From assembly GCA_963575745.1 (NCBI GenBank), contig CAUYUJ010019082.1:124001-188000 (forward strand): a stretch of 64,000 bases of DNA, given 5' to 3'. The notes under the pieces were generated by a model. That model was not told the origin of the DNA. It saw nothing but the letters and a program-made list of their open reading frames with translations, and did not search any database. Positions 1 through 64,000 of this stretch are shown here, piece by piece (the stretch's first letter is position 1; each line of letters opens with the position of its first letter). Position numbers and translations under genes: made by a program. Origin of the DNA: Prorocentrum cordatum. Its lineage: Eukaryota; Sar; Dinophyceae; Prorocentrales; Prorocentraceae.

Positions 1-40
1 GATCTAGATGTCTGGCCGGCCCGATATGGAGTATGTCTCT

Positions 41-2006
41 TCAGGTAATGCTTGAAGGCCTGTATACCTCCCATGACTTGTTGAGCATTTCTCTGTCGAT
101 GCCCCCCTTGGTGTGACCATCCGCGGTCATATCGCGGGCGTCGCACCACTGGATGCTGCGCGCGATTCCACGTTCCACCATCTGTCGTGTCCAACTGATG
201 CGTCCTGAAAGGGTGCACTCAGTCGGCTTCCTCAAGTCTCTGCTTGGCAAGGCCTTAAAAACAGACCCAGCATCGGTGGTCAAAGTGACCGTGATGCTCA
301 GGCCACCCAACTCAAGTATATCTTTCAACTGAGTGGGCGCGAGCGGCCCTGCGTGGAGCTCATGCAGAATCGCAATCGTGGGATGACAATCCTCCAAATT
401 ATGGGCTGCTGCTAGTGTCTCTGCTGAATAGCTCGAGCGGACCTGCAAGCGGCGAGACTTGCAGTGCGCGTCGATCAAGTGAACGACAGGCTTACCGGAT
501 GACGTGTTTCCACGTCGTAGCAGCTTTGCCCCGCGAATATCGGCATCCTGAGTCGCTATGCAGGTCGACCTCGCCCGTGGGAGTCATCGCCTGGTGGGCG
601 ATCTTCTTTGGGCAGGCCTGTAGCTTCCTGGTGATCGCGTTCAGTCGTCGCACTTGGACGTTGGTCGGTTCTTGGACACGTTGTAAAGATACAACATACA
701 CCACCAACCACACCTGGGTGATTAATGCATGCGCGAGCGTCAGCGTCGGCGCCAGTAAGTTCAGGATGTTGTATAGGACGGAGCTGTTTGCTGTATTCAT
801 CTAGGTCCAAAGTGACATTACCGCCCTCATCCTTGGTGTATATCACAGCACAGTTGGTGCATGTGCTTTTTGAGTTTTCACTTACCAAAGGTATCTTCTA
901 CACACTTGACACACTTGTCAATGGTGCCCTCAGTGCCGGCCATATTGATATAATCAACATATGTTGGTCGTGAGCAAGATGTCGCTCGTCTCGAACTCCT
1001 CGTCGTAGGACGCGGGTCGGAGACCAAAACCTCTGGTGGTCCTTCTGAGCTTTAGTGAGAAAGCCCGCGGTGCGTCTTTGGTGCCCGCGCCTGGTTTCAA
1101 GCACTGCAGGCAGTGCTTTGACTCATCGTAGCGTTCGAATCCTAGGAGAGTTCGGAGCACTGTGGCCGATCCAGGCGGCAGAGTAGAACACGCCACGCGT
1201 TCCTTTTTACCAGTAGCTCCAGCAAGTTCCTGATAGGTAAATCCCTTCAAGAAGGCCATGTCGATGTCGAGAGAGGCGATGACCCATTGCTTCTTGCACG
1301 CTGCCGTGCTGGCGAGTAGCCTCTGGCTTGACCGTCGCGCTGTTCCCCCAAAAAGGTTTCTACGTTGAAGGCTTCAAGGTCCATGCAACCTCGGAATGCC
1401 AGGCGTAGTCTGATGGCGCGTTCCATCTCGCCCCTCACGTTCTTCGCGAACTTCCATGTGCACGCGTATCTCGAAGTCATGAGTTTCGACGCTGTAGCTA
1501 CATCTTGCATCTTAAAACACTTGTTGTCGAACCATGTCGAGTTCGGTGTAGAGGGCTTTCGATGCTTTACCGGGGTTCGCCTGGATGTCAGCTTTCGTGA
1601 GAAGGTCGTCTTCCTTGACGACCACAGCTCGCATTGCAGCGCCGGTTACGCATGCTCGCATAGTGGTTACCCGGTCGGCATCTAGTATCATGCGTTGTTG
1701 TTCGGACAGGACTACTTTTGACATTTCTACCGTAAAGCAGAGTTCAACATATCGACCATTTACGTCTGAGTCCAGTCCGTAGCTGTCGTCTTCGACCATG
1801 GTGCACATTGGGACGTAGTACGTCTCCTCGGTGTCGGAGTCGCGAGTGCGCCCCCACTTCGGCAGGTGCCCCCGCTGTTCATGAGCTACAGTGATCAGCG
1901 CACTTTGATATGGAACCATTTGTGTAGGTTTGGTAAAGAAGTCCTCTGGCGGAGTTGTCTCCAGCAGCCCCCTTTCCTCTCGTAGTTCTGCATGCCGCAC
2001 TTCCAT
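41..2006 (-). pseudogene. copia-type reverse transcriptase and RNase H (pol 3' part)
   Basis: Read from 2006 downward, the fragments give the RT N-terminal region (1512-2006 and 1247-1510, with SRYACTWKF and GEMERAIRLRL), the palm region (954-1259, with KPGAGTKDAPRAF, equivalent to the copia GLKQAPRAW segment), the connection (about 556-890) and the RNase H end (41-478, with SSYSAETLAA and TADGHTKGG). This is the copying enzyme of the retroelement: RT makes cDNA and RNase H removes the RNA. At least four frame changes separate the pieces. The active-site box, normally [FYH]VDD, reads YVDY at 950-961, so the second catalytic Asp is lost. Several internal ATGs exist only because of the frame breaks; no true start is assigned. 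Satellite-bearing elements interrupt the gene just upstream at 2075. Confidence 0.88.
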
Positions 2007-2456
2007 GACATGTGACTCGAGATCAGCCTCTGATTCTTCGTAGATCGTAGAGAGCCGTCCATCCTCGTCTTTTTCCCGGAAAGGGCTGGGGCCCAGGGTT
2101 CTCTTTTAGTTTGTAAACAAGTCCCCCGGTGCCTGCTTGAAGGAGGCCGGCGAATTTTTCCCTGATAAATAACGAGGTCGAAGGAGGCCGGCGAATTTTT
2201 CCCTGATAAATAACGAGCCGGCGAATTAAAATTTGAGGATGTCTCGAGCGAAACGCTTGTTTTTGAGGCCGGCGAATTTTTCCCTGATAAATAACGAGCC
2301 GGCGAATTAAAATTTGAGGATGTCTCGAGCGAAACGCTTGTTTTTGAGCGCCGGCGAATTAAAATTTGAGGATGTCTCGAGCGAAACGCTTGTTTTTGAG
2401 GCCGGCGAATTAAAATTTGAGGATGTCTCGAGCGAAACGCTTGTTTTTGAAATCCC

Positions 2457-3605
2457 GACCTCACCACACCCCAGCACGACCACACCCCAGCACGACCCAC
2501 ACCCCAGCACGACCACACCCCAGCACGACCACGCCCCAGCACGACCACACCCCAGCACGACCCACCCCAGCACGACCCTACCCCAGCAAGACCACACCCC
2601 AGCACGACCACACCCCAGCACGACCTCACCACAGCACGACCACGCCCCAGCACGACCACGCCCCAGCACGACCACGCCCCAGCACGACCACGCCCCAGCA
2701 CGACCACCCCCCAGCACGACCACCCCCCCAGCACGACCACCCCCCAGCACGACCACCCCCAGCACGACCACACCCCAGCACGACCACTCCCGATAAATCA
2801 CAGGGTGCGGACCACCCCAGCACGACCACGCCCCAGCACGACCCCGCCCCAGCACGACCCCACCCCAGCACGACCACGCCCCAGCACGATCACATCNNNN
2901 NNNNNNNNNNNNNNNNNNNNNNNNNNNNNNNNNNNNNNNNNNNNNNNNNNNNNNNNNNNNNNNNNNNNNNNNNNNNNNNNNNNNNNNNNNNNNNNNAGCA
3001 CGACCACACCCCCAGCACGACCACACCCCAGCACGACCACACCCCAGCACGACCACACCCCAGCACGACCACACCCCACCACGACCACACCCCAGCACGA
3101 CCCGATCGATGAATCACAGGGTGCGGACCACCCCAGCACGACCACACCCCAGCACGACCCCACCCCAGCACGACCCCACCCCAGCACGACCACGCCCCAG
3201 CACGACCACACCCCAGCACGACCACACCCCAGCACGACCCCACCCTAGCACGACCATACCCCAGCACGACCACACCCCAGCACGACCAGACCCCAGCACG
3301 CCCAGCACGACCCCACCCCAGCACGACCCCACCCCAGCACGACCATACCCCAGCACGACCACACCCCAGCACGACCCGACCCCAGCACGACCCTACCCCA
3401 GCAAGACCACACCCCAGCACGACCACACCCCAGCACGACCTCACCACAGCACGACCACACCCCAGCACGACCACGCCCCAGCACGACCACGCCCCAGCAC
3501 GACCACGCCCCAGCACGACCACCCCCCAGCACGACCACGCCCCAGCACGACCACCCCCCAGCACGACCACACCCCAGCACGACCACTCCCCAGCACGACC
3601 ACACC
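2457..3605. repeat. 16-bp minisatellite array (contains the assembly gap)
   Basis: Tandem copies of a unit close to CCAGCACGACCACACC, with variants (CACGCC, CCACCCC). The array is broken once by a short non-repeat spacer (near 2785-2815) that recurs at 3105-3130. The minus strand is G-rich (GGGGTGTGG) and could form G-quadruplexes. All six frames stay open through it, giving long low-complexity frames that are not genes. Confidence 0.95.
2897..2996. other. assembly gap of 100 N
   Basis: Exactly 100 undetermined bases inside the 16-bp minisatellite. This is a standard placeholder length, so the real array length is unknown. Confidence 0.99.
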
Positions 3606-3607
3606 GC

Positions 3608-3775
3608 CTTGGTTGAGTGGTTGCCTGTCGTCGTGGAATGTTTCGTGGGGTGTCTCGTGGAATGTTTCGCGGGGTGTCTCGTGGAATGTTTCGCGAGGTG
3701 TCTCGCGGAATGTTTCGCGAGGTGTCTCGTGGGATGTTTCGTGAGGTGTCTCGTGGGATGTTTCGTGAGGTGTTG
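3608..3775. repeat. 24-bp minisatellite
   Basis: Units near GTCTCGTGGAATGTTTCGCG plus GGGT, about six to seven copies with single-base drift. It lies between the 16-bp array and the right end of element 1; the same array recurs in element 2. Confidence 0.9.
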
Positions 3776-4054
3776 CCCCGTTGGGTATCGTGAAAACGTG
3801 CCCATGCTCCACGTGTCTATATCCCTTTCCGGGTTCGTGGGTCCATCATGTTCCCGGAAAGGGCGGGGGCCCAGGGTTCTCTTTTAGTTGGTAAACCTGT
3901 CCCCCAGTGCCAACTTGAAGGAGGCCGGCGGATTTTTTCCTTGATAAATATCGAGGTCGAAGGAGGCCGGCAGATTAAAATTTGAGGATGTCTCCGGCGA
4001 AACGCCCCTTTTTGATATCCCGATCGATAAATCACAGGGTGCGGGACACCTCAG

Positions 4055-4727
4055 CACGACCACACCTTCAGCATGACCACACATCAGCACGACCACGCCC
4101 AGCACGACCACGCCCCAGCACGACCACACCCCAGCACGAACACACCTCAGCACGACCACACCCCAGCACGACCACACCCCAGCACGCACGACCACACCCC
4201 AGCACCAGCACGACCACACCCCAGCACGACCCGATCGATAAGTCACAGGGTGCGGACCACCCCAGCACGACCACACCCCAGCACGACCCCACTCCAGCAC
4301 GACCCCACCCCAGCACGACCACGCCCCAGCACGACCACACCCCAACACGACCACACTTCAGCACGACCACACCCCAGCACGACCCCACCCCAGCACGACC
4401 CCACCCTAGCACGACCACACCCCAGCACGACCACACCCCAGCACGACCCCACCCCAGCACGCACCCCAGCACGACCCCACCCCAGCAAGACCACACCCCA
4501 GCACGACCACACCCCAGCACGACCACCACAGCACGACCACACCCCAGCACGCCCCAGCACGACCACGCCCCAGCACGACCACGCCCCAGCACGACCACGC
4601 CCCAGCACGACCACGCCCCAGCACGACCACCCCCCAGCACGACCACCCCCCCAGCACGACCACCCCCAGCACGACCACCCCCCAGCACGACCACACCCCA
4701 GCACGACCACTCCCCAGCACGACCACA
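4055..4727. repeat. 16-bp minisatellite array, second copy
   Basis: Same unit and same internal spacer as the array in element 1, but a different copy number and several deletions inside units. No coding content. Confidence 0.95.
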
Positions 4728-4731
4728 CCGC

Positions 4732-4905
4732 CTTGGTTGAGTGGTTGCCTGTCGTCGTGGAATGTTTCGTGGGGTGTCTCGTGGAATGTTTCGCGGGGTG
4801 TCTCGTGGAATGTTTCGTGAGGTGTCTCGTGGAATGTTTCGTGAGGTGTCTCGTGGGATGTTTCGTGAAGTGTCTCGTGGGATGTTTCGTGAGGTGTTGC
4901 CCAGT
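4732..4905. repeat. 24-bp minisatellite, second copy
   Basis: Same 24-bp unit as at 3608-3775, ending just before the right terminus of element 2. Confidence 0.9.
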
Positions 4906-5050
4906 TGGGTATCGTGAAAACGTGTCCATGCTCCACATGTCTATATCCCTTTCCGGGTTCGTGGGTCCATCATGTTTTTGACCTGACAAAGACCAGCCGC
5001 ACGCGTACTGGCCAGGGGTTTGAAAAAGAAAACGCGCAATTGCGCCGTCC

Positions 5051-6058
5051 TCAGTAGTGGACCGAAAGGACCGAGAACAGGCCGAGGAAGGCCACCGCGA
5101 TGAAAGCCACCTCGAAAACCGAACAGGCGAAGACGTCGGTCACGCCATCGAAGCCCGTGCGCTCGTGCCTGCATAAACGCGCCCCCCGATCACTGGGAGC
5201 TGCCCCCCCGAAAAGCTCCTGCCGCCAGCAGCACCGTCGACGCCTCGTGGACCCCGACACCCACCACAAGGCCAGCACGCTCGCCAGAGAGCCGCTCGAC
5301 CAGACGATCAGGGCGCACATCGGCAGATGCGCCGCCAGCGCCGCGGGCTCCAGCATCGCCCCCGTCGTAGACGTCCTTGCCGCGAAAGCCCGCCACCTCC
5401 GTCCCATGCGCACTGGGGCGGACCTCCGTCGAAGACTCCAGTGCCAGCCGATCGTCCGACACATCGTGAGCCCCGAACGCCTGAGCCAGAAAACCACGGT
5501 CCTCAGCAGGAGGATGCACCAGCGGAACAGGGAGTACAGCAGCAGGCACTCCAGCAGCACTGCGGACACCCATATCCCCAGCAGGAAGATCTCCAAAAAT
5601 ACCACCACGAAGCCCTTCACTGCCAGGGTGGCCCGACTCCATGAAGCCGCCCTCGCCCTCGAAGCCGAACGCAGCCGAGCTGTAAACGACTGCCCCGCAC
5701 GAGCACCGAAGCCCGCGCCGCCGTGCCGGGACAGGGCCGAAGGGCAGCCCCGCCTCCCAGCCCAACCGCGGGCCGGCGGACGCCCAGGCGACGCCGCTGG
5801 CGGACGCCGAAGCGAAGCCTCCAGGCGGCACCCGCTCGGCGTGCCAAGCGGCGTTGCGGCGCCGCCTGGAGCTTCCAGGGACGCGGCGCCCGCTGGCCGC
5901 GCACTGGAGGGCAGGCCTAGACGCGAGCTCGCGGTCGCGCCATGAACCAGGCTCGCCACCAGCGCCAGCGCGGCGGCCGATGGCTGCCTCAACAGCAGCC
6001 TGCCGCCGCTTTTGAGCGGCACGGCGAGCCGCCGTCGGGCCCAGGGAATCGATGTCAC
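5051..6058 (-). CDS. predicted multi-pass membrane protein, probable retrogene
   Basis: A 335-residue uninterrupted frame, family not recognised. Residues 1-145 are rich in Arg, Ala and Gly. Hydrophobic stretches follow at about 148-192 (long enough for two membrane passes), 244-267 and 306-333, the last ending at the C-terminus. An Arg-rich loop lies between the first pair and the third. About 175 nt upstream on the same strand is a 20-nt match to the spliced leader of mature dinoflagellate mRNA, which suggests an mRNA was reverse-transcribed and inserted into the copia relic. No intron is visible, as expected. The Arg/Ala-rich N-terminus may be another frame's shadow, and an overlapping frame (5190-6110) is equally long. 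I prefer this frame because its hydrophobic segments are coherent. Confidence 0.5.
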   Translation of the reverse strand: MTSIPWARRRLAVPLKSGGRLLLRQPSAAALALVASLVHGATASSRLGLPSSARPAGAASLEAPGGAATPLGTPSGCRLEASLRRPPAASPGRPPARGWAGRRGCPSALSRHGGAGFGARAGQSFTARLRSASRARAASWSRATLAVKGFVVVFLEIFLLGIWVSAVLLECLLLYSLFRWCILLLRTVVFWLRRSGLTMCRTIGWHWSLRRRSAPVRMGRRWRAFAARTSTTGAMLEPAALAAHLPMCALIVWSSGSLASVLALWWVSGSTRRRRCCWRQELFGGAAPSDRGARLCRHERTGFDGVTDVFACSVFEVAFIAVAFLGLFSVLSVHY

Positions 6059-6232
6059 CCTGCCGTTGCGATGAAGGCCGCCACGCTGTCGGGCCGCCCG
6101 CCGCCGCCATCCCCGAGAGCCAAAAGCCCTACTCCCCCAAGTCCCTCACGCCCGCCAAGTTGCCCCGTGAATCTGGGGTCTCGGGGCACGCCGGGGGACA
6201 AGGTCCAGGAGCAGAGGGCCAACGGAAGGGAA

Positions 6233-6252
6233 TGAGCCAAAATGGCTACGGA
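6233..6252 (-). other. spliced-leader relic (DinoSL)
   Basis: The minus strand reads TCCGTAGCCATTTTGGCTCA, identical to the first 20 of the 22 nt of the conserved dinoflagellate trans-spliced leader; the last two (AG) are replaced by TT. The leader is normally added to mRNA by trans-splicing. A genomic copy upstream of a frame is the signature of an mRNA returned to the genome by reverse transcription. The match also fixes the taxonomic group. Confidence 0.85.
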
Positions 6253-6740
6253 GCCGTCCATCCTCATGTGGCAGTTCGGCTTCTGAGGCTTCTCTTGTGG
6301 TTCCTCCAGTGTCATGTCCTGATCAAATCCTCCTTGAGATTTCAATAGGCTTCGTGCATTGGATAATTCTGGAATGTGCTGATCCAGTTCTATCGTGTAT
6401 ATTCACAGCAATACATTCTGCTCCATACTAATAAAATCCTGGGTTCACGTTGTTGTCATAGTAAACCAATGTGCAGCTGTCAGCACAAGTAACCGGAGGC
6501 AGCTTACGAGCACTCTTGGCTAGCCTGACTGAACTACATTCTCAATGCGAAAGATGTTTCTGATAAGGTACTGTAACGTTAAATGTACCTTAGGAGATAG
6601 ACGGCTTGCACTCGTCAGCTGAGGCGCCCCTTTCTTAGTCGGCACATAGCCAAAGGTCAGAACAGGTCTCCCCGCGGATAAACTGGCCATGACTGTCAAC
6701 ACTGTGCGTAGTGCTGTGCTGTCGGAGCCAGTCTCTCGGG
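6253..6740. other. no gene seen
   Basis: This stretch lies between the leader relic and the integrase tail. It is relatively AT-rich from about 6340, has no tandem structure, and has only a short minus-strand frame (6520-6747) resembling no family I know. Confidence 0.6.
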
Positions 6741-6743
6741 CGA

Positions 6744-8485
6744 TCAATGCTTCAATACATAGTGAATGTCTTGCATCGCCGCATTGTACTTGACATCTCG
6801 ATTGCCCACTAGGATGATGACTTGACCCCTTTCGGGATCATTCTTTACAACTGGGAACGGGCCATTCCAGCCTCCCCAGTCATCCTTCGCGGTCGTGGGG
6901 CGATGATAATCAACCAAGTCTCCTTCGCCGAAATAGTGCTGACCAGTAATAATCGTTGTAGTGCGTAAGGCACGATTGGTCTTAGCTACTGCTGTGGCCT
7001 GTGCGATAGCTTCAATACATAACCTGCGTATCGCCTTCTCACGAGAATGGTCCGACGTTTCCGTCGGCTGCTCGTGGTCCAGGACAGGTAGGTCAGGGAA
7101 CATTGCTGGCTGCCGTCCAGAGCGTTATATGGTGGCACCTCGTCATAGAAAGTGAACGCGATGGCGGCTAACACGACCTCGTGCAGTAGTCGGGTAAACA
7201 CAAGAGGTATGTCAAACCTATTGGGTTCAGCTTCCATGACGCGAAGTAGATGGCGTAGGATGCCATGTCTGGCTTCGATCGTCGTAGCGTGCTGTCCACG
7301 CGCACGTATCCTAAATTCAATGCCTTTTGCCTTGAGGAATGCTTTCGCAGTGTCGTTTTAAAGGGCACCCTCTCCGTCGGAGTAGAGTAGCTTTGCAAGT
7401 CCAAACTGCATCCAGCACTGATGATATGCATCCAGGGTACTTATCATAGTCTTGCCTGGTATCCCAATCCCAGTAGCATATCGTATACAACGAACGATGA
7501 GCTGGGAGATGTTGTGATCTTGTTTGTAGAAGATCAGATCACATTCGACTTCTCCATGAACTTTGCCAGGCAGTGCGGTGGAGGGCATAACAATATGCCC
7601 AGGCTTGCCCCAAGCTCTGCATTCCCGACATGCGTCGCAGACACCTTTACTCAGGTTGAGTCTGACACTGTCCAGACCTACCTTGCTTAAGACGAGTCTC
7701 ATCTTAGGCTCTTTCGCATGGAACCAGCGCAAGTGTAGCTTCCGCAGTTCGCGTGTTACCACGCTGGGGTCAAGGCTTCGTAAATTTTGTAGACTGATTT
7801 GTACGCCGAAACGTGACCAGTCTGGTAGTCGTGGTCGCGCAGCAGGGTTACCCGCTGGTGGTGGAGGAGGTGCTTCTCCACCTTGTTGTCGACCATGTCT
7901 GACTCTAACCTGTGGTAGTCGGAGATGGCCATCCGAACTGCCAGCTCCGCTCGAGGCAGGTTGCCCTGCAGCACGTTCAGCAGCATGTCTGCCTACAGTA
8001 ATATCGTGACTGCTCGCGCCCGCTGTAGGTCCAGCTCTTGAGCCAGGTCTTGGTGCTCTTAGCCGCGTGAGTGGCGATGCGGCTGGAGCCTCGGGTGGTG
8101 GTGCTGCTGGCTCAGCAGGTGCTGGCGGTGCAGGTCCTGCTGTCGGTTCGGCAAGAACCGGTGGTATCTGTCCATGATAGTCGGGCAGCTTCCAAGGCTT
8201 GGCAAACTTGCATTGGCCAAATGTTAGTACGTGTCCAAGCATTTTCTTAACACAAAAAAACACGTAGTTCTTCTTACAGCTCGGACATTCCCAATGGTAG
8301 TCGTCCTTCTCGTACCACCTGCAGTGTCTCGGATCTCTAGCATGTAAGGGAGAACGCATGTAAACATGACCCGCGCATGCGGGACACCCGAGCCCTCCCG
8401 AGGGTGGTCTCGTAATCGAGCCACCAGGTTGCCGAGGGAGGCCTGGATCGTCCAAGTCGCATCCCCACACGTTGGTGACCAGCAC
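6744..8485 (-). pseudogene. copia-type integrase
   Basis: The frame 7358-8485 ends with an HHCC-like zinc segment (LHLRWFH ... CDACREC) and the start of the catalytic core (EVECDLIFY ... LLYSDGEGAL), which supplies the first two acidic residues. A frame shift at about 7358 moves the remainder to 6986-7350, where TTIEARHGIL supplies the Glu of the DDE triad. The C-terminal domain is in 6744-7103 (GEGDLVDYHRP, GGWNGPFPVV), a GPF/Y-type module. The enzyme inserts cDNA into the genome. The N-terminal part (7990-8485) contains CxxC pairs (CPACAG, CPSCKKN) and a proline-rich linker. The core is intact by motif, but at least two frame shifts prevent a continuous product. Confidence 0.85.
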
Positions 8486-8655
8486 GGTGGACGAATAAGG
8501 GTGACCATGGAAGGATCAAGAGTTACCTGGAAGGGATCGTGCGCGGTCTGAACAGCCTCGACACAAAGCGACTGCATATTTGGAGTATATTGTGCAGCCA
8601 TGGGCAGTTCCCTGTTACATACCGACGTTGATGATGGCCAGTGCATCGTTTTCGT

Positions 8656-10476
8656 TCAAAAAGAAGGGGTAAATAAAAAGCGATGGTTGGCCATGATCTC
8701 CGTCGGCTTTCGCATCAGTGCCCCATGGGAGTCACGTAAGCCAGTAGTGCATTGATCCATGTTCACCTTGCAAATGCCCTTGCTTTTGGCCAACGTAGTC
8801 CACGGTGGTATCTGATCCACCCAAGTACCCACTGGTTGTTCTCGTAAGTAGAATCGTCGAAGATCGTTCGGACGCACAGCCACCTTCCCACATAACTTGA
8901 TATGTGGCAGATCTTCTTTCTGATGTTCATACCAAGTGCCATAGTTAACCTGCGCATTGAAATAGGAAGGGGACCGATTTGTCCTGCAGTTAGGTTGTAG
9001 TATGACACCTTTGACAAATCAAACGTCCAGCAAGTGCATCACTGCATCTTGAACATCCTTGTTACCAAGGTCAACAAAGGTATGTTTGTCGAGGTTTCCC
9101 CATGAGAACAGACCTCGGCTGAATGCTAGCCGAGAGATGCCTGCACTTCCCCCACACAGTTCCAACATAAATACCTTGTTCTGTCGCCCATAGCACAGAG
9201 TGGGGATTATGGAGACAACATCTGCACATAATTCAGCAGGTTCCCCCGCAAGTAGTGCGATGGAAAATTCCTCTCCATCGTCACTTTCCGTGCCGGAGTC
9301 AAGCGGTACGTCGGCGTAGTACGCACTACATCTGAGTCCTTTCAGGTCATCTCCACAGTAGTCGCTGCATTCTTCGACTATGTTGGGTATCTTGCGTGGT
9401 TCGATGCCTGCTTATTTGTCTGCTTTCTGTCTCTCTTTCTGTTTAATTATGGCATCGGTTGGTAGTGCTGTCTGTTGCTCGGTCCCAGGTGAACTGAGTG
9501 TCGGAAATTCGGGAATAGAGGGGAGCGCGCGGCCGCGCTCAATCGAAGGGGGAGGGAGACGATCGTCATCGATGATCGCCACTCGCCTCGCGCGTGGACG
9601 TGAGCTCCCGTGTCCGAGGAGGGGCGGCCCCGGCTGCTCCCAGCACAATCGAGTACGGACGTTGGTAACACAATTTGGTAATTGTGCATTGTAGTTGTAC
9701 CCGATAGGCAGGTCCTGAATCTCGATGTCTTGTATGATCGTGTTGTCGCGCAGGTTCATCGTTACCCGTCTGAAAACATGGCCCCACTCAGGGCCATTCT
9801 TAGGAGACTGAACGTAAGTTCGAGCTCCTTTATCCACTCCAGCGTGGATACTAAGATGCACAGCGCTTGTGTAATTTCTCTGCGTCTTCTGTAAGTCCAT
9901 ATGATCGATCAGCCTTGCGGGCATGATCGCTAGCGTCTTGTTGCGCCACTCGGCCTTCTGAGTTCCTTGCCCGTGCCAATCCAGGACATGCTCAGTAGGT
10001 TGCGCAGGTTCCACTGCTGTTTCGCATGTGCATCGCCATAGGTTGGTCGGGATGCGCGCACAGGTAGTTGCCGCTTGCAGATATGATCCGCTGGGCAACA
10101 TATTAGAACGGTCCTACTTGAGGCCGAAGTGGCAGAACCGCATACGCATGACTTCTAAACCAAGATCTTCAATAGCGTCTCGTATGGAACCTTGCTACCA
10201 GAAAAATCCAGGTGGTCCTACAAGCACAATAGTCACGCGTAGAGCCCGAGCTTTGGTCATCAAATTTTGGATGCGCTGGCAATGTGGCCCTGCCCGCCTG
10301 CCAGACAGTCTCACATGCCGATCAGCAGGTGTTGCCACCCGCAACATTTGGTAATCACCCGGGAGTAGAGCACCCAAATACTGTGCACCAGTGGAGGTCA
10401 TGACCTCTGCATGTGCAATGCGGTCACATGTAGCCGCGGGCTCGGAGTTCAGCGCAAACTGTCCGTACATGTTCAA
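8656..10476 (-). pseudogene. retroelement pol region upstream of integrase, unassigned
   Basis: Three minus-strand pieces: 8656-9017 (with GTWVDQIPPWTTLAKSKGI), 9412-10101 (229 residues) and 10195-10476. The text resembles segments I associate with dinoflagellate copia-like polyproteins, but I cannot assign a domain. Position between the RING/protease region and integrase suggests polyprotein linker or protease-proximal sequence. It is separated from the next upstream piece by an AAGCT-repeat element. Frames are broken near 9017-9412; the stretch 9018-9411 has no open frame of note. Confidence 0.5.
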
Positions 10477-10478
10477 TA

Positions 10479-11488
10479 ATTATCCCAGTGCGACCCTCCC
10501 TAGGAGTTGGAGCCCCTAGGAAAGCAGCATTAGTAGTAACAGGAAAGCTAAGCTAAAGCTAAGCTAGAGCTGAGCTAAAGCTAAGCTGAATCTAAGCTAA
10601 AGCTAAGCTATAGTTAAGCTGAAGCTACGCTAAAGCTAAGGTAAAGTTAAAGCTAAAGCTAAGCTGAAGTTAAGATGAAGCTAAGCTGAAGCTCAGCTCA
10701 AGCGAAGCTCGAGCTAAGCTCAAGATAAGCTCAAGCTAATCTCAAGCTAAGCTGAAGCTAAGCTGAAGCTAAGCTGAAACTAAGCTGAAGCTAAGCTGCA
10801 GCTGAGCTAAAGCTAAGCTCATGCTAAGCTCAAGCTCAGCTAAGGTTAAGCTAAAGCTAAGCTAAAGCTAAGCTGAAGCTAAGCTAGAGCTAAGCTAAAG
10901 CTGAGCTAAAGCTGAGCTAAGTATAAGCTAAAGCTAAGCTGAAGCTAAAATGAAGCTAAGCTAGAGCTAAGCTAAAGCTGAGCTAAAGCTAAAGCTAAAG
11001 TTAAAGCTAAGCTAAAGCTAAACTAAAGTTAAGCTAAAAAGTTAAGCTGAGTCTAAGCTAAAGCTAAGGTAAAGTTAAAGCTAAAGCTAAACTGAAGTTA
11101 AGCTGAGGCTAAGCTGAAGCTCAGCTTAAGCGAAGCTCGAGCTAAGCTCAAGATAAGCTCAAGCTAAGCTCACGCTAAGCTGAAGCTAAGCTGAAGCTAA
11201 GCTGAAGCAACCTAGAGCTCAGCTAAAGTTAGGCTAAAGCTGAGCTAAAGCTAAGCTGAAGCTAAGCTAGAGCTAAGCTAAAGCTGAGCTAAAGCTAAGA
11301 TCAAGCTAAGCTAAAGCTAGAAGCTAAAGCTAAAGCTAAAGCTAAAACTAAAACTAAAGCTACAGCCCCCAAGGGACTGGGGGAACCGCGGGGCGGATGC
11401 CGGGGGAACCGCCCGGGGCGGGTTCCACTGCCCGACCCCATTTAAGCTATAACGTAAAAGCACTTCCAGGCAGAGCCTAGGTAGGGAA
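10479..11488. mobile_element. AAGCT-repeat element, copy 1
   Basis: It starts ATTATCCCAGTGCGACCCTCCCTAG and ends GCAGAGCCTAGGTAGGGAA. Near-terminal inverted repeats are CCCTCCCTAG (10494-10503) and CTAGGTAGGG (11477-11486), one mismatch from perfect. Between them are a short unique leader (GTTGGAGCCCCTAGGAAAGC), about 830 bp of diverged AAGCT-type repeat and a GC-rich tail (GGGGGAACCGCCCGGGGCGG). The same leader and tail recur at 35.5-36.2 kb around another AAGCT array, so this is a mobile unit and not a lone microsatellite. No coding capacity. Confidence 0.65.
10535..11360. repeat. diverged AAGCT / AAGCTAAAGCT array
   Basis: Long run of AAGCT units with alternating AAGCTA, AAGCTG and AAGCTC variants, much more diverged than the copy at 35.56 kb and so probably older. 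The unit contains the palindrome AGCT. Confidence 0.95.
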
Positions 11489-11885
11489 CGTATGCACGAG
11501 CGTGATAATGATGCGATAACCCTTCTTTTTCTGCAGCGGCCACACAGCCGGGTCCACTGCTGTCCGCGGCGGCCGCGCAGCCGGGCTGGCCAGCCCCTGG
11601 CGCGCGCAGCCGGCGCCTGGGAAAAGAATGCAGGTTCCCCCGCGCTTGCTGACAGTACCGGGGCGTTCGGCCTGCCCGAGGAAGCGCGAGTGGCCGTGGC
11701 GCGCGCCTGCCCCCGTCACTCGTTTGGCGATGGGGGCGTCCAAATGCATGTGCCATGCTGCGCTGCAGAGCCGCTGCTTGAAGTAAAGATATCAAACTTC
11801 TCAGCGGCACCGCCCCCTTTCCGCAGGTGCCCCTGCATGTGCATCGGGCGGCGTCCACTTCGTGCCCCCCTCGTGAATGGCCTGA

Positions 11886-11920
<35 letters not shown>

Positions 11921-11921
11921 T
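11489..11921. other. GC-rich insertion of unknown nature ending in an AT dinucleotide run
   Basis: 11489-11880 is GC-rich without a recognised family. 11884-11921 is an almost pure TA run. Coding similarity of the polyprotein stops at the TA run and does not resume until past the AAGCT element, so the whole stretch looks inserted. Confidence 0.5.
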
Positions 11922-12860
11922 GATGCCTGAAAATTGCGCAGAGCGAAGTCCTTGTCGGCCGAGGTCGGCTTGCTGCTCCCGAAGCACGTATTCCTGCGAT
12001 GCCAAGTCTTCAAAGTGTTATTCACCAAAGACTGGATCGTGAACGTGAGCGTCTCCTCGTTGATGGACGCGCTGATGCCCTTAGTATCCTGTGACATCAT
12101 ATATGTATGAGCATCACTCATAACAGGTGCCCCCGCGGCTGGCTCTGAATCAGATGCCTCTTTGACGAGCAGTGGATCATCTTCGCACTGAGAATTTGCC
12201 GTGCTAGTAAACGACATCGACCCTTTATCCTCAGTAGCTGCCCCGTACTCGTCGGCCTTGAGTGCCAGATGTCCAGAAGGAGTCTTCATCAAATCAAGCA
12301 CTCTGTCACCCGTCCCAAGTAGAATATTGTCCATTTCAGCGCCAGGAGTCATCACCTCGTGCCCCTGCTCCAGGATCAGGATGGCCCTCGTGTTGGACAT
12401 GCTCCTCAGACACAGGATAGCCGGGAGCTTCTCCCCAGAGACCTCAGCTACATTTGCTGTTTAATGGTCAAATCTCGGCGCAGCAGGTGTTTCCGCCGGA
12501 CCCCCCTTTCTTCGCACGCAATCAAGCAATGCAGGGATTTATCGCAGATCGCGGCGCCATGTCTGTGGGAACGAGATACCTGTGCGAAGGTCTGTGCCGT
12601 CTTTAAACCAATATCATGAAACTATTACTGCCAATTCCCAAATAAATAGTCAGCATACCATTTATCATAATTCCACTGCTGGCTGCCAAGGCTAGCTCGT
12701 GGCGTTCACCAGATAGTCCTGGCATTTCAGACAATGTCGCACCGTGCGTGCCTTTGCGGCGCCCCTGCTCCAACGTGACAAATATGTGAAAACGTTCATA
12801 GATCCACGAGCCTCTTCTTCCGCAGTAGGATTCGTTTCAAAGATCCAGGCTGTAGGATAC
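11922..12860 (-). pseudogene. possible aspartic-protease-region remnant of the copia polyprotein
   Basis: The main piece is 11922-12400 (within a longer frame), containing APSGH-like text (KTPSGHLALKADEY) that I loosely associate with the tail of protease domains in dinoflagellate copia elements. Upstream pieces to 12860 are in other frames. The catalytic D[ST]GA motif was not found, so the assignment rests on position between Gag and integrase. A degenerate copy of the 14-bp palindrome lies at about 12124. Confidence 0.35.
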
Positions 12861-12863
12861 TCG

Positions 12864-14880
12864 TCATGTGTATGGGTGTGATGCAGAGGTAGTTGGCAGG
12901 TTCAGAAACATAGCCTCGTCTGCGCGCATGCCCATTTGGCCATCTGTATTTACCATACATACAATATGCAGCATGTCGCGTTCGGATATCGCACTGTTGC
13001 CACCGCGCACGCTCAATGGGCTCTCTGTCCTACGCTGATTGCGTGGACGAATGTCTCGCCCATATGGCATGTAGGCGCGTGGAGACTGAAGCCACTGAGC
13101 CCTCCTGTTAGTAGCCCTCTCCATGCGCCTCAACCACGTGTCATGAACCGGCACCGAATGCGGTGCTGACGTAGCAGGTGTCCCTGCATTGTTAGCGGTC
13201 TCTGCTACCAGTAGCATAGGCGTGTCTACAGCAGGTGTCCCTGCAGGTGTAGTGGCCTCCGTCACTAGCCCCGCGTTGGCTGATGATGCAGGTTGCCCCG
13301 CTGGTGTCGTCGTCGAGACAACCGCATTGCCCGTCATCATCGCCGTGATTCGATTGAGCTCTTCATGGAGGTCCCTGACTTCGTTCGCCCCTCGGAGTAT
13401 ATCTTCATGACGGTTGAGTGACTCCTGATATCCGGCAAGGGCGAAGTGGAACTCGGCTGTGATTAAGCCAACACCCCTGCATCTGGCGCAGGGGGCCTCA
13501 GTTGCGGAACCCTCCATGTTCCCAGCCAACTGCCTATCCACATGAGCATGTGAAACTCGATCCCAATACTGTGCGTGGAATATGTGGCCGCACTGGAGCC
13601 TCCAGACTTTATCGTGGTTCATGAAAGGGCCCCGGCAGATGACACACTTGTTGAAGCCGCCGTCACTGATGATGGGCGGTGTTGCCGATGGCCTGATACG
13701 CGTCTGACGCTCCAGAGTGGTCTCACCAACTTCGTATCGAATCGGTGAAACCGTCGGTAGCTGCGTTGCTGCACGCGTGGCTGGACTGATCGCAGGTGTC
13801 CCTGCTGTATTGGAAATAGCAGGTTGCCCCGCACGGCTCAGCATTCTGTTGGCCTGACGCTCCTGGTTGCGACGCTGGCGGGCAGACTGCACCGCCATGT
13901 TGGCCTGCTGCGCCTCATGAGTGGCTAGGATCTCAGGGCGCAGCCCTCCCATGGTCGATGGCACTACTAGGCCTGGGGCCTGTTGCTGCACATCTTGGTC
14001 CATGGGGGCGGCCAGATATCCATAGTGAGAGATCTGGCCTGGCACACCTGATGCATACCCTGAGCCACGCGTCAGCTGAGACTGGTAAAAGTCGTCGGCC
14101 GTCGTCCGAACATGCGGGTTTTCGGGCTGTGTCCGCACTCGGGGAGCGCCACTTACCAGAGCGCGATAGTCAGGATAAAATGGGTAGTCCATTGGTGCTG
14201 CTGTGGGACGGTCGGCAGCCGTTGGATCGCATGTCGGATGACTGAAAAATGCTGGCACGTATCCAAACCGACTGGGGTTGTCCGGTGATGGATTTGGATC
14301 CGGAACATACTCCCAAGGCGGCGTCCAGTTGGCGCTAGCTAGGTCAATGCCATCCCTACGCATACTCTGAGCGGCTTCACGCATCTGCCGGTACATCCAT
14401 TCTTGCTGACCAACCAAACTCTCGGTTCTCTGTGCAGCACAGTGGTCAGGAAAAGCAGGTGCCCCGCATGTGGACGCGGCGATGCAAATGGCGATGTCGC
14501 CTGAGCTGCGGGTCCAGTCGAATGCTTTGGAGCCTCGCCTGTAGGCTGTTGGTGCTCCCAGCACTCTGTTGAATACCGGATGGAGTTGTGGCTCTGCTCA
14601 TTGGAGCAAATGAAGCAGGTTGCCCTGCGGGTGCTGGCAACTGCTGTACATGAGCACGCCACGGGCCGTTGGCGTAAAGCGTGTCGGAGGGCGTGATGCC
14701 ACTTGATGCAATACCTGTCACATCCGCGTTCTGAGCCTGTATCCATGATCCATCAGATCCCCCTGCAGGTGTTCCCACTTGATACGCGTCCTGCATCATG
14801 AGAGCACTGTTGAGAACTCGACACCGGTTCGGGGCACTGATTCCTGAATGGGAGCCAGTTCGGGACATTTCACATTGCAC
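12864..14880 (-). pseudogene. copia polyprotein segment with RING finger
   Basis: The frame 12864-14564 (566 residues) plus 14446-14880 in another frame. The middle carries a RING/RING-H2-like pattern at about 13480-13650: CVIC, then LQCGHIFH, then a conserved Asp, then CARC. RING domains bind two zincs and commonly recruit ubiquitin-conjugating enzymes. The flanks are low-complexity, rich in Ala, Thr, Pro and Gln, and hold seven copies of AG[QT]PA-type peptides encoded by the 14-bp palindromic motif. Neighbours are the Tpt1/KptA-like domain (upstream) and the protease-like remnant (downstream). The role in the element is unknown; modifying Gag or host factors is inference. Confidence 0.7.
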
Positions 14881-14978
14881 GGGTCTTTGGGATGAACCAA
14901 TCTCTCAAAAATGACGCGTCATTCCGATATTCGTACATCTTGTCGATAGAAATATTACCACCTTGATACGGCTGATTG

Positions 14979-15840
14979 CTATCTCGCAGGTACAAGGGAT
15001 GAACCCATATGTCCCGCACGGTTGTACCTGCAATATTCGTCGGGCAGAATGCCTATTGGCTGAACGGCATGGGTCGGAGGAATTATGCCGTCACGGCCTG
15101 CTGACATTATGATGTCATTTGCGGAGAGCCAAATCGGCACGTTGCCCCGAAGCAGGTTCTTCAAGCTAACCATGACCAACTCCTCGGACTCAACGCGCAG
15201 ACCGGGCTGGATTCGATTATCACCAGGAAGGCATGGGCAACCATGTGCAAACTGCCTGCCCTCTTCTTGCTGGTGTCGTCGGCGCGGCACGACAATCCGA
15301 CGCTAAGCATGCTGGGGATAGTTGCCCACTGAGTACCGTGAATGAAATAAGAAGGTGCACCTGCAACGGTCAAATCCGTAACTCCCACGTGCAATGATTC
15401 AGGGCACCTGATCCCAAGGCTGCTATGCCCGTTACTTGGACGGATGAAGCACGCGTCGTGTGACTCGGAGGCGTACTTGCACTTCTTTAGCTGCAGCCTG
15501 TTCTTCTGCATTCCCGCGTGACCAACCATGCCAGCCAGGTCCAGCACAGCTAAAGCCTGCCACGCCCAGTCTTGATTCTTGAGCTCCCGGCGTGCAGTCT
15601 CCGGGTGCTTGCGACGATAACTCTCGCATCCTTCAGCTGGCCAATGGTCGAGCAACTGTGACAGCTCGGCCCGCCCATCGCAATCGCCGCAGGATGGTGC
15701 TCCCCGCAAAAATCTGTCAGAAAGACGACCTGGATGAAAAGGTTTGTGACGAAGGGCAGTCGTGAGCCATTCTGAAATCTGACGCTGCTTATCATAGCTG
15801 AACCTTGGCGTTCAGATACCTTCTGCTTCAAGGGTCCCAA
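14979..15840 (-). pseudogene. Tpt1/KptA-like domain (RNA 2'-phosphotransferase or ADP-ribosyltransferase fold)
   Basis: Two overlapping frames, 15161-15840 and 14979-15290. The first carries YFIHGTQWATIPSMLSVGL, matching the H-G-T ... IL..GL pattern of Tpt1/KptA and PARP-type folds. The second carries ESEELVMVSLKNLLRGNVPI, then LSANDIIMSAGRDGIIP, matching the C-terminal part of KptA/Tpt1 (conserved S-x-N-x-I and G-x-x-G). The frame shift falls between them. Tpt1/KptA enzymes remove a 2'-phosphate from spliced tRNA using NAD+; some members act as ADP-ribosyltransferases. Here the domain is inside a retroelement polyprotein between Gag and RING. The call rests on two separate motif blocks in the right order; catalytic Arg residues were not all located. 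Confidence 0.6.
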
Positions 15841-15904
15841 TCAGATATTCCCTTTCAGAATCGTGCGTGGCTGCCGGGCGCGCACGCAGAAAATTGCGCA
15901 CTGT

Positions 15905-18366
15905 CTAGCGCGCATGCGCGCCCTGACCATGATGAACGGCGGTGTCCACGAGGTCGCGCTGCGCCACCGTATATCGAGCAGGCCCGTCATCAATCTGAGG
16001 GTGGTATGCTGGGTTGATCTTCATACGATTGGACGTGCGTAGCTTGTCCCAGTACTCTCGGCATTCCACTGGCATCTCCAAAGCGAGGGCAGGCTGCCCT
16101 GCAGAACTCTGACTAGGTTGCCCCGCGGAGCTCTGAGCAGGTTGCCCCGCTGGACGCTGAGCTGCCGCTGATGCGGCAGGTGCCAGCGCGTTCACCGCCG
16201 ATATGGCAGCGCCAGCAGTTCCCCTGGGCGTCCGAGGAGTTCCTGTCGGGGTACTGATGTCGAAGTCCTGGCGTTTCTTCTCCGTGATGTTGTAGGACTC
16301 GACTGTCTTTTCTTTGGGGGCCAGTCCCGGTGCCTTCGATGAGGTTGCCAGTAGCTTGCCAGTACCGCGCCATGTTGGGGAAGCATCCCTTGTTCGTCCT
16401 TCCAGCGAGGGCACCCAGCCTGTCCTGTGCGCCCGACCTAGTGCAGGGCCGCGACGTGGCACAGGTTCCTTTGGAGTAGGAGTACTGGTGCCTTGAAATG
16501 CAGCTGCGGCGGCAGCCGCTGCTGGTCCTCTGGATCGACGTCGGTCAGCAGGTTGCCCCGCAGATCGCTGCTGCTTACTGTCTCCACGGGTAGGATCATC
16601 TGGGCTCTCCCTGTCTTCCTTTTAGGTCTGAACTGATCAGGATCAAGAGATGGACTTGATGAATCCGATGACGGAGGAACATCGATAGGCGCCTCTGGCT
16701 TCGGCTTGGGAGCGGCCTTAGCGGCGGCCCCTGCCTGCGCCCCTGGCCCATATCGCACGGGGCCCCGGCCAGGGTTCAAATCGCGACCTGGCGTTCTGAG
16801 GGCCAGGTTCTGAATGGTGGTCTTGTGCTTTCCTGAGAGACGGCATGCGGTGGCGCTGCGTCTTTCTGCTATGCTTGTCTGCATCCAGCCTGCACCTTCA
16901 GCGCGGTAAGCAATCCGCCTATCAGTGGAGAGGACCATCGTTTCAGTAACAACGTCCTTGGGATCAGTCGGAGCGTTCGTCTGACACGTGGCGTCCGCAA
17001 CACCGGAATCGTCCGACGCGCGCCCTTCCGGGGCCGCGTCCGCGGGGTCAACTTCTTCGGCCATCATCATCATCATCTTCATCTTCATCAGCTCCTTGTT
17101 GATCATCTTCTTCTTCTGACTTGTGATCAGCAGGTGTCCCTGCGTGCCGATCGCGATTGAACTGCGCCGAATGATGAAAAGGTGACAAGTTCTTCCATCT
17201 AAAGTTTGTTCGGGCTATTCCATCAGCGGCGGCGCGGTCGTAGTCGCTCTCCGTCAGCTGCTCCTCATATGGCGTTGCATTGGGGTCGGTGCAGTGACCC
17301 CGACCATCGCAGTGACACCAAACCCACGGTGTCTTTTTAAAGTTCGTGCTTCTTGATGGGCGCCTCATGGGGCAGCCAAGCCTGCGGTCAGCATATTCGG
17401 GGCATGAGCAACAACAGTTTCTGTAGAGCTTCCGTTTCTCGATGATAGCCCTCTTTGAGGTTGCGCGTGGCCATCTGATCTTGTGAGTTAACAAGTCCTG
17501 ACCTTGTCGAGCGCATGATCTCGCCGTTTTGATTTCGTTGGACATTGCGGAGAGAATGCCAGTGACGGATCTGGTGACCGGTCCAACCCTGAGCCAAATA
17601 GTATCATCTTTTCTGGGGGTACAAACTGACGAGCAAACCCAGCAACTGCGTAGCCAACGAGGCGCTGGATTCCGCCCTCTGGGCATTCTTCTCGCGGCTG
17701 ATCATCTGGAGGCGGGCGCCCCCGCAAGCGCCCCCTCCTCGGGGGAGGGGCAGATCTACTAGCCTGCCATGGCGGGGCCTTTGGAGTTCCCGCATCAGGA
17801 GGATGAGGGCGCTGAAGACCGCTAGAGCGAGCGCCGCTGGAGCGGGCGCGACGTATCATGCGATCGCTATCTTCCCAGTATTCGTCCTCGTCGTCGTCGC
17901 AATACTTCTTCCTCCAGAACTGGCGGCTTGCCGATCGCTTCCGGCGGCTCATGGACCGATCTGAAGCAACAGAAGTATATTGAAATTCTTCATTATGACC
18001 AAGCTCATATTGAATACGCTCAGATAGATCCACAGCGTCTCGCGGGTTTCCCCCCAGAGGATCATCATCACTTAATTCCCTGTCTGTCGGATTCCCAATC
18101 GCCCGAGGATAGAGCACCGACTGTATTGCCTCATCTGTTGCAGGAATGGTAACTTCTAAATCCGCGGGCGTCCCCGCCATGTCAACACCCCCTTCGGCGG
18201 GCATGTGGAAGTTCTCGACCAATTCAATATCTGCAGGTTGCCCCGCGATGGGTATGCCCAGCCATTCTGCCAAATCGATGTCGTTGTGGCCAGTGAACAC
18301 CTCCTCGAACAGCTCGTCGGCGTAATTCTCGAAGGTCATACTGGCGCTGATATATCTGGCAGCCAT
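15905..18366 (-). pseudogene. low-complexity polyprotein linker between zinc knuckle and KptA-like domain
   Basis: Four overlapping frames (17488-18366, 17048-17686, 16438-17106, 15905-16462) read as one broken coding stretch rich in Asp/Glu, Arg/Ser and Pro/Ala. The upstream end is in frame with the zinc knuckle at 18.5 kb. It holds a Cys/His cluster at about 17280-17420 (CSCPEYADRRLGC ... CHCDGRGHC) that may bind zinc. It also holds seven palindrome copies, three of them in a 24-bp tandem (16089, 16113, 16137) encoding SAGQPAQS-like repeats. No enzyme recognised. Confidence 0.55.
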
Positions 18367-18404
18367 GAAATTAACAACTGTGCCTGAGCTATCGGCAGGG
18401 TCAG

Positions 18405-18780
18405 CTAAGAGAGACTCCCAATCAACATACTGTATGTCGGAATCTGTTTGAGCCAGATGTGTTGACGGACCCCTGCCACTTCCATCACCTTGAGGGCACT
18501 CGCGTCAGAAATGCTGTGTACTGTGGCATACGTCGCACTCCATAGTTTTTCACCGTTGGCATCCTTTGGGTTTCCCCGTCGTCCTTTGCCTTTGCCTGAT
18601 GTATGCCTGCGGTTTCTGCCAGCACCTAAAAACATTTCTTCGCATTAAATCCCAGTAAGAGATGCTAAGAATGCGAGTATGCCTACTATACCATGCAATC
18701 GCCGACGCGTACCTTTACCTGTACTTCGACCTTTGCCTTTCCCTTTAAGTGATCGTCGTGCGATACGCCTTACCTTTCGG
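18405..18780 (-). pseudogene. Gag basic region and CCHC zinc knuckle
   Basis: Reading down from 18780, a Lys/Arg/Gly-rich stretch (RRSLKGKGKGRSTGKGTRRR, then GKGKGRRGNPKD) is followed by a zinc knuckle, C-x2-C-x4-H-x4-C, at 18537-18496 (CDVC HSTQ H ... REC). A TGA stop (18505-18507) sits inside the knuckle, and the preceding basic part is in another frame. Retroviral-type knuckles of Gag bind the element's RNA. Downstream the frame runs on without a break into 17488-18366. The upstream part of Gag is on the other side of the 7-kb insertion at 18789-25770. Confidence 0.8.
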
Positions 18781-19667
18781 ACTGTTTTCCCGGATAGGGC
18801 CTGGGCCCAGGGTTCTCTTTTAGTTGGTTTACCCCCCGGTTTCGACTTGAAGGGGGCCGGCGGAATTCTTGTGCGATAAACTACGAGGTCGAAGGGGGCC
18901 GGCGGATTTCAATTGTGAGGACGAAGGCCATTTTTCGCCACCCCTCACGCAGATCGTGCTCTTGGAATTTTACTGCCTTTAAGGAAACCTCGATATTTCA
19001 CAAGTGAAGTCCACATTTTTCCGACATCGACTTTAAACGATAAAAGAAACGAGGTAAACGCGTTCGCTCGGTAAATAACGAGGTACCGCGGCCTCCGGAA
19101 CGGCGCTGAGACAGAGTTTTGGATTCTTGAAATTGCATAAATTCGGAAATAGCAGAAATCCCGTGTGATTTTCCCGGAAAGGGCGTAGGCCCAGGGTTCT
19201 CTTTTAGCTGGTCTTCCCCTTGTTTTTACTTGAAGGGGGCCGGCGAATTTCTTGCGCGATAAAGTACGAGGTCGAAGGGGGCCGGCGAATTAAAATTGTG
19301 ATGATGAAGGCCATTTTTCGCCACCCCTCACGCAGATCGTGCTCTTGGAATTTTACTGCCTTTAAGGAAACCTCGACATTTCACAGGTGAAGTCAACTTT
19401 TTCCCGACATCGACTTTAAACTATTAAAAACGAGGTAAACGCGTTCGCTCGATAAATCCGCCGGCCCCCTTGTGGGGCCACCAGGCTGTAGGCGCGGGAT
19501 TCGCAGTTTCCTGTACCAGTTGTAGCTTGTAGTTTCCAGTGTTACAGTTCTGCTTCTTGCTGGTTACTGTAACTAGTTGATTGACCGCGCGAGGGGGGGG
19601 GAGGCCCAAACCGGATATTTAGCACCTCCTGGGCGCGTTGTCTGAATTGCTGGGGGGGCTCGAAATC

Positions 19668-20624
19668 GACACCCCTCACGCAGATCCGCGGGGTCAGGGT
19701 CCAAAAACACAGGGGATTTGCCACATTTCTGAAATTCGGTGCCACCCCTCACGCAGATCCGCGGGGTCAGGGTCCAAAAACACAGGGATTTGCCACATTT
19801 CTGAAATTCGGTGCCACCCCTCACGCAGATCCGCGGGGTCAGGGTCCAAAAACACAGGGGATTTGCCACATTTCTGAAATTCGGTGCCACCCCTCACGCA
19901 GATCCGCGGGGTCAGGGTCCAAAAACACAGGGGATTTGCCACATTTCTGAAATTCGGTGCCACCCCTCACGCAGATCCGCGGGGTCAGGGTCCAAAAACA
20001 CAGGGGATTTGCCACATTTCTGAAATTCGGTGCCACCCCTCACGCAGATCCGCGGGGTCAGGGTCCAAAAACACATGGGATTTGCCACATTTCTGAAATT
20101 CGGTGCCACCCCTCACGCAGATCCGCGGGGTCAGGGTCCAAAAACACATGGGATTTGCCACATTTCTGAAATTCGGTGCCACCCCTCACGCAGATCCGCG
20201 GGGTCAGGGTCCAAAAACACAGGGATTTGCCACATTTCTGAAATTCGGTGCCACCCCTCACGCAGATCCGCGGGGTCAGGGTCCAAAAACACAGGGATTT
20301 GCCACATTTCTGAAATTCGGTGCCACCCCTCACGCAGATCCGCGGGGTCAGGGTCCAAAAACACAAGGGATTTGCCACATTTCTGAAATTCGGTGCCACC
20401 CCTCACGCAGATCCGCGGGGTCAGGGTCCAAAAACACAACGGATTTGCCACATTTCTGAAATTCGGTGCCACCCCTCACGCAGATCCGCAGGGTCAGGGT
20501 CCAAAAACATAGGGGATTTGCCACATTCCTGAAATTCGGCGCCACCCCTTATGCAGATCCGCGGGGTCAGGGTCCAAAAACACTGGAATTTGGCACATTT
20601 CTGAAATTCGGTGCCACCCTTCAC
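19668..20624 (+). repeat. 73-bp satellite array A
   Basis: About 13 units, strict 73-bp period (some 72), each near GCCACCCCTCACGCAGATCC / GCGGGGTCAGGGTCCAAAAA / CACAGGGGATTTGCCACATT / TCTGAAATTCGGT. Units differ by only a few bases, so the array is young or homogenised. Frames through it are repeat translations. Confidence 0.97.
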
Positions 20625-20989
20625 GTACATCCATCGCAAGGCGTGGTAACCCAAACTGTGAGAACTCCCTCGGCCCTTTAATCGCAAGGTGTGGTAACCA
20701 AGCCCGTAAACCATACACGTCTTACCAATCGCCAGGTGTGGTAACCCCTCTTGTGATCAGTTGGTTTTGCTGATTGCAAATCGGCTTCGCATGAAGTTTC
20801 GATACTGCTTCACGACAGCGCCAAGGCCTCATGACTTAGCTCTTCCATGGCCCATTCTCCGAGAGAGGGGGCCGGCGGCAGGGGGCGAAGCCCTTACGGA
20901 TAACGAGGTACCGCGGCCTCCGAAACGGCGCTGGGAACGGAGTTTTGGATTCTTGAAGTTGCATAAGTTCGGACATAGCAAAAATTCCC

Positions 20990-21650
20990 TGTGTTTTTTT
21001 ACCCTGACCCCGCGGATCTGCGTGAGGGGTGGCACCGAATTTCAGAAATGTGGCAAATCCCCTCTGTTTTTTGACCCTGACCCCGCGGATCTGCATGAAG
21101 GGTGGCGCGGAATTTCAGAAATGTCGCAAATCCCCTGTGTTTTTGGACCCTGACCCCGCCGATCTGCGTGAGGGGTGGCACCGAATTTCAGAAATGTGGC
21201 AAATCCCATGTGTTTTTGGACCCTGACCCCGCGGATCTGCGCGAGGGGTGGCACCGAATTTCAGAAATGTGGCAAATCCCATGTGTTTTTGGACCCTGAC
21301 CCCGCGGATCTGCGTGAGGGGTGGCACCGAATTTCAGAAATGTGGCAAATCCCCTGTGTTTTTGGACCCTGACCCCGCGGATCTGCGTGAGGGGTGGCAC
21401 CGACTTTCAGAAATGTGGCAAATCCCGTGTGTTTTTGGACCCTGACCCAGCGGATCTGCGTGAGAGGTGGGCACAGAATTTTAGAAATGTGGCAAATCCG
21501 TTGTGTTTTTGGACCCTGACCCCGCGGATCTGCGTGAGGGGTGGCACCGAATATCAGAAATGTGGCAAATCCCATGTGTTTTTGGACCCTGACCCCGCGG
21601 ATCTGCATGAGGGGTGGCGCCGAATTTAAAACATGTGGCAAATCCCGTGT
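20990..21650 (-). repeat. 73-bp satellite array B, inverted
   Basis: About nine units of the same 73-bp repeat in opposite orientation to array A, separated from it by about 365 bp containing a diverged element body. Arrays A and B can pair as a very large inverted repeat. Confidence 0.95.
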
Positions 21651-22034
21651 GTTTTTCCCGGAAAGGGCGTGGGCCCAGGGTTATCTTTTAGTTGGTCTTC
21701 CCCCCGGTTTTTACTTGAAGGGGGCCGGCGAATTTCTTGCGCGATAAATTACGAAGTCGAAGGGGGCCGGCGAATTAAAATTGTGAGGATGAAAGCCATT
21801 TTTCGCCACCCCTCACGCAGATCGTGCTCTTGGAATTTTACTACCTTTTAAGGAAACCTTGATATTTCACAGGTGAAGTCCACTTTTTTCCGACATCGAC
21901 TTTTTATACGAAACAAAAACCAGGTAAACGCGTTCGCTCGATAAATAACAAGGTACCGCAGCCTCCGGAACGGCGCTGGGAACAGAGTTTGGGATTCTTG
22001 AAGTTGCATAAGTTCGGAAATAGCAGAAATCCCC

Positions 22035-22785
22035 TGTGTTTTTTTACCCTGACCCCGCGGATCTGCGTGAGGGGTGGCACCGAATTTCAGAAATGTAGCA
22101 AATCCCGTGTTTTTTTGGACACTGACCCCGCGGATCTGCGTGAGGGGTGGCACCGAATTTCAGAAATGTAGCAAATCCCCTGTTTTTTTGGACACTGACC
22201 CCGCGGATCTGCGTGAGGGGTGGCGCGGCATTTCAGAAATGTAGCAAATCTCGTTTTTTGGACCCAGACCCCGCCGATCTGCGTGAGGGGTGGCACCGAA
22301 TTTCAAAAATGTGGCAAATCCCATGTGCTTTTGGACCCTGACCCCGCGGATCTGCGTGAGGGGTGGCACCGAATTTCAGAAATGTTACAAATCCTCTGTG
22401 TTTTTGGACCCTGACCCCGCGGATCTGCGTGAGGGGTGGCACCGAATCTCAGAAATGTGGTAAATCCTCTGTGTTTTTGGACCCTGACCCCGCGGATCTG
22501 CGTGAGGGGTGGCACCGAATTTCAGAAATGTGGCAAATCCCTTGTGATTTTGGACCCTGACCCCGCCGATCTGCGTGAGGGGTGGCACCGAATTTCAGAA
22601 ATGTAGCAAATCCCTTGTGTTTTTGGACCCTGACCCCGCGGATCTGCGTGAGGGGTGGCACCGAATTTCAGAAATGTAGCAAATCCCTTGTGTTTTTGGA
22701 CCCTGACCCCGCGGATCTGCGTGAGGGGTGGGCACCGAATTTCAGAAATGTGGCAAATCCCATGTGTTTTTGGACCCTGACGTTC
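22035..22785 (-). repeat. 73-bp satellite array C, inverted
   Basis: About ten units in the same orientation as array B, with more single-base changes (for example GGACACTGACCC). It lies behind the left terminus and leader of another nested copy (21657). Confidence 0.95.
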
Positions 22786-23454
22786 CGCTTCGCGTCCTCC
22801 TTGCATGTCCCCCTGTCAATTAGCTGTGGGGCAGCTACTATGTGCTGAGGCAGCTCGAGCTTAAGATCCAGATCAGTTCGGTCAGGACTCGGATGCAAAG
22901 GAGGACTCGATCCACGACGCTATAGAGCACAATCGAGGCATAACACATCGCAATTCAGCACGGCGCAGCACAGCACAGATTTCGGCACGGTACATCAAGA
23001 TCGATACACTCAGCATTGCCACTTGGCACGTCCCTTGGCACGTTCCGTGGGGCGTCCCTTGGCGAGTCCACCTGGAACGTCGCGCGGCGCGTCCCCTGGC
23101 ACATCCCGTGGCACATCCATTGGCACGTTCCGTAGCGCGTCCCCTTGGCACGTCCCGCGGTGCGTCCCCATGGCACGTCCCCTGGCACGTCGCCTGGCGC
23201 ATCCCTTAGGACTTTTCGCGGCGCGTCCTCCTGGCATGTTCCCCTGTCAATTAGCTGTGGGGCAGCTACTATGTGTTCAGGCAGCTCGAGCTTAAGATCC
23301 AGATCAGTTCGGTCAGGACTCGGATGCTGCCGAGGGGTACATCAAGATCGATACACTCAGCATTGCATTTGCCCGTCACCCAATCAGGTGTCTTTGAAAA
23401 CGCTGCCATGTGTTACGGTTCTATATTCCTTTCCGGGTTCGTGGGTCGATCATG
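22786..23454. repeat. 450-bp complex repeat units, first pair
   Basis: A unit made of about 230 bp of non-simple sequence (from CCTGTCAATTAGCTGTGGGG through GCAGCTCGAGCTTAAG to CATCAAGATCGATAC) plus GGCACGTCCC/GGCGCGTCCC runs. The second unit is internally deleted and leads into the right terminus at 23428-23437. The same units recur at 24935-25770. Confidence 0.85.
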
Positions 23455-23735
23455 TTTGACCCTGACCCCGCCGATCAGAAATATGTCAAATCCCTTATGT
23501 TTTTGGACCCTGACCCCGCCGATCTGCGTGAGGGGTGGCGCGGAATTTCAGAAATGTGGCAAATCCCATGTGTTTTTGGACCCTGACCCCGCCGATCTGC
23601 GTGAGGGGTGGCACGGAATTTCAGAAATGTCGCAAATCCCATGTGTTTTCGGATCCTGACCCCGCCGACCTGCGTGAGGGGTGGCACCGAATTTCAGAAA
23701 TGTGGCAAGTCCCATGTGTTTTCGGACCTTGACTT
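23455..23735 (-). repeat. 73-bp satellite array D, inverted
   Basis: Four units, the first truncated, starting immediately after the CATG end of a right terminus. This suggests one element inserted into a pre-existing 73-bp array. Confidence 0.9.
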
Positions 23736-23737
23736 CG

Positions 23738-23945
23738 CCCAGGAGGGCCCAGGAGGCTCCAGGAGAGCCCAGGAGAGCCCAGGAGGCCCAGGAGAGCCCA
23801 GGAGGGCCCAGGAGGACCCAGGAGGCTCCAAGAGGCACCAGGGGGCCCAAGGAGGGCCCAGGAGAAGCTCCAGGAGGCTCCAGGAGAGCCCAGGAGGGCC
23901 CAAGAGGTCCAAGGAAGACCCAGGAGGGCCCAGGAGCCCTTACGA
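23738..23945. repeat. CCAGGAGGGC / CCAGGAGAGC minisatellite
   Basis: Irregular units of 9-12 bp. Similar purine/pyrimidine-skewed minisatellites appear at 27.5-28.0 and 37.2-37.6 kb. Confidence 0.85.
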
Positions 23946-24299
23946 GGGATCGTGGCCCTGGGAGCGCTGACGTAGCGTAATTTACGAGGGATCGTGGCCC
24001 TGGGAGCGCGGGTGTAGTGTAATTTTTTCCCGGAAAGGGCTTGAGCCCAGGGTTCTCTTTTAGAGGTTTACCCCCGGATCTGACGGGAAGAGGGCCTGCG
24101 GATTTCTTTTGCGATAAATAACGAATGGGAAGGGGGCCGGCGAATTAAAATGTGAGGATGTCTCGAGCGAAACGCTTGTTTTTCAGAATTTGTTGAGGAT
24201 GTCTCAAGCGAAACGCTTGTTTTGTGTTATAGATTGTCCTCTGCTGGGGGCCAGAATTTGAAGGATCTCTCAAGTGAAATGCTTGGTTTCACGTGCCCA

Positions 24300-24930
24300 G
24301 GTCTTGAGGATGTCTCGAGCCAGACGCTTGGTTTCACGCCTCCAGGTTGCCCAGGCAGAGGTCAAGCGCCAGGATTTGTTGAGGATGTCTCGAGCGAGAC
24401 GCTTGGTTTCACGCGTCCTCGTCGCCCAGGCGGATGTCTAGAATGAGGAGGTGTTGAGGAAGTCTCGATCGAGATGCTTGTTTGCACGTGTCCAGGTTGC
24501 CCAGGCGGATGCCTAGCATGAGGATGTGTTGATAATGTCTCGAGCGAAACGCTTGTTTTCACGTGTCCAGGTCGCCCAGGCGGATGTCTAACATGAAGAT
24601 GTGTTGCGGATGTCTCGAGCGAAACGTTTGCTTTCACGTGTACAGGTCGCCAAGGCGGATGTCTAGAATGAGGAGGTGTTGAAAACGTCTCGAGCGAAAC
24701 GCTTGTTTTCACGTGCCCAGGTCACCCAGGCGGACGTATCACATGAAGATTTGTTGAGGATGTCTCGAGCGAATTACTTGTTTTCACGTGTCCAGTTCGC
24801 CCAGGCGGATGTCTAACATGAGAATGTGTTGAGGATGTGTTGAGCGAAACGTTTGTTTTCACGTGTCCTGGTCGCTCAGGCGGATGTCTAGAATGATGAT
24901 TGTGACAGGATGTCTCGAGCGAAACGCTTG
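24300..24930. repeat. 75-bp tandem repeat
   Basis: At least eight units with an exact 75-bp period (starts at 24301, 24376, 24451, 24526, 24601, 24676, 24751, 24826 and 24901). Each contains GATGTCTCGAGCGAAACGCT and CCAGGTCGCCCAGGCGGATG. The first block is also the core of the short repeats in element 1 (2237-2450), linking the two insertion sites. Confidence 0.95.
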
Positions 24931-24934
24931 TCCC

Positions 24935-25770
24935 CAGCACGTTCCGTAGCGCGTCCCCTCGGCACGTCCCGCGGTGCGTCCCCACGGCACGCCCCCTGGC
25001 ATGTCGCCTGGCGCGTCCCTTGAGACGTTCCGCGGCGCGTCCTCCTGGCGTGTCCCCCTGTCAATCAGCTCTGCGTCAGATACTATGTGTTCAGGCAGCT
25101 CGAGCTTAAGATCCAGATCAGTTCGGTCAGGACTCGGATGCAAAGGAGGACTCGATCCACGACGCTTTAGAGCACAACCGCGGCATGGCACATCGCAATT
25201 CAGCACGGTGCAGCACAGCACAGACTTCGGCACGGTACATCAAGATCGATACAATCAGCATTGCAACCTGGCACGTTCCGTGGGGCGTTCTTTGGCGAGT
25301 CCCCTGGCACGTCGCGTGGCGCGTCCCCTGGCACATTCCGTGGCACATCCATTGGAACGTTCCGTAGCGCGTCCCCTTGGCACGTCCTACGGTGCGTCCC
25401 CATGGCACGTCCCCTGGCACGTCGCCTGGCGCGTCCTTTGGGACGTTTCGCGGCGCGTCTTCCTGGCGTGTCCCCCTGTCAATCAGCTCTGGGGCAGCTA
25501 CTATGTGTTCAGGCAGCTCGAGCTTAAGATCCAGATCAGTTCGGTCAGGACTCGGATGCAAAGGAGGACTCGATCCACGAAGCTATAGAGCACAACCGCG
25601 GCATGGCACATCGCAATTCAGCACGGCGCAGCACAGCACAGCCCTCGGCACGGTACAGTAAGATCGGTACAATCAGCATTGCATTTGCCCGTCACCCAAT
25701 CAGGTGTCCTTGAACATGTTGCCATGCGTTACATTTCTGTATTCCTTTCCGGGTTCGTGGGTCGATCATG
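24935..25770. repeat. 450-bp complex repeat units, second pair, with right terminus
   Basis: Two further copies of the unit at 22786, each with the CAGCTCGAGCTTAAGATCC block and GGCACGTCCC runs, ending in the right terminus (CCTTTCCGGG at 25744-25753; CATG ends at 25770). Confidence 0.85.
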
Positions 25771-25772
25771 TT

Positions 25773-26599
25773 TTCTCATGAATCTACGCCAGCGACGCTT
25801 GTGTTTTTGATAGCCTAAAAATAACCATTGCGCTTGTTGCTCTTCAGTAAGGTACGTGGGCATATCAGAGTAATCAAGGGCTGTAATTTCGTCATCTGAA
25901 AACGTATCGGTATCAGTGCCGGAGTCGAAGTCGGACTCGGCGGGTTGCCCCGCTGAGCCCATTAGGGCCATGGCTTGCATGGGGGAAGCCGCGTCAGGCG
26001 GTCTCCGAAGCCTGGCCCAGGAGTCTTGCGACCCCGAGGCCGTTCCACCATTCTGAGCCAACAACGTAGTGGTCTCAGTTGGTTGGGGATCATCATTCCA
26101 GTCGTTGTTGGCAGGCTGCCCTGCGTTAGCCTCCACGTGGAAGGTCTCGGTTCGGTGATCGCGACTGAAGATGCCACCAATCTTGCCGGGGGTCAGCAAT
26201 GTGAGCGCATGACCTCCTGCGTTCAAGTAGAGCGTCAAGTTGTTGTGAATATCTCGGCATGTGGTGGTTTAGAGGCTGCAGGAAGCGTTGTGCGCGCGAT
26301 GTCCCCACTCCAAGAACTCCGAATATAATCGCTGCTAGGATTGGGAAACTGGGGATGTTGAAGCCGGCTGTTTCAGCTTCGTAGCGGGCTATATCAACCC
26401 GTACTAACGTCTGGTCGATGCGTTCCCCCGCATAGACTCGGAAATCAAGTTGGCGCTCCTCTTCTAATTTCTCGAACTTCGTGCTTAAGAAGAACATGAT
26501 GTAGGTGGCGCCGTCAACATGGCGGCCACCTATGTTGACGCCAAAATTGATAACTGATGGAGAGACTCTCATGGCTATGGTCCGTGCGAGACCTCCCAA
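25773..26599 (-). pseudogene. copia-type Gag, N-terminal part
   Basis: Two frames, 26126-26599 (with LEEERQLDFRVYAGERIDQT, ARYEAETAGFNIPSFPILA, FGVLGVGTSRAQRFLQPL) and about 25775-26238 (acidic stretch DSDFDSGTDTDTFSDDEITA-like, then EEQQAQWLFLGYQKHKRRWR). This is the layout of Gag in dinoflagellate copia elements as I know them: helical capsid-like part, acidic linker, then basic region. A frame shift occurs near 26200. The basic region is cut at 25770 by the satellite nest and continues at 18780. Two palindrome copies (25940, 26111) encode AGQPA here. Confidence 0.75.
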
Positions 26600-27176
26600 A
26601 CCTCGCTGCAGAGCTGCAACCTGCTGGGGGGGGGGGCGTCATACTGCCTGTGGTCACGTTGATCCAGGCATGTACTTCGCGGACGAATTCGCAAAAATGT
26701 ACTTGACCGGCTGGGTCCCAATGAGGGCCGGTCGTTCTCGCGTCGTCTCCGCCCCGCATATGTCGCACCGCGCGCCCGATAGCGACCCATGTGAGCCCAA
26801 GGACAGCAACGCCAATCCAATGGCCTCGTAGGTCGTAGTCGGATGTAGTCGGTTGGGACTTCCGTCGGGCAGTCGTAAGTCCGCGTGGGGTTGGAGGCGG
26901 CAGTATTTCATATCTCATGTTTCCATGCATTATATATTCGAGGAAATTTCCCATTGGAGTAGGCGGGTGGGCTTCAGGAGTGTAGAAGCGCAAAGATGTA
27001 GATGTAGGCAAGAGACCTCCGCTTGAGCAGAGGTATCGCTGCAAGTGTCCTTGCTGCATTGCGAGGCTATATACATTCCTCCGCGCAAGCCCGCTGCGCC
27101 CTGATGTTCCACCATGTCCGCAGTCCACCAGGTAGCGCCGTGGATGGCGAGGAGTAGAACTAGAGCTGACCACCAT
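26514..27176 (-). pseudogene. unrecognised ORF upstream of Gag
   Basis: A 220-residue minus-strand frame overlapping the Gag start, with one hydrophobic stretch (WIGVAVLGLTWVAIG). Another frame here contains a palindrome copy (27041-27054) encoding ARTLA. It may be the 5' end of the polyprotein with a broken frame, or untranslated leader. No family recognised. Confidence 0.3.
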
Positions 27177-27180
27177 AGGC

Positions 27181-28155
27181 CAGCTCCGCTATCAAGTTCG
27201 AAGGGGGCTGGGGGGCCCAGCTAGCAGCTTCGCCTTAGGCGAAGCCAGGCTCCCACTCTGTTGTACCGCAGTAACGATAGCCCCAGTAGGAGAGGATGTG
27301 CCATCGTAAGCAATAGGAAGATCCTCTGGGTCTCGATAGCGATTGTGCGCCTCGCGGTGAGGCACTCATATTTGGGCGGCCGGCCGCTTGAGCCGACGCG
27401 GCCGCGGGCGCGCGCTCGCTTCCACCCCTTGCGCCCCTCAGCTCGCTGTAGAATCAATATAGCGGTAGATGGGTCAAGATAGCCTCCGACGCACGTCCAA
27501 GGGGCCTCGAGACGGCCTCGAGACGGCTTCATGTGCTGCCCGAGGCCCCCGGGGACCCCCCGAGAAGCCAAAATCCGTCAAAGACCTCATGGGGACAACC
27601 GCTGTTGTTTGCCTTCTCGCATGTTCGCCTCCGGTGGGCTCTCGAGGCCTTAAGATGGCCCGAAGACGGCCCAACATATCCCACAGCAGGGCCCAAAAGG
27701 CCCCCAAGACGGCTGCAAGAGCGCTCCAAGAGCGGGCCAATAGGGCCCCGTGGCGACACTTTTGAACCCCCTCCTGGGGAGGGCGGGGGGTCCGAATTAA
27801 GGCCCCCCTCTCCCGTTTAGCGCAAGGGCCCAAAACGGCCCCAAGAGGCCCCATCAAGCATTCCAAAAGAGCCCCAAGAAGGCTCCCGGACCCCCGAAGA
27901 GCCCCAAGAGGGCACCAAGGCGCCCCAAAAGAGCCCCAAGAAGGCCCTGAGAGGACCTCAAGAGCCCCAAGAAAGAGCCCCAAGAAGGCCCTAAGAGGGG
28001 CCCAAGATAATCCCAAGAGAGCCCCAATATGCCAAATTTCGGACGCGCGCGAATTTAAAATACACGGCGGTGCAACAGCCATCACGAGTCATCGGAACAC
28101 CCCTCACCTCTCATCGAAGCACCATCGCAGCTTGTACGAATTTCCATCTCATGCT
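27181..28155. repeat. CCCCAAGAGGGCC-type minisatellite and GC-rich spacer
   Basis: 27480-28030 is made of irregular CCCCAAGAGGGC / GCCCAAGA units around a short G-rich core (CCTCCTGGGGAGGGCGGGGG, near 27770-27790). A similar arrangement recurs at 37.24-37.62 kb. 27181-27480 and 28030-28155 have no recognised content. Confidence 0.8.
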
Positions 28156-28583
28156 TCAATGCGGGAAGCTATGTGTGATCCTTGTTTTCCCGAAGACGGC
28201 CGCGCGACTGCATGCGTCCTGCCGCCCCTGATTCACCGACTCCCCTGCTGATCGTTTCTGGATGGGCTGGTGGGGGCACTGGAAGCGCCAACGCACGGGG
28301 TCCTCAAGAACAACTCCACGTACACCCAGGCACCGCCTGACCCATCGAAAGAACACTGCGAAACCACTAGCTACGCTTCATAGGTCACAACAAAATTCAC
28401 ACAACACCAACACTTCGCTTGAAACACCCAAGCCACCAATCCAACAACATCAAGCGCGCCTGAAAGGACCCCCTAAACAAATTGCCCAACACCACAACTA
28501 CCGCCTGATAAGGTCCCCAACATACTCGAACATAAACATCGAACACCCCAAGAGCATCAAACGCACATACCACAAGTACATAG

Positions 28584-29219
28584 TCACGATCCCCGACGGC
28601 GGTGCCCAGATCGAACGAAACGCCTCCATCGCACCGCAGCGCGCCCCTGGGGGGACGGGCGGAAGGGACCGCAGCCCTCAGAAATCAAGGTTATCGAGGT
28701 ATTCTCTCGTGTGCCAGAACAGCAGCTGCTCTCCATTGCTTGCCATTGCTTTGCTGTAAATGACGAGATCACTGTGTATATGTTACTGGTATATGCCTCT
28801 GTGCCTTTGCTCTTGAGATAGCTGATGATATCGTCTGTCCACCGCTTCTTCGGTCCATGGGGTGCTCGTCGGGCACGAGTGTCGTTTACGGGCATCCAGT
28901 GCGCTGCTTTCCATGTCGATATCCTGCTGCCTGCCGTTGCCGCTCTCTATGCAAATTTCCACGCAAGGCGCCTCCAAGACGAGCGTCAATCGTTGCTCTC
29001 GCCCAGAACTTGTCATGCTGTCCTCGCGGTGCGCTTCGCCCACTCAACCCAGGATCCCCTCGGCGGGTCGTGATTGCCCTCGGATGTTGACTCGTTGATG
29101 TCGGAGGTGTCCCTTTTGTCGGTCGCCTCGATTACGCGCCTTCCAGAGCCCAACACCATTCGCAGCATCTTCCTCTGTGTCCTTTGCATTCGGTGCTGCA
29201 AGGCCAATGTTAAGTCCAA
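28584..29219 (-). pseudogene. LINE C-terminal tail
   Basis: 29013-29219 contains LALQHRMQRTQRKMLRMVLG and 28584-28895 contains PHGPKKRWTDDI and KQWQAMESS, the usual post-RT tail of LINEs of this group (a basic helix, then a KRWxDDI segment). It confirms the minus orientation and marks the 3' end of the coding part. Confidence 0.75.
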
Positions 29220-29263
29220 CTTGAGGCCCCGTACAGCATGGTCGGTGTCCCCGGGCTGTCGAA

Positions 29264-30569
29264 TTAACGCAGGCGGGACTGAAGGCCGTATCTTTTGCTC
29301 GTCAGCTCAGACTTGTGCGCCGCGAACGACTTCCAGGCTTGTCTGATTCTGTGATCAATTTCAAATCCGGCCGCCGCCGTTGAGCTCAACAGTTTCCCCA
29401 AGTACTTGACCGACTCTTCTGCAGGTAATATTCCAATTTCCATTTCATCGACCGTGACTCTGCTATGGGCACCTCGCCCTCGCCTTTTTTTCTCGACAAT
29501 TGTCAATATGTTAATCTTGTCTGGGTGAAGACACGAGCCTACGGCGCCGGCAATCGCGTGGATGTCGAACAGTAAGCTCTGGATTTGGTGTAGAATTCTT
29601 CCTGCCAGCAATGCGTCATCTGCGAACCGTAAATTTGTCGAGGTTGACGCGCTCGTGAAACCCAATGTGATGCCATATCGTTTTCTCTTCCACCTCGACT
29701 TCGCCTGGCGCGCGATGTCTTCCAGTAAACAATTGAACAATAATGAGCTGAGCGGGTATCCTTGTCTGGCCCCTCTACAAATATAAAACTTCCGGCTGTC
29801 CGCGTCGGCGCGCGCCTGCGCAGTCTGCCCGCGATGCAACTTCTGCAGTAAACAGATATATGGCAAAGGAACACCTTGCTTGGACAAAGCGTTCCACAAG
29901 GCTCGATGTTCCATCGAATCAAACGCTGCCTGGAAATCAATCGTGGCGCGCCACAGAGGAATGTTGAATTCATCCATCTTTTCTTGAATGACGGCCATAG
30001 TGAATAAATGGTCTTCCGTGGAGAAGCCTGCCCCGAATCCGGCTCGGTCCGGGCTCTGCTCGGGGCCTAGGATCGGCGACGGCCCGTTATGTATGAGGCG
30101 CGAGGAAATCTTATAAGAATTAGAGCAGCGGAACGATCGCGATAGGCCTGAAATTATTCGCAAACCTCTCATCTCCAGATTTGTGGATGACTTTGATGAC
30201 AGAATGGCGCCGCGATTCTGGCGGTTCAGAAACAGGCTTCAAAATATCAGTGTAAAGCTTCCGCAATACGTCGATGATGGCATCGCTGGCCCCCATGAAC
30301 ATCTCTGCAAAAATGCCACTCGTATCTGCGCAGCTGTTCCGCTTCATCTTCCGGATGGCCGCCTTCACCTCGTCGCTCGTGAACTCGCCCAGGACATCTT
30401 CAGCGCATGTGTCTTGGAGATTCGCATTGGCTGGAACGTGGCAATGGGAGGCGCGCAGCTCCTTGTCAGAAGCAGCAAAGACGTTGGCCATGTCGACCCG
30501 GTTCGTGATTTCTTTGTTTTCTTCTAACATGCATGGTATCATTGGCTTGCGAAAGAATGATTTTGCCAT
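29264..30569 (-). pseudogene. LINE reverse transcriptase
   Basis: The fingers part is in 30120-30569 (EVKAAIRKMKRNSCADTSGI, VIKVIHKSGD, NNFRPIAIVPLL). The palm is in 29264-30172 (FSTEDHLFTMAVIQEK, ATIDFQAAFDSMEH with the first catalytic Asp, GARQGYPLSSLLFN, LRFADDALL with the FADD box at about 29606-29632), then the thumb (VKYLGKLL). Motifs are intact in this frame, unlike the endonuclease. A frame shift near 30120-30170 separates fingers from palm. Confidence 0.92.
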
Positions 30570-30592
30570 GGAAATCCTTTTGATGCTAGAAA

Positions 30593-31043
30593 TTACCGCA
30601 TTTTGTCAATGCGAAAAGATGCTTCTTCTTTGCGCAACTTCGATATGGATTTGTGGATATTCTTGCTGAGTGCTGTTCGCGCGGGATAATTTCTGGGGAG
30701 CTGCTTCCTCTGCTGCATTTGTTGCGACACGGTGCCCCGGGGCTCCGGGCAGCGCAGTGGCCTGTGAGTTGGGGCCGCCTTCGCATTAGCAGCGGCTGAA
30801 TCCAGTAACGCGCGCTCTATTTGATTGGCCCTGCTTCGCGCGTCTGGGCCCCAGCTCCGATTGCTCAGCGCATCGCCCAAGCTGGTCGCGAAGCCTTCCG
30901 GGTCCACTTGGCTCCAAGGCACTTGCCGGCGCCTCTTCTCCTGCTGTTTTTTTCTTCCGGTTGGCGGCCGGCTGCATCCATGAATATATAGCTCTGTGAT
31001 CCGATCCCAGGTCCACGTGCGAAGTCGAGCTAGAATCCCGCAC
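30593..31043 (-). pseudogene. LINE linker between endonuclease and RT
   Basis: Basic frames (30593-31150) joining the endonuclease end to the RT start, rich in Arg, Ala and Gln. No domain recognised. It is placed by its neighbours. Confidence 0.4.
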
Positions 31044-31049
31044 TGCGTT

Positions 31050-31846
31050 TCACGATACTCGATCGACAAGAAAGTAATCAATATGTCGCGGCCTCTGACT
31101 CGGCCCTCTGCACGTCTCCCGGTTGCGAGGCGGCTCGGAGAAAAAAGCATTCGCCAGCGCAGAATTTTCTAAATCTGCCCACTGTTTCAGCCACTGCCCT
31201 CGGATGTTCTCAGAAATCAAGCCGCGCCTGCCAATCGCTTTGGCGCTGTCTGTCCCCAGCCGGCTGCCGACTTCAGCATTGGAGCCACCTCCTACAATGA
31301 ATCGGCATCTATTCTTCCGCGTTTCCTGGCGGATTATCGAAAGCTCGTCGCACAAGTATTGCGCGCGTTCGTCGCCGCGCCCACTGCGCGGAAAATATGT
31401 CGCAGCATAGCGACACATAGCACCGCGGATGCATTTATCGACGCATGCGAGCCTTTCTGATACAGCCGCAAAATTATTGGCGCCTTTCGCCGGGCGTCGA
31501 CGCGCCGGCAAACGCGCGCCCGGAGTCCGTCTCGAAGTATTCTCTCGCGATGGTCCTCCGCGTCTCGCTTGAAAGAAGTGCGCCCCAATCTACGCTCTTC
31601 AACTCTTGGAATAATTAGCGAAATCGAGCTTCGCAATAACCTTCGAACATTCCCATGGTGGACTCTGCTGCGGCCCAAGCGCTGCCCTGCAAACGTCTCC
31701 TGAGATGCCAGCTCGCGGCGCGCAGCCATGGGCGAGGCCGGCCCCGTCCACGCCGCGCAGAAGTAGATCGCCAGAGACGCCCATGCCTTTATATTGGATT
31801 TTCCCATGCTCGCGGCACGATACGGGAAGTCTGCGAAGAAAGCCAT
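31050..31846 (-). pseudogene. LINE AP-like endonuclease
   Basis: Frames 31334-31846 and 31050-31511 give the exonuclease-endonuclease-phosphatase fold: FIVGGGSNAEVGSR at the position of the usual GGDFNAxxG, and HIDYFLVDR near the end. The enzyme nicks target DNA to prime reverse transcription. The Asp of GDFN reads as Ser here, which would damage metal binding if real. Frames are broken at about 31500. Confidence 0.65.
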
Positions 31847-31960
31847 TGAGGTGGCGCGGCAGGCTGCGAAGTAGAAGTTCGCGCCGCTGCGGGCGCGCTC
31901 GCGCGGGCCCCGACGGGCGCGAGGGATCCTGAAGGGAAGTCGCCGTCAACGCCTGAAAAC

Positions 31961-33111
31961 TTACCCCTCCCTCCCCCAATCGATGTTGTTTGCGGGTTCG
32001 CACTTGGGGTCAAATTTGATAGTGCAGTTGCTGGACTCGCACTGGTACTCTGGACAGCTGCGCGCAGCATGAAGTGCCACTCGCTCTTCGACGCTGGGTC
32101 GGCTCTCACCTTCCCCCGCCGCTTCCGCGTAGGTCCCTCCACTGCGGCTTCCACCAGTTTCCCAGGTCTTCGTCGTTTGCCGCGCCCCGTCGTCATCGTG
32201 CCATGCCATCTCCCCCCCCCCCCCCACCCCGTCTTTGATCGCAACCATCTTCTTCGGCCATGCGATTTTCATATATTTCGTCTTGTGGTGGGGGTGCTGC
32301 GATAAATGGTATTTCGCGTAACCCATCCCCTCTGCTCGCCCCCGCTCCTCCTTGGTCGGGTTGTTCCGAAAGAAAACACCCCAAAAGCATGTTCGTCGCT
32401 GTCCTGTTTATCCCGCACCTTTATCCAGAACTTGACCTTCGACTGCATGGAAGAAAACTCGATGACCCCGCACTTCGTGGAAGCGGGCGTCGGAAGCACA
32501 ACCGCATCATACCCAATGTCCACAAATTGCTGAAACATCTTTTCCAACTCCTTCACTACCTGCTCGGCGGTAGAACTTCCATCGAATCCAAATACAGTCG
32601 CCTGCTTAGCCCGTGCCTCCTGCCCTGCACCTGCCCGGCCCCCCCACCCCGGCCCCCCGCTTTGCCGTGCGCCGCGCCCTGGAGTTTTGAAGCTGTTGTT
32701 CACGGTGTCACTCACTTCCTGGAGCTCGTTTTCAATAACGCGTTCGATCTCGTTTTTCGCAAGGTACATTTCGTCGAGGTCATTTCGGATAGCTTCCACC
32801 TCCATCTCTACTTCCTCCATATTCTCCTGCACCTCCTCTGCCGCCCCCCTTGCATCCTGCGCCTCGACCCGCGCCTTGTCTATGAGATTTTTGACGTCGG
32901 CCATATCCGCCTTCAAACTGTCGAACTGCTTCGATTGAATGCGGGCGAACTCCTGGAACCATTCCGGGGCGGTGCTAAGATGCTCGTCTCCCATTTTTGT
33001 GTCCTCGAGCTGCTTCGTCGCGTCCTTCCCCCGGCGGCCTGTCTTCCCATCCGGGTGTCGATCATGTCGAAGCCCCCCGCGTTTCGCCATATTCCCAGCT
33101 ATTCTGTGCAC
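31961..33111 (-). pseudogene. LINE ORF1-like protein (coiled coil plus possible RNA-binding domain)
   Basis: The 280-residue frame 32269-33111, with continuation in 31961-32326. Residues about 55-140 form a long heptad-like helix rich in Glu, Ala, Val and Lys (a coiled coil, probably for trimerisation). A Gly-rich hinge follows, then a compact domain at about 165-260 (TVFGFDGSST, IGYDAVVLPT, GVIEFSSMQSKVKFW) laid out like an RRM. LINE ORF1 proteins bind the element RNA and act as chaperones. The frame changes near 32290 close to the end of that domain. Confidence 0.65.
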
Positions 33112-33312
33112 GCCCCGGATAAACAGAACAGCGAAGTCATAATGCCTCAGATTGCTTGAGCCCCAGATTGCTTGAGCCTCGGATCTTGAGCCAACATCCC
33201 TTCATGCCACAGGGGAGAGTCAGCCGAGGCCGCTTGAGTAAGTTCTGAGGACTCCTGACGCCTCCTCTGCATGGTGTTACTCGTGTTCCGGAGAGGCGCC
33301 GTCACCGCACGC

Positions 33313-33720
33313 CTAGGGCTGGAGTGTGAAGTCTACATCCTGGATTGCCTCCAGGTGGGCATCTTTGGCTAACGCTGTATACGGGGACCCGTGAGACACC
33401 TTGTTAAAGAAGTGAAAAGCTCTCACGAGGTTCCACAACAACGCAGGACTCGCTGGGAGAAGGCCCCAGCGCTCCGGAGAGGCATGTAAGGGAGGGAACT
33501 CCGGGTGGTGAAGAATCTCCTGCAGCTTTGGGCACCTCCAGTAATGTCGAAAATCGTCTCCCTGGTGACAATGGCTGTTGACGCGCGCGCAGCCGGCCTC
33601 CTCTGCATGGTGTGAATTCCCAAATTCATGCGTTGGGCTGACGATGTTTAGTCTTGAATTGTTTGGGAACCTCTTACGCGTTGTTGGTGGTGTCGGGCAA
33701 TTTTGTTTGGTGCCTTTCAA
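33313..33720 (-). pseudogene. C-terminal fragment of another LINE
   Basis: A 135-residue frame with a Cys/His cluster (CARVNSHCHQGDDFRHYWRC followed by P), matching the zinc-binding tail found after RT in several LINE clades. No RT is attached; it is cut off upstream near 33.75 kb. 33112-33312 has no gene. Confidence 0.55.
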
Positions 33721-33852
33721 GCGGTTTGAAGTTGTTGTAGTGTTGTTGTGCGTTCATGCGATATCGGGTTTCTGGCTAAATGTTTTGGCTGCGCGAAGGC
33801 GCGCTAGCAGACGGGACTCTGTCGTGGATGACCGTTTTGATTATTCTGGCCG

Positions 33853-34560
33853 ATGCTGACCCCAGAAGAACTGCGTCTTCCGCTAAGGTTTTCGATGATA
33901 CAGGACATCAGGGCGGATGGTGCGCCAAAGGTCCGCGCGGTGGAGGCAAGTCCAGGGGCGGCGTCAACGCGGCGCGTCAGCCTGCCGAGAGGTTGCAAGT
34001 GGACGGCGCAGACGTACTCGTCGATGCGTTACGCTACTTTCACACTCAACGCGGGCACGCTCCAGCGTTGTTCAAAGACGACATCGACTCCGCGTACAGC
34101 CGCGTACCAATTGCTCCTGAGCGCAGGCTCCTCGAGAACCTGGGATCGTACCAGGTATAGATTTTGAAAGCTCAGGCCGCCGGGGGTCGGTTTCAGGTAA
34201 GCTCAAAGTCTGCGGAGTCGCTGTCGGCCGCGCGCAGGTGGATCGCTTACAGCGCGCATGTGCACGACGGGAACACTTGGGCCACTGGTCATTTACCCAT
34301 GGTGTTTGGCGCGCTGGCCGCGGCTTTCGGATAGGACCAGATGGGTGCGGCCCTGACGCAACTTGCCCGCAAGCTTCTAACGATTGCTGCCCTTCGATAC
34401 ATGGACGATTTCTTTGGTCCGTGCGCACCCGCAATAAAGGAACATGCAATTGCATCGTTGGCCAGACTTGTGCGCTTGTTGCTAGGCCCGCGAGCCAGTA
34501 TCAGACAAGGAGTTGGTGTAGCAACCCGCTGGAGATCTTAGGCTTGCACGCGTAATGTTC
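33853..34560 (+). pseudogene. reverse transcriptase fragment with YMDD box, plus strand
   Basis: One of the few plausible plus-strand coding pieces. 33780-34160 includes ALFKDDIDSAYSRVPIAPE (RT motif A region, D-I-D-S-A-Y). After a frame shift, 34235-34541 gives GHLPMVFGALAAAFG-like text and ALRYMDDFFG (motif C, YMDD), then a short tail to NPLEILGLHA in another frame. This resembles the RT of DIRS-like or related elements in dinoflagellates rather than copia or LINE types. Truncated at both sides; no recombinase or RNase H seen. Confidence 0.6.
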
Positions 34561-35378
34561 TGTCGCTGGAACAAATTGGTTCCCGACGCCGAAGCCAAAT
34601 TCGCAAATGGCTATTCCTGAGCAAAGAGGCGCTCGATGGCGGGAAATTGTGCGCCGGCCAGGCCAGCGAGTAGGTGGGGCACCCGTCGGGTTGTGAGCTG
34701 CGCGCGCTGTCGAGCGGCGCCTGGCGCTGAGCACAAGCCATCGGGGCCGCACGAGCGGGCCGAACGACTCGTGCAGCACCAGCTGGCTGCGGCGCCTCGG
34801 CGGTGACGCACAGGAAAGGCCCCTCATGATGCACTCCCTCGCTTCCATCTCTGACCAACTCTCCGTGTGCCAAAACGGCGCCCTCCGAGAGAAGCGCCAT
34901 CATCTCCACCAGCACGGGGAAGAACGAGAGGGGCCAAGGGCCAAGGAACGCCCGCATCGGCCTCAGCGGTCTGGCGCCCACCACTGCCACAGCCACCACC
35001 AGCTCGAGGAGATCCACCTGCCCGGAATGGGAGCGGGTCGCCGAGACCGACGTCGCCATCGCCAGCACCAGCGGGGGCCTCGGGCGGGCGGGCCAGCGCC
35101 GCACGCAGCGTGCGGCTGAGCTAGGGCAAGGCCTGGCCGCGGTGGGAATCGATGGCGTCGAACGCCTTGATCAGGTGCAGCGCCGCACGGCCATGCGCCC
35201 GTGCATGTTGCGCACGGCGCTCCGCCGCCGACCCGTTGGGGCGCCGCAGCGCCGCAGCCGGGGCGCGGGGTCCATGCCGGCTGGAGGAGGGGGGCCCGCG
35301 CGGGCGGCGGCGCGGAGGCGTGGAGGACGGGCGAGGCCGCGGTCGGCGCCGAGGCGCCGCTGGCGCTGGTTTGGGCAC
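34538..35378 (-). pseudogene. unrecognised hydrophobic ORF
   Basis: Frames 35121-35378 (Arg/Pro-rich, ending LIKAFDAIDSHRGQALP) and 34538-35104 (188 residues). The latter has a hydrophobic stretch (VDLLELVVAVAVVGARPLRP) followed by LGPWPLSFFPVLVEMMALLS, a pattern compatible with a membrane segment next to a basic helix. No family assigned. It may be a retrocopy fragment; no spliced-leader relic was found upstream. Confidence 0.25.
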
Positions 35379-35408
35379 CAGGGCCCTGGGCCGAGCTTGC
35401 GCTACGGT

Positions 35409-35505
35409 AGTGGAGTGGAGTGGAGTAGAATAGAGTAGAGCAGAGTAGAGTGTAGCAGAGCAGGGCAGAGCAGAGCAGAGTAGAGCGAGCAGAGCAGCGC
35501 AGAGT
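35409..35505. repeat. GAGTA / GAGCA pentanucleotide repeat
   Basis: A run of AGTGG, AGTAG and AGCAG units directly before the left end of the second AAGCT element. Same 5-bp period, different sequence. Confidence 0.9.
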
Positions 35506-35508
35506 AAA

Positions 35509-36201
35509 ATTATCCCAGCGCGACCCTACCTAGCAGTTGGAGCCCCTAGGAAAGCAGCATAAGCTAAGCTAAGCTAAGCTAAGCTAAGCTAAGCTAAGCT
35601 AAGCTAAGCTAAGCTAAGCTAAGATAGCTAAGCTAAGCTAAGCTAAGCTGAGATAAGCTAAGCTAAGCGAAGCTAAGCAGCGGTAAGCTAAGCTAAGCTA
35701 AGCTAAGCTAAGCTAAGCTAAGCTAAGCTAAGCTAAGCTAAGCTAAGCTAACATGCGATAAGCTAAGCTAAGCTAAGCTAAGATAAGCTAAGCTAAACTA
35801 CGCTAAGCTAAGCTAAGCTAGGCTAGGCTAAGCTAAACTAAGCTAAGCTAAGCTAGGCTAAGCTGAGCTAAACTAAGCTAAGATGAGACAAGGAAAGCTA
35901 AGCTAAGATAAGCTGAGCTAAGGTCAGCTAAGGTAAGGTAAGCTAAGCTAGGCTAAGCTAGGCTAGACTAAGCTAAGCTAAGATGAGATAAGCTAAGCTA
36001 AGCTAAGCTAAGCTAGGCTAAGCTAAGCTAAGCTAAGCTGAGGTAAGGCAAGTTAAGCTAAGCTAAGCTAGGGGAACCCAGGGGGCGCAACCGGGGGAAC
36101 CAGGGGGGCGCAACCGGGGGAACCGCCCGGGGTGGGTAGCATTGCCCGCCCCCTTTAGCAAACAAAGTAAGAACCCTTCTAGGCAGAGCCTAGGTAGGGA
36201 A
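35509..36201. mobile_element. AAGCT-repeat element, copy 2
   Basis: It shares with copy 1 the leader (ATTATCCCAG, GTTGGAGCCCCTAGGAAAGC) and the tail (GGGGGAACCGCCCGGGG, GCAGAGCCTAGGTAGGGAA). The inverted repeats are perfect here: CCCTACCTAG (35524-35533) and CTAGGTAGGG (36190-36199). The interior is a cleaner AAGCT array. No coding sequence. Confidence 0.7.
35555..36070. repeat. AAGCT pentanucleotide array
   Basis: Nearly pure AAGCT at the start (35555-35760), diverging toward the right end. The gradient suggests expansion from one side. Confidence 0.97.
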
Positions 36202-37235
36202 TAAAGCATAGCAGAGTAGATCAGTATAAGAGAGTATATTAGAGGAGGACGGAATAGGAGTAGAGTAGTAGTAGGAGTATGCTTGGATACATGCTTGCTC
36301 ATCTTCGAATTCGTGCCCACGCTCTGACGCGCGTCTAGGCTCAGAGGCCCAGACTGATAAGAAGCTGCCCCCCATCGCTGTCACCCGACACCAGACCTGA
36401 GGGCTCGCGGCCTCCCCCGCGACACACCTGCTGCGGAGCGAAGCCCGGTGTGACTGGCCGTCCTGCTGGGCGCCCGGCCCCTCCCTCCGCACGATGAAAC
36501 TCGACAGCAGGCCGAGGCCCCAGAGCGGGTTCCCAGCATGGTGCTCGGGGTTGAGAGGCCCCGCGACCATGTACCATACCTTACCCGCGAGACGGGGGCT
36601 GCGAAGCAAGAACTCAGCACGGAATCCAATCGTTACGTTGCTCGCGCGATGGAGAGGCAGCGTCGGTATATCAAACAAACCAGGTCGGACGCAGGAACGA
36701 ATATCGAGACAACGCAACAGGCAAATATGGCATGATCTGCGAATGTACCAAGCGTGCGTATTAACATTTTGCATCGCCCCAGAAGCCCTGGGATGAACAC
36801 GTGGGAGGATACAGGTGCAATATACCAAGACGGAAGTCAGTCTAGGTGCTGATCGCTTTGGGCCAAGCTATGCTTGAAGCAATGATGAAGCCTCGTATTG
36901 ACTGTCTCAAAGACCTTGGCCCAGTTCCGTCGCCTATCTAGACGCATCTCTCTCCCAAGTGCGCATTCAGCAAGCCTCGGTGTACGCTTCCCGCCCAGCC
37001 ACACATCCCACCAACTCTTTACGGCGTGAGTGGTTTAGCGAGCTTCTTCTTCCAACCCCCCATCTTCCCATTCAGGGAAGGGTTTACCCCTCCCCTTACC
37101 CCCACACTGTAACACTTCCCCATGTGTCGAATGTTTGTCTTTCTTTACGCAATGCCCATTCGACGAATTGACGTGTTCGCAGCCTGGAAACTATTTGACG
37201 AGTCGCGTTCTTCTCGTTATTCAAAGTTTCGCGTC
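36202..37235. other. no recognised gene
   Basis: One minus-strand frame (36190-36828, 212 residues) overlaps the element end, contains no known motif and starts in the AAGCT element tail, so I do not call it. The remainder has only short frames. Confidence 0.5.
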
Positions 37236-37645
37236 ATCGAATTACGGGCAATATCTTTTGGGACCCCCAGTCGGCCCCAAGAGACCCCCCAGAGGCACCC
37301 AAGACGCCCCAAGAGGCCTCGGCGAGACAACCGAATTCATTGATGTCACATTGGGGCCCCTGGGGGGAGGGTGACCCGAAGGAAGGAGCCCCCCTCCTTT
37401 GATCGATCTCTACCAAGATGGCCCCAAGATGGTTCCCGAGGCGGCCAAAAAAGGTGCCCAGGAGGCCCCAACAGGCCCCCAAAAGGCCCCCAAGATGCCC
37501 CCCCAGAGGCTCCCAAGAGACCCCCAAGGCGCCCCAAGAGGCCTCCGGGACTGAGGACACCCCCAAGAAGCCCCAAGAGGACTTCAATAATGACAAAATC
37601 CGAAAAGACTCCGAGAGGCATCCAAGAGGCCTCTGGCCTTTTTGC
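37236..37645. repeat. CCCCAAGAGGCCC-type minisatellite, second locus
   Basis: Irregular units like those at 27.5-28.0 kb, again flanking a G-rich core followed by an AAGGAGCCCCCCTCCTT-type segment. The shared layout suggests copies of one repetitive family. Confidence 0.8.
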
Positions 37646-37649
37646 TCGC

Positions 37650-37850
37650 CCTCCTCCTCCTCCTCCTCCTCCTCCTCCTCTGCCTCATCCGCCAGTTCAT
37701 TTTCCTTCTTCGTCCCTCCTCCCCCTCTCCCTCTCCCTCTCCCTCCTCCTTCTCCTCCTCCTCCTCCTCCTCCCTCCTCCTCCTCCTCTCCTCCTCCTCC
37801 TCCTCCTCCTCCTCCTCCTCCTCCTCCTCCTCCTCCTCCTCCTAATCCTC
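37650..37850. repeat. CCT trinucleotide microsatellite
   Basis: Long CCT/TCC run with CTCCCT interruptions. It keeps all three plus frames open (poly-Ser, poly-Pro, poly-Leu) and is not coding. Confidence 0.97.
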
Positions 37851-38550
37851 ATTGTCATCGTCCTACTCCCCCTCATTATCTTGCTCCTCCTCCGATTTCT
37901 CCCCCATCCTCCCCCTCTTGGGGTACGACGTCTTATCCAACCCTTTATTCCACTGCATTATACTCCGCATCCCTGATTCGGGTACCTCGTCTGAGCTGGT
38001 GGGGTTACTTTTTTTTGTCAGCGGCCGCAGGCGAGCGCGCCAGCGGCGAGTCCACTCAGAGCGGGGCGCGCAAGCTGGTGGGGTTATTTTTGTTGATTGG
38101 CGGCTCGAAGGACAGAACCAGCGAGCGGGAATAACGTCTGGGCCACAGGGCGAGATAATTGGCTGCAGAGGCGCATAGGCCGTTGTAGCGAGTGCACATG
38201 CCAGGGACAAAGTGACCCTCATTGGGGACTGACGCAGGCGGCCCGACGGTGGGGACGCAAGCGCATAACCAAAAGCGGACGGAAAGGAGCTGTCGCACAC
38301 GTGGCGCCAAGCTCCGACCGTGCCGTACAGCGCGAAAGGGCGTGGAGCACGCCGCACTGTGGCGGCACGGGGTGGCCAGGTGTGGCCGCACCGCCCATGC
38401 AACAAGAGGTGAGGCAAAGAAACAGGAGAGACACGGCGGGCGCTAGGGCACCCGACAGCAGGAAAAAGGAAGGCACAGGGAGAAGCCTCACTCGCAGTGA
38501 CTCACAGGACGCTCTTGGGCGTGAGAGCGACCAATACCCAGTCAGGGACC

Positions 38551-38890
38551 AGTCGTCAATGCCGTCTGAGTCCACAGCCTGCAACTTGTCCGACACGGAA
38601 GATCGGGGGCGTAAAGCTGCAAGCATTGGCCAAGTCACCTGACCCGGCCTGCCGGGGGGACCGCGATGATCTGCCAAGAAGGATGAACCACTTGTGCAGG
38701 AGCTTGAACGCGAAGGCGACGACACCAGTCAGCGAACCTGTCGTCGAAGTCGCCGGCGTTCACCGCGCGCAACTTATCCGACACAGAAGATCGGGGGCAC
38801 AAAGTCGCAAGCGTGGCCGGGACACGTGCGACGGACCTGCCGGGGAATCCGCGATGACCTGCCAAAGGATGAACCACTTGTGCAGGAACG
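38551..38890. repeat. tandem duplication, about 189-bp period
   Basis: CAACTT[GA]TCCGACAC[GA]GAAGATC (near 38581 and 38770) and GAACCACTTGTGCAGGA mark two adjacent copies, about 85% alike by eye. Both strands have short frames with no family match. 37851-38550 shows nothing recognisable. Confidence 0.8.
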
Positions 38891-39219
38891 CGCCCAAGCC
38901 AGGCCCGACATCGGGAGGTACCAGAGGCGGGCGAGGTGCTGCACCTTGCCGAAGCCCAGCACCTGTAGCGCCCCGAACCGTACCATGTGGGCCAGACCCG
39001 CAGGTAGGGGAGGCCCGCTGGCCGCGGCGGTGACCATGGGGGGGAAGCCACTCTCGCGCGTCCTCACGCCGGCGCACGCAGTTGGCGACCGGCCGATGCA
39101 CCACGTAGTCGACCAGGGAGTCTGGGGGAAATCGCATTGCGGTGGCTAGCGCGGGCAGGCCTTGTGCGACCTGTGCGTCTGATGGCCCGGCTGGAAGCGA
39201 GATTCTGGGCCACAGCGAC

Positions 39220-40030
39220 CCACTGGGGTGGCTGAACCTGTCAGCTCCCCTGTCGAGATGCCCCTTCACAGCGCTGGGGGCGCAGCCAAGAGCCGCAGAG
39301 ACTTGCGAGTGAACGCGGGGGGTGCACCCAAGAGCCGCTGGCAAGACAGCCATGTCCATGGCCTCCTCGCTGGACTGTGCCACGGCACTGGCACGTCCTC
39401 AACCAGCTCTCCAGTCGTGATGTCCCTTCACAAAGCTGCGGGCGCAGCCGAGAGCCGCAGATACTTGTGAATGAAGGGGGGGTGCAACCAAGTGCCGCTG
39501 GCACGACGCCATGCCGAGGGGCCCCACGCTTGGCCTGCGCCGCGGCACTGTCAGGTCCTCGACCAAGGCGCACTTCGCTGGGGGCCATGGGGGCCTGGAG
39601 GGGTGGCTGAAACCGTCAGCCCCCCTGTCATGATGTTCCTTCGAAGCGCTGGGGGCGCAGCCGAGGGCCGCAGAGACTGGCGAATGAAGGCGAGGGGTGC
39701 CATCACGTGCCGCGGCGCGACAACCGTGCCAAGGGCCTCCACTCTTGGGCTCGACCAAAGCACTGTCCCGTTCCAAGCCAGGGCACACTTCGTTGGGGGC
39801 GCAGCCAAGAGCCGCAGAAACTGGTGAATGGACGGCGGGGGAGGGAGGAGGAGGAGGGGAGGCGAGTCCAACCCGGCGCTGGGTGACAGCCCAGTCGCAT
39901 TCGCGGGGCAGGATCGGACCCGGCGATCAGGATGGGGGAGGCCGCCAAGCGCCGCACGGAGTGGTGGACTTCTCGGAGAAGGGTGCGGCCGAGAGCCGTA
40001 GAGCCTTTACATGGTGGGGGAAGCCCGCGG
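39220..40030. repeat. dispersed repeat, five copies, centred on GCGCAGCCRAGAGCCGCAG
   Basis: Copies of the core start at 39280, 39442, 39655, 39799 and (weaker) 39984, spaced 144-213 bp, each preceded by a CCCCTGTC-GATG block and mostly followed by ACTGGYGAATG. The same core lies in the spacer before the helicase ORF at 48667-48686. Long frames here repeat the same peptide and are not called as genes. Confidence 0.75.
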
Positions 40031-41082
40031 TCGTTGGACACGGCAGGCGCCCCCCACCCGCTGTCGAGCCATGTCTATTACAAGGTGGGGCGCTGGAGGT
40101 GGGTTGTTTTAGCCACCAGTCCCTGTCGTCCAAAAGTAGGTGCCCCTGAGGGGCAGCATCGACGGCCCCCTGCCCCGTGGGGTAGTCAGGTTCATGGGCT
40201 GGCGGAGCGGCAGTGGGTGCCCTAGTCATGCCGCCCGCGATGCCAGAAGGGGCGGGGCGCGGGGTGTGGGCTATTTCAGCCGCCGGGCCCACCGTCCAGG
40301 GCGGGTCCACGAGACCAGCGTGGGCTGTCTAGTACGCGGCGCATGGGAATTGGTGCACCTCTGACCCAAAGGAGGTAGCACGGGGTATTGTGGCCGAGGC
40401 CTAGCGCTGCGGTGAAACCTATCCATGTCGTGGTCAGGAGCATCCATAAGGGAAACTTCGGCCGTGGGGCGGCTGGCGCCCCCATTGACTTCAGCCCACA
40501 AGCCCAGCGTCGCCGCTCGAGGCGAGGGGCCGGTTGAGGACCATGGGGCTGCCAACCCAGCGGGCTCCGCCAGGCGCCGCGGGATCCCAGATGGCCCATA
40601 GGGTCAGCGCAATAGAGACCACCTTGTATAAAGAGGTGGAGGTCGCCCCCAGCTGCCCAAGATCATTGTTGTCCAGGAAGCAGGCGTTGCGTTCCATGAC
40701 GGGACGAGTCGCGACTCTGAGAACTGACATGGTCCAGTGCACCAGAGATGGACTCGAGCCGCAGAAGGGCTGCACGAACCAGCCTTCTCAGCGGATGGGC
40801 AACAGCAGAGGGGGGGGGGGAGAGGCGAGGAAGGGGGGCGGCAAATTGCGTGCACGGGGAGAAAGCCGTGTCGGCGCGGGCCGCGGCGTTCCCGGCGCTA
40901 GCGGGGGGTTGTGCGCAGAACGAGCTGGCTCACTTGTTCCCCGGTCACTTGGGTCGGAAACCCCGCCCCCGCGGGCGCTTGTCTGAGTGCTGGGTTTCCC
41001 CTCTGGGAGAAAACCGCTTCCCCTTCGCCTTCCAGTCAGTGTCAGTCCATGTATCCTGCTGATGGCCCCACGCGTCCCAGGA
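40031..41082. other. no recognised gene; possibly the 3' untranslated end of the giant retroelement
   Basis: GC-rich, with a G11 run at 40810-40820 and only low-complexity frames. It lies directly downstream (minus-strand sense) of the last ORF of the giant retroelement and may be its trailer. Confidence 0.4.
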
Positions 41083-42968
41083 CTACCATGCACGCCACGG
41101 TGCTTCTGACCCCGATGCCCCTGACCATGCAGCATCCATGCCTTCAGTGGTCCATGGGGGGGCCTTTGCAGCCTCCTTGCCTTCGACGGCCCATGGGGGT
41201 GGGCGTCCGCTGCCGACGGGCCCGTCGGCGGTGCGCAGTCTGGTGTCGCGCTGCGTGAGTTTGCGATGCTTCTCCATGTCACTCGGCCAGTCGACGTGGA
41301 GTTGGTATTCTCTATCCATCTTGTAGGCGTCGAACCCCATGTTGCTCCATGCCTGTAGGAACTCGCTGCATCGTTGTACTGTGTTTAGCGTGGGGTTGGA
41401 CTTGATGTAGGTACTCCCTTGACTGAAGGCTGCCTTCCTGGCCCAGACGCTCCAAGCTCCGTGAAACGCGCCCCCAGCGCCTTCTGCATCCGTGTGATCT
41501 TGTCGGGTGCTGGTTCGTCCCTTGCAACGTCTGCCTCGTCGATAGATCTCAAGTGCATGGGGAGGCCTCCCATGGGGTCATCAGGGCGCGCTGCTGGTAT
41601 TGCCGCAGACCGCGCGTCGTTCCACGAGTCCTGGGTGTTGCGCCATGGTCTGGATGAGTTGCGAAGCGGCGGTGTGGCTGAGCGCTCTCTGGTACTGACT
41701 TCGTCAACCGCGGGTGCACGGCGGCCGCCTTCGCCCCCCGAGTGTCTAAGAGTCCTGCCGTCACTGCCTGCGTGAAGGCTCCGGGTCCGACCCTCTCTGG
41801 GGCGGGCATCGCCTCGGGTGCATCCGTCACTGGGTGTTCCTCTGGCGGCAGCCTGCGAAAATGAGGACCAGGCATCTGAGTCTGCCCTGAGGGGATGTCT
41901 AGTCCAGAGCGGGGGGGGGACTCTGGGCCATCTTGTCGCCCGCGGGGGCTGGAACGCAGGCGTCGCCCTCCAGATGGGCAGGGCTGGCCTGCGATCCAGA
42001 TTCAGCTGAGGTATCCGGCGGGCTGGAGCGCGCCTGGGCGTCCGTCTCGGATTTCTTGCCAGCCTCGTCGCCCCAGTCGATCCCTTCCACATCGCCGTCG
42101 CCATTCCAGCGCTCTGGTGAGGACGGCTCCTCTTCTGGGACTGCGTCGGGCTGGCCAGGTGCGGCGGGCTGCTGGGGTGGCACGTTTGCGCGGGTCGGGG
42201 GTGCACCGTGATCCCCAACGTGGCGGTCAGTTGCGGGTGATTCCTTCCTCCAGGGCCTGTTGAGCCAGCTGGCGGCAGGAAACTCGCCACGGGCTGTGCC
42301 TCTCGCAGTCGCGTCCTGGGGCTGGGCAGCGAGGAGTTCAATAGTTCCCCTGGTTAAGTCGGAGTTCTCCAGCCTGGTGAGGAACAACGTGAGGACATGC
42401 AGCGGCTGTCGGTAGGGGCCCTGCCCTTTCTGATTGGCGAGGTTGCCTGCGTAGCGCTCCCAGTCCTCCTGGTACTTCGGGTTGCTCTCCACCAGGTGTG
42501 AGACTACCTTGGCTGCCGCTGCCCTGTCCGTCCCACGGGATGCGCGGAGGGCGGCCATCGTTTGGGATTTCTTCTCCGTATATCGACTCCAGAAAAGGGG
42601 AGCAGCTGCTCGATCGGCCATCTAGTTTCGTCGGTTATGTCGCCCTCAATGCTCTCACCCTGGCGCTGTGCAAAGGCGGCCCAGAGAGTGTAGATTGTGT
42701 GGCTCCACTCGATCAGGTATTCCACCAAGGCACGAACTTGGGTTTTTGACTCGTCCCCTTCCAGACGGAGGGTGGAATATGCGGGCAGCTGAGGAGCCGG
42801 GGGCGGAGGCAGGTCGGGGAGGGAGTACTTGTTGGAGGCCCTGTCGACTGAACCATCTTGCTTACCGAGCTCTTTGCGGTGCAGTGCAGAGCGGTCCTCG
42901 CGGGGTGGGACACGTGCGTCCGCGTCTTCCCCTGGCGCCCTGCTACCTGGGGAGAGGTGCGCGGACAT
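41083..42968 (-). CDS. trailing ORF of the giant retroelement, unknown function
   Basis: Frames 42504-42968, 41899-42621, 41385-42341 and 41083-41340 form one broken reading. The N-terminal part looks folded (KTQVRALVEYLIEWSHTIYT, then YTEKKSQTMAALRASRG, VSHLVESNPKYQEDWERYAG). The middle is Pro/Ser/Asp/Glu-rich linker and the end returns to ordered text (SNPTLNTVQRCSEFLQAW, FDAYKMDREYQLHVDW). The starting Met (42968) is 28 bp below the helicase stop, consistent with re-initiation. No family recognised; a nucleic-acid-binding or Gag-like role would be a guess. Confidence 0.45.
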
Positions 42969-42995
42969 ATCGTAGCTGTAGCTGTCCTCAGGAAC

Positions 42996-45900
42996 TTATG
43001 ATGTGGTCTGCCGCTTGGTAGGGAAAGCGGGATATACCTCGGTTGAGTAGTGGTCGAGAATGTGGTCGAGGACGCCAGATGCAACATTCCAGATGTGTAC
43101 AAGGCACCTCCTGCAGGCCCATTCCGCGTTCCACTGCTGCCTGATCCATAGGGAGGGCATTAAGTCCCACGGTGGCAAGCCTGTCTGCTCGTTGCACATA
43201 GCTTCTGCCTCAGGGCGCCACATGAAGCATCCGAGAGCAGGACGGCCAAGTTTCCATTCAAGCAAGGGGGACCCGGGTGGACAGGTGTCGCACGTGGCTG
43301 AGTACATTTTGGTGCGGTGCGTTTCGGCACCGAACCTACCATCAGCGAGCCTGTGGGGTGGGAGGGTGGTACCGGCTCTTGATGGCTGGAAGGCGCGCGG
43401 CGCGCGCATGACGATGTCCTTCAGGGTGGAAGGAGTTGGAGCGTCGTTAGGACGTCCGAACCCGAGCGGTAGGCTAGTCAGTGAGGGGAGGGTCCGGGCT
43501 TTCTTGCGTGCGCGGTTCTCTTCCAGTCTGCGCTTGTACTCCTGCAGGCGCTGCTGCATAGTCTTCTTGGTACCGCCGTCAGCCTGGTTGGGGTCGGGGG
43601 CCTCAACTCCCCTTCTTTCCAGGGGCCTGACCCACCACAACTCGCAGAGCCATCTGCAGTTCTTTCCCTTTATGTATGCCTGCGCGCGGTTCTGTGCTAG
43701 CAGTTCACGCGTATCGTCGTCCTCCCAGGTGCCGGCTGCGCCCTGCAATCCCGTGTTGGCGCAGTCGTCGCAGTTGTAGCTGGCACTCTGCTGCAGCCTG
43801 CAGAATCTCTCATCACGCACTACAGGGGGGGAGAGCACTGTGCAGGGGGCTGGGGAGGCAGGGAGGTATTCGTCCAAGCGGCGGTTGGATATCGCGATCC
43901 CACCTCCGATGTATTCCAGGTCTGCCATGGTGTGTGGACTGCCGAGTCCCTCCTCTGATCCGACCAGCTCCTTGTGCAGCTGGCAGATGGAGCAGTCTCC
44001 TACGCTTAATTGGTTGACGTCCGCAGGTTGGACTATCACCTCAAGTACGCGCATGGGGGCCTCTAGGGTGAAGTCGTGCTCCAACATACCTGACCATGTC
44101 TGAGGGCAGTCGTGTGCGGATGCAGTAAGGTGGTGATATGCAAAGGTGGCCAGCGTTCTGATGTGGCGAATGACCTCCTCAATCTTGGCGTGGAGGGAGG
44201 CGAAGTTGGCTAGTTCGAAGCCCCAAGTGGCGGCAAACTGGCTGCGGAACTCCTTGTGGGCTTCCTGCCAGGGGAGACAGAGGCCCATCGCCGCTTCTAT
44301 GACGTCCCCCGTGGCTTCTGGATGTGGGAATGGCCAGAGCGTAGCGCGCGGTTCCCGCAATTGCAGCATCATCACCACCAGGAGGACTCTGAGCGTGGGG
44401 GTGCTGAGTGGGCGCCCGTCGCTGCCGCAGAGGGCGTGCGCGAGCGTTGATTCGATCTGCTCTGGGCGGAGCAATGCGTGCAAGTGATCCATCCCAGGGT
44501 GCACCCTGTGGCGTTTGCAGTTGCACGTGGCAGGGCTCCAGGCAGCAGGGAACTGGGGGAGCGTGCCAACGGGCGTGCACCTGCTTGAGGGCTTGGGGCG
44601 GCGGTTGTTACCAATAGCATGGGGCAGCGGGGGGAGCGAGGTCAGCGGGGCACTCAGTTGCGCCTCGTGCCAGGGAGTGCCCAGCCCCAGGAACCAGACC
44701 AAGGCTGCCCACGTCAAATTGTATACCAAGTTGCTGGCGTCGATCCCGAGTTCCACGTCCAAGCAATACCCGAGGTGGCTCCAGGCCTTCCGATCGAGGC
44801 TGCCCGGCTGCCTCGGGGTGGCACCCATGGACCACTGGTGGCGATGGAGCCTGGCCACGGTGTAGAGGATGACTCCCGCTGCTGGGTCGTCGACGAGCTT
44901 CTGCATGCTGTCTGCGATGGCTTCGCCGAGTTTGTCCCAGGAGAACAAAGGGTCAAGCGGGGCAGCGATGCGCTCCGCGAAGCTGTTCTCCATGGAGGTC
45001 TTGGCTTTCTCGATGGCGTCGTCTAGACCTTTTATGGTATCGTCCCCGGTGCGGGTGGGGGTCGCAAGGATCCATGTGGTCAGGTCCCTGATGGGGTCAA
45101 ATTCCTCATCGGTCTGCAGCCTTAGTCTTGTGCCCAGGTCGTCTCCTTTGAAGCGGATCCATGGTTTGGCAAATCTCCCGTACTCGGACAGCTCACGCAA
45201 GCGAGCCCCAGTGGCCGTGCCAAACACCCTTCCGTCCCCGATGATGACCACGTTGGTGGTGGCGCGGGTGATCGCGACGTTCACCCTGTTGGGGTTGTCC
45301 ATGAAACCCCAGTCATGCCATTTGTTGGACCGGGTGGTCAGGCATATGACTAGATCTGCCTCACCGCCCTGACTGGAGTCTATAGTGGAGACGGTTAGCT
45401 TGCCGCTAGCAAGGTGCCCCTCCGCAATTTGTCGCAGCCCAGGGAAACGCAGACCGATCCTGGTGAGGGGGGAGCTCCACTGTGCGAACACGCTCACGTG
45501 GTCCTTGGTGTCAGCGACGTATGCAGGGGGGTGCGCGGGGTGTCCGCCAGCCTTAGCTGATCCAGCCTTGCCCTTTCCCTTTGCCCTTGGCCTGCCCGAG
45601 GGCGCCGCTGATGCTTCTTCCTGACTGGGGCCAACCGTTCTCAAGGACTGCGCACTGTAGCTGGTGACCCAACACGACGCGCACGGTTGTGCCCTTCTTC
45701 ATGGCGGGCAGGAGTGCTCGTACGATGTCCACCGTTTGCGCGGCCTCCGGTAGGTTCGCGCATCCTGAGTGGAGTCTTGGGGTGACCTCGAGGGAGGGGT
45801 TATCGACAAGGAGGAAACGATGCCTTTCTTCAGGGTTATGGGGGGCCGGCGCGAGGTCCCGCAGCATCTTCTCCAAGTCCTCCGTGGGGGTGACCGTGGC

Positions 45901-48650
45901 TTCAGCGAGATCGAGCTTCGAGCCTTTTGTTGTCCCAGGGCAGTAGCTTCCGCCACGGTAGTCCTTCGATCAGTGGCCTTTGTGCGAACGGGTCGGTGAG
46001 TCCCGACCGTAGTGTTATTGTAGAAGGCGACATTGGGCCAGGACCGGAGCAGGGGGTGCATGCGATAGCAGAGGCTTAGTTACACCACGGCTGATGTTTC
46101 ATCTCCCAGGGCGTTGTGCAGCCGATCGAATGTGGAGAGGCACAGCCCGAGGTCGGCAGCCTTTCTGGAGAGGACGGTGGGGGGAAAATTGTTTGGGGTC
46201 GCCCACCAGCACCAGATGTCCGCCGGAATGGATGACGCTGTCGAGCGACATGGCTGCCATATGCTCATGGGCTTGTCCTGCCTCGTCGATGATGAGCAAG
46301 GCGACTGGTGCAGCATGCCTGAGGGCCTCCGCAGATTCGTGTGTCGCGATGATCGTCTTAGCATCCCTGAGCAGCTGTGCACGGAATGCGGTGAATTCCT
46401 TGGAGGATCCGCCATCGTGCGGGGGACGTTTGCGCGTTCTGTAGAAGTGCCCCCCCCTGGGGTGAGCGGGGCAAGTCTCTGCGCCACCCGGAATTCTTTG
46501 GCCAGACGGACGCATATGTTGGGGAAGCTTGTCCTATGTTTTAGTCTCGCCGCCTGGCGTGCACTCCCGAGGCCAATGGCGGGCTGATCCGCCGCTGTGT
46601 TGGACCCTGCGGTTAGTGCAACTACCTGCCCTTCAGGGAGTGAGTCGGCCCACGTGCCCATGGCGGCGACGGAGAAGACTGTCTTGCCGGTACCCGGGGG
46701 GCCATGTACGACTGTAACGTGTTGCTGCATGGTGGCAGCGAGGGCCCGCGTCGCGTCGTCATTGAGCTGGTGGCGCTTGGCGCCTTCGTCGAGGGTCAAA
46801 GCTGGGGGGGGGTCCCTGACCCGTTGAAATACCTGTCCAGTAGCATTGTCCACTTCGTGGTCGGAGAAGGGAGCGTCTGACGGCGCCTCGTTCGGCTGCT
46901 GCGAGTCGGCAGCACTACTGCTCACCACTGCGGGGGGCATGCCAGGAGACTGTGCCCTGATGGTGGCCCCTGCCCGTGAGAGGAGGGAGTTACCGCAGGC
47001 CCTGGTGTTCTCCACGTTGTTGGCCAGCGTCTTGTTCTTTCTGTCGGTAGTGCGGAAAGTGAGGAGGTAAGAGATGACGTCGAGTGGCGTGCCCGCAAGG
47101 TCTGCAGGGTACTGTTGCAACTTGTAGATTTCGCTGATGGAGGTAGAGATCCGCCAATACTGCAACCTAGGAGGTGCCTTGTCCAGCCTGTGCCAGCCGT
47201 CTCCCACCTTCTCTGGCTTGGGGTGCCTGACGTCAGCGTGGAACGTCCCGAATCTGTCCGTGTCGTATAAGGCCAAGGCTTAGTTGGTGGGGAACTTGGC
47301 TCCCTGTCGGAGGCCCAGAGCCTCGCAGTCATGCAAGGGGATGGTGCCTCCAAAGTCTGGCGGCCACAGAAGCTTGAGCGAGGCAACCTGATCCACAGTT
47401 GGGCTGGTGATGCTGAGAAGCAGCGCACGGGCTTCTTGTCCTGCATCCTGACCCCTGAGAAGGATCTTGAACTCCTGTGGCCATTGCAGGTGCAGCAGCA
47501 GCTTCCCCTCCTGGATGGGAAATGCATTGCGCAGCTTGTACTTGTCGAGGAGTACGCTGGGGGTCTGCTCGTCGATGGGGGTGACGGACACACCTAGCGC
47601 GCAGCTCTGCCTTCTGACCAGGTCTGTTCTGGTCTTGGCGAAGCCGTCCCATACAGTTTCGGTGGCTGCCATGCACTCGGTCCAAGCAAGCCTGTCGACG
47701 GTGGTTCCTCTTTGTCGTTGATCTTGTTCCCAATGTTTTGGAAGGTTCATTCCCGGGTGGACCGAGCCCATGGGAGTGTGGAGGAGGAACTGGGCTGCGG
47801 GGCTGTTGGTGGGGACAGCGAATAGACGGGTGATGTCGTCTGCTGCTGCGGCCGCTGATGACTCTATTATTGCCTGCCTGCTCAGGGGGGGAGATCGTCC
47901 GGCCAGTCATCTTCACCCTCGCGCACGGGCCTGGTCCGATCCATTGAGTCCTGAGAGGAGGCTCTGCTGGACACATTGGCCCGTCTCTCCCGCGGGAGCA
48001 GTGAGGTGGACGGCCGCCCGAGTGAGGCGGGGGGCGCGTCTGTCGGGGGCGGATGCGGCGGTGCCGCGCCTCCCTAAGCTCTGGCCGTGCTCCAGGGTGC
48101 CCCCCCGACCCCCTCGATACTGGCTGGGCGGTCGTAGGTCCGTCGAGTGTACGGTGTCAGCGGAGGTGGAGAAGTCGAACGGGTCGTCGCGGTACGGGAA
48201 GTTGACCGGGACGTAGTCCCAGTCCTCTGGGAAGGTCCACCCTGGCAGGTGTGGCAGTGGGCCCACCTTCACTGGGCCTGGCAGCTCCCAGCCGGGCCAG
48301 AAGTGTCTGTCGATGGTGCGCCTGGTCACCTGGTCGAGGTTTTTACCCAGGGTCCTGGTCCAGAGGTTGTTTTGATCAGTATACAACCTGGGGTCAGGCC
48401 ATCCGGTGCCTTTCTGCTTCTCTGCTTCCTTGGCGTGGTTTCCTCCCAGGAGGTGTTCTTTGCCTTCGCAGTACCTCTGGCACACCTCGCACCACCAGCA
48501 CCATTCATGGTTGAAGTGTGCCCACCTGAGCCATGGGCACTCGCGCGCACGGAAGTGACAAAGGCCATCTATCTTGCCCGGGCCTTCTGCACAGGGGGCG
48601 GTGGGGGAAGGCCAGTGGACCAGTGGCCCGTTATTGCTCTTCTTCGTCAT
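42996..48650 (-). pseudogene. UPF1-like superfamily 1 helicase with U1-type zinc finger
   Basis: The start Met (48650) begins MTKKSNNGP, after an 88-bp spacer. A U1/matrin-type zinc finger is at about 48440-48500 (CEVC ... H-L-L-G-G-N-H). Helicase motifs follow in order: Walker A GPPGTGKT (near 46681-46703); Walker B LLIIDEAGQAHE (about 46264-46300); GDPKQF (near 46195); YRMHP (near 46045); motif V TIDSSQGGEAD and motif VI NRVNVAITRA (both in the 882-residue frame 42996-45644). This is the UPF1/SMUBP2 pattern: ATP-driven 5'-3' unwinding of RNA or DNA. A long C-terminal part of about 600 residues has scattered Cys/His pairs. The frame is broken at 47885 (G7), 46450 (C8) and 46179 (G6), and by in-frame TAA at 47280 and 46080. 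With those five sites set aside the motif set is complete. Confidence 0.85.
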
Positions 48651-48738
48651 CCTGGAGAAAGGGAGGGCGCAGCCAAGAGCCGCAGCACTGGTAAATGTGA
48701 GAGGCGGATGACGAACTTGAGCCGCAGAAGCAATGACC
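48651..48738 (-). promoter_or_regulatory. 88-bp spacer with repeated 20-bp motif before the helicase ORF
   Basis: The motif at 48667-48686 (minus sense CTGCGGCTCTTGGCTGCGC plus C) lies 16 bp upstream of the helicase start codon. The same core occurs five times at 39.3-40.0 kb beyond the 3' end of the unit. It could be an internal translation or trans-splicing signal, or a common repeat. No AG-rich ribosome-binding site is expected in a eukaryote. Confidence 0.35.
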
Positions 48739-49620
48739 TCAGTTGTCGCGGGGATCGACCGATCGGCGATCCGATCGGAGCGGGGCAGGGGGGAGAGAAG
48801 GGGAGGGAGGCTTTTCCAGCAGGACCGCGGCCGCGGCCGCTTCCGCGGGGTTGCATAGGTTAGTCTCCCGTAAGTCCAGGCAGGGAAAATGCGCGGGCCA
48901 GGTGGGGGCATCGCACGCCCAGTGTATGCGTGTGGTGACGGCAGTCACGCCTTCCTTGCGGAGGGCGTCGGCCCAGTAAACCCCGATGGTGGCAAGGCTG
49001 TCCGCGGCCTTGTTTAGCCTCCGTCTGACCGCTTGCCAAGTGAGCACCCAGCCTGCTCCTTCCGCCTGCCCGAGGGCGTCCTCCATCTGCCGGGCCAGGT
49101 GAAGCCTTCGGTACCTGGCGGCACCGGCGCCGTATCGGACCGCGGCGAGGTTGTCGCCAACAATCCTGGCTGCCCGAATTGGGCCCTTGAGGTGGGAAAG
49201 CAGTGCCAGCCCAGCTCGGCAGCCTGCCATTTCCGCTATCTGTGCGCTGTCACAATCGGGGAGTGCAACGATGGCGATGGCCAGGGCCCGGGGAGAGCCG
49301 GTGGTGGGGTTGTGGTGCCGCAGGATGGTCCCTGCGCCGGAGACCTTGTCCGCGCCTTCGATGGACCTGGCGCCACCGTCAAAGGTGACCTCATAGGGCC
49401 ATTGGGTAGAGTTGGAGTCGGGGAAGGGCGAACTACGGACTCTGACCTTGTCGCCGGGCTCCAGGCTCGCGTTAGCGATCAGCGTGGTGGCGTGGAACCC
49501 GCGCCCGACAGAAGACGGAGGACCAGTTGGCAATGGGAAAGTCGTCGGTCCTAGGGCAAGGGAACCACCCGTTTCCTGGGGGCATCCATGCAGCCCGCGT
49601 CTGGGGCGCTCGCAGGACAA
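48739..49620 (-). CDS. RNase H domain, C-terminal end of the retroelement polyprotein
   Basis: The frame ends with a stop at 48739. Type I RNase H residues: Asp in VTFDGGAR (codon near 49378), Glu in QIAEMAGCRAGLAL, Asp in RIVGDNLAAVRYG, and Asp in LNKAADSLATIG. All four acidic positions are present. The domain removes template RNA after cDNA synthesis. A C-terminal Ala/Pro tail of about 60 residues follows. It is preceded by the zinc-finger segment in a different frame. Confidence 0.85.
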   Translation of the reverse strand: MSCERPRRGLHGCPQETGGSLALGPTTFPLPTGPPSSVGRGFHATTLIANASLEPGDKVRVRSSPFPDSNSTQWPYEVTFDGGARSIEGADKVSGAGTILRHHNPTTGSPRALAIAIVALPDCDSAQIAEMAGCRAGLALLSHLKGPIRAARIVGDNLAAVRYGAGAARYRRLHLARQMEDALGQAEGAGWVLTWQAVRRRLNKAADSLATIGVYWADALRKEGVTAVTTRIHWACDAPTWPAHFPCLDLRETNLCNPAEAAAAAVLLEKPPSPSLPPAPLRSDRRSVDPRDN

Positions 49621-50299
49621 CGATTATATCCCCCGGTCTGTGGTGTCTGGTGACAACTGGGAGCCTGCGAATCTCACCTCCGGCCCTGCGGGTATGCCGC
49701 TGCATGTGGGGCCTAGCGGCTCCACAGATCGCTCTTTCGGGGGCGGTGCACGGGTTGCAAGTACTGCAGGTGTCGCGCATGACGGACCAGACAGCTGTCT
49801 CGTCTGGGTTGCCGCTCCTCGGGGGTTCGTCCACCCCTTGTCCCTCATCCTCGCTGTCACCTTGCTGGTCGACGTCGGCAGCCACTATGTCGTGCAGAAT
49901 GAGTCTGGCGGCATCGACGGCATTAAGGGGGGTGGCTGTGAGGTTGACGCAGCACCTGAAGGAAACTTGATGTAACACTTTCGCAAGCAAGGGTTGGTGT
50001 TCGCCACTGCTGGTGATTGCTTGGGCGAGGGTCGGTGGGTCGTCAGGGCCCCTGACGGTGCACCAGGCTAGTGCCGCGGCTGGGCACCAGTGCCACACGT
50101 GTTCCGTGGTCGCTTCTCCGAGCCCACAGAGTGGGCATCGTCCGTATGGTCCGCTTCTGTTGGGCGGTTGTAGGTGGCCCCGAGAGCGTGCGCATGCTTC
50201 TGCTTGGTCCCGAAGGGGGGGGGGGGGGGGATAATGTCCGGAGGCAGCGCTTGCCAGAGAGCGGATGCATGTGGGCCTGGGCCGATGCCTCTCGTGCAC
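49472..50299 (-). pseudogene. post-RT zinc-finger segment of the retroelement polyprotein
   Basis: Contains CPLCGLGEATTEHVWHWC, a C-x2-C-x8-H-x4-C finger of the kind found after RT in many LINEs (near 50095-50150), where it helps nucleic-acid binding during target-primed reverse transcription. The segment continues with ordered text to RNase H. A G16 run at 50215-50230 coincides with the frame break upstream. Confidence 0.7.
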
Positions 50300-50539
50300 C
50301 AGGCTGCGCCTTCATCATCGGGCCCGGCCGTGATCCACGCGTTCCTGGCTGGTGCTCCACATGAACCTGCGTGGTCTCCTTTCGTCGTCACCCCGCCGTC
50401 TTGCCGAGCCGGGTAGACCGTTGCATAGGACACGGATCACGTGGTGCGCTTCAATGAAAGAGGCGCAGTGGTGCAGCAACTGGAATTCTTCCCCGTTGGA
50501 AGGTTGCCATATCCTCCCTTGGCTGGTGTCCGGGAGCCA

Positions 50540-52821
50540 TCATGAGAGGTTGCGGCTGTGCATCTGGGCCCATGCAGCCGCATAGGTGATCCTGCCAAAA
50601 TGTTTGCCTTCAAGGAGATCGGGCTGTTGATTAACACGCTGCAGGGCTCGGGCGGCCTTTCGTTCTGAGATCATCTTGGGCCTGGGGGGGGGCACCTCAG
50701 GCTCCCGAGCTGCTTGGCTTGCCCATCTCAGCAATTTGTTCCACCTGTTCCTGGCGCGCTTCCTGACAGGAACGGGACCCCAGAAGTCGTTAAGGGCGTG
50801 TGCTCTGGCTGCGACCGCGCGGGCAGTCGCGACCGGGCACCTGGGGGCGCCCTGCACTTGGAAGCGCATGCCCACTCCCGTGAGGACGTAGTCGGGGACT
50901 CAGGAGGACCCGGCCAGACCAAGCGCAGTCCTTAGCTGGCCGCGTAATTCGCGCTCCTGCACGACGTCGGGGAGGGCGTCGCGGGCAGCGCACGGCGCCA
51001 GGGCGACAAGATGCGCGTTCCAGGCGGCTGCAGTGCGCGAGGGGGACATTCTTGCCAGGTGCAGGGCCATGGCTCTTTCTCTGATCTTGGGAGGGGGACG
51101 GTCCCATGTGCCTTTGCCTAGGGCGTCTTCCTGCCCTTTGGTGAGCCCTCCGTTCAGGGGGGGCTCATCGCCTTCCGCTGCGCGGGAAACGACTACTGCC
51201 CCCAGGTAGGGCCACTGGTCCCGTTCTGAGGGCCCTCCGAATGGGGTGTGCCCCATGAGGGCACGCCACCACTTGTGGTTTCCGGCAGGGACGAGGACTG
51301 TCTTGAAAGTGCAGTTGCAAGGGCGCTGATAGGGGGTGCACCAGTTGGGTCGGCCCTGCCCTGTGCTGCTTTCCACGAGTGCCTGGATGAGCGCGCTGGG
51401 GAGCCCAGAGATAATCACGTTGTCACCGTCCTGTTCGTAATGGACGGGTGCCTCTTCCAGCGCGGCTCTGAGTGCTGCGGAGTCTGCGGTGCGGATTCTT
51501 CTGCAACGGTGGGCCTCGACCAGGAGTCCAGCAGCCTTGGCGGCCCAGGGAAGGGCAATGGCCGCACGTAGAGCCTGTTTCGTTGTGCTGAGTAGGGCAG
51601 CAAGGTCGTCAACGCAGGCGGGGTCGTCGTCGCCTGTGATGGAGGAGATCGCTGAGATGAGGGGGTCGTACCCCGTGCTCCAGAGAAGCGGGGAGGCGGT
51701 GCCGCCCATCCCAACCGATCTCAGCAAACGTCGCTCGGGTCCTTTTGTACTTGTCCCTGCATATCTGTACCCTTCGTTCGGCAACCAACGAGTTGAGGGC
51801 TTGCAGCATCCACGAAGAGAGCTTCCACCTACGGAGGAGGCTATCCACCCATTGAAGTGATATTCTCTCAAAGGCCTTATTTTGGTCGCAGAAGATGACT
51901 GCCGCGCCAGGAGCACTCCCTAGTGCAGTGGCGGCGTGGTTGACGAATGCCTCGACGGCGGCGGTGTGTCGGCCCAAGGGTGCGGCCCAGGCTAGGCCTG
52001 GTTCAGATGGGGGCTTGGGGGGGGATCCCAGCTGCAGGGTCACCTTCGTGATGTTGGGGCCGCACTGTCCTCCTCGCTTGGCTGCCTGGTTAGGGTTGAA
52101 GAGCGGTTCGACTGCCGGACCTATTAGGTCGGCCAGGGAGGCCCCATACAGCCGTCGAATGCAAGTGGGCAGCTGGAGCGGTCTCATGTGGTTGGGGGAT
52201 TCAGCACCGGGCTTCTTCCCGATCCACACAAGCAGGTCAACAGAGGGCCCTAACACCTCCTCGATGAGTGCCGGGTTGAGGTCGGCGGCGTGCCGCGCCT
52301 GGGCGATGAGGCAAGCTACGAATCTGGCCCCGGGATGATATGCTTCGCACGGCACACCGTCCACCCCTGGGGCGCTCCCACCGGGGGGCGAGGACGATGG
52401 CTGCCAATCTTGCCCAATTTGGTCTGGGCCTGTCTGTGACCTCGATGCCGGGGTTACGCTGGAAGTATAGGTCGAGTAGTCTCCTGGCGGAGTCCGGGAG
52501 CGGGGGGGCAGAGTGCCATATCGCGCTGCGGCTGTCCCAGAGAACGTTGTCGATCTGGTTGGGCCTGTCGTGCCACGTGCCGTTCTGGTCACGTACACCT
52601 AGGATGGCATGGGTCTTCTTGCATATCTCCCGCCCCGTCCTGTAGTGGGCTGCCAGGGGCGAGCGCTCCGCACCAGGTCCTCTTTGTGATGGGGACAGCC
52701 TAGCTGCTCTTCTCTGAGTAACCTCGGCGTCCCACGTTCTGAGCCACCGGCCTGCCTGTTCTGGGGAGAGGTCTTGCCCGTCCCAGCCATGCTCGTAAAG
52801 CCAAGCCGCCAGGGCTCCCAC
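50540..52821 (-). pseudogene. reverse transcriptase of the giant retroelement
   Basis: Three main frames: 52237-52821 (lead-in), 51609-52598 and 50900-51916. Motifs: APGVDGVPCEAYHP, the segment LLVWIGKKPG ... MRPLQLPTCIRRLYG (fingers), VIFCDQNKAFERI (palm motif A with catalytic Asp, about 51862-51900), GMGGTASPLLW (motif B), and ACVDDLAALL (motif C, CVDD, about 51600-51625). This is non-LTR-type RT; a Cys before VDD is unusual but the two Asp are intact. The thumb continues to 50540. Frame breaks near 51750 and 50890. Its neighbours (endonuclease before, zinc finger and RNase H after) match a LINE polyprotein. Confidence 0.88.
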
Positions 52822-52949
52822 AAGGCGTGTCGTCTCGCTCTTCTGGCTGGCCGAGGCGAGCAGGAGGCCGGGCGAGGCGCGCGTCCTGTGGGTTTTTCAT
52901 TTTCTCCATCAGTCCAGCAATGCAGAGGAGAGAGCGTGCCTGCCGAATC

Positions 52950-54120
52950 TCATGAGAGTATGGAGGACAGGTGGGTTGAGGCTACCGTCCAGCGCCCTCC
53001 CATCAGCGCTCTGCTGCGCACTGGGGGGGGGGTGCTGAGAGAGGCGTCGCCGTCGTCGTTGTCAATGTGCCAGTCGGGGAATCCGCCCGGGCAGGCTGGT
53101 CTGACCCAGTCGATCGGCTGGAGGAGGCCGCTGGGGTTGACGGGCGGGACTCCGAGGGAGAGCTCCAGGTGGGCGTGGAGCTGGCGAAGTTCCGCGTGTG
53201 CAGCGGTGGGGAGGTTACTGAGGTCCGCAGCCCTTATATTATCGTCTCTTCTGGCCCTCCTCGCCCCCTGCGGTTCGAGTGAGATGAGGGCGTGGTCCGA
53301 CAGCGTGAGTCTCCAAAGCTTACGGGGCTCGTATGCGTAGATATGCCGGACTGGGCATGCAAACATGTCGATCTGCGATTCGCTCTCCTTGTCGATTTGG
53401 GTGGGACCGGGCATGTGCATGGCGGCTGAGCCGGAACTTGTAAGAACGTCCCTCAGAAGGGCTGCGGCCTCCACCTCCCCGTCTCTTGGGTGGTTAAGCT
53501 GCAGGTTGACGCCCCTGCCCCAGTAGGTGTCGAGTGGCTCCCAATGCTCCGCCGCTACTGCGATTCCTGATAGGGTGTCCTCCTTTCTGGCAGGAGGGAG
53601 GTACACTGACACCATCCGAAATCTCTTCTCGCCATGCTGGACAATCGCGGCAATGGCGCATCCAGGGACTAAGATCTGCTGCTCCAGGAAGGAGATACCA
53701 TGGGGGAAGAGGACGCCGATTCCTCCGGCGAGTCCTCCGGTCGGCCCAGGGTACCCGGGGGAGGCCACTAGAGTCCTCGCGGGAAACATGGTTCTCCATA
53801 CCTCTGCCTCATGCTCCGACCAGTGCGTCTCTTGGATCAGGGCGATCCTCTTATTCATCGTGACCTGGGCCAGGAGCGCGTGTTTGATTTGGTTCTTTGC
53901 TGCGGTGCAGCTTCGGAGGTATCTTACGCTCCAGCAGCTGATCCTGGGCAGGCTGCTAGCGGGGGTGGCGTCAAGGGCCCGTGTCACGTCATCTAGTGTG
54001 AGGCTACCGCACATTGTGTTCCATGTGGGCTGCCTCCAGGGGTCGGTGTAAAGGAGGGGCCAAAGGCTCCTCGGTCCGCGAACCTTGTGCTGGCATAGGG
54101 CTTCGAGTGCTCTATTGAGC
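52950..54120 (-). pseudogene. AP-like endonuclease of the giant retroelement
   Basis: Contained in the open frame 52950-54461. Landmarks: IALIQETHWSEHE (catalytic Glu, about 53804-53845), GGLAGGIGVLFP, FRMVSVYLPP, GRGVNLQLNHPRDGE at the position of GGDxN (near 53485-53525, Asp not present), SQIDMFACPV, and LSDHALISL (catalytic Asp-His, about 53280-53305). The fold is the exonuclease-endonuclease-phosphatase type that nicks DNA to prime reverse transcription. After the domain a linker leads to RT. The frame is continuous across the whole domain, so the GDxN change is not a frame artefact. Confidence 0.82.
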
Positions 54121-54223
54121 GCGTTTCGTGCCTGCATCCAGGCGTGGGCGCGCGGCCCCGGCACAAGGGCGTGGCGGGGGGGGCCCAGCGCTTGGTGGAG
54201 CGCGGTGGGGCCCTCGGCGGAAT

Positions 54224-55861
54224 CTAGAGGCTCGTCAGCTCGGACAAGAGGGCTTCTTCGCGCCGGAGCTGTTCCGCAATGTCGTCTGGGAAGGGGTGGT
54301 TCCTGAGCTGTGCCCACGGGCACTGCCTTCCTGCGCACGCCCGCGCTGCGGTCCATGCACGCGCTATCTGGCTGCCCGACGGGGCGGGGGTGCAGGCCAG
54401 TGCCGCAGAGCGCCTTGTGTTCCAGGCACGCATCGCGGAGACAATCCTGCGTTGAAGGCACCGCGGGTCGAAATGTATGCCGGCCGCGTCGTAGAGCGTC
54501 CTGCCGCTTACTCCAAGTCCGCGGTAGTGCCCGGCCAGCCCTATCGCTCTCGCTCTTTCGTCTGCGCTAGAGTGTCTGAGCCCGTGAGTTCTGCCCTCCT
54601 TCACCAGCCATCTTCCCCAGGCCCTGACCTTGTCATCTGTGGCCGGGCTCTCCCTTTCCCTTCCTGCCATGACCAGTCCCAGACCTTCGGTGCATCCTGG
54701 GAATCGTTGCTCCGCACCGCACTCAGCGAGCATCTGCCTTGCCCCGTGTTTCAACTCCGCTGGGTTCCGAAGGAACCACCTGTAGCTACTGTCTTCGTTG
54801 TATAGGAGACATAGGTGATGGGTCTGGTAACTGCTGGGAAGGATGGCGTCCGGATCGTCCGGGGTAGTCCTGGACTGCGTCCAGGTCGGGATCCTTCCAT
54901 CTGGCCTGTGCGCCCATCTTGGTTCCCAGGGGCTGGGGAGACGGGTGCATGCTATCGTGCTGGTGGGGGGGTGGGAAGTTGCCGATCCGAAGGCGCTCTC
55001 TGGGGCTGGCCACATGGTCGCCCGCGTTCATCTTGACTGCCCACTCGGGGCTGAGCTCCCCCATGGCCATTCTCATGGCATCGCGGTGGGCCAGCGGCAT
55101 GGAGGCCACGTTCTCCACGAGGACTAGGACGGAGACGTCTGGCCTTCTCTTGCTTGCGAGGTACCAAGCTGTCGGGACTGCAAGGAAATGGGAAGACTAA
55201 GCCCCTGCCAGTCCGTCCCTGCCGGCGTGAGAGCCTGCCGCTGAAAGGTTGTTGCAAGGGGGTCCTGCCACTATCAGGAGGGTGCTGCCCTGCTCCAGGG
55301 AGTCAAAATGCTTCTCCCGAGGGGTTCTATTGTCATGGGGGTCGTTACGCCTGAAGAGATCCCATACATCTTCCGCTATTTGTCTATGCGGGGGGCCTCC
55401 ATCTTGAGGATCTGGGGCGTTTGCCCATCTGCGCGCCACTGCCTCCGCCGCGGTCCTATTGTGCTCCACAAAGGCCGAGGATCGAAAGCTGTTGGTGGCT
55501 CCTAGCTTGCTCGCGAGGTCGCCCACGGCGAGTCTGGCGATTCCCCAGCCGTCGACGAGGGGCACCAGGTGTAGGGGGGAGCGTTCGCTCGTGGAGCCGT
55601 GGTGTACTGCAGGTTCGCCTCGCGCTGCCCTTTGCTCCTGCTGCGTAAAGTCCCTTTCAACCGCGTCCTGTATTCGGAGTCTACCCGCGGTGTTGTCGAC
55701 TGCCTGATCGGGTCCACGTCTGATGGTGCCTTGCTCGTGCAGGGGCCGTAGCGCGTCCAGGATGGCGTTGTTGTCCAAGCCGGCTACCTGGTAGGCGGCT
55801 AGTACCTGATCAGGAGGGGCGACTGGGGATAGCCCGGTTGGGTTCGGTGGGCGGGGGGGGG
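54224..55861 (-). pseudogene. C5-cytosine DNA methyltransferase domain
   Basis: Motif I: LVPLVDGWGIARLAVGD (about 55520-55570). Motif II: AFVEHNRTAAEAVARRW. Motif III: AEDVWDLF. Motif IV: VAGPPCNNLSAAG with the catalytic Pro-Cys (GPPC codons at 55255-55266). Motif VI: VLVENVASM (ENV at 55107-55115). Motif VIII: SPRERLRIGNFP (about 54966-55010). Motif X: RTLYDAAGIHFDP (about 54466-54505). Order and spacing are those of DNMT1/DNMT3/bacterial m5C enzymes, which transfer methyl from S-adenosylmethionine to cytosine. Motifs I-VIII share one frame interrupted only by a TAG (55197-55199). The frame changes after motif VIII at a G7 run (54965-54971). It precedes the endonuclease in the same polyprotein direction. 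Retroelement-borne methyltransferases have been reported in dinoflagellates. Confidence 0.85.
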
Positions 55862-57630
55862 TCGACCCTGAGTCTTGCCCTCCTCGCCCCTTCTCCTGGT
55901 CCTTGCGGCTCAGTCGAGGTGCGCGTGAGACCCCTTCCAGGTCTACTTTGCACCGGTGCTGTTGGTTGGGATTCCCACATCGTTACTAGAGACCGGGAGT
56001 TGTCCTCCGTCGGCCTCGCGGTTCTCGGCCTTGCCCTAGGCCGCGTCTTCGTTCCCAAGGGGCCTGCCTGCCGGGCCCTTCTATTTCGACTTCCGTCTTG
56101 CCGTCTCACGGGGCCCGTCGGCGCCCTGTCCCTGCTCTGCTGGCTTGCCTGCTGCTGGCGTTGAGTTGCGGTCGCATCTGCAGCTCCTGCCCGTAGAGGC
56201 TGACCCTCTGAGCTGGGGATCCTTTGCGGGGGGATGAAGGGTCGTCCTGCCTCTGCCTCCTGTGATGGTCGCCCGGTGGGATTGCCGTGGAGCGTGTCTC
56301 CCCTGAGATTGAACCAGGTTGGGTCGACGGCCCTGAGCCTGCTGGTATTGGGGCCGAGGGTGTCCACCATGGCGACCGAGAGGATCCTGTCGAGGACCTC
56401 TTCGGTTAAGGGGAGGAAGGGGTATGCCGGGCCTTCAGCGCTGGGGATTCCGGCTGCTGCGGACTGCAGGCGCGCGCAGGCGGCGTCCGCGGTAAGGGCG
56501 GCGTTCTTGGACAGGACGTCTCTGCCAGCAGAGCGCCTCGTGCCGATCGGCGGGTGCTGTGCCCAGTACGCCTTAAAAGGGGTTGATCAACCTGTGAGAT
56601 AGGTAGGCTCTGGTGAAAACCTGCCTGATCTGCTTTTCGAGCTGAAGCGTGGAAGTGCCCCACGCGATGGCGGTGAGTACGTGCATCCCAATCCCCCCCA
56701 CTGCGCAGGGGGGCCGAGGGCGCGGAGCGTCTCTGCTGCGCTGTTGAGGAGGTGGCCCCACTTGTGCCCCATACAGGGCGGCAGGTGCGAGCTTGCTCTG
56801 GGGGGGTCGCCCCTTCCCAGCGGGTCGCCAGGCAAGCTTCGGGCGACGCTGTCCGGAGGGGGTCTTCTCCTGCAGATCCGGGCTTGGGGTGCGTCCTCTG
56901 CTTGTGCCTCGCTCCCTGGCTCCTGGTGGATTTGACTGCCCTCTCCACCGCTGCCCATCGGCTCGCCTCTTTCCGCCTGGGGTGTCGGCGCCAAAGGATG
57001 TGCGGCACCTCGCTCTTCCCGCTGGGGGGGCGGGTGCGTCTGGCCCGGGCTCGTGCGCGTGCCGGAGGGGGGCTGCTGCACGTGCTGCTGAACCGTCCCG
57101 CGGTCTGTCGGAGTCTGTGCCAGGGGCTGTGCCTGTGGGGCCCGCACATCCCCGCGGTCGGCACTGCTGCGTTCCCCCCCGCACTCCTGGCTGGGGGCGC
57201 TTTCCATCCGCGTAGTCGGGCTGTTGCTAGCAAAGGCGCTGCCTGGGTGGGGGGGTCCCCTCGCTGCTCCTCTCGCCCACACACCGTCTCAGGTTGTGTG
57301 CTGGGGGACTGGTGACCTGGTTGTGCGGGCAAGGTGGCCGCGGCGTGGCCGCCTGCGTCGGTGGGGTGGGGTGGGTGGGGGGGGCTGAGGGAGTGGGGGG
57401 CTGCTGGCCGGGGTCTGCGGGCCCCCGGCGGCAGTCTCCTGTTCGGCTGTTGGTGGTCCGTCCTGGGTCCTATTGCGTGCGACCTGTGGCTGCTCCTGCC
57501 CTGTCCGTGCGGGGCGCGTTCGGGTTCCGTCGGAGGGGTCTCCATGGCTGCCCCTGGGGGCCCTTCGCGGCCTGGGAGCTCTCCCTGGATCGTGACGTAG
57601 CCTGTCCTCCCGGGCGGCCCTCCGCAACCT
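55862..57630 (-). pseudogene. polyprotein N-terminal linker, low complexity
   Basis: 55810-56370 begins MVDTLGPNTSRLRAVDPTWF and becomes Arg/Pro/Gln-rich up to the G9 run at 55853-55861, where the frame shifts into the methyltransferase. 56400-57630 is very GC-rich, with overlapping Arg/Pro/Gly frames on both strands and no recognised domain. The start of the polyprotein is not determined. Confidence 0.4.
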
Positions 57631-57639
57631 TTCGTCTAA

Positions 57640-59206
57640 TCATTGGAGCCTCTCGTCCGTACCGGGGGCCAGCCTGCGCGTTGTGTCGCTGTCGATGTCT
57701 GCACCTCTGCCCCCTGGAACCTCGAGCCAGGGGTGGTGGCCAGTGTAAGTTGGATCAGGCTCAGGGGAGAGCCACTGCGAGAAGGGGGGCTGTCTGGTGA
57801 CCTCTTCCTTTATACCAAGCTCCCTGATGAGCTGGAGCAGGCGATCCCTGCCCAGTGCGTTAGGGTCCGTCAGCTGGGGGATCCATGGCCGCAGAGAGGT
57901 CCCACTTGTATCTCCGAGTGGGTCTACCCTCTTCTTGTCGTCGTTGTTCGAGCACAAGTCTGGTCTGGATGCTTCTGGCCAGGTCATGCGTGCTTTGTTC
58001 GTCAATGCAGGCCTGGAACCTGTCGAGCATGCCCTGAACGCATGTGACGGCATCGCTCTCCGCCCTGACCAGTGCGTCTCCTGTCTCTGCCCTGGGTCGG
58101 GTCCTGCGTGAGAGCACCTCTGCAAGGGGGGGGTATACCCTTGGGCGAGCCGGGCCAGGGAGGGAATCCACAGCAGCATGCCTTCTTGGAGGTATGATCG
58201 AACTGGGAGGCTGGCTGATGCCAATTTCCAGTTCCTCAAGCGTCGGAACGCGCGCGGGAGTAGCGTCTAGCTTCGCATGGTGCACTGGCCCGTGTAGCAG
58301 CTGCAGGGACACTCTAGTCTGCGGGCGATCGGCACCTCGATTGGCCGATCTGAGATCGGCCTCAGCGGATAGCGCGATGGTGGCCCACATGGGGGTGGAG
58401 GTGTATAGGTGGCCGTGTTCCCCACAGGTGGTGATGGATACAGCCCCTCCCGCTGCCGCCGCAGCTGAGAGGTGCTCCCCTGGATGGAGTATGGTGCTGT
58501 AATCTCGCAGGCCGTCCCTGTCCTCCGAGGCTATGCGGCGGGCAGGGTTTCGCCCGCCCATGACGTCGCCCACCTCGCGCAACCATTCCTCGGGCATGGC
58601 CGGGGGGGTGGCTCTCATGATGTTCGCTCCTTCCCTGTCCTCGGCCCCCTCGGGCAGTGGCCAGGCCCCTGTGTGTAGCCTGGTCCCGGAAGAGCCTATC
58701 GAGGCTGAGAACATCCGTAGCGTGGTGTGGCTAGGGATCCAGGGGTCTGGGCGCATGGGCCTTGGGCGGGGGGAACCGACCTGTCTTCCTTGCCGGTCGA
58801 AGGGCATGGCTTCCATTATCTGAGGCTGCACGGCTCGTCTGGGGGCCTGCCGGACAGCTTCTTCCATGATTGCCTCAATGTGCTCTGTTCGGGCCCTGGG
58901 GATCCCTGTGTCTCCCCTGATCTGTTCTCTTGAGAGGGTGGCCGGGAAGATCCTGACAACCCGTGACCCCGCCGTGATACAGCTGGTCCCGCAAAAGGCG
59001 GCGGACATGTTGGCAGCGACCCTGAGTCGGACTCTAACCTGCGTCATGTGCGTGTACTCACCTGTGTCGGGGAACCAGGCGCACACCGAGGTGACCTGCT
59101 CCACTGCTCCAGTGCCTACAATGGCTTCTACAGCTTCGATGAGCTCTTGTCGTCTGGATTGCCCTAGGTCTGCTATGTTCCAGCGTAGGTGGAAACCATC
59201 TTCCAT
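57640..59206 (-). CDS. unrecognised ORF (448 residues) upstream of the methyltransferase polyprotein
   Basis: The frame 57860-59206 is open for 448 codons, followed by 57640-58239 in another frame. The N-terminal third looks folded (GFHLRWNIADLGQSRRQELI, TQVRVRLRVAANMSAAFCG, SRVVRIFPATLSREQ); the rest is mixed. The C-terminal piece ends with alternating short helices (LTDPNALGRDRLLQLIRELG). No family recognised. Strand and closeness suggest it belongs to a retroelement, either as ORF1 of the giant unit or as the tail of the LINE upstream. Confidence 0.4.
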
Positions 59207-59239
59207 GTCGGTTAGCCTGACGAATGACGGGCCGCCATC

Positions 59240-60246
59240 CTAGTTTCCCTCTAGAAAGAGTCTTCGGGGGCAACGGGCAGGGGAGTTGCGCGCGGACCCA
59301 AACACTTTGGGGGGCTTTTCCTTGAGGTATCGCAGTATGGGGGCGGCGATTCTCTCTGGAGTCTTTATGATGAGAACTCCTCCCCCGTTGAGCCCTACTC
59401 GGTACCCGAAGGCTGCCGCGGCGTCTGCAGCGGTTGCCAGGGCAAGGCGCGTGGCGGCGTTGGGGATCGATGGGGATGTGAACGGAGTCGGACGCCTCAC
59501 TGGACCTCCAGGTACTTCCATTGATGTCGGTTGCCAGCGCAGCCTGCGCCGCGACCTGGAGTTCTTCAAGGGGGGGTCTGCGGGGATCTGCATGTGTGTC
59601 CCTCTGGCGGGACGACACCGAACTACGTGGTGGTAGAGTGGTTCTAGCCCTGCCTTTGTGAGGGTCTCGTCCCTTGGTAGGGGTGCCATGATGGTGGCCC
59701 ACTCCACGTTCCCTGCCGACTGGTCGTTCCCCTCTAACGTCTGCTGCCATCTCGTGATCTGAGCAACTATGGCATCGTTTCGCTGATCTGGTGCGAGTAT
59801 GCGAAGGGCGTCACTGGTGTCTTCGTCCCTGCCTCCCCAGTGTACCACTACGGATAGTGGGATCAGGGTTCTTTGGGGGTGGTCTGTTATGTTGAGCTGT
59901 GCCGCCACGAGCTGCACCAGGGGGGGTTAATACCTCCTGTTATCACCAGATTCCCTACGGGGACCAAATGCGTGATCATGTTCGTGGCTGGGTACCCCCA
60001 TTGTGCGTTGGCTACGGCTATCAAGTCAGTTGGGTCGGGGCCTCCTGGCGTCGGGACTCCTTGCCCTGTTAGAGCGAGGATCCTGCATGGGCCGTCGCCC
60101 GAGCCTGCTGCCGACAGCGCAGCTTGGATCTGGGACGCGTTGGCATCCGCTATGAGGACGGTGGGGGTGGCGCCCTGCCCTTCCTCGGGAATGGTTCTGT
60201 TGCACACCAGTTCCTTGATCTGCTCATAGGCGCTAAGGCCTGCCAT
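59240..60246 (-). CDS. two unrecognised overlapping ORFs
   Basis: 59887-60246 (119 residues, GATPTVLIADANASQIQAAL, then GYPATNMITHLVPVGNLVIT) overlaps 59240-59917 (225 residues, ending FGYRVGLNGGGVLIIKTPER and PILRYLKEKPPKVFG). They probably form one protein broken at the G8 run near 59920. The last segment resembles a small alpha/beta RNA-binding fold, but that is weak. 60247-60588 has no open frame of note on this strand. Confidence 0.35.
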
Positions 60247-60588
60247 AGCTATGCTGGTGCCCGTATTGTCCGCGTGACTGTCTCCTAGCAGTGGCCCTCG
60301 GGTGATTGCCAGGTCCGCCCCTACCTCCTAGGCTGCCGCCATGAGTAGGGGGGCCGGGAAGGCCGGCGGACCTCTCCTTCTGATTTCTCCCGGCGGATGC
60401 CTGGCTAGGAGGGAGGCCCATCTTGACTGGGTGATGATTGGGATTGAGCGCATTCTCTCCTGTCTGGAGGGAGGAGCCGGGGCATTGCTGACTCCTGACC
60501 CTCCTTCCTCCGTTCGTCTGGAGCATACTTTCGCTATCATGATCCGCCTCCATTTCTTCAGGTTGCGACGGGGGGCGCCTATGGACTG

Positions 60589-61071
60589 CTACGTGCTCGC
60601 GTAGGTGTTCGGTCTACGCATGGAGACCAGGTCGGCTCGCAGGCAGTCCAGCTCCGCGGCTAAGGAGAGAATCGCGGCTGCTAACTCACTATATGAAATG
60701 GGGGGCCTTATCGGGGCCAGGAGCCCGTCCCTGAGCTGCAGCATTGCCTGCGCTGCGTTGGGGGGTGGAGCCCCAGGAAGGAGTGCTGCGACGCTACCTC
60801 TGTCGTTGGCTCTGCAGTATGGGCATCGAATAGGCATGGAGTTCCTTCCTTCTCGGAACACCCCAGGCTGGCTCAGCCTCCATTGGTGGAAGGCAGTGCT
60901 TGCGGAACCGATGTCCGCAGAGAACTGGGGTTTCCGCGATCCCGCTGAGCTCCCCAGCGCAGATAGCGCATGTTTGCTCTCCTTCCCCAGCGTCCTATCC
61001 TGGCCTCTGTTCTGGCTCACCAGCTCTAAGGACTCTTTCGGCGTGTCCAGGCGGGTCGGTGGCATTGGCAC
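60589..61071 (-). pseudogene. RING finger protein segment
   Basis: One frame gives TCAICAGELSG followed by VLCGHRFRKHCL (first six zinc ligands, near 60900-60980). The overlapping frame 60589-61071 gives MPIRCPYCRAND (last CxxC). Together they complete a RING pattern, split by a one-base frame change near 60860. The following helix region (SYSELAAAILSLAAELDCLR) looks like a coiled coil. RING domains usually act in ubiquitin transfer. It belongs to the same minus-strand run of retroelement-like ORFs. Confidence 0.6.
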
Positions 61072-61128
61072 TGGCTGTGCCTAGGCTTTCTATGTGAAGT
61101 CGCGTGGTCGTAGCGGCCTCTTCCTCGG

Positions 61129-62299
61129 TTAGACATGCCTTGAGACCTGTGGTGCGGGGGGGAGGCGTATCTGTCCGTTCCCAAGCGGGGGGTGCGCACC
61201 CGGGGTCTGCTCCCCCCCTTCACTCAGTATGCCTCTGATGTCGTCGGGGGTGTGCATGTCTGCTGTCTGCAGCCATCTGGCAAGGACCTCGAACGGTCTG
61301 ATATCCAGGCCACGCACCTGGAGCACTGGTCGTACGAGGGGGGTGCAATGCGGCGCCAGACAAAGCCACATGGCCCATGATATCCAGCTCCCTGGCTCAA
61401 GTTGGGCCCTGGCTTCTCTGAGCAGTCCTTCTGCCACCAACTGAGCGTCTGCGCCGCTGAAGGAAGCGCGGTCTTTACATTGTTGTCTGGATCTCCCTGA
61501 GGCCTCGTCGTCCCTATGCGTCGCGTCTAGTGAACGGATGAAGGCGCCCAGCGTGTCTCCTCTGCTGAGTGCCCGCGGGGGCGATCTGGGGTTGCTGCTT
61601 GCATCATCACCAGGGATCTGCCCGATGTCTTCGCGCCATGGTGCGGTGGTGCTCTGCGCCCTTTCTCCGGGGGGGGAGCAGGGCAGCCGCCCGTCCTGTT
61701 GCGCCGGCCCCCGCGCTGTCACTCCCGGCGTGCACCCTGGCACTTCGCGCACGCGTCCCGCGCTCCACTGCGCCCCTGTCTGCTGTTAGGATCGCCTCCT
61801 GGAGTTGACCGAGTGGGTCGAGCCAACTCATGGCGCGCCCCTGGAGATCTGGGTCGATGTACCCCCCCGGGAGGGGGGGCGCGATCGCTCTTCCTGTCTG
61901 GCGGGATAGGGTAGCCGCCGTCAGCCCGAGGCGGTGGCGCGCTCCTTCTAGTGAGGTAATGCCTAATTGGTGCCGTCGCGACGCTGCGAGTGTCACTAGG
62001 GATCGTGGGATCCCCGTGGCCTCGAAGACGTGCTCGAGTGTGGCTCGTCCACTTTCTGTGGTTGAGTACCAGATAAACGGGGCCAGGAGCCTGCTCCAGG
62101 TCATGTTGTTGGGGATGCTATCGTTCGCTACCTGGGCGCGGATCTCGAGGATCTCCTGTAGCAATCGTCGTGCGTTGCCCCCCCTCTCTGGGGGGAGCTG
62201 AGTGCGCGTGCTCTGCCGGTGTCCATCGGCCGTACGAGCCTCGTTTTCTTCTCTCCTCGTGGCCTGCTGGTTGCTCCCGCGAGCCACTGGGGCGCCCAC
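61129..62299 (-). pseudogene. unrecognised helical ORFs upstream of the RING segment
   Basis: 61607-62299 and 61129-61752. Text such as LLAPFIWYSTTESGRATLEH, FEATGIPRSLVTLAASRRHQ and FEVLARWLQTADMHTPDDIR suggests an all-helical protein. The frame breaks at the G9 run near 61670. It may be a LINE tail continuing from 62128 or a capsid-like ORF1. Function unknown. Confidence 0.35.
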
Positions 62300-63622
62300 C
62301 CCCGCGCCCTTGTGCGCAGTGCGATCGCGAGGCGCGTCGCTTCACCGCAGGGGCTGCCTGGCGCTAAGCGGTGTGCAATGATTCTTCCCTCCCTTCTGGC
62401 CGCGGCGATTATGGCTGCGCAGGCTACTTCTGTCGCCTCAGCACTTGCGCTCGAGGTCTCGATGGAGGCTCTGTCCGCGGGGGTGACGAAGAGGGCTTGT
62501 TCCAGGAAGCTGCCTCCCATTTCTCTGCGGAGCCATGCCGTGTCCTCCGTGGGGAGACCATCAAGGCATTGCTGGTATCTTGCCCTCGCCGCGTCCAAAC
62601 CCCCCTGGTCTGCGGTCTCCCAGTGGACGACCCGGCACAGCGCGGCATTGGCGATGTCACACAGGTTGGGAAGCTCCGCGGGGAAGACGAGCATCTGGAG
62701 GTTGCGGAGCATGCGCGCTGAAGTCCAGCAAGGACCTCGGAAGAGTGTCTTGCAGACGTTGCGCGCAATGCCATCTCATCCACTAGGGGGTTTCAGAAGC
62801 TGCGCGAGAAAGGTGCGAACCGGGACGGTGTACATCCGATAAGCGAGGATGGTGTTGAAGGAACCGCATCCGACTCGCCGCCACAGCATGGCGCGCTCCT
62901 GGAATTTGGCGACCGCCTTCGCCCACGAGCGGTCTCCCCTGCCTGGCCCCATGTAGAAGCCAAGGTAGGTAGCACGCTGGTGGATGGAGAAATCGCTGAA
63001 ATTGAGGACCTGCTGTTGGAGGTCGCTCCAGACGGCCGCCGAAGGCGAGAGATGGCGCGGCATTATGTGAAGATGCTCTCTAGAATGCGCGCCTCGACGA
63101 GGGCGCTCGGGAGCACGACGGCGATGTCGTCCGCATATGCCCGGGACGTGATCAGCAGAGCCATGCGCAGGGCCCGCCGAATGACGTCCGAGATAACCGC
63201 GAAGAGTAGCGAGAACGGGCAGCCGAGCCGTACTCAAGAAAACAGCGTAGAACCCTTTATGGCGTAACCTCCAAGAGAAGGCTGCACGCACTGTTCCAAG
63301 AACGGCCAATCACTACGACGCATATCCAAGGGGACCACCCTTTAGCTTTCAGGAAGTCGTGCAAGAAGTTGTGCGAGACGCTCGGCAAGGCGGCCTCGAA
63401 CTCGAAGACCACCGTGGCAACTGCTGCAGGGGACGCAAACGCATGTCGTAACATCGCGGCCTCCACGTCGACGACGTTGGCGAACATCGACTGCCCCTTG
63501 ATGAACCCCTGCTGATCGCCGGCGATACCCGGGGCGATCTGCGGCTCGATGCACAGCCCGACAGCGCTGTAGATGAGCCTGTTGTCGGCGTTCGCTATGT
63601 TGAGGGCGGTTCCTTTTCTCAA
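62128..63622 (-). pseudogene. LINE reverse transcriptase, C-terminal half
   Basis: 63257-63622 carries QQGFIKGQSMFANVV and VVFEFEAALPSVSHNFLHDF (motif A region; the usual first Asp reads as Glu). A different frame near 63100-63140 reads SRAYADDIAVVLPSA (YADD box). 62776-63309 carries RATYLGFYMGPGRGD and LAYRMYTVPVRTFLAQLLKP (thumb). The tail continues in 62128-62712 (VFPAELPNLCDIANAALCRV). At least three frame changes and a stop near 62780. The 5' part lies upstream of about 63640, where similarity ends. This is a separate LINE from the methyltransferase-bearing one. Confidence 0.8.
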
Positions 63623-63639
63623 AAAAATGTTCTCGCCTT

Positions 63640-64000
63640 AGCGCCGCGTCCACTCGTCTGAAACATTTGCAAGAGTTTCAAGGATTCCCATGGTCAACGT
63701 GCTAGAAATAATATTTTGGAAGGACTCGAGATTTCGAGGGCGCATCAGTTACGTTGGTTTGCGGTATTGAGGTCCCAGGTGCATATGGTGTTCTGGCACG
63801 ACTCTGGATCGTCAAGACGCAACAATCATGTTGATGCATGGCGTGGGAGTCCCGAGAGTGGTGTTTTGGCACGCTTCAGGGTCTTCAAACTGTTGTCTCC
63901 TAACGAGCCAGTTCCCTGTGGAAATGAACCCTTGTTGGCCTATGAAGAGCGAGCTTGGAGGGAGGGTTTATTCCAACATCGTTGGTGAGTCTCGAATTTA
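63640..64000. other. no recognised gene
   Basis: Lower GC than its surroundings. One plus-strand frame (63716-63988) without a known motif. A repeated phrase (GTGTTTTGGCACG / GTGTTCTGGCACG near 63788 and 63860) hints at a short internal repeat. Confidence 0.5.

Follow-up and report, generated by a model that had tools for sequence, protein, structure and literature searches.

Does a UPF1-like helicase form part of a LINE that bears a DNA methyltransferase (DNMT), or do two unrelated sequences adjoin each other? The question is raised by a run of coding blocks on the minus strand of Prorocentrum cordatum contig CAUYUJ010019082.1, in the window analyzed here, by which we mean the whole stretch of 64,000 nucleotides. 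On this strand, the order is DNMT, AP endonuclease, reverse transcriptase (RT), CCHC zinc knuckle, RNase H, an 88-nt spacer, a zinc finger with an SF1B helicase, a 27-nt spacer, and ORF4. The preliminary description had placed all of the catalytic blocks on one strand in this order, and it was borne out, with motif coordinates running from 55568 down to 42966, as was its distance of 88 bp between the RNase H ORF and the helicase ORF (TGA at 48741-48739 and ATG at 48650-48648). The further ORF that it noted beyond the helicase ORF is present as ORF4, although the spacing is 27 nt rather than 28 bp. The features are listed in Table 1.

Table 1. Features of the minus-strand run, with positions counted from the first nucleotide of the window
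Feature	Position	Strand	Basis and state
ORF1 N-terminal part, probable	57640..60553	-	ATG at 60553; codon path; broken
C5 cytosine DNA methyltransferase block	54227..55982	-	motif series by eye and sub-threshold profile; two main frames
AP endonuclease region of ORF2	52953..54237	-	motifs QETH, YLPP, IDM, SDH; one frame
Reverse transcriptase	51593..52871	-	RVT_1 and motifs; three frames
CCHC zinc knuckle of ORF2	50081..50137	-	motif CPLCG..EHVWHWCP
RNase H, C-terminal end of ORF2	48739..49623	-	PF13456 RVT_3; stop TGA 48741-48739
ORF2/ORF3 spacer, 88 nt	48651..48738	-	48665-48707 shares homology with the repeats at 39.28-39.84 kb
ORF3 N-terminal zinc finger	48435..48497	-	C-x2-C-x12-H-x5-H; C2H2-like, matrin/U1 type by eye
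ORF3 UPF1-like SF1B helicase	45258..46703	-	motif regions I-VI, with III decayed; frame changes at several points
ORF3 C-terminal part	42996..45257	-	single open frame, no fold assigned
ORF3/ORF4 spacer, 27 nt	42969..42995	-	between ORF3 stop and ORF4 ATG
ORF4	41131..42968	-	broken; ATG 42968-42966; no function assigned
Putative 3' untranslated region	39225..39845	-	four diverged repeats around TTCATTCACCAGT-TCTGCGGCTCTTGGCTGCGCCC
Further downstream duplication	38538..38887	-	79% identical, ~187 nt spacing

Two pieces of the probable ORF1 N-terminal part were scanned and gave no family above the cut-off; the stretch downstream of it, at 56.7-57.6 kb, is proline-rich and hardly coding. The DNMT ORF, assigned by its motif series with a sub-threshold profile score, lies upstream of ORF2 on the same strand. 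Motifs I, II, IV (GPPCNNLS), VI (ENV), VIII, and IX-X were read by eye in this order at 55568-54464. Comparison with Pfam PF00145 gave E values of 0.011 to 0.014, which did not reach the cut-off, and the best PDB match (E 0.013) was weak and covered the PCNNL stretch of plant DRM-type enzymes. The AP endonuclease region was identified by motifs alone, with no Pfam or PDB match; its APE-type motifs were located at 53846-53277, and the GDFN motif was unrecognizable. RT motifs A, B, and C lie at 51899-51593 (motif A, FCDQNKAF; motif C, CVDD), and RVT_1 was matched with an E value of 1.3e-6 by the joined pieces (28.7 bits versus a cut-off of 29.6) and of 0.0014 by a single frame. The CCHC knuckle had no match in a profile scan, and the RNase H, with motifs at 49392-48982, passed the RVT_3 cut-off (E 1.9e-5). 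Motif strings were read by eye and then located.

ORF3 ends with a stop codon at 42998-42996, and its start is the ATG at 48650-48648 given above. Its helicase pieces, joined with X, matched Pfam AAA_12 (E 6e-25) and AAA_11 (E 3e-14), as well as NAM7/UPF1 structures with E values of approximately 6e-20 to 9e-20, whereas the E value for Viral_helicase1 was 1.3e-5. The NCBIfam IGHMBP2 model gave an E value of 3e-30, yet the score was far below its cut-off. The helicase assignment is firm at the level of sequence, and the predicted enzyme is UPF1/NAM7-like and closer to UPF1 than to the viral SF1 helicases; the UPF1 likeness proposed in the preliminary description holds for the joined pieces (NAM7/UPF1 E 6e-20). 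No large gap was found in the NAM7 alignment over query residues 14-281, but the part separating the two aligned helicase blocks is approximately 110 residues longer in the query than in NAM7, and an insertion or an intron is therefore possible. Pfam detected no UPF1 CH zinc domain ahead of the helicase in two ORF3 N-terminal pieces of this decayed copy, and the ORF3 zinc finger had no Pfam or NCBIfam match. Scans of the C-terminal ORF of ORF3 returned helicase families only, all on its N-terminal side, and a structure model of this part was uninformative (pLDDT 37). A sub-threshold Pfam match to MLTR_LBD (PF17765) in one of two ORF4 pieces was not believed. In four ORFs at 25.7-28.1 kb near another LINE of the window (LINE C), Pfam found no helicase.

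Minus-strand coding signal extended from approximately 60.5 to 41 kb along the codon path and was scattered across many frames. In the best coding path, frame switches were numerous at 41-60 kb, including within the DNMT, RT, and helicase, whereas the endonuclease block and the RNase H block each kept one frame. The codon path serves as a map and not as a test, because the ORFs used to train the model came from this region and the model made weaker coding calls over much of the remaining minus strand as well. The copy, as read from its sequence, is decayed and inactive. The limits of 41083..56370 proposed earlier are probably too narrow, given coding to approximately 60.55 kb and the spacer-related repeats at 39.28-39.84 kb; the element probably starts at approximately 60.55 kb and reaches 39.2 kb or beyond. 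Its end may lie near 37.9 kb, ahead of an (AGG)n run. An A8 run occurs at 38009-38016, and no longer A run was found within 37.9-41.2 kb. The repeat searches required at least 20 nt or an E value below 0.05, and shorter target-site duplications fall below this threshold. Rfam at the gathering threshold and a tRNA scan gave no matches. No relative was confirmed for five protein pieces in a collection of viral contigs, and none was found for one protein piece in a collection of prokaryotic genome contigs; because these collections are viral and prokaryotic, the lack of relatives says little.

The best internal evidence that the helicase belongs to the element is a repeat at the junction between ORF2 and ORF3. 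A 43-nt stretch of the spacer aligned with the four repeats beyond ORF4 with local scores of 52, 42, 41, and 36, against a maximum of 29 in 200 shuffles. When 375 tiles over 41.4-63.9 kb were compared in the same way, the only two to reach 52 overlapped the spacer, and the highest score among the rest was 35. A blastn search of 36-64 kb against the window, which used no preset pattern, gave the spacer match as the best link from 41-60.5 kb (E 7e-5), the sole other link from this range being that from 59.44 to 35.12 kb (E 0.036). The 21-mer core of the repeat, chosen after the repeat was seen, had six matches at up to three mismatches compared with 0.02 expected. Since the spacer stretch is homologous to the repeats beyond ORF4, ORF3 and ORF4 lie between copies of one repeat. 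By contrast, the spacer gave no score above 20 with tiles of 39.2-35.5 kb, and the stretches at 61.13-60.56, 57.64-56.70, 54.23-54.05, and 43.04-42.94 kb showed no similarity to the 3' region above that of shuffles. Two spacer-like bits at 40752-40767 and 39980-40001 were dropped because their scores (27 and 24) were inside the shuffle maximum. An exact copy of the 21-mer occurs once in the viral contigs and nowhere in the prokaryotic genome contigs; the viral contig concerned also has a 22-mer in common with the window, together with short matches here and there, the translated ones being 14-30 residues long, and this similarity was treated as chance.

Base composition and codon usage also favor including the helicase. 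The observed/expected CpG ratios were 0.68 for ORF1, 0.76 for the DNMT block, 0.79 for ORF2, 0.74 for ORF3, 0.80 for ORF4, and 0.82 for the 3' region, compared with 0.95 for unit A and 1.12 for LINE C outside the run. Unit A lies directly upstream in the same direction and is probably another element. In 250-nt tiles, ORF3 was similar to ORF2 (p=0.54) and differed from unit A (p=0.005) and LINE C (p=7e-7), the p values being uncorrected for nine comparisons; the difference between the 3' region and unit A was not significant (p=0.13). CpG is depleted relative to the other elements, the effect being modest and seen in one copy; two other 4-kb parts of the window, 8-12 and 20-24 kb, also have ratios of 0.81-0.82, and codon choice may contribute to the values. 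The codon usage of ORF2 correlated with that of the ORF3 helicase part at r=0.97, whereas the values for three further coding stretches in the window were 0.72-0.81. This similarity is weak evidence, because unit A is also similar (r 0.79-0.91, and 0.88 with the ORF3 helicase part) and because the model that supplied the frames had ORF1 to ORF3 among its training sequences.

The start of ORF3 has a further feature. It reads CCCTCCCTTTCTCCAG followed by GATG, placing a polypyrimidine-AG one base before the ATG. This polypyrimidine-AG-ATG pattern, written after the site was seen, has its single match on both strands of the window at the ORF3 start. Provided that the host trans-splices its mRNAs, we regard the site as a plausible candidate acceptor, and ORF3 could then have a separate message while the full RNA serves as the template. 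The dinoflagellate spliced leader (sequence as in PMC6616646) was matched in the window at 19 of 21 bases at 6231-6251, with the first 19 unbroken (chance 0.01), and three leader-end octamers occur in a row at 33155-33192; these traces favor a dinoflagellate host. A full leader is absent ahead of ORF3. The spacer contains only GGCTCAAG (8 nt, 48716-48723), which has eight occurrences in the window versus 3.8 expected, and a leader relict is not claimed.

Taking these observations together, we consider it moderately probable that the run is a decayed, large, multi-ORF non-LTR retrotransposon of the SymbioLINE-Dnmt kind, with an added ORF3-ORF4 cassette ahead of a repeat-bearing 3' region; in this reading, the DNMT would form the end of ORF1, and ORF2 would comprise the endonuclease, RT, CCHC knuckle, and RNase H. 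The earlier proposal of one unit gains internal evidence from the junction repeat, the 88- and 27-nt spacings, and CpG and codon usage like those of ORF2; that evidence comes from one copy, which is broken, and the DNMT and endonuclease scored below profile thresholds, which speaks against a single element. The junction repeat could instead be the seam of two elements. A DNMT LINE would then end just after ORF2 and be followed by a separate, perhaps non-autonomous, ORF3-ORF4 retroelement with the same kind of 3' repeat, inserted or joined by template switching. The repeat on both sides of ORF3-ORF4 is what would be expected if the spacer were the remnant of a 3' end, and unit A shows that head-to-tail elements occur in this region. 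However, a second insertion behind a complete LINE should leave a spacer that resembles the LINE 3' terminus, whereas the similarity of the spacer is confined to the repeats at 39.28-39.84 kb, at least 1.3 kb upstream of the possible terminus at approximately 37.9 kb, with no score above 20 at 39.2-35.5 kb, where a putative 3' terminus may lie. Just 88 nt would also be left as the whole 3' UTR of the LINE, and we consider this tandem arrangement unlikely.

The helicase might also come from the host, as a UPF1-like gene or its retrocopy, and adjoin the DNMT LINE by chance. UPF1 is a conserved eukaryotic gene, and the approximately 110 extra residues relative to NAM7 could accommodate an intron. 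Dinoflagellates show prominent retroposition, and remnants of the leader precede more than 20% of genes (PMC11453091). Against a host origin are the same strand, the 88-nt spacing with the shared repeat inside it, CpG values like those of ORF2, and a second broken ORF 27 nt beyond ORF3; so is the lack of a full spliced leader before ORF3, where only the 8-nt stretch was found. We regard a chance neighbor as very unlikely.

If the run is one retrotransposon, its full-length RNA would be copied by target-primed reverse transcription from a nick made by the ORF2 endonuclease, and ORF3 could be expressed either from a separate message produced by spliced-leader trans-splicing or by reinitiation 88 nt past ORF2. 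Helicases of the UPF1 family move 5' to 3' on RNA, as established for UPF1. The most likely role of the ORF3 helicase would be such movement on the element RNA within the RNP, which would strip a template of great length of proteins and structure, release the first cDNA strand from the RNA-DNA hybrid, or do both; as a second choice, it might block nonsense-mediated decay of the multi-ORF RNA. A different function, compatible with one element, would be the one proposed for the virus-derived SF1 helicases of insect LINEs, namely that of a silencing suppressor or an RNA-surveillance factor rather than a replication factor. When assayed in plants, the insect LINE helicases acted as weak suppressors of RNA silencing (PMC6338049), and a Upf1-like part in the quality control of two-ORF LINE RNA has been suggested for these helicases (PMC5563155). 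The greater nearness of the ORF3 helicase to UPF1 than to the viral SF1 enzymes (AAA_12 versus Viral_helicase1) makes the analogy with viral suppressors loose, and we consider this function rather doubtful. Self-methylation by the predicted DNMT of the element is possible; one SymbioLINE-Dnmt enzyme tested in yeast showed no de novo DNA methylation, and RNA is discussed as a target by the same authors (PMC5890265).

The broadest reading, which we offer tentatively, is a four-ORF LINE of the 20-kb class that combines an epigenetic enzyme with a UPF1-like helicase of its own and would express the helicase cassette as a second message via host spliced-leader trans-splicing, in an operon-like manner; such an element would withstand the RNA surveillance of its host or turn it to its own use. 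Most LINEs have one or two ORFs. If this reading is true, retroelements would have captured epigenetic and RNA-surveillance machinery together, in the form of a cytosine methyltransferase and a UPF1-family helicase; it would provide a testable mechanism by which very long templates could be copied or could evade decay, and a clear case for asking whether trans-splicing lets retroelements run extra ORFs.

Among known systems, DNMT-bearing LINEs of dinoflagellates have been published as SymbioLINE-Dnmt of Symbiodinium, for which low CpG is a described trait (PMC5890265); other characters of this group are flanking target-site duplications, conserved UTRs, the lack of poly-A, and a DNMT from an orphan Symbiodinium-specific clade. 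The element studied here resembles SymbioLINE-Dnmt in the layout of a DNMT ORF upstream of an ORF with a putative endonuclease, an RT just below its cut-off, and RNase H, in its low CpG, and in its dinoflagellate host, but it would be approximately 21 kb or more in length, its DNMT motif IV is PPCNNLS and weakly resembles plant DRM-type enzymes, and no helicase, ORF3, or ORF4 was encountered in the description of SymbioLINE-Dnmt, the word "helicase" being absent from the main text of PMC5890265. SymbioDIRS-Dnmt3 is likewise a dinoflagellate retrotransposon with a DNMT, but it belongs to the DIRS order with a tyrosine recombinase (PMC5890265), whereas the endonuclease here is of the AP type, as read by motif, and no recombinase was found in the 20 ORFs scanned. 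Insect TRAS/Jockey LINEs carry viral SF1 helicase domains (PMC5563155, PMC6338049, PMC4686597) and share with the present element an SF1 helicase downstream of the RT and a zinc-binding motif before the helicase, and a Upf1-like role has been proposed there. In the insect elements, however, the virus-like domain is fused to the C terminus of ORF2, whereas here a separate UPF1-like ORF follows the stop codon, beside a DNMT LINE and in a dinoflagellate-like genome. Among the matches listed in the open-access literature, there was neither a dinoflagellate LINE with an SF1 helicase nor a DNMT LINE with a UPF1-like helicase in a separate ORF. DNMT LINEs and SF1-helicase LINEs are each already known, and a separate UPF1-like helicase ORF in a DNMT LINE is probably new; if other copies share this layout, the UPF1-like helicase would be a new kind of LINE cargo.

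A separate probable element, unit A, adjoins the DNA methyltransferase-bearing LINE directly upstream, lies in the same orientation, and extends toward the end of the window. In a Pfam profile search with the peptide pieces joined, its reverse transcriptase (RT) matched RVT_1 with an E-value of 6.8e-5, under the cut-off. The CpG observed/expected ratio of unit A was 0.95 and differed from that of the element described.

Further features of the window with reverse transcriptase or spliced-leader sequence
Feature	Position	Strand	Description
Unit A	61130-64000	minus	LINE RT with YADD, distinct from the RT of the methyltransferase-bearing element
LINE C	29000-33300	minus	LINE-like element, RT by RVT_1 match
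CCGTAGCCATTTTGGCTCATT	6231-6251	minus	dinoflagellate spliced leader, final two bases altered

Just past the possible 3' end of the methyltransferase-bearing element, a (CCT)n run at 37650-37893, which reads (AGG)n on the strand of the element, could be a microsatellite tail. Two large arrays (19670-20632 and 20982-22781) are separated by 350 bp; judged by eye, they look like one common 73-bp repeat, inverted in one array relative to the other. GC-rich tandem arrays with a 16-bp unit occupy 2463-4729 and contain a 100-N assembly gap at 2897-2996. On the minus strand, 15164-15811 and 12867-14597 hold a weak match to RNA 2'-phosphotransferase (Tpt1/KptA; E-value 1.2e-5, 25.9 bits versus a cut-off of 26) together with, in a neighboring ORF, a sub-threshold RING-like finger. 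A minus-strand ORF at 7361-8515, which by eye resembles a Copia-type integrase fragment, gave no Pfam match.

The RT of LINE C matched RVT_1 well in the Pfam profile search (E-value 1.3e-19). The spliced-leader copy at 6231-6251 has a chance expectation of 0.01. Three GGCTCAAG octamers, the ends of spliced leaders, occur at 33155-33192, at the start of the first ORF of LINE C, and look as though a LINE RNA had first been trans-spliced and then copied back into DNA.
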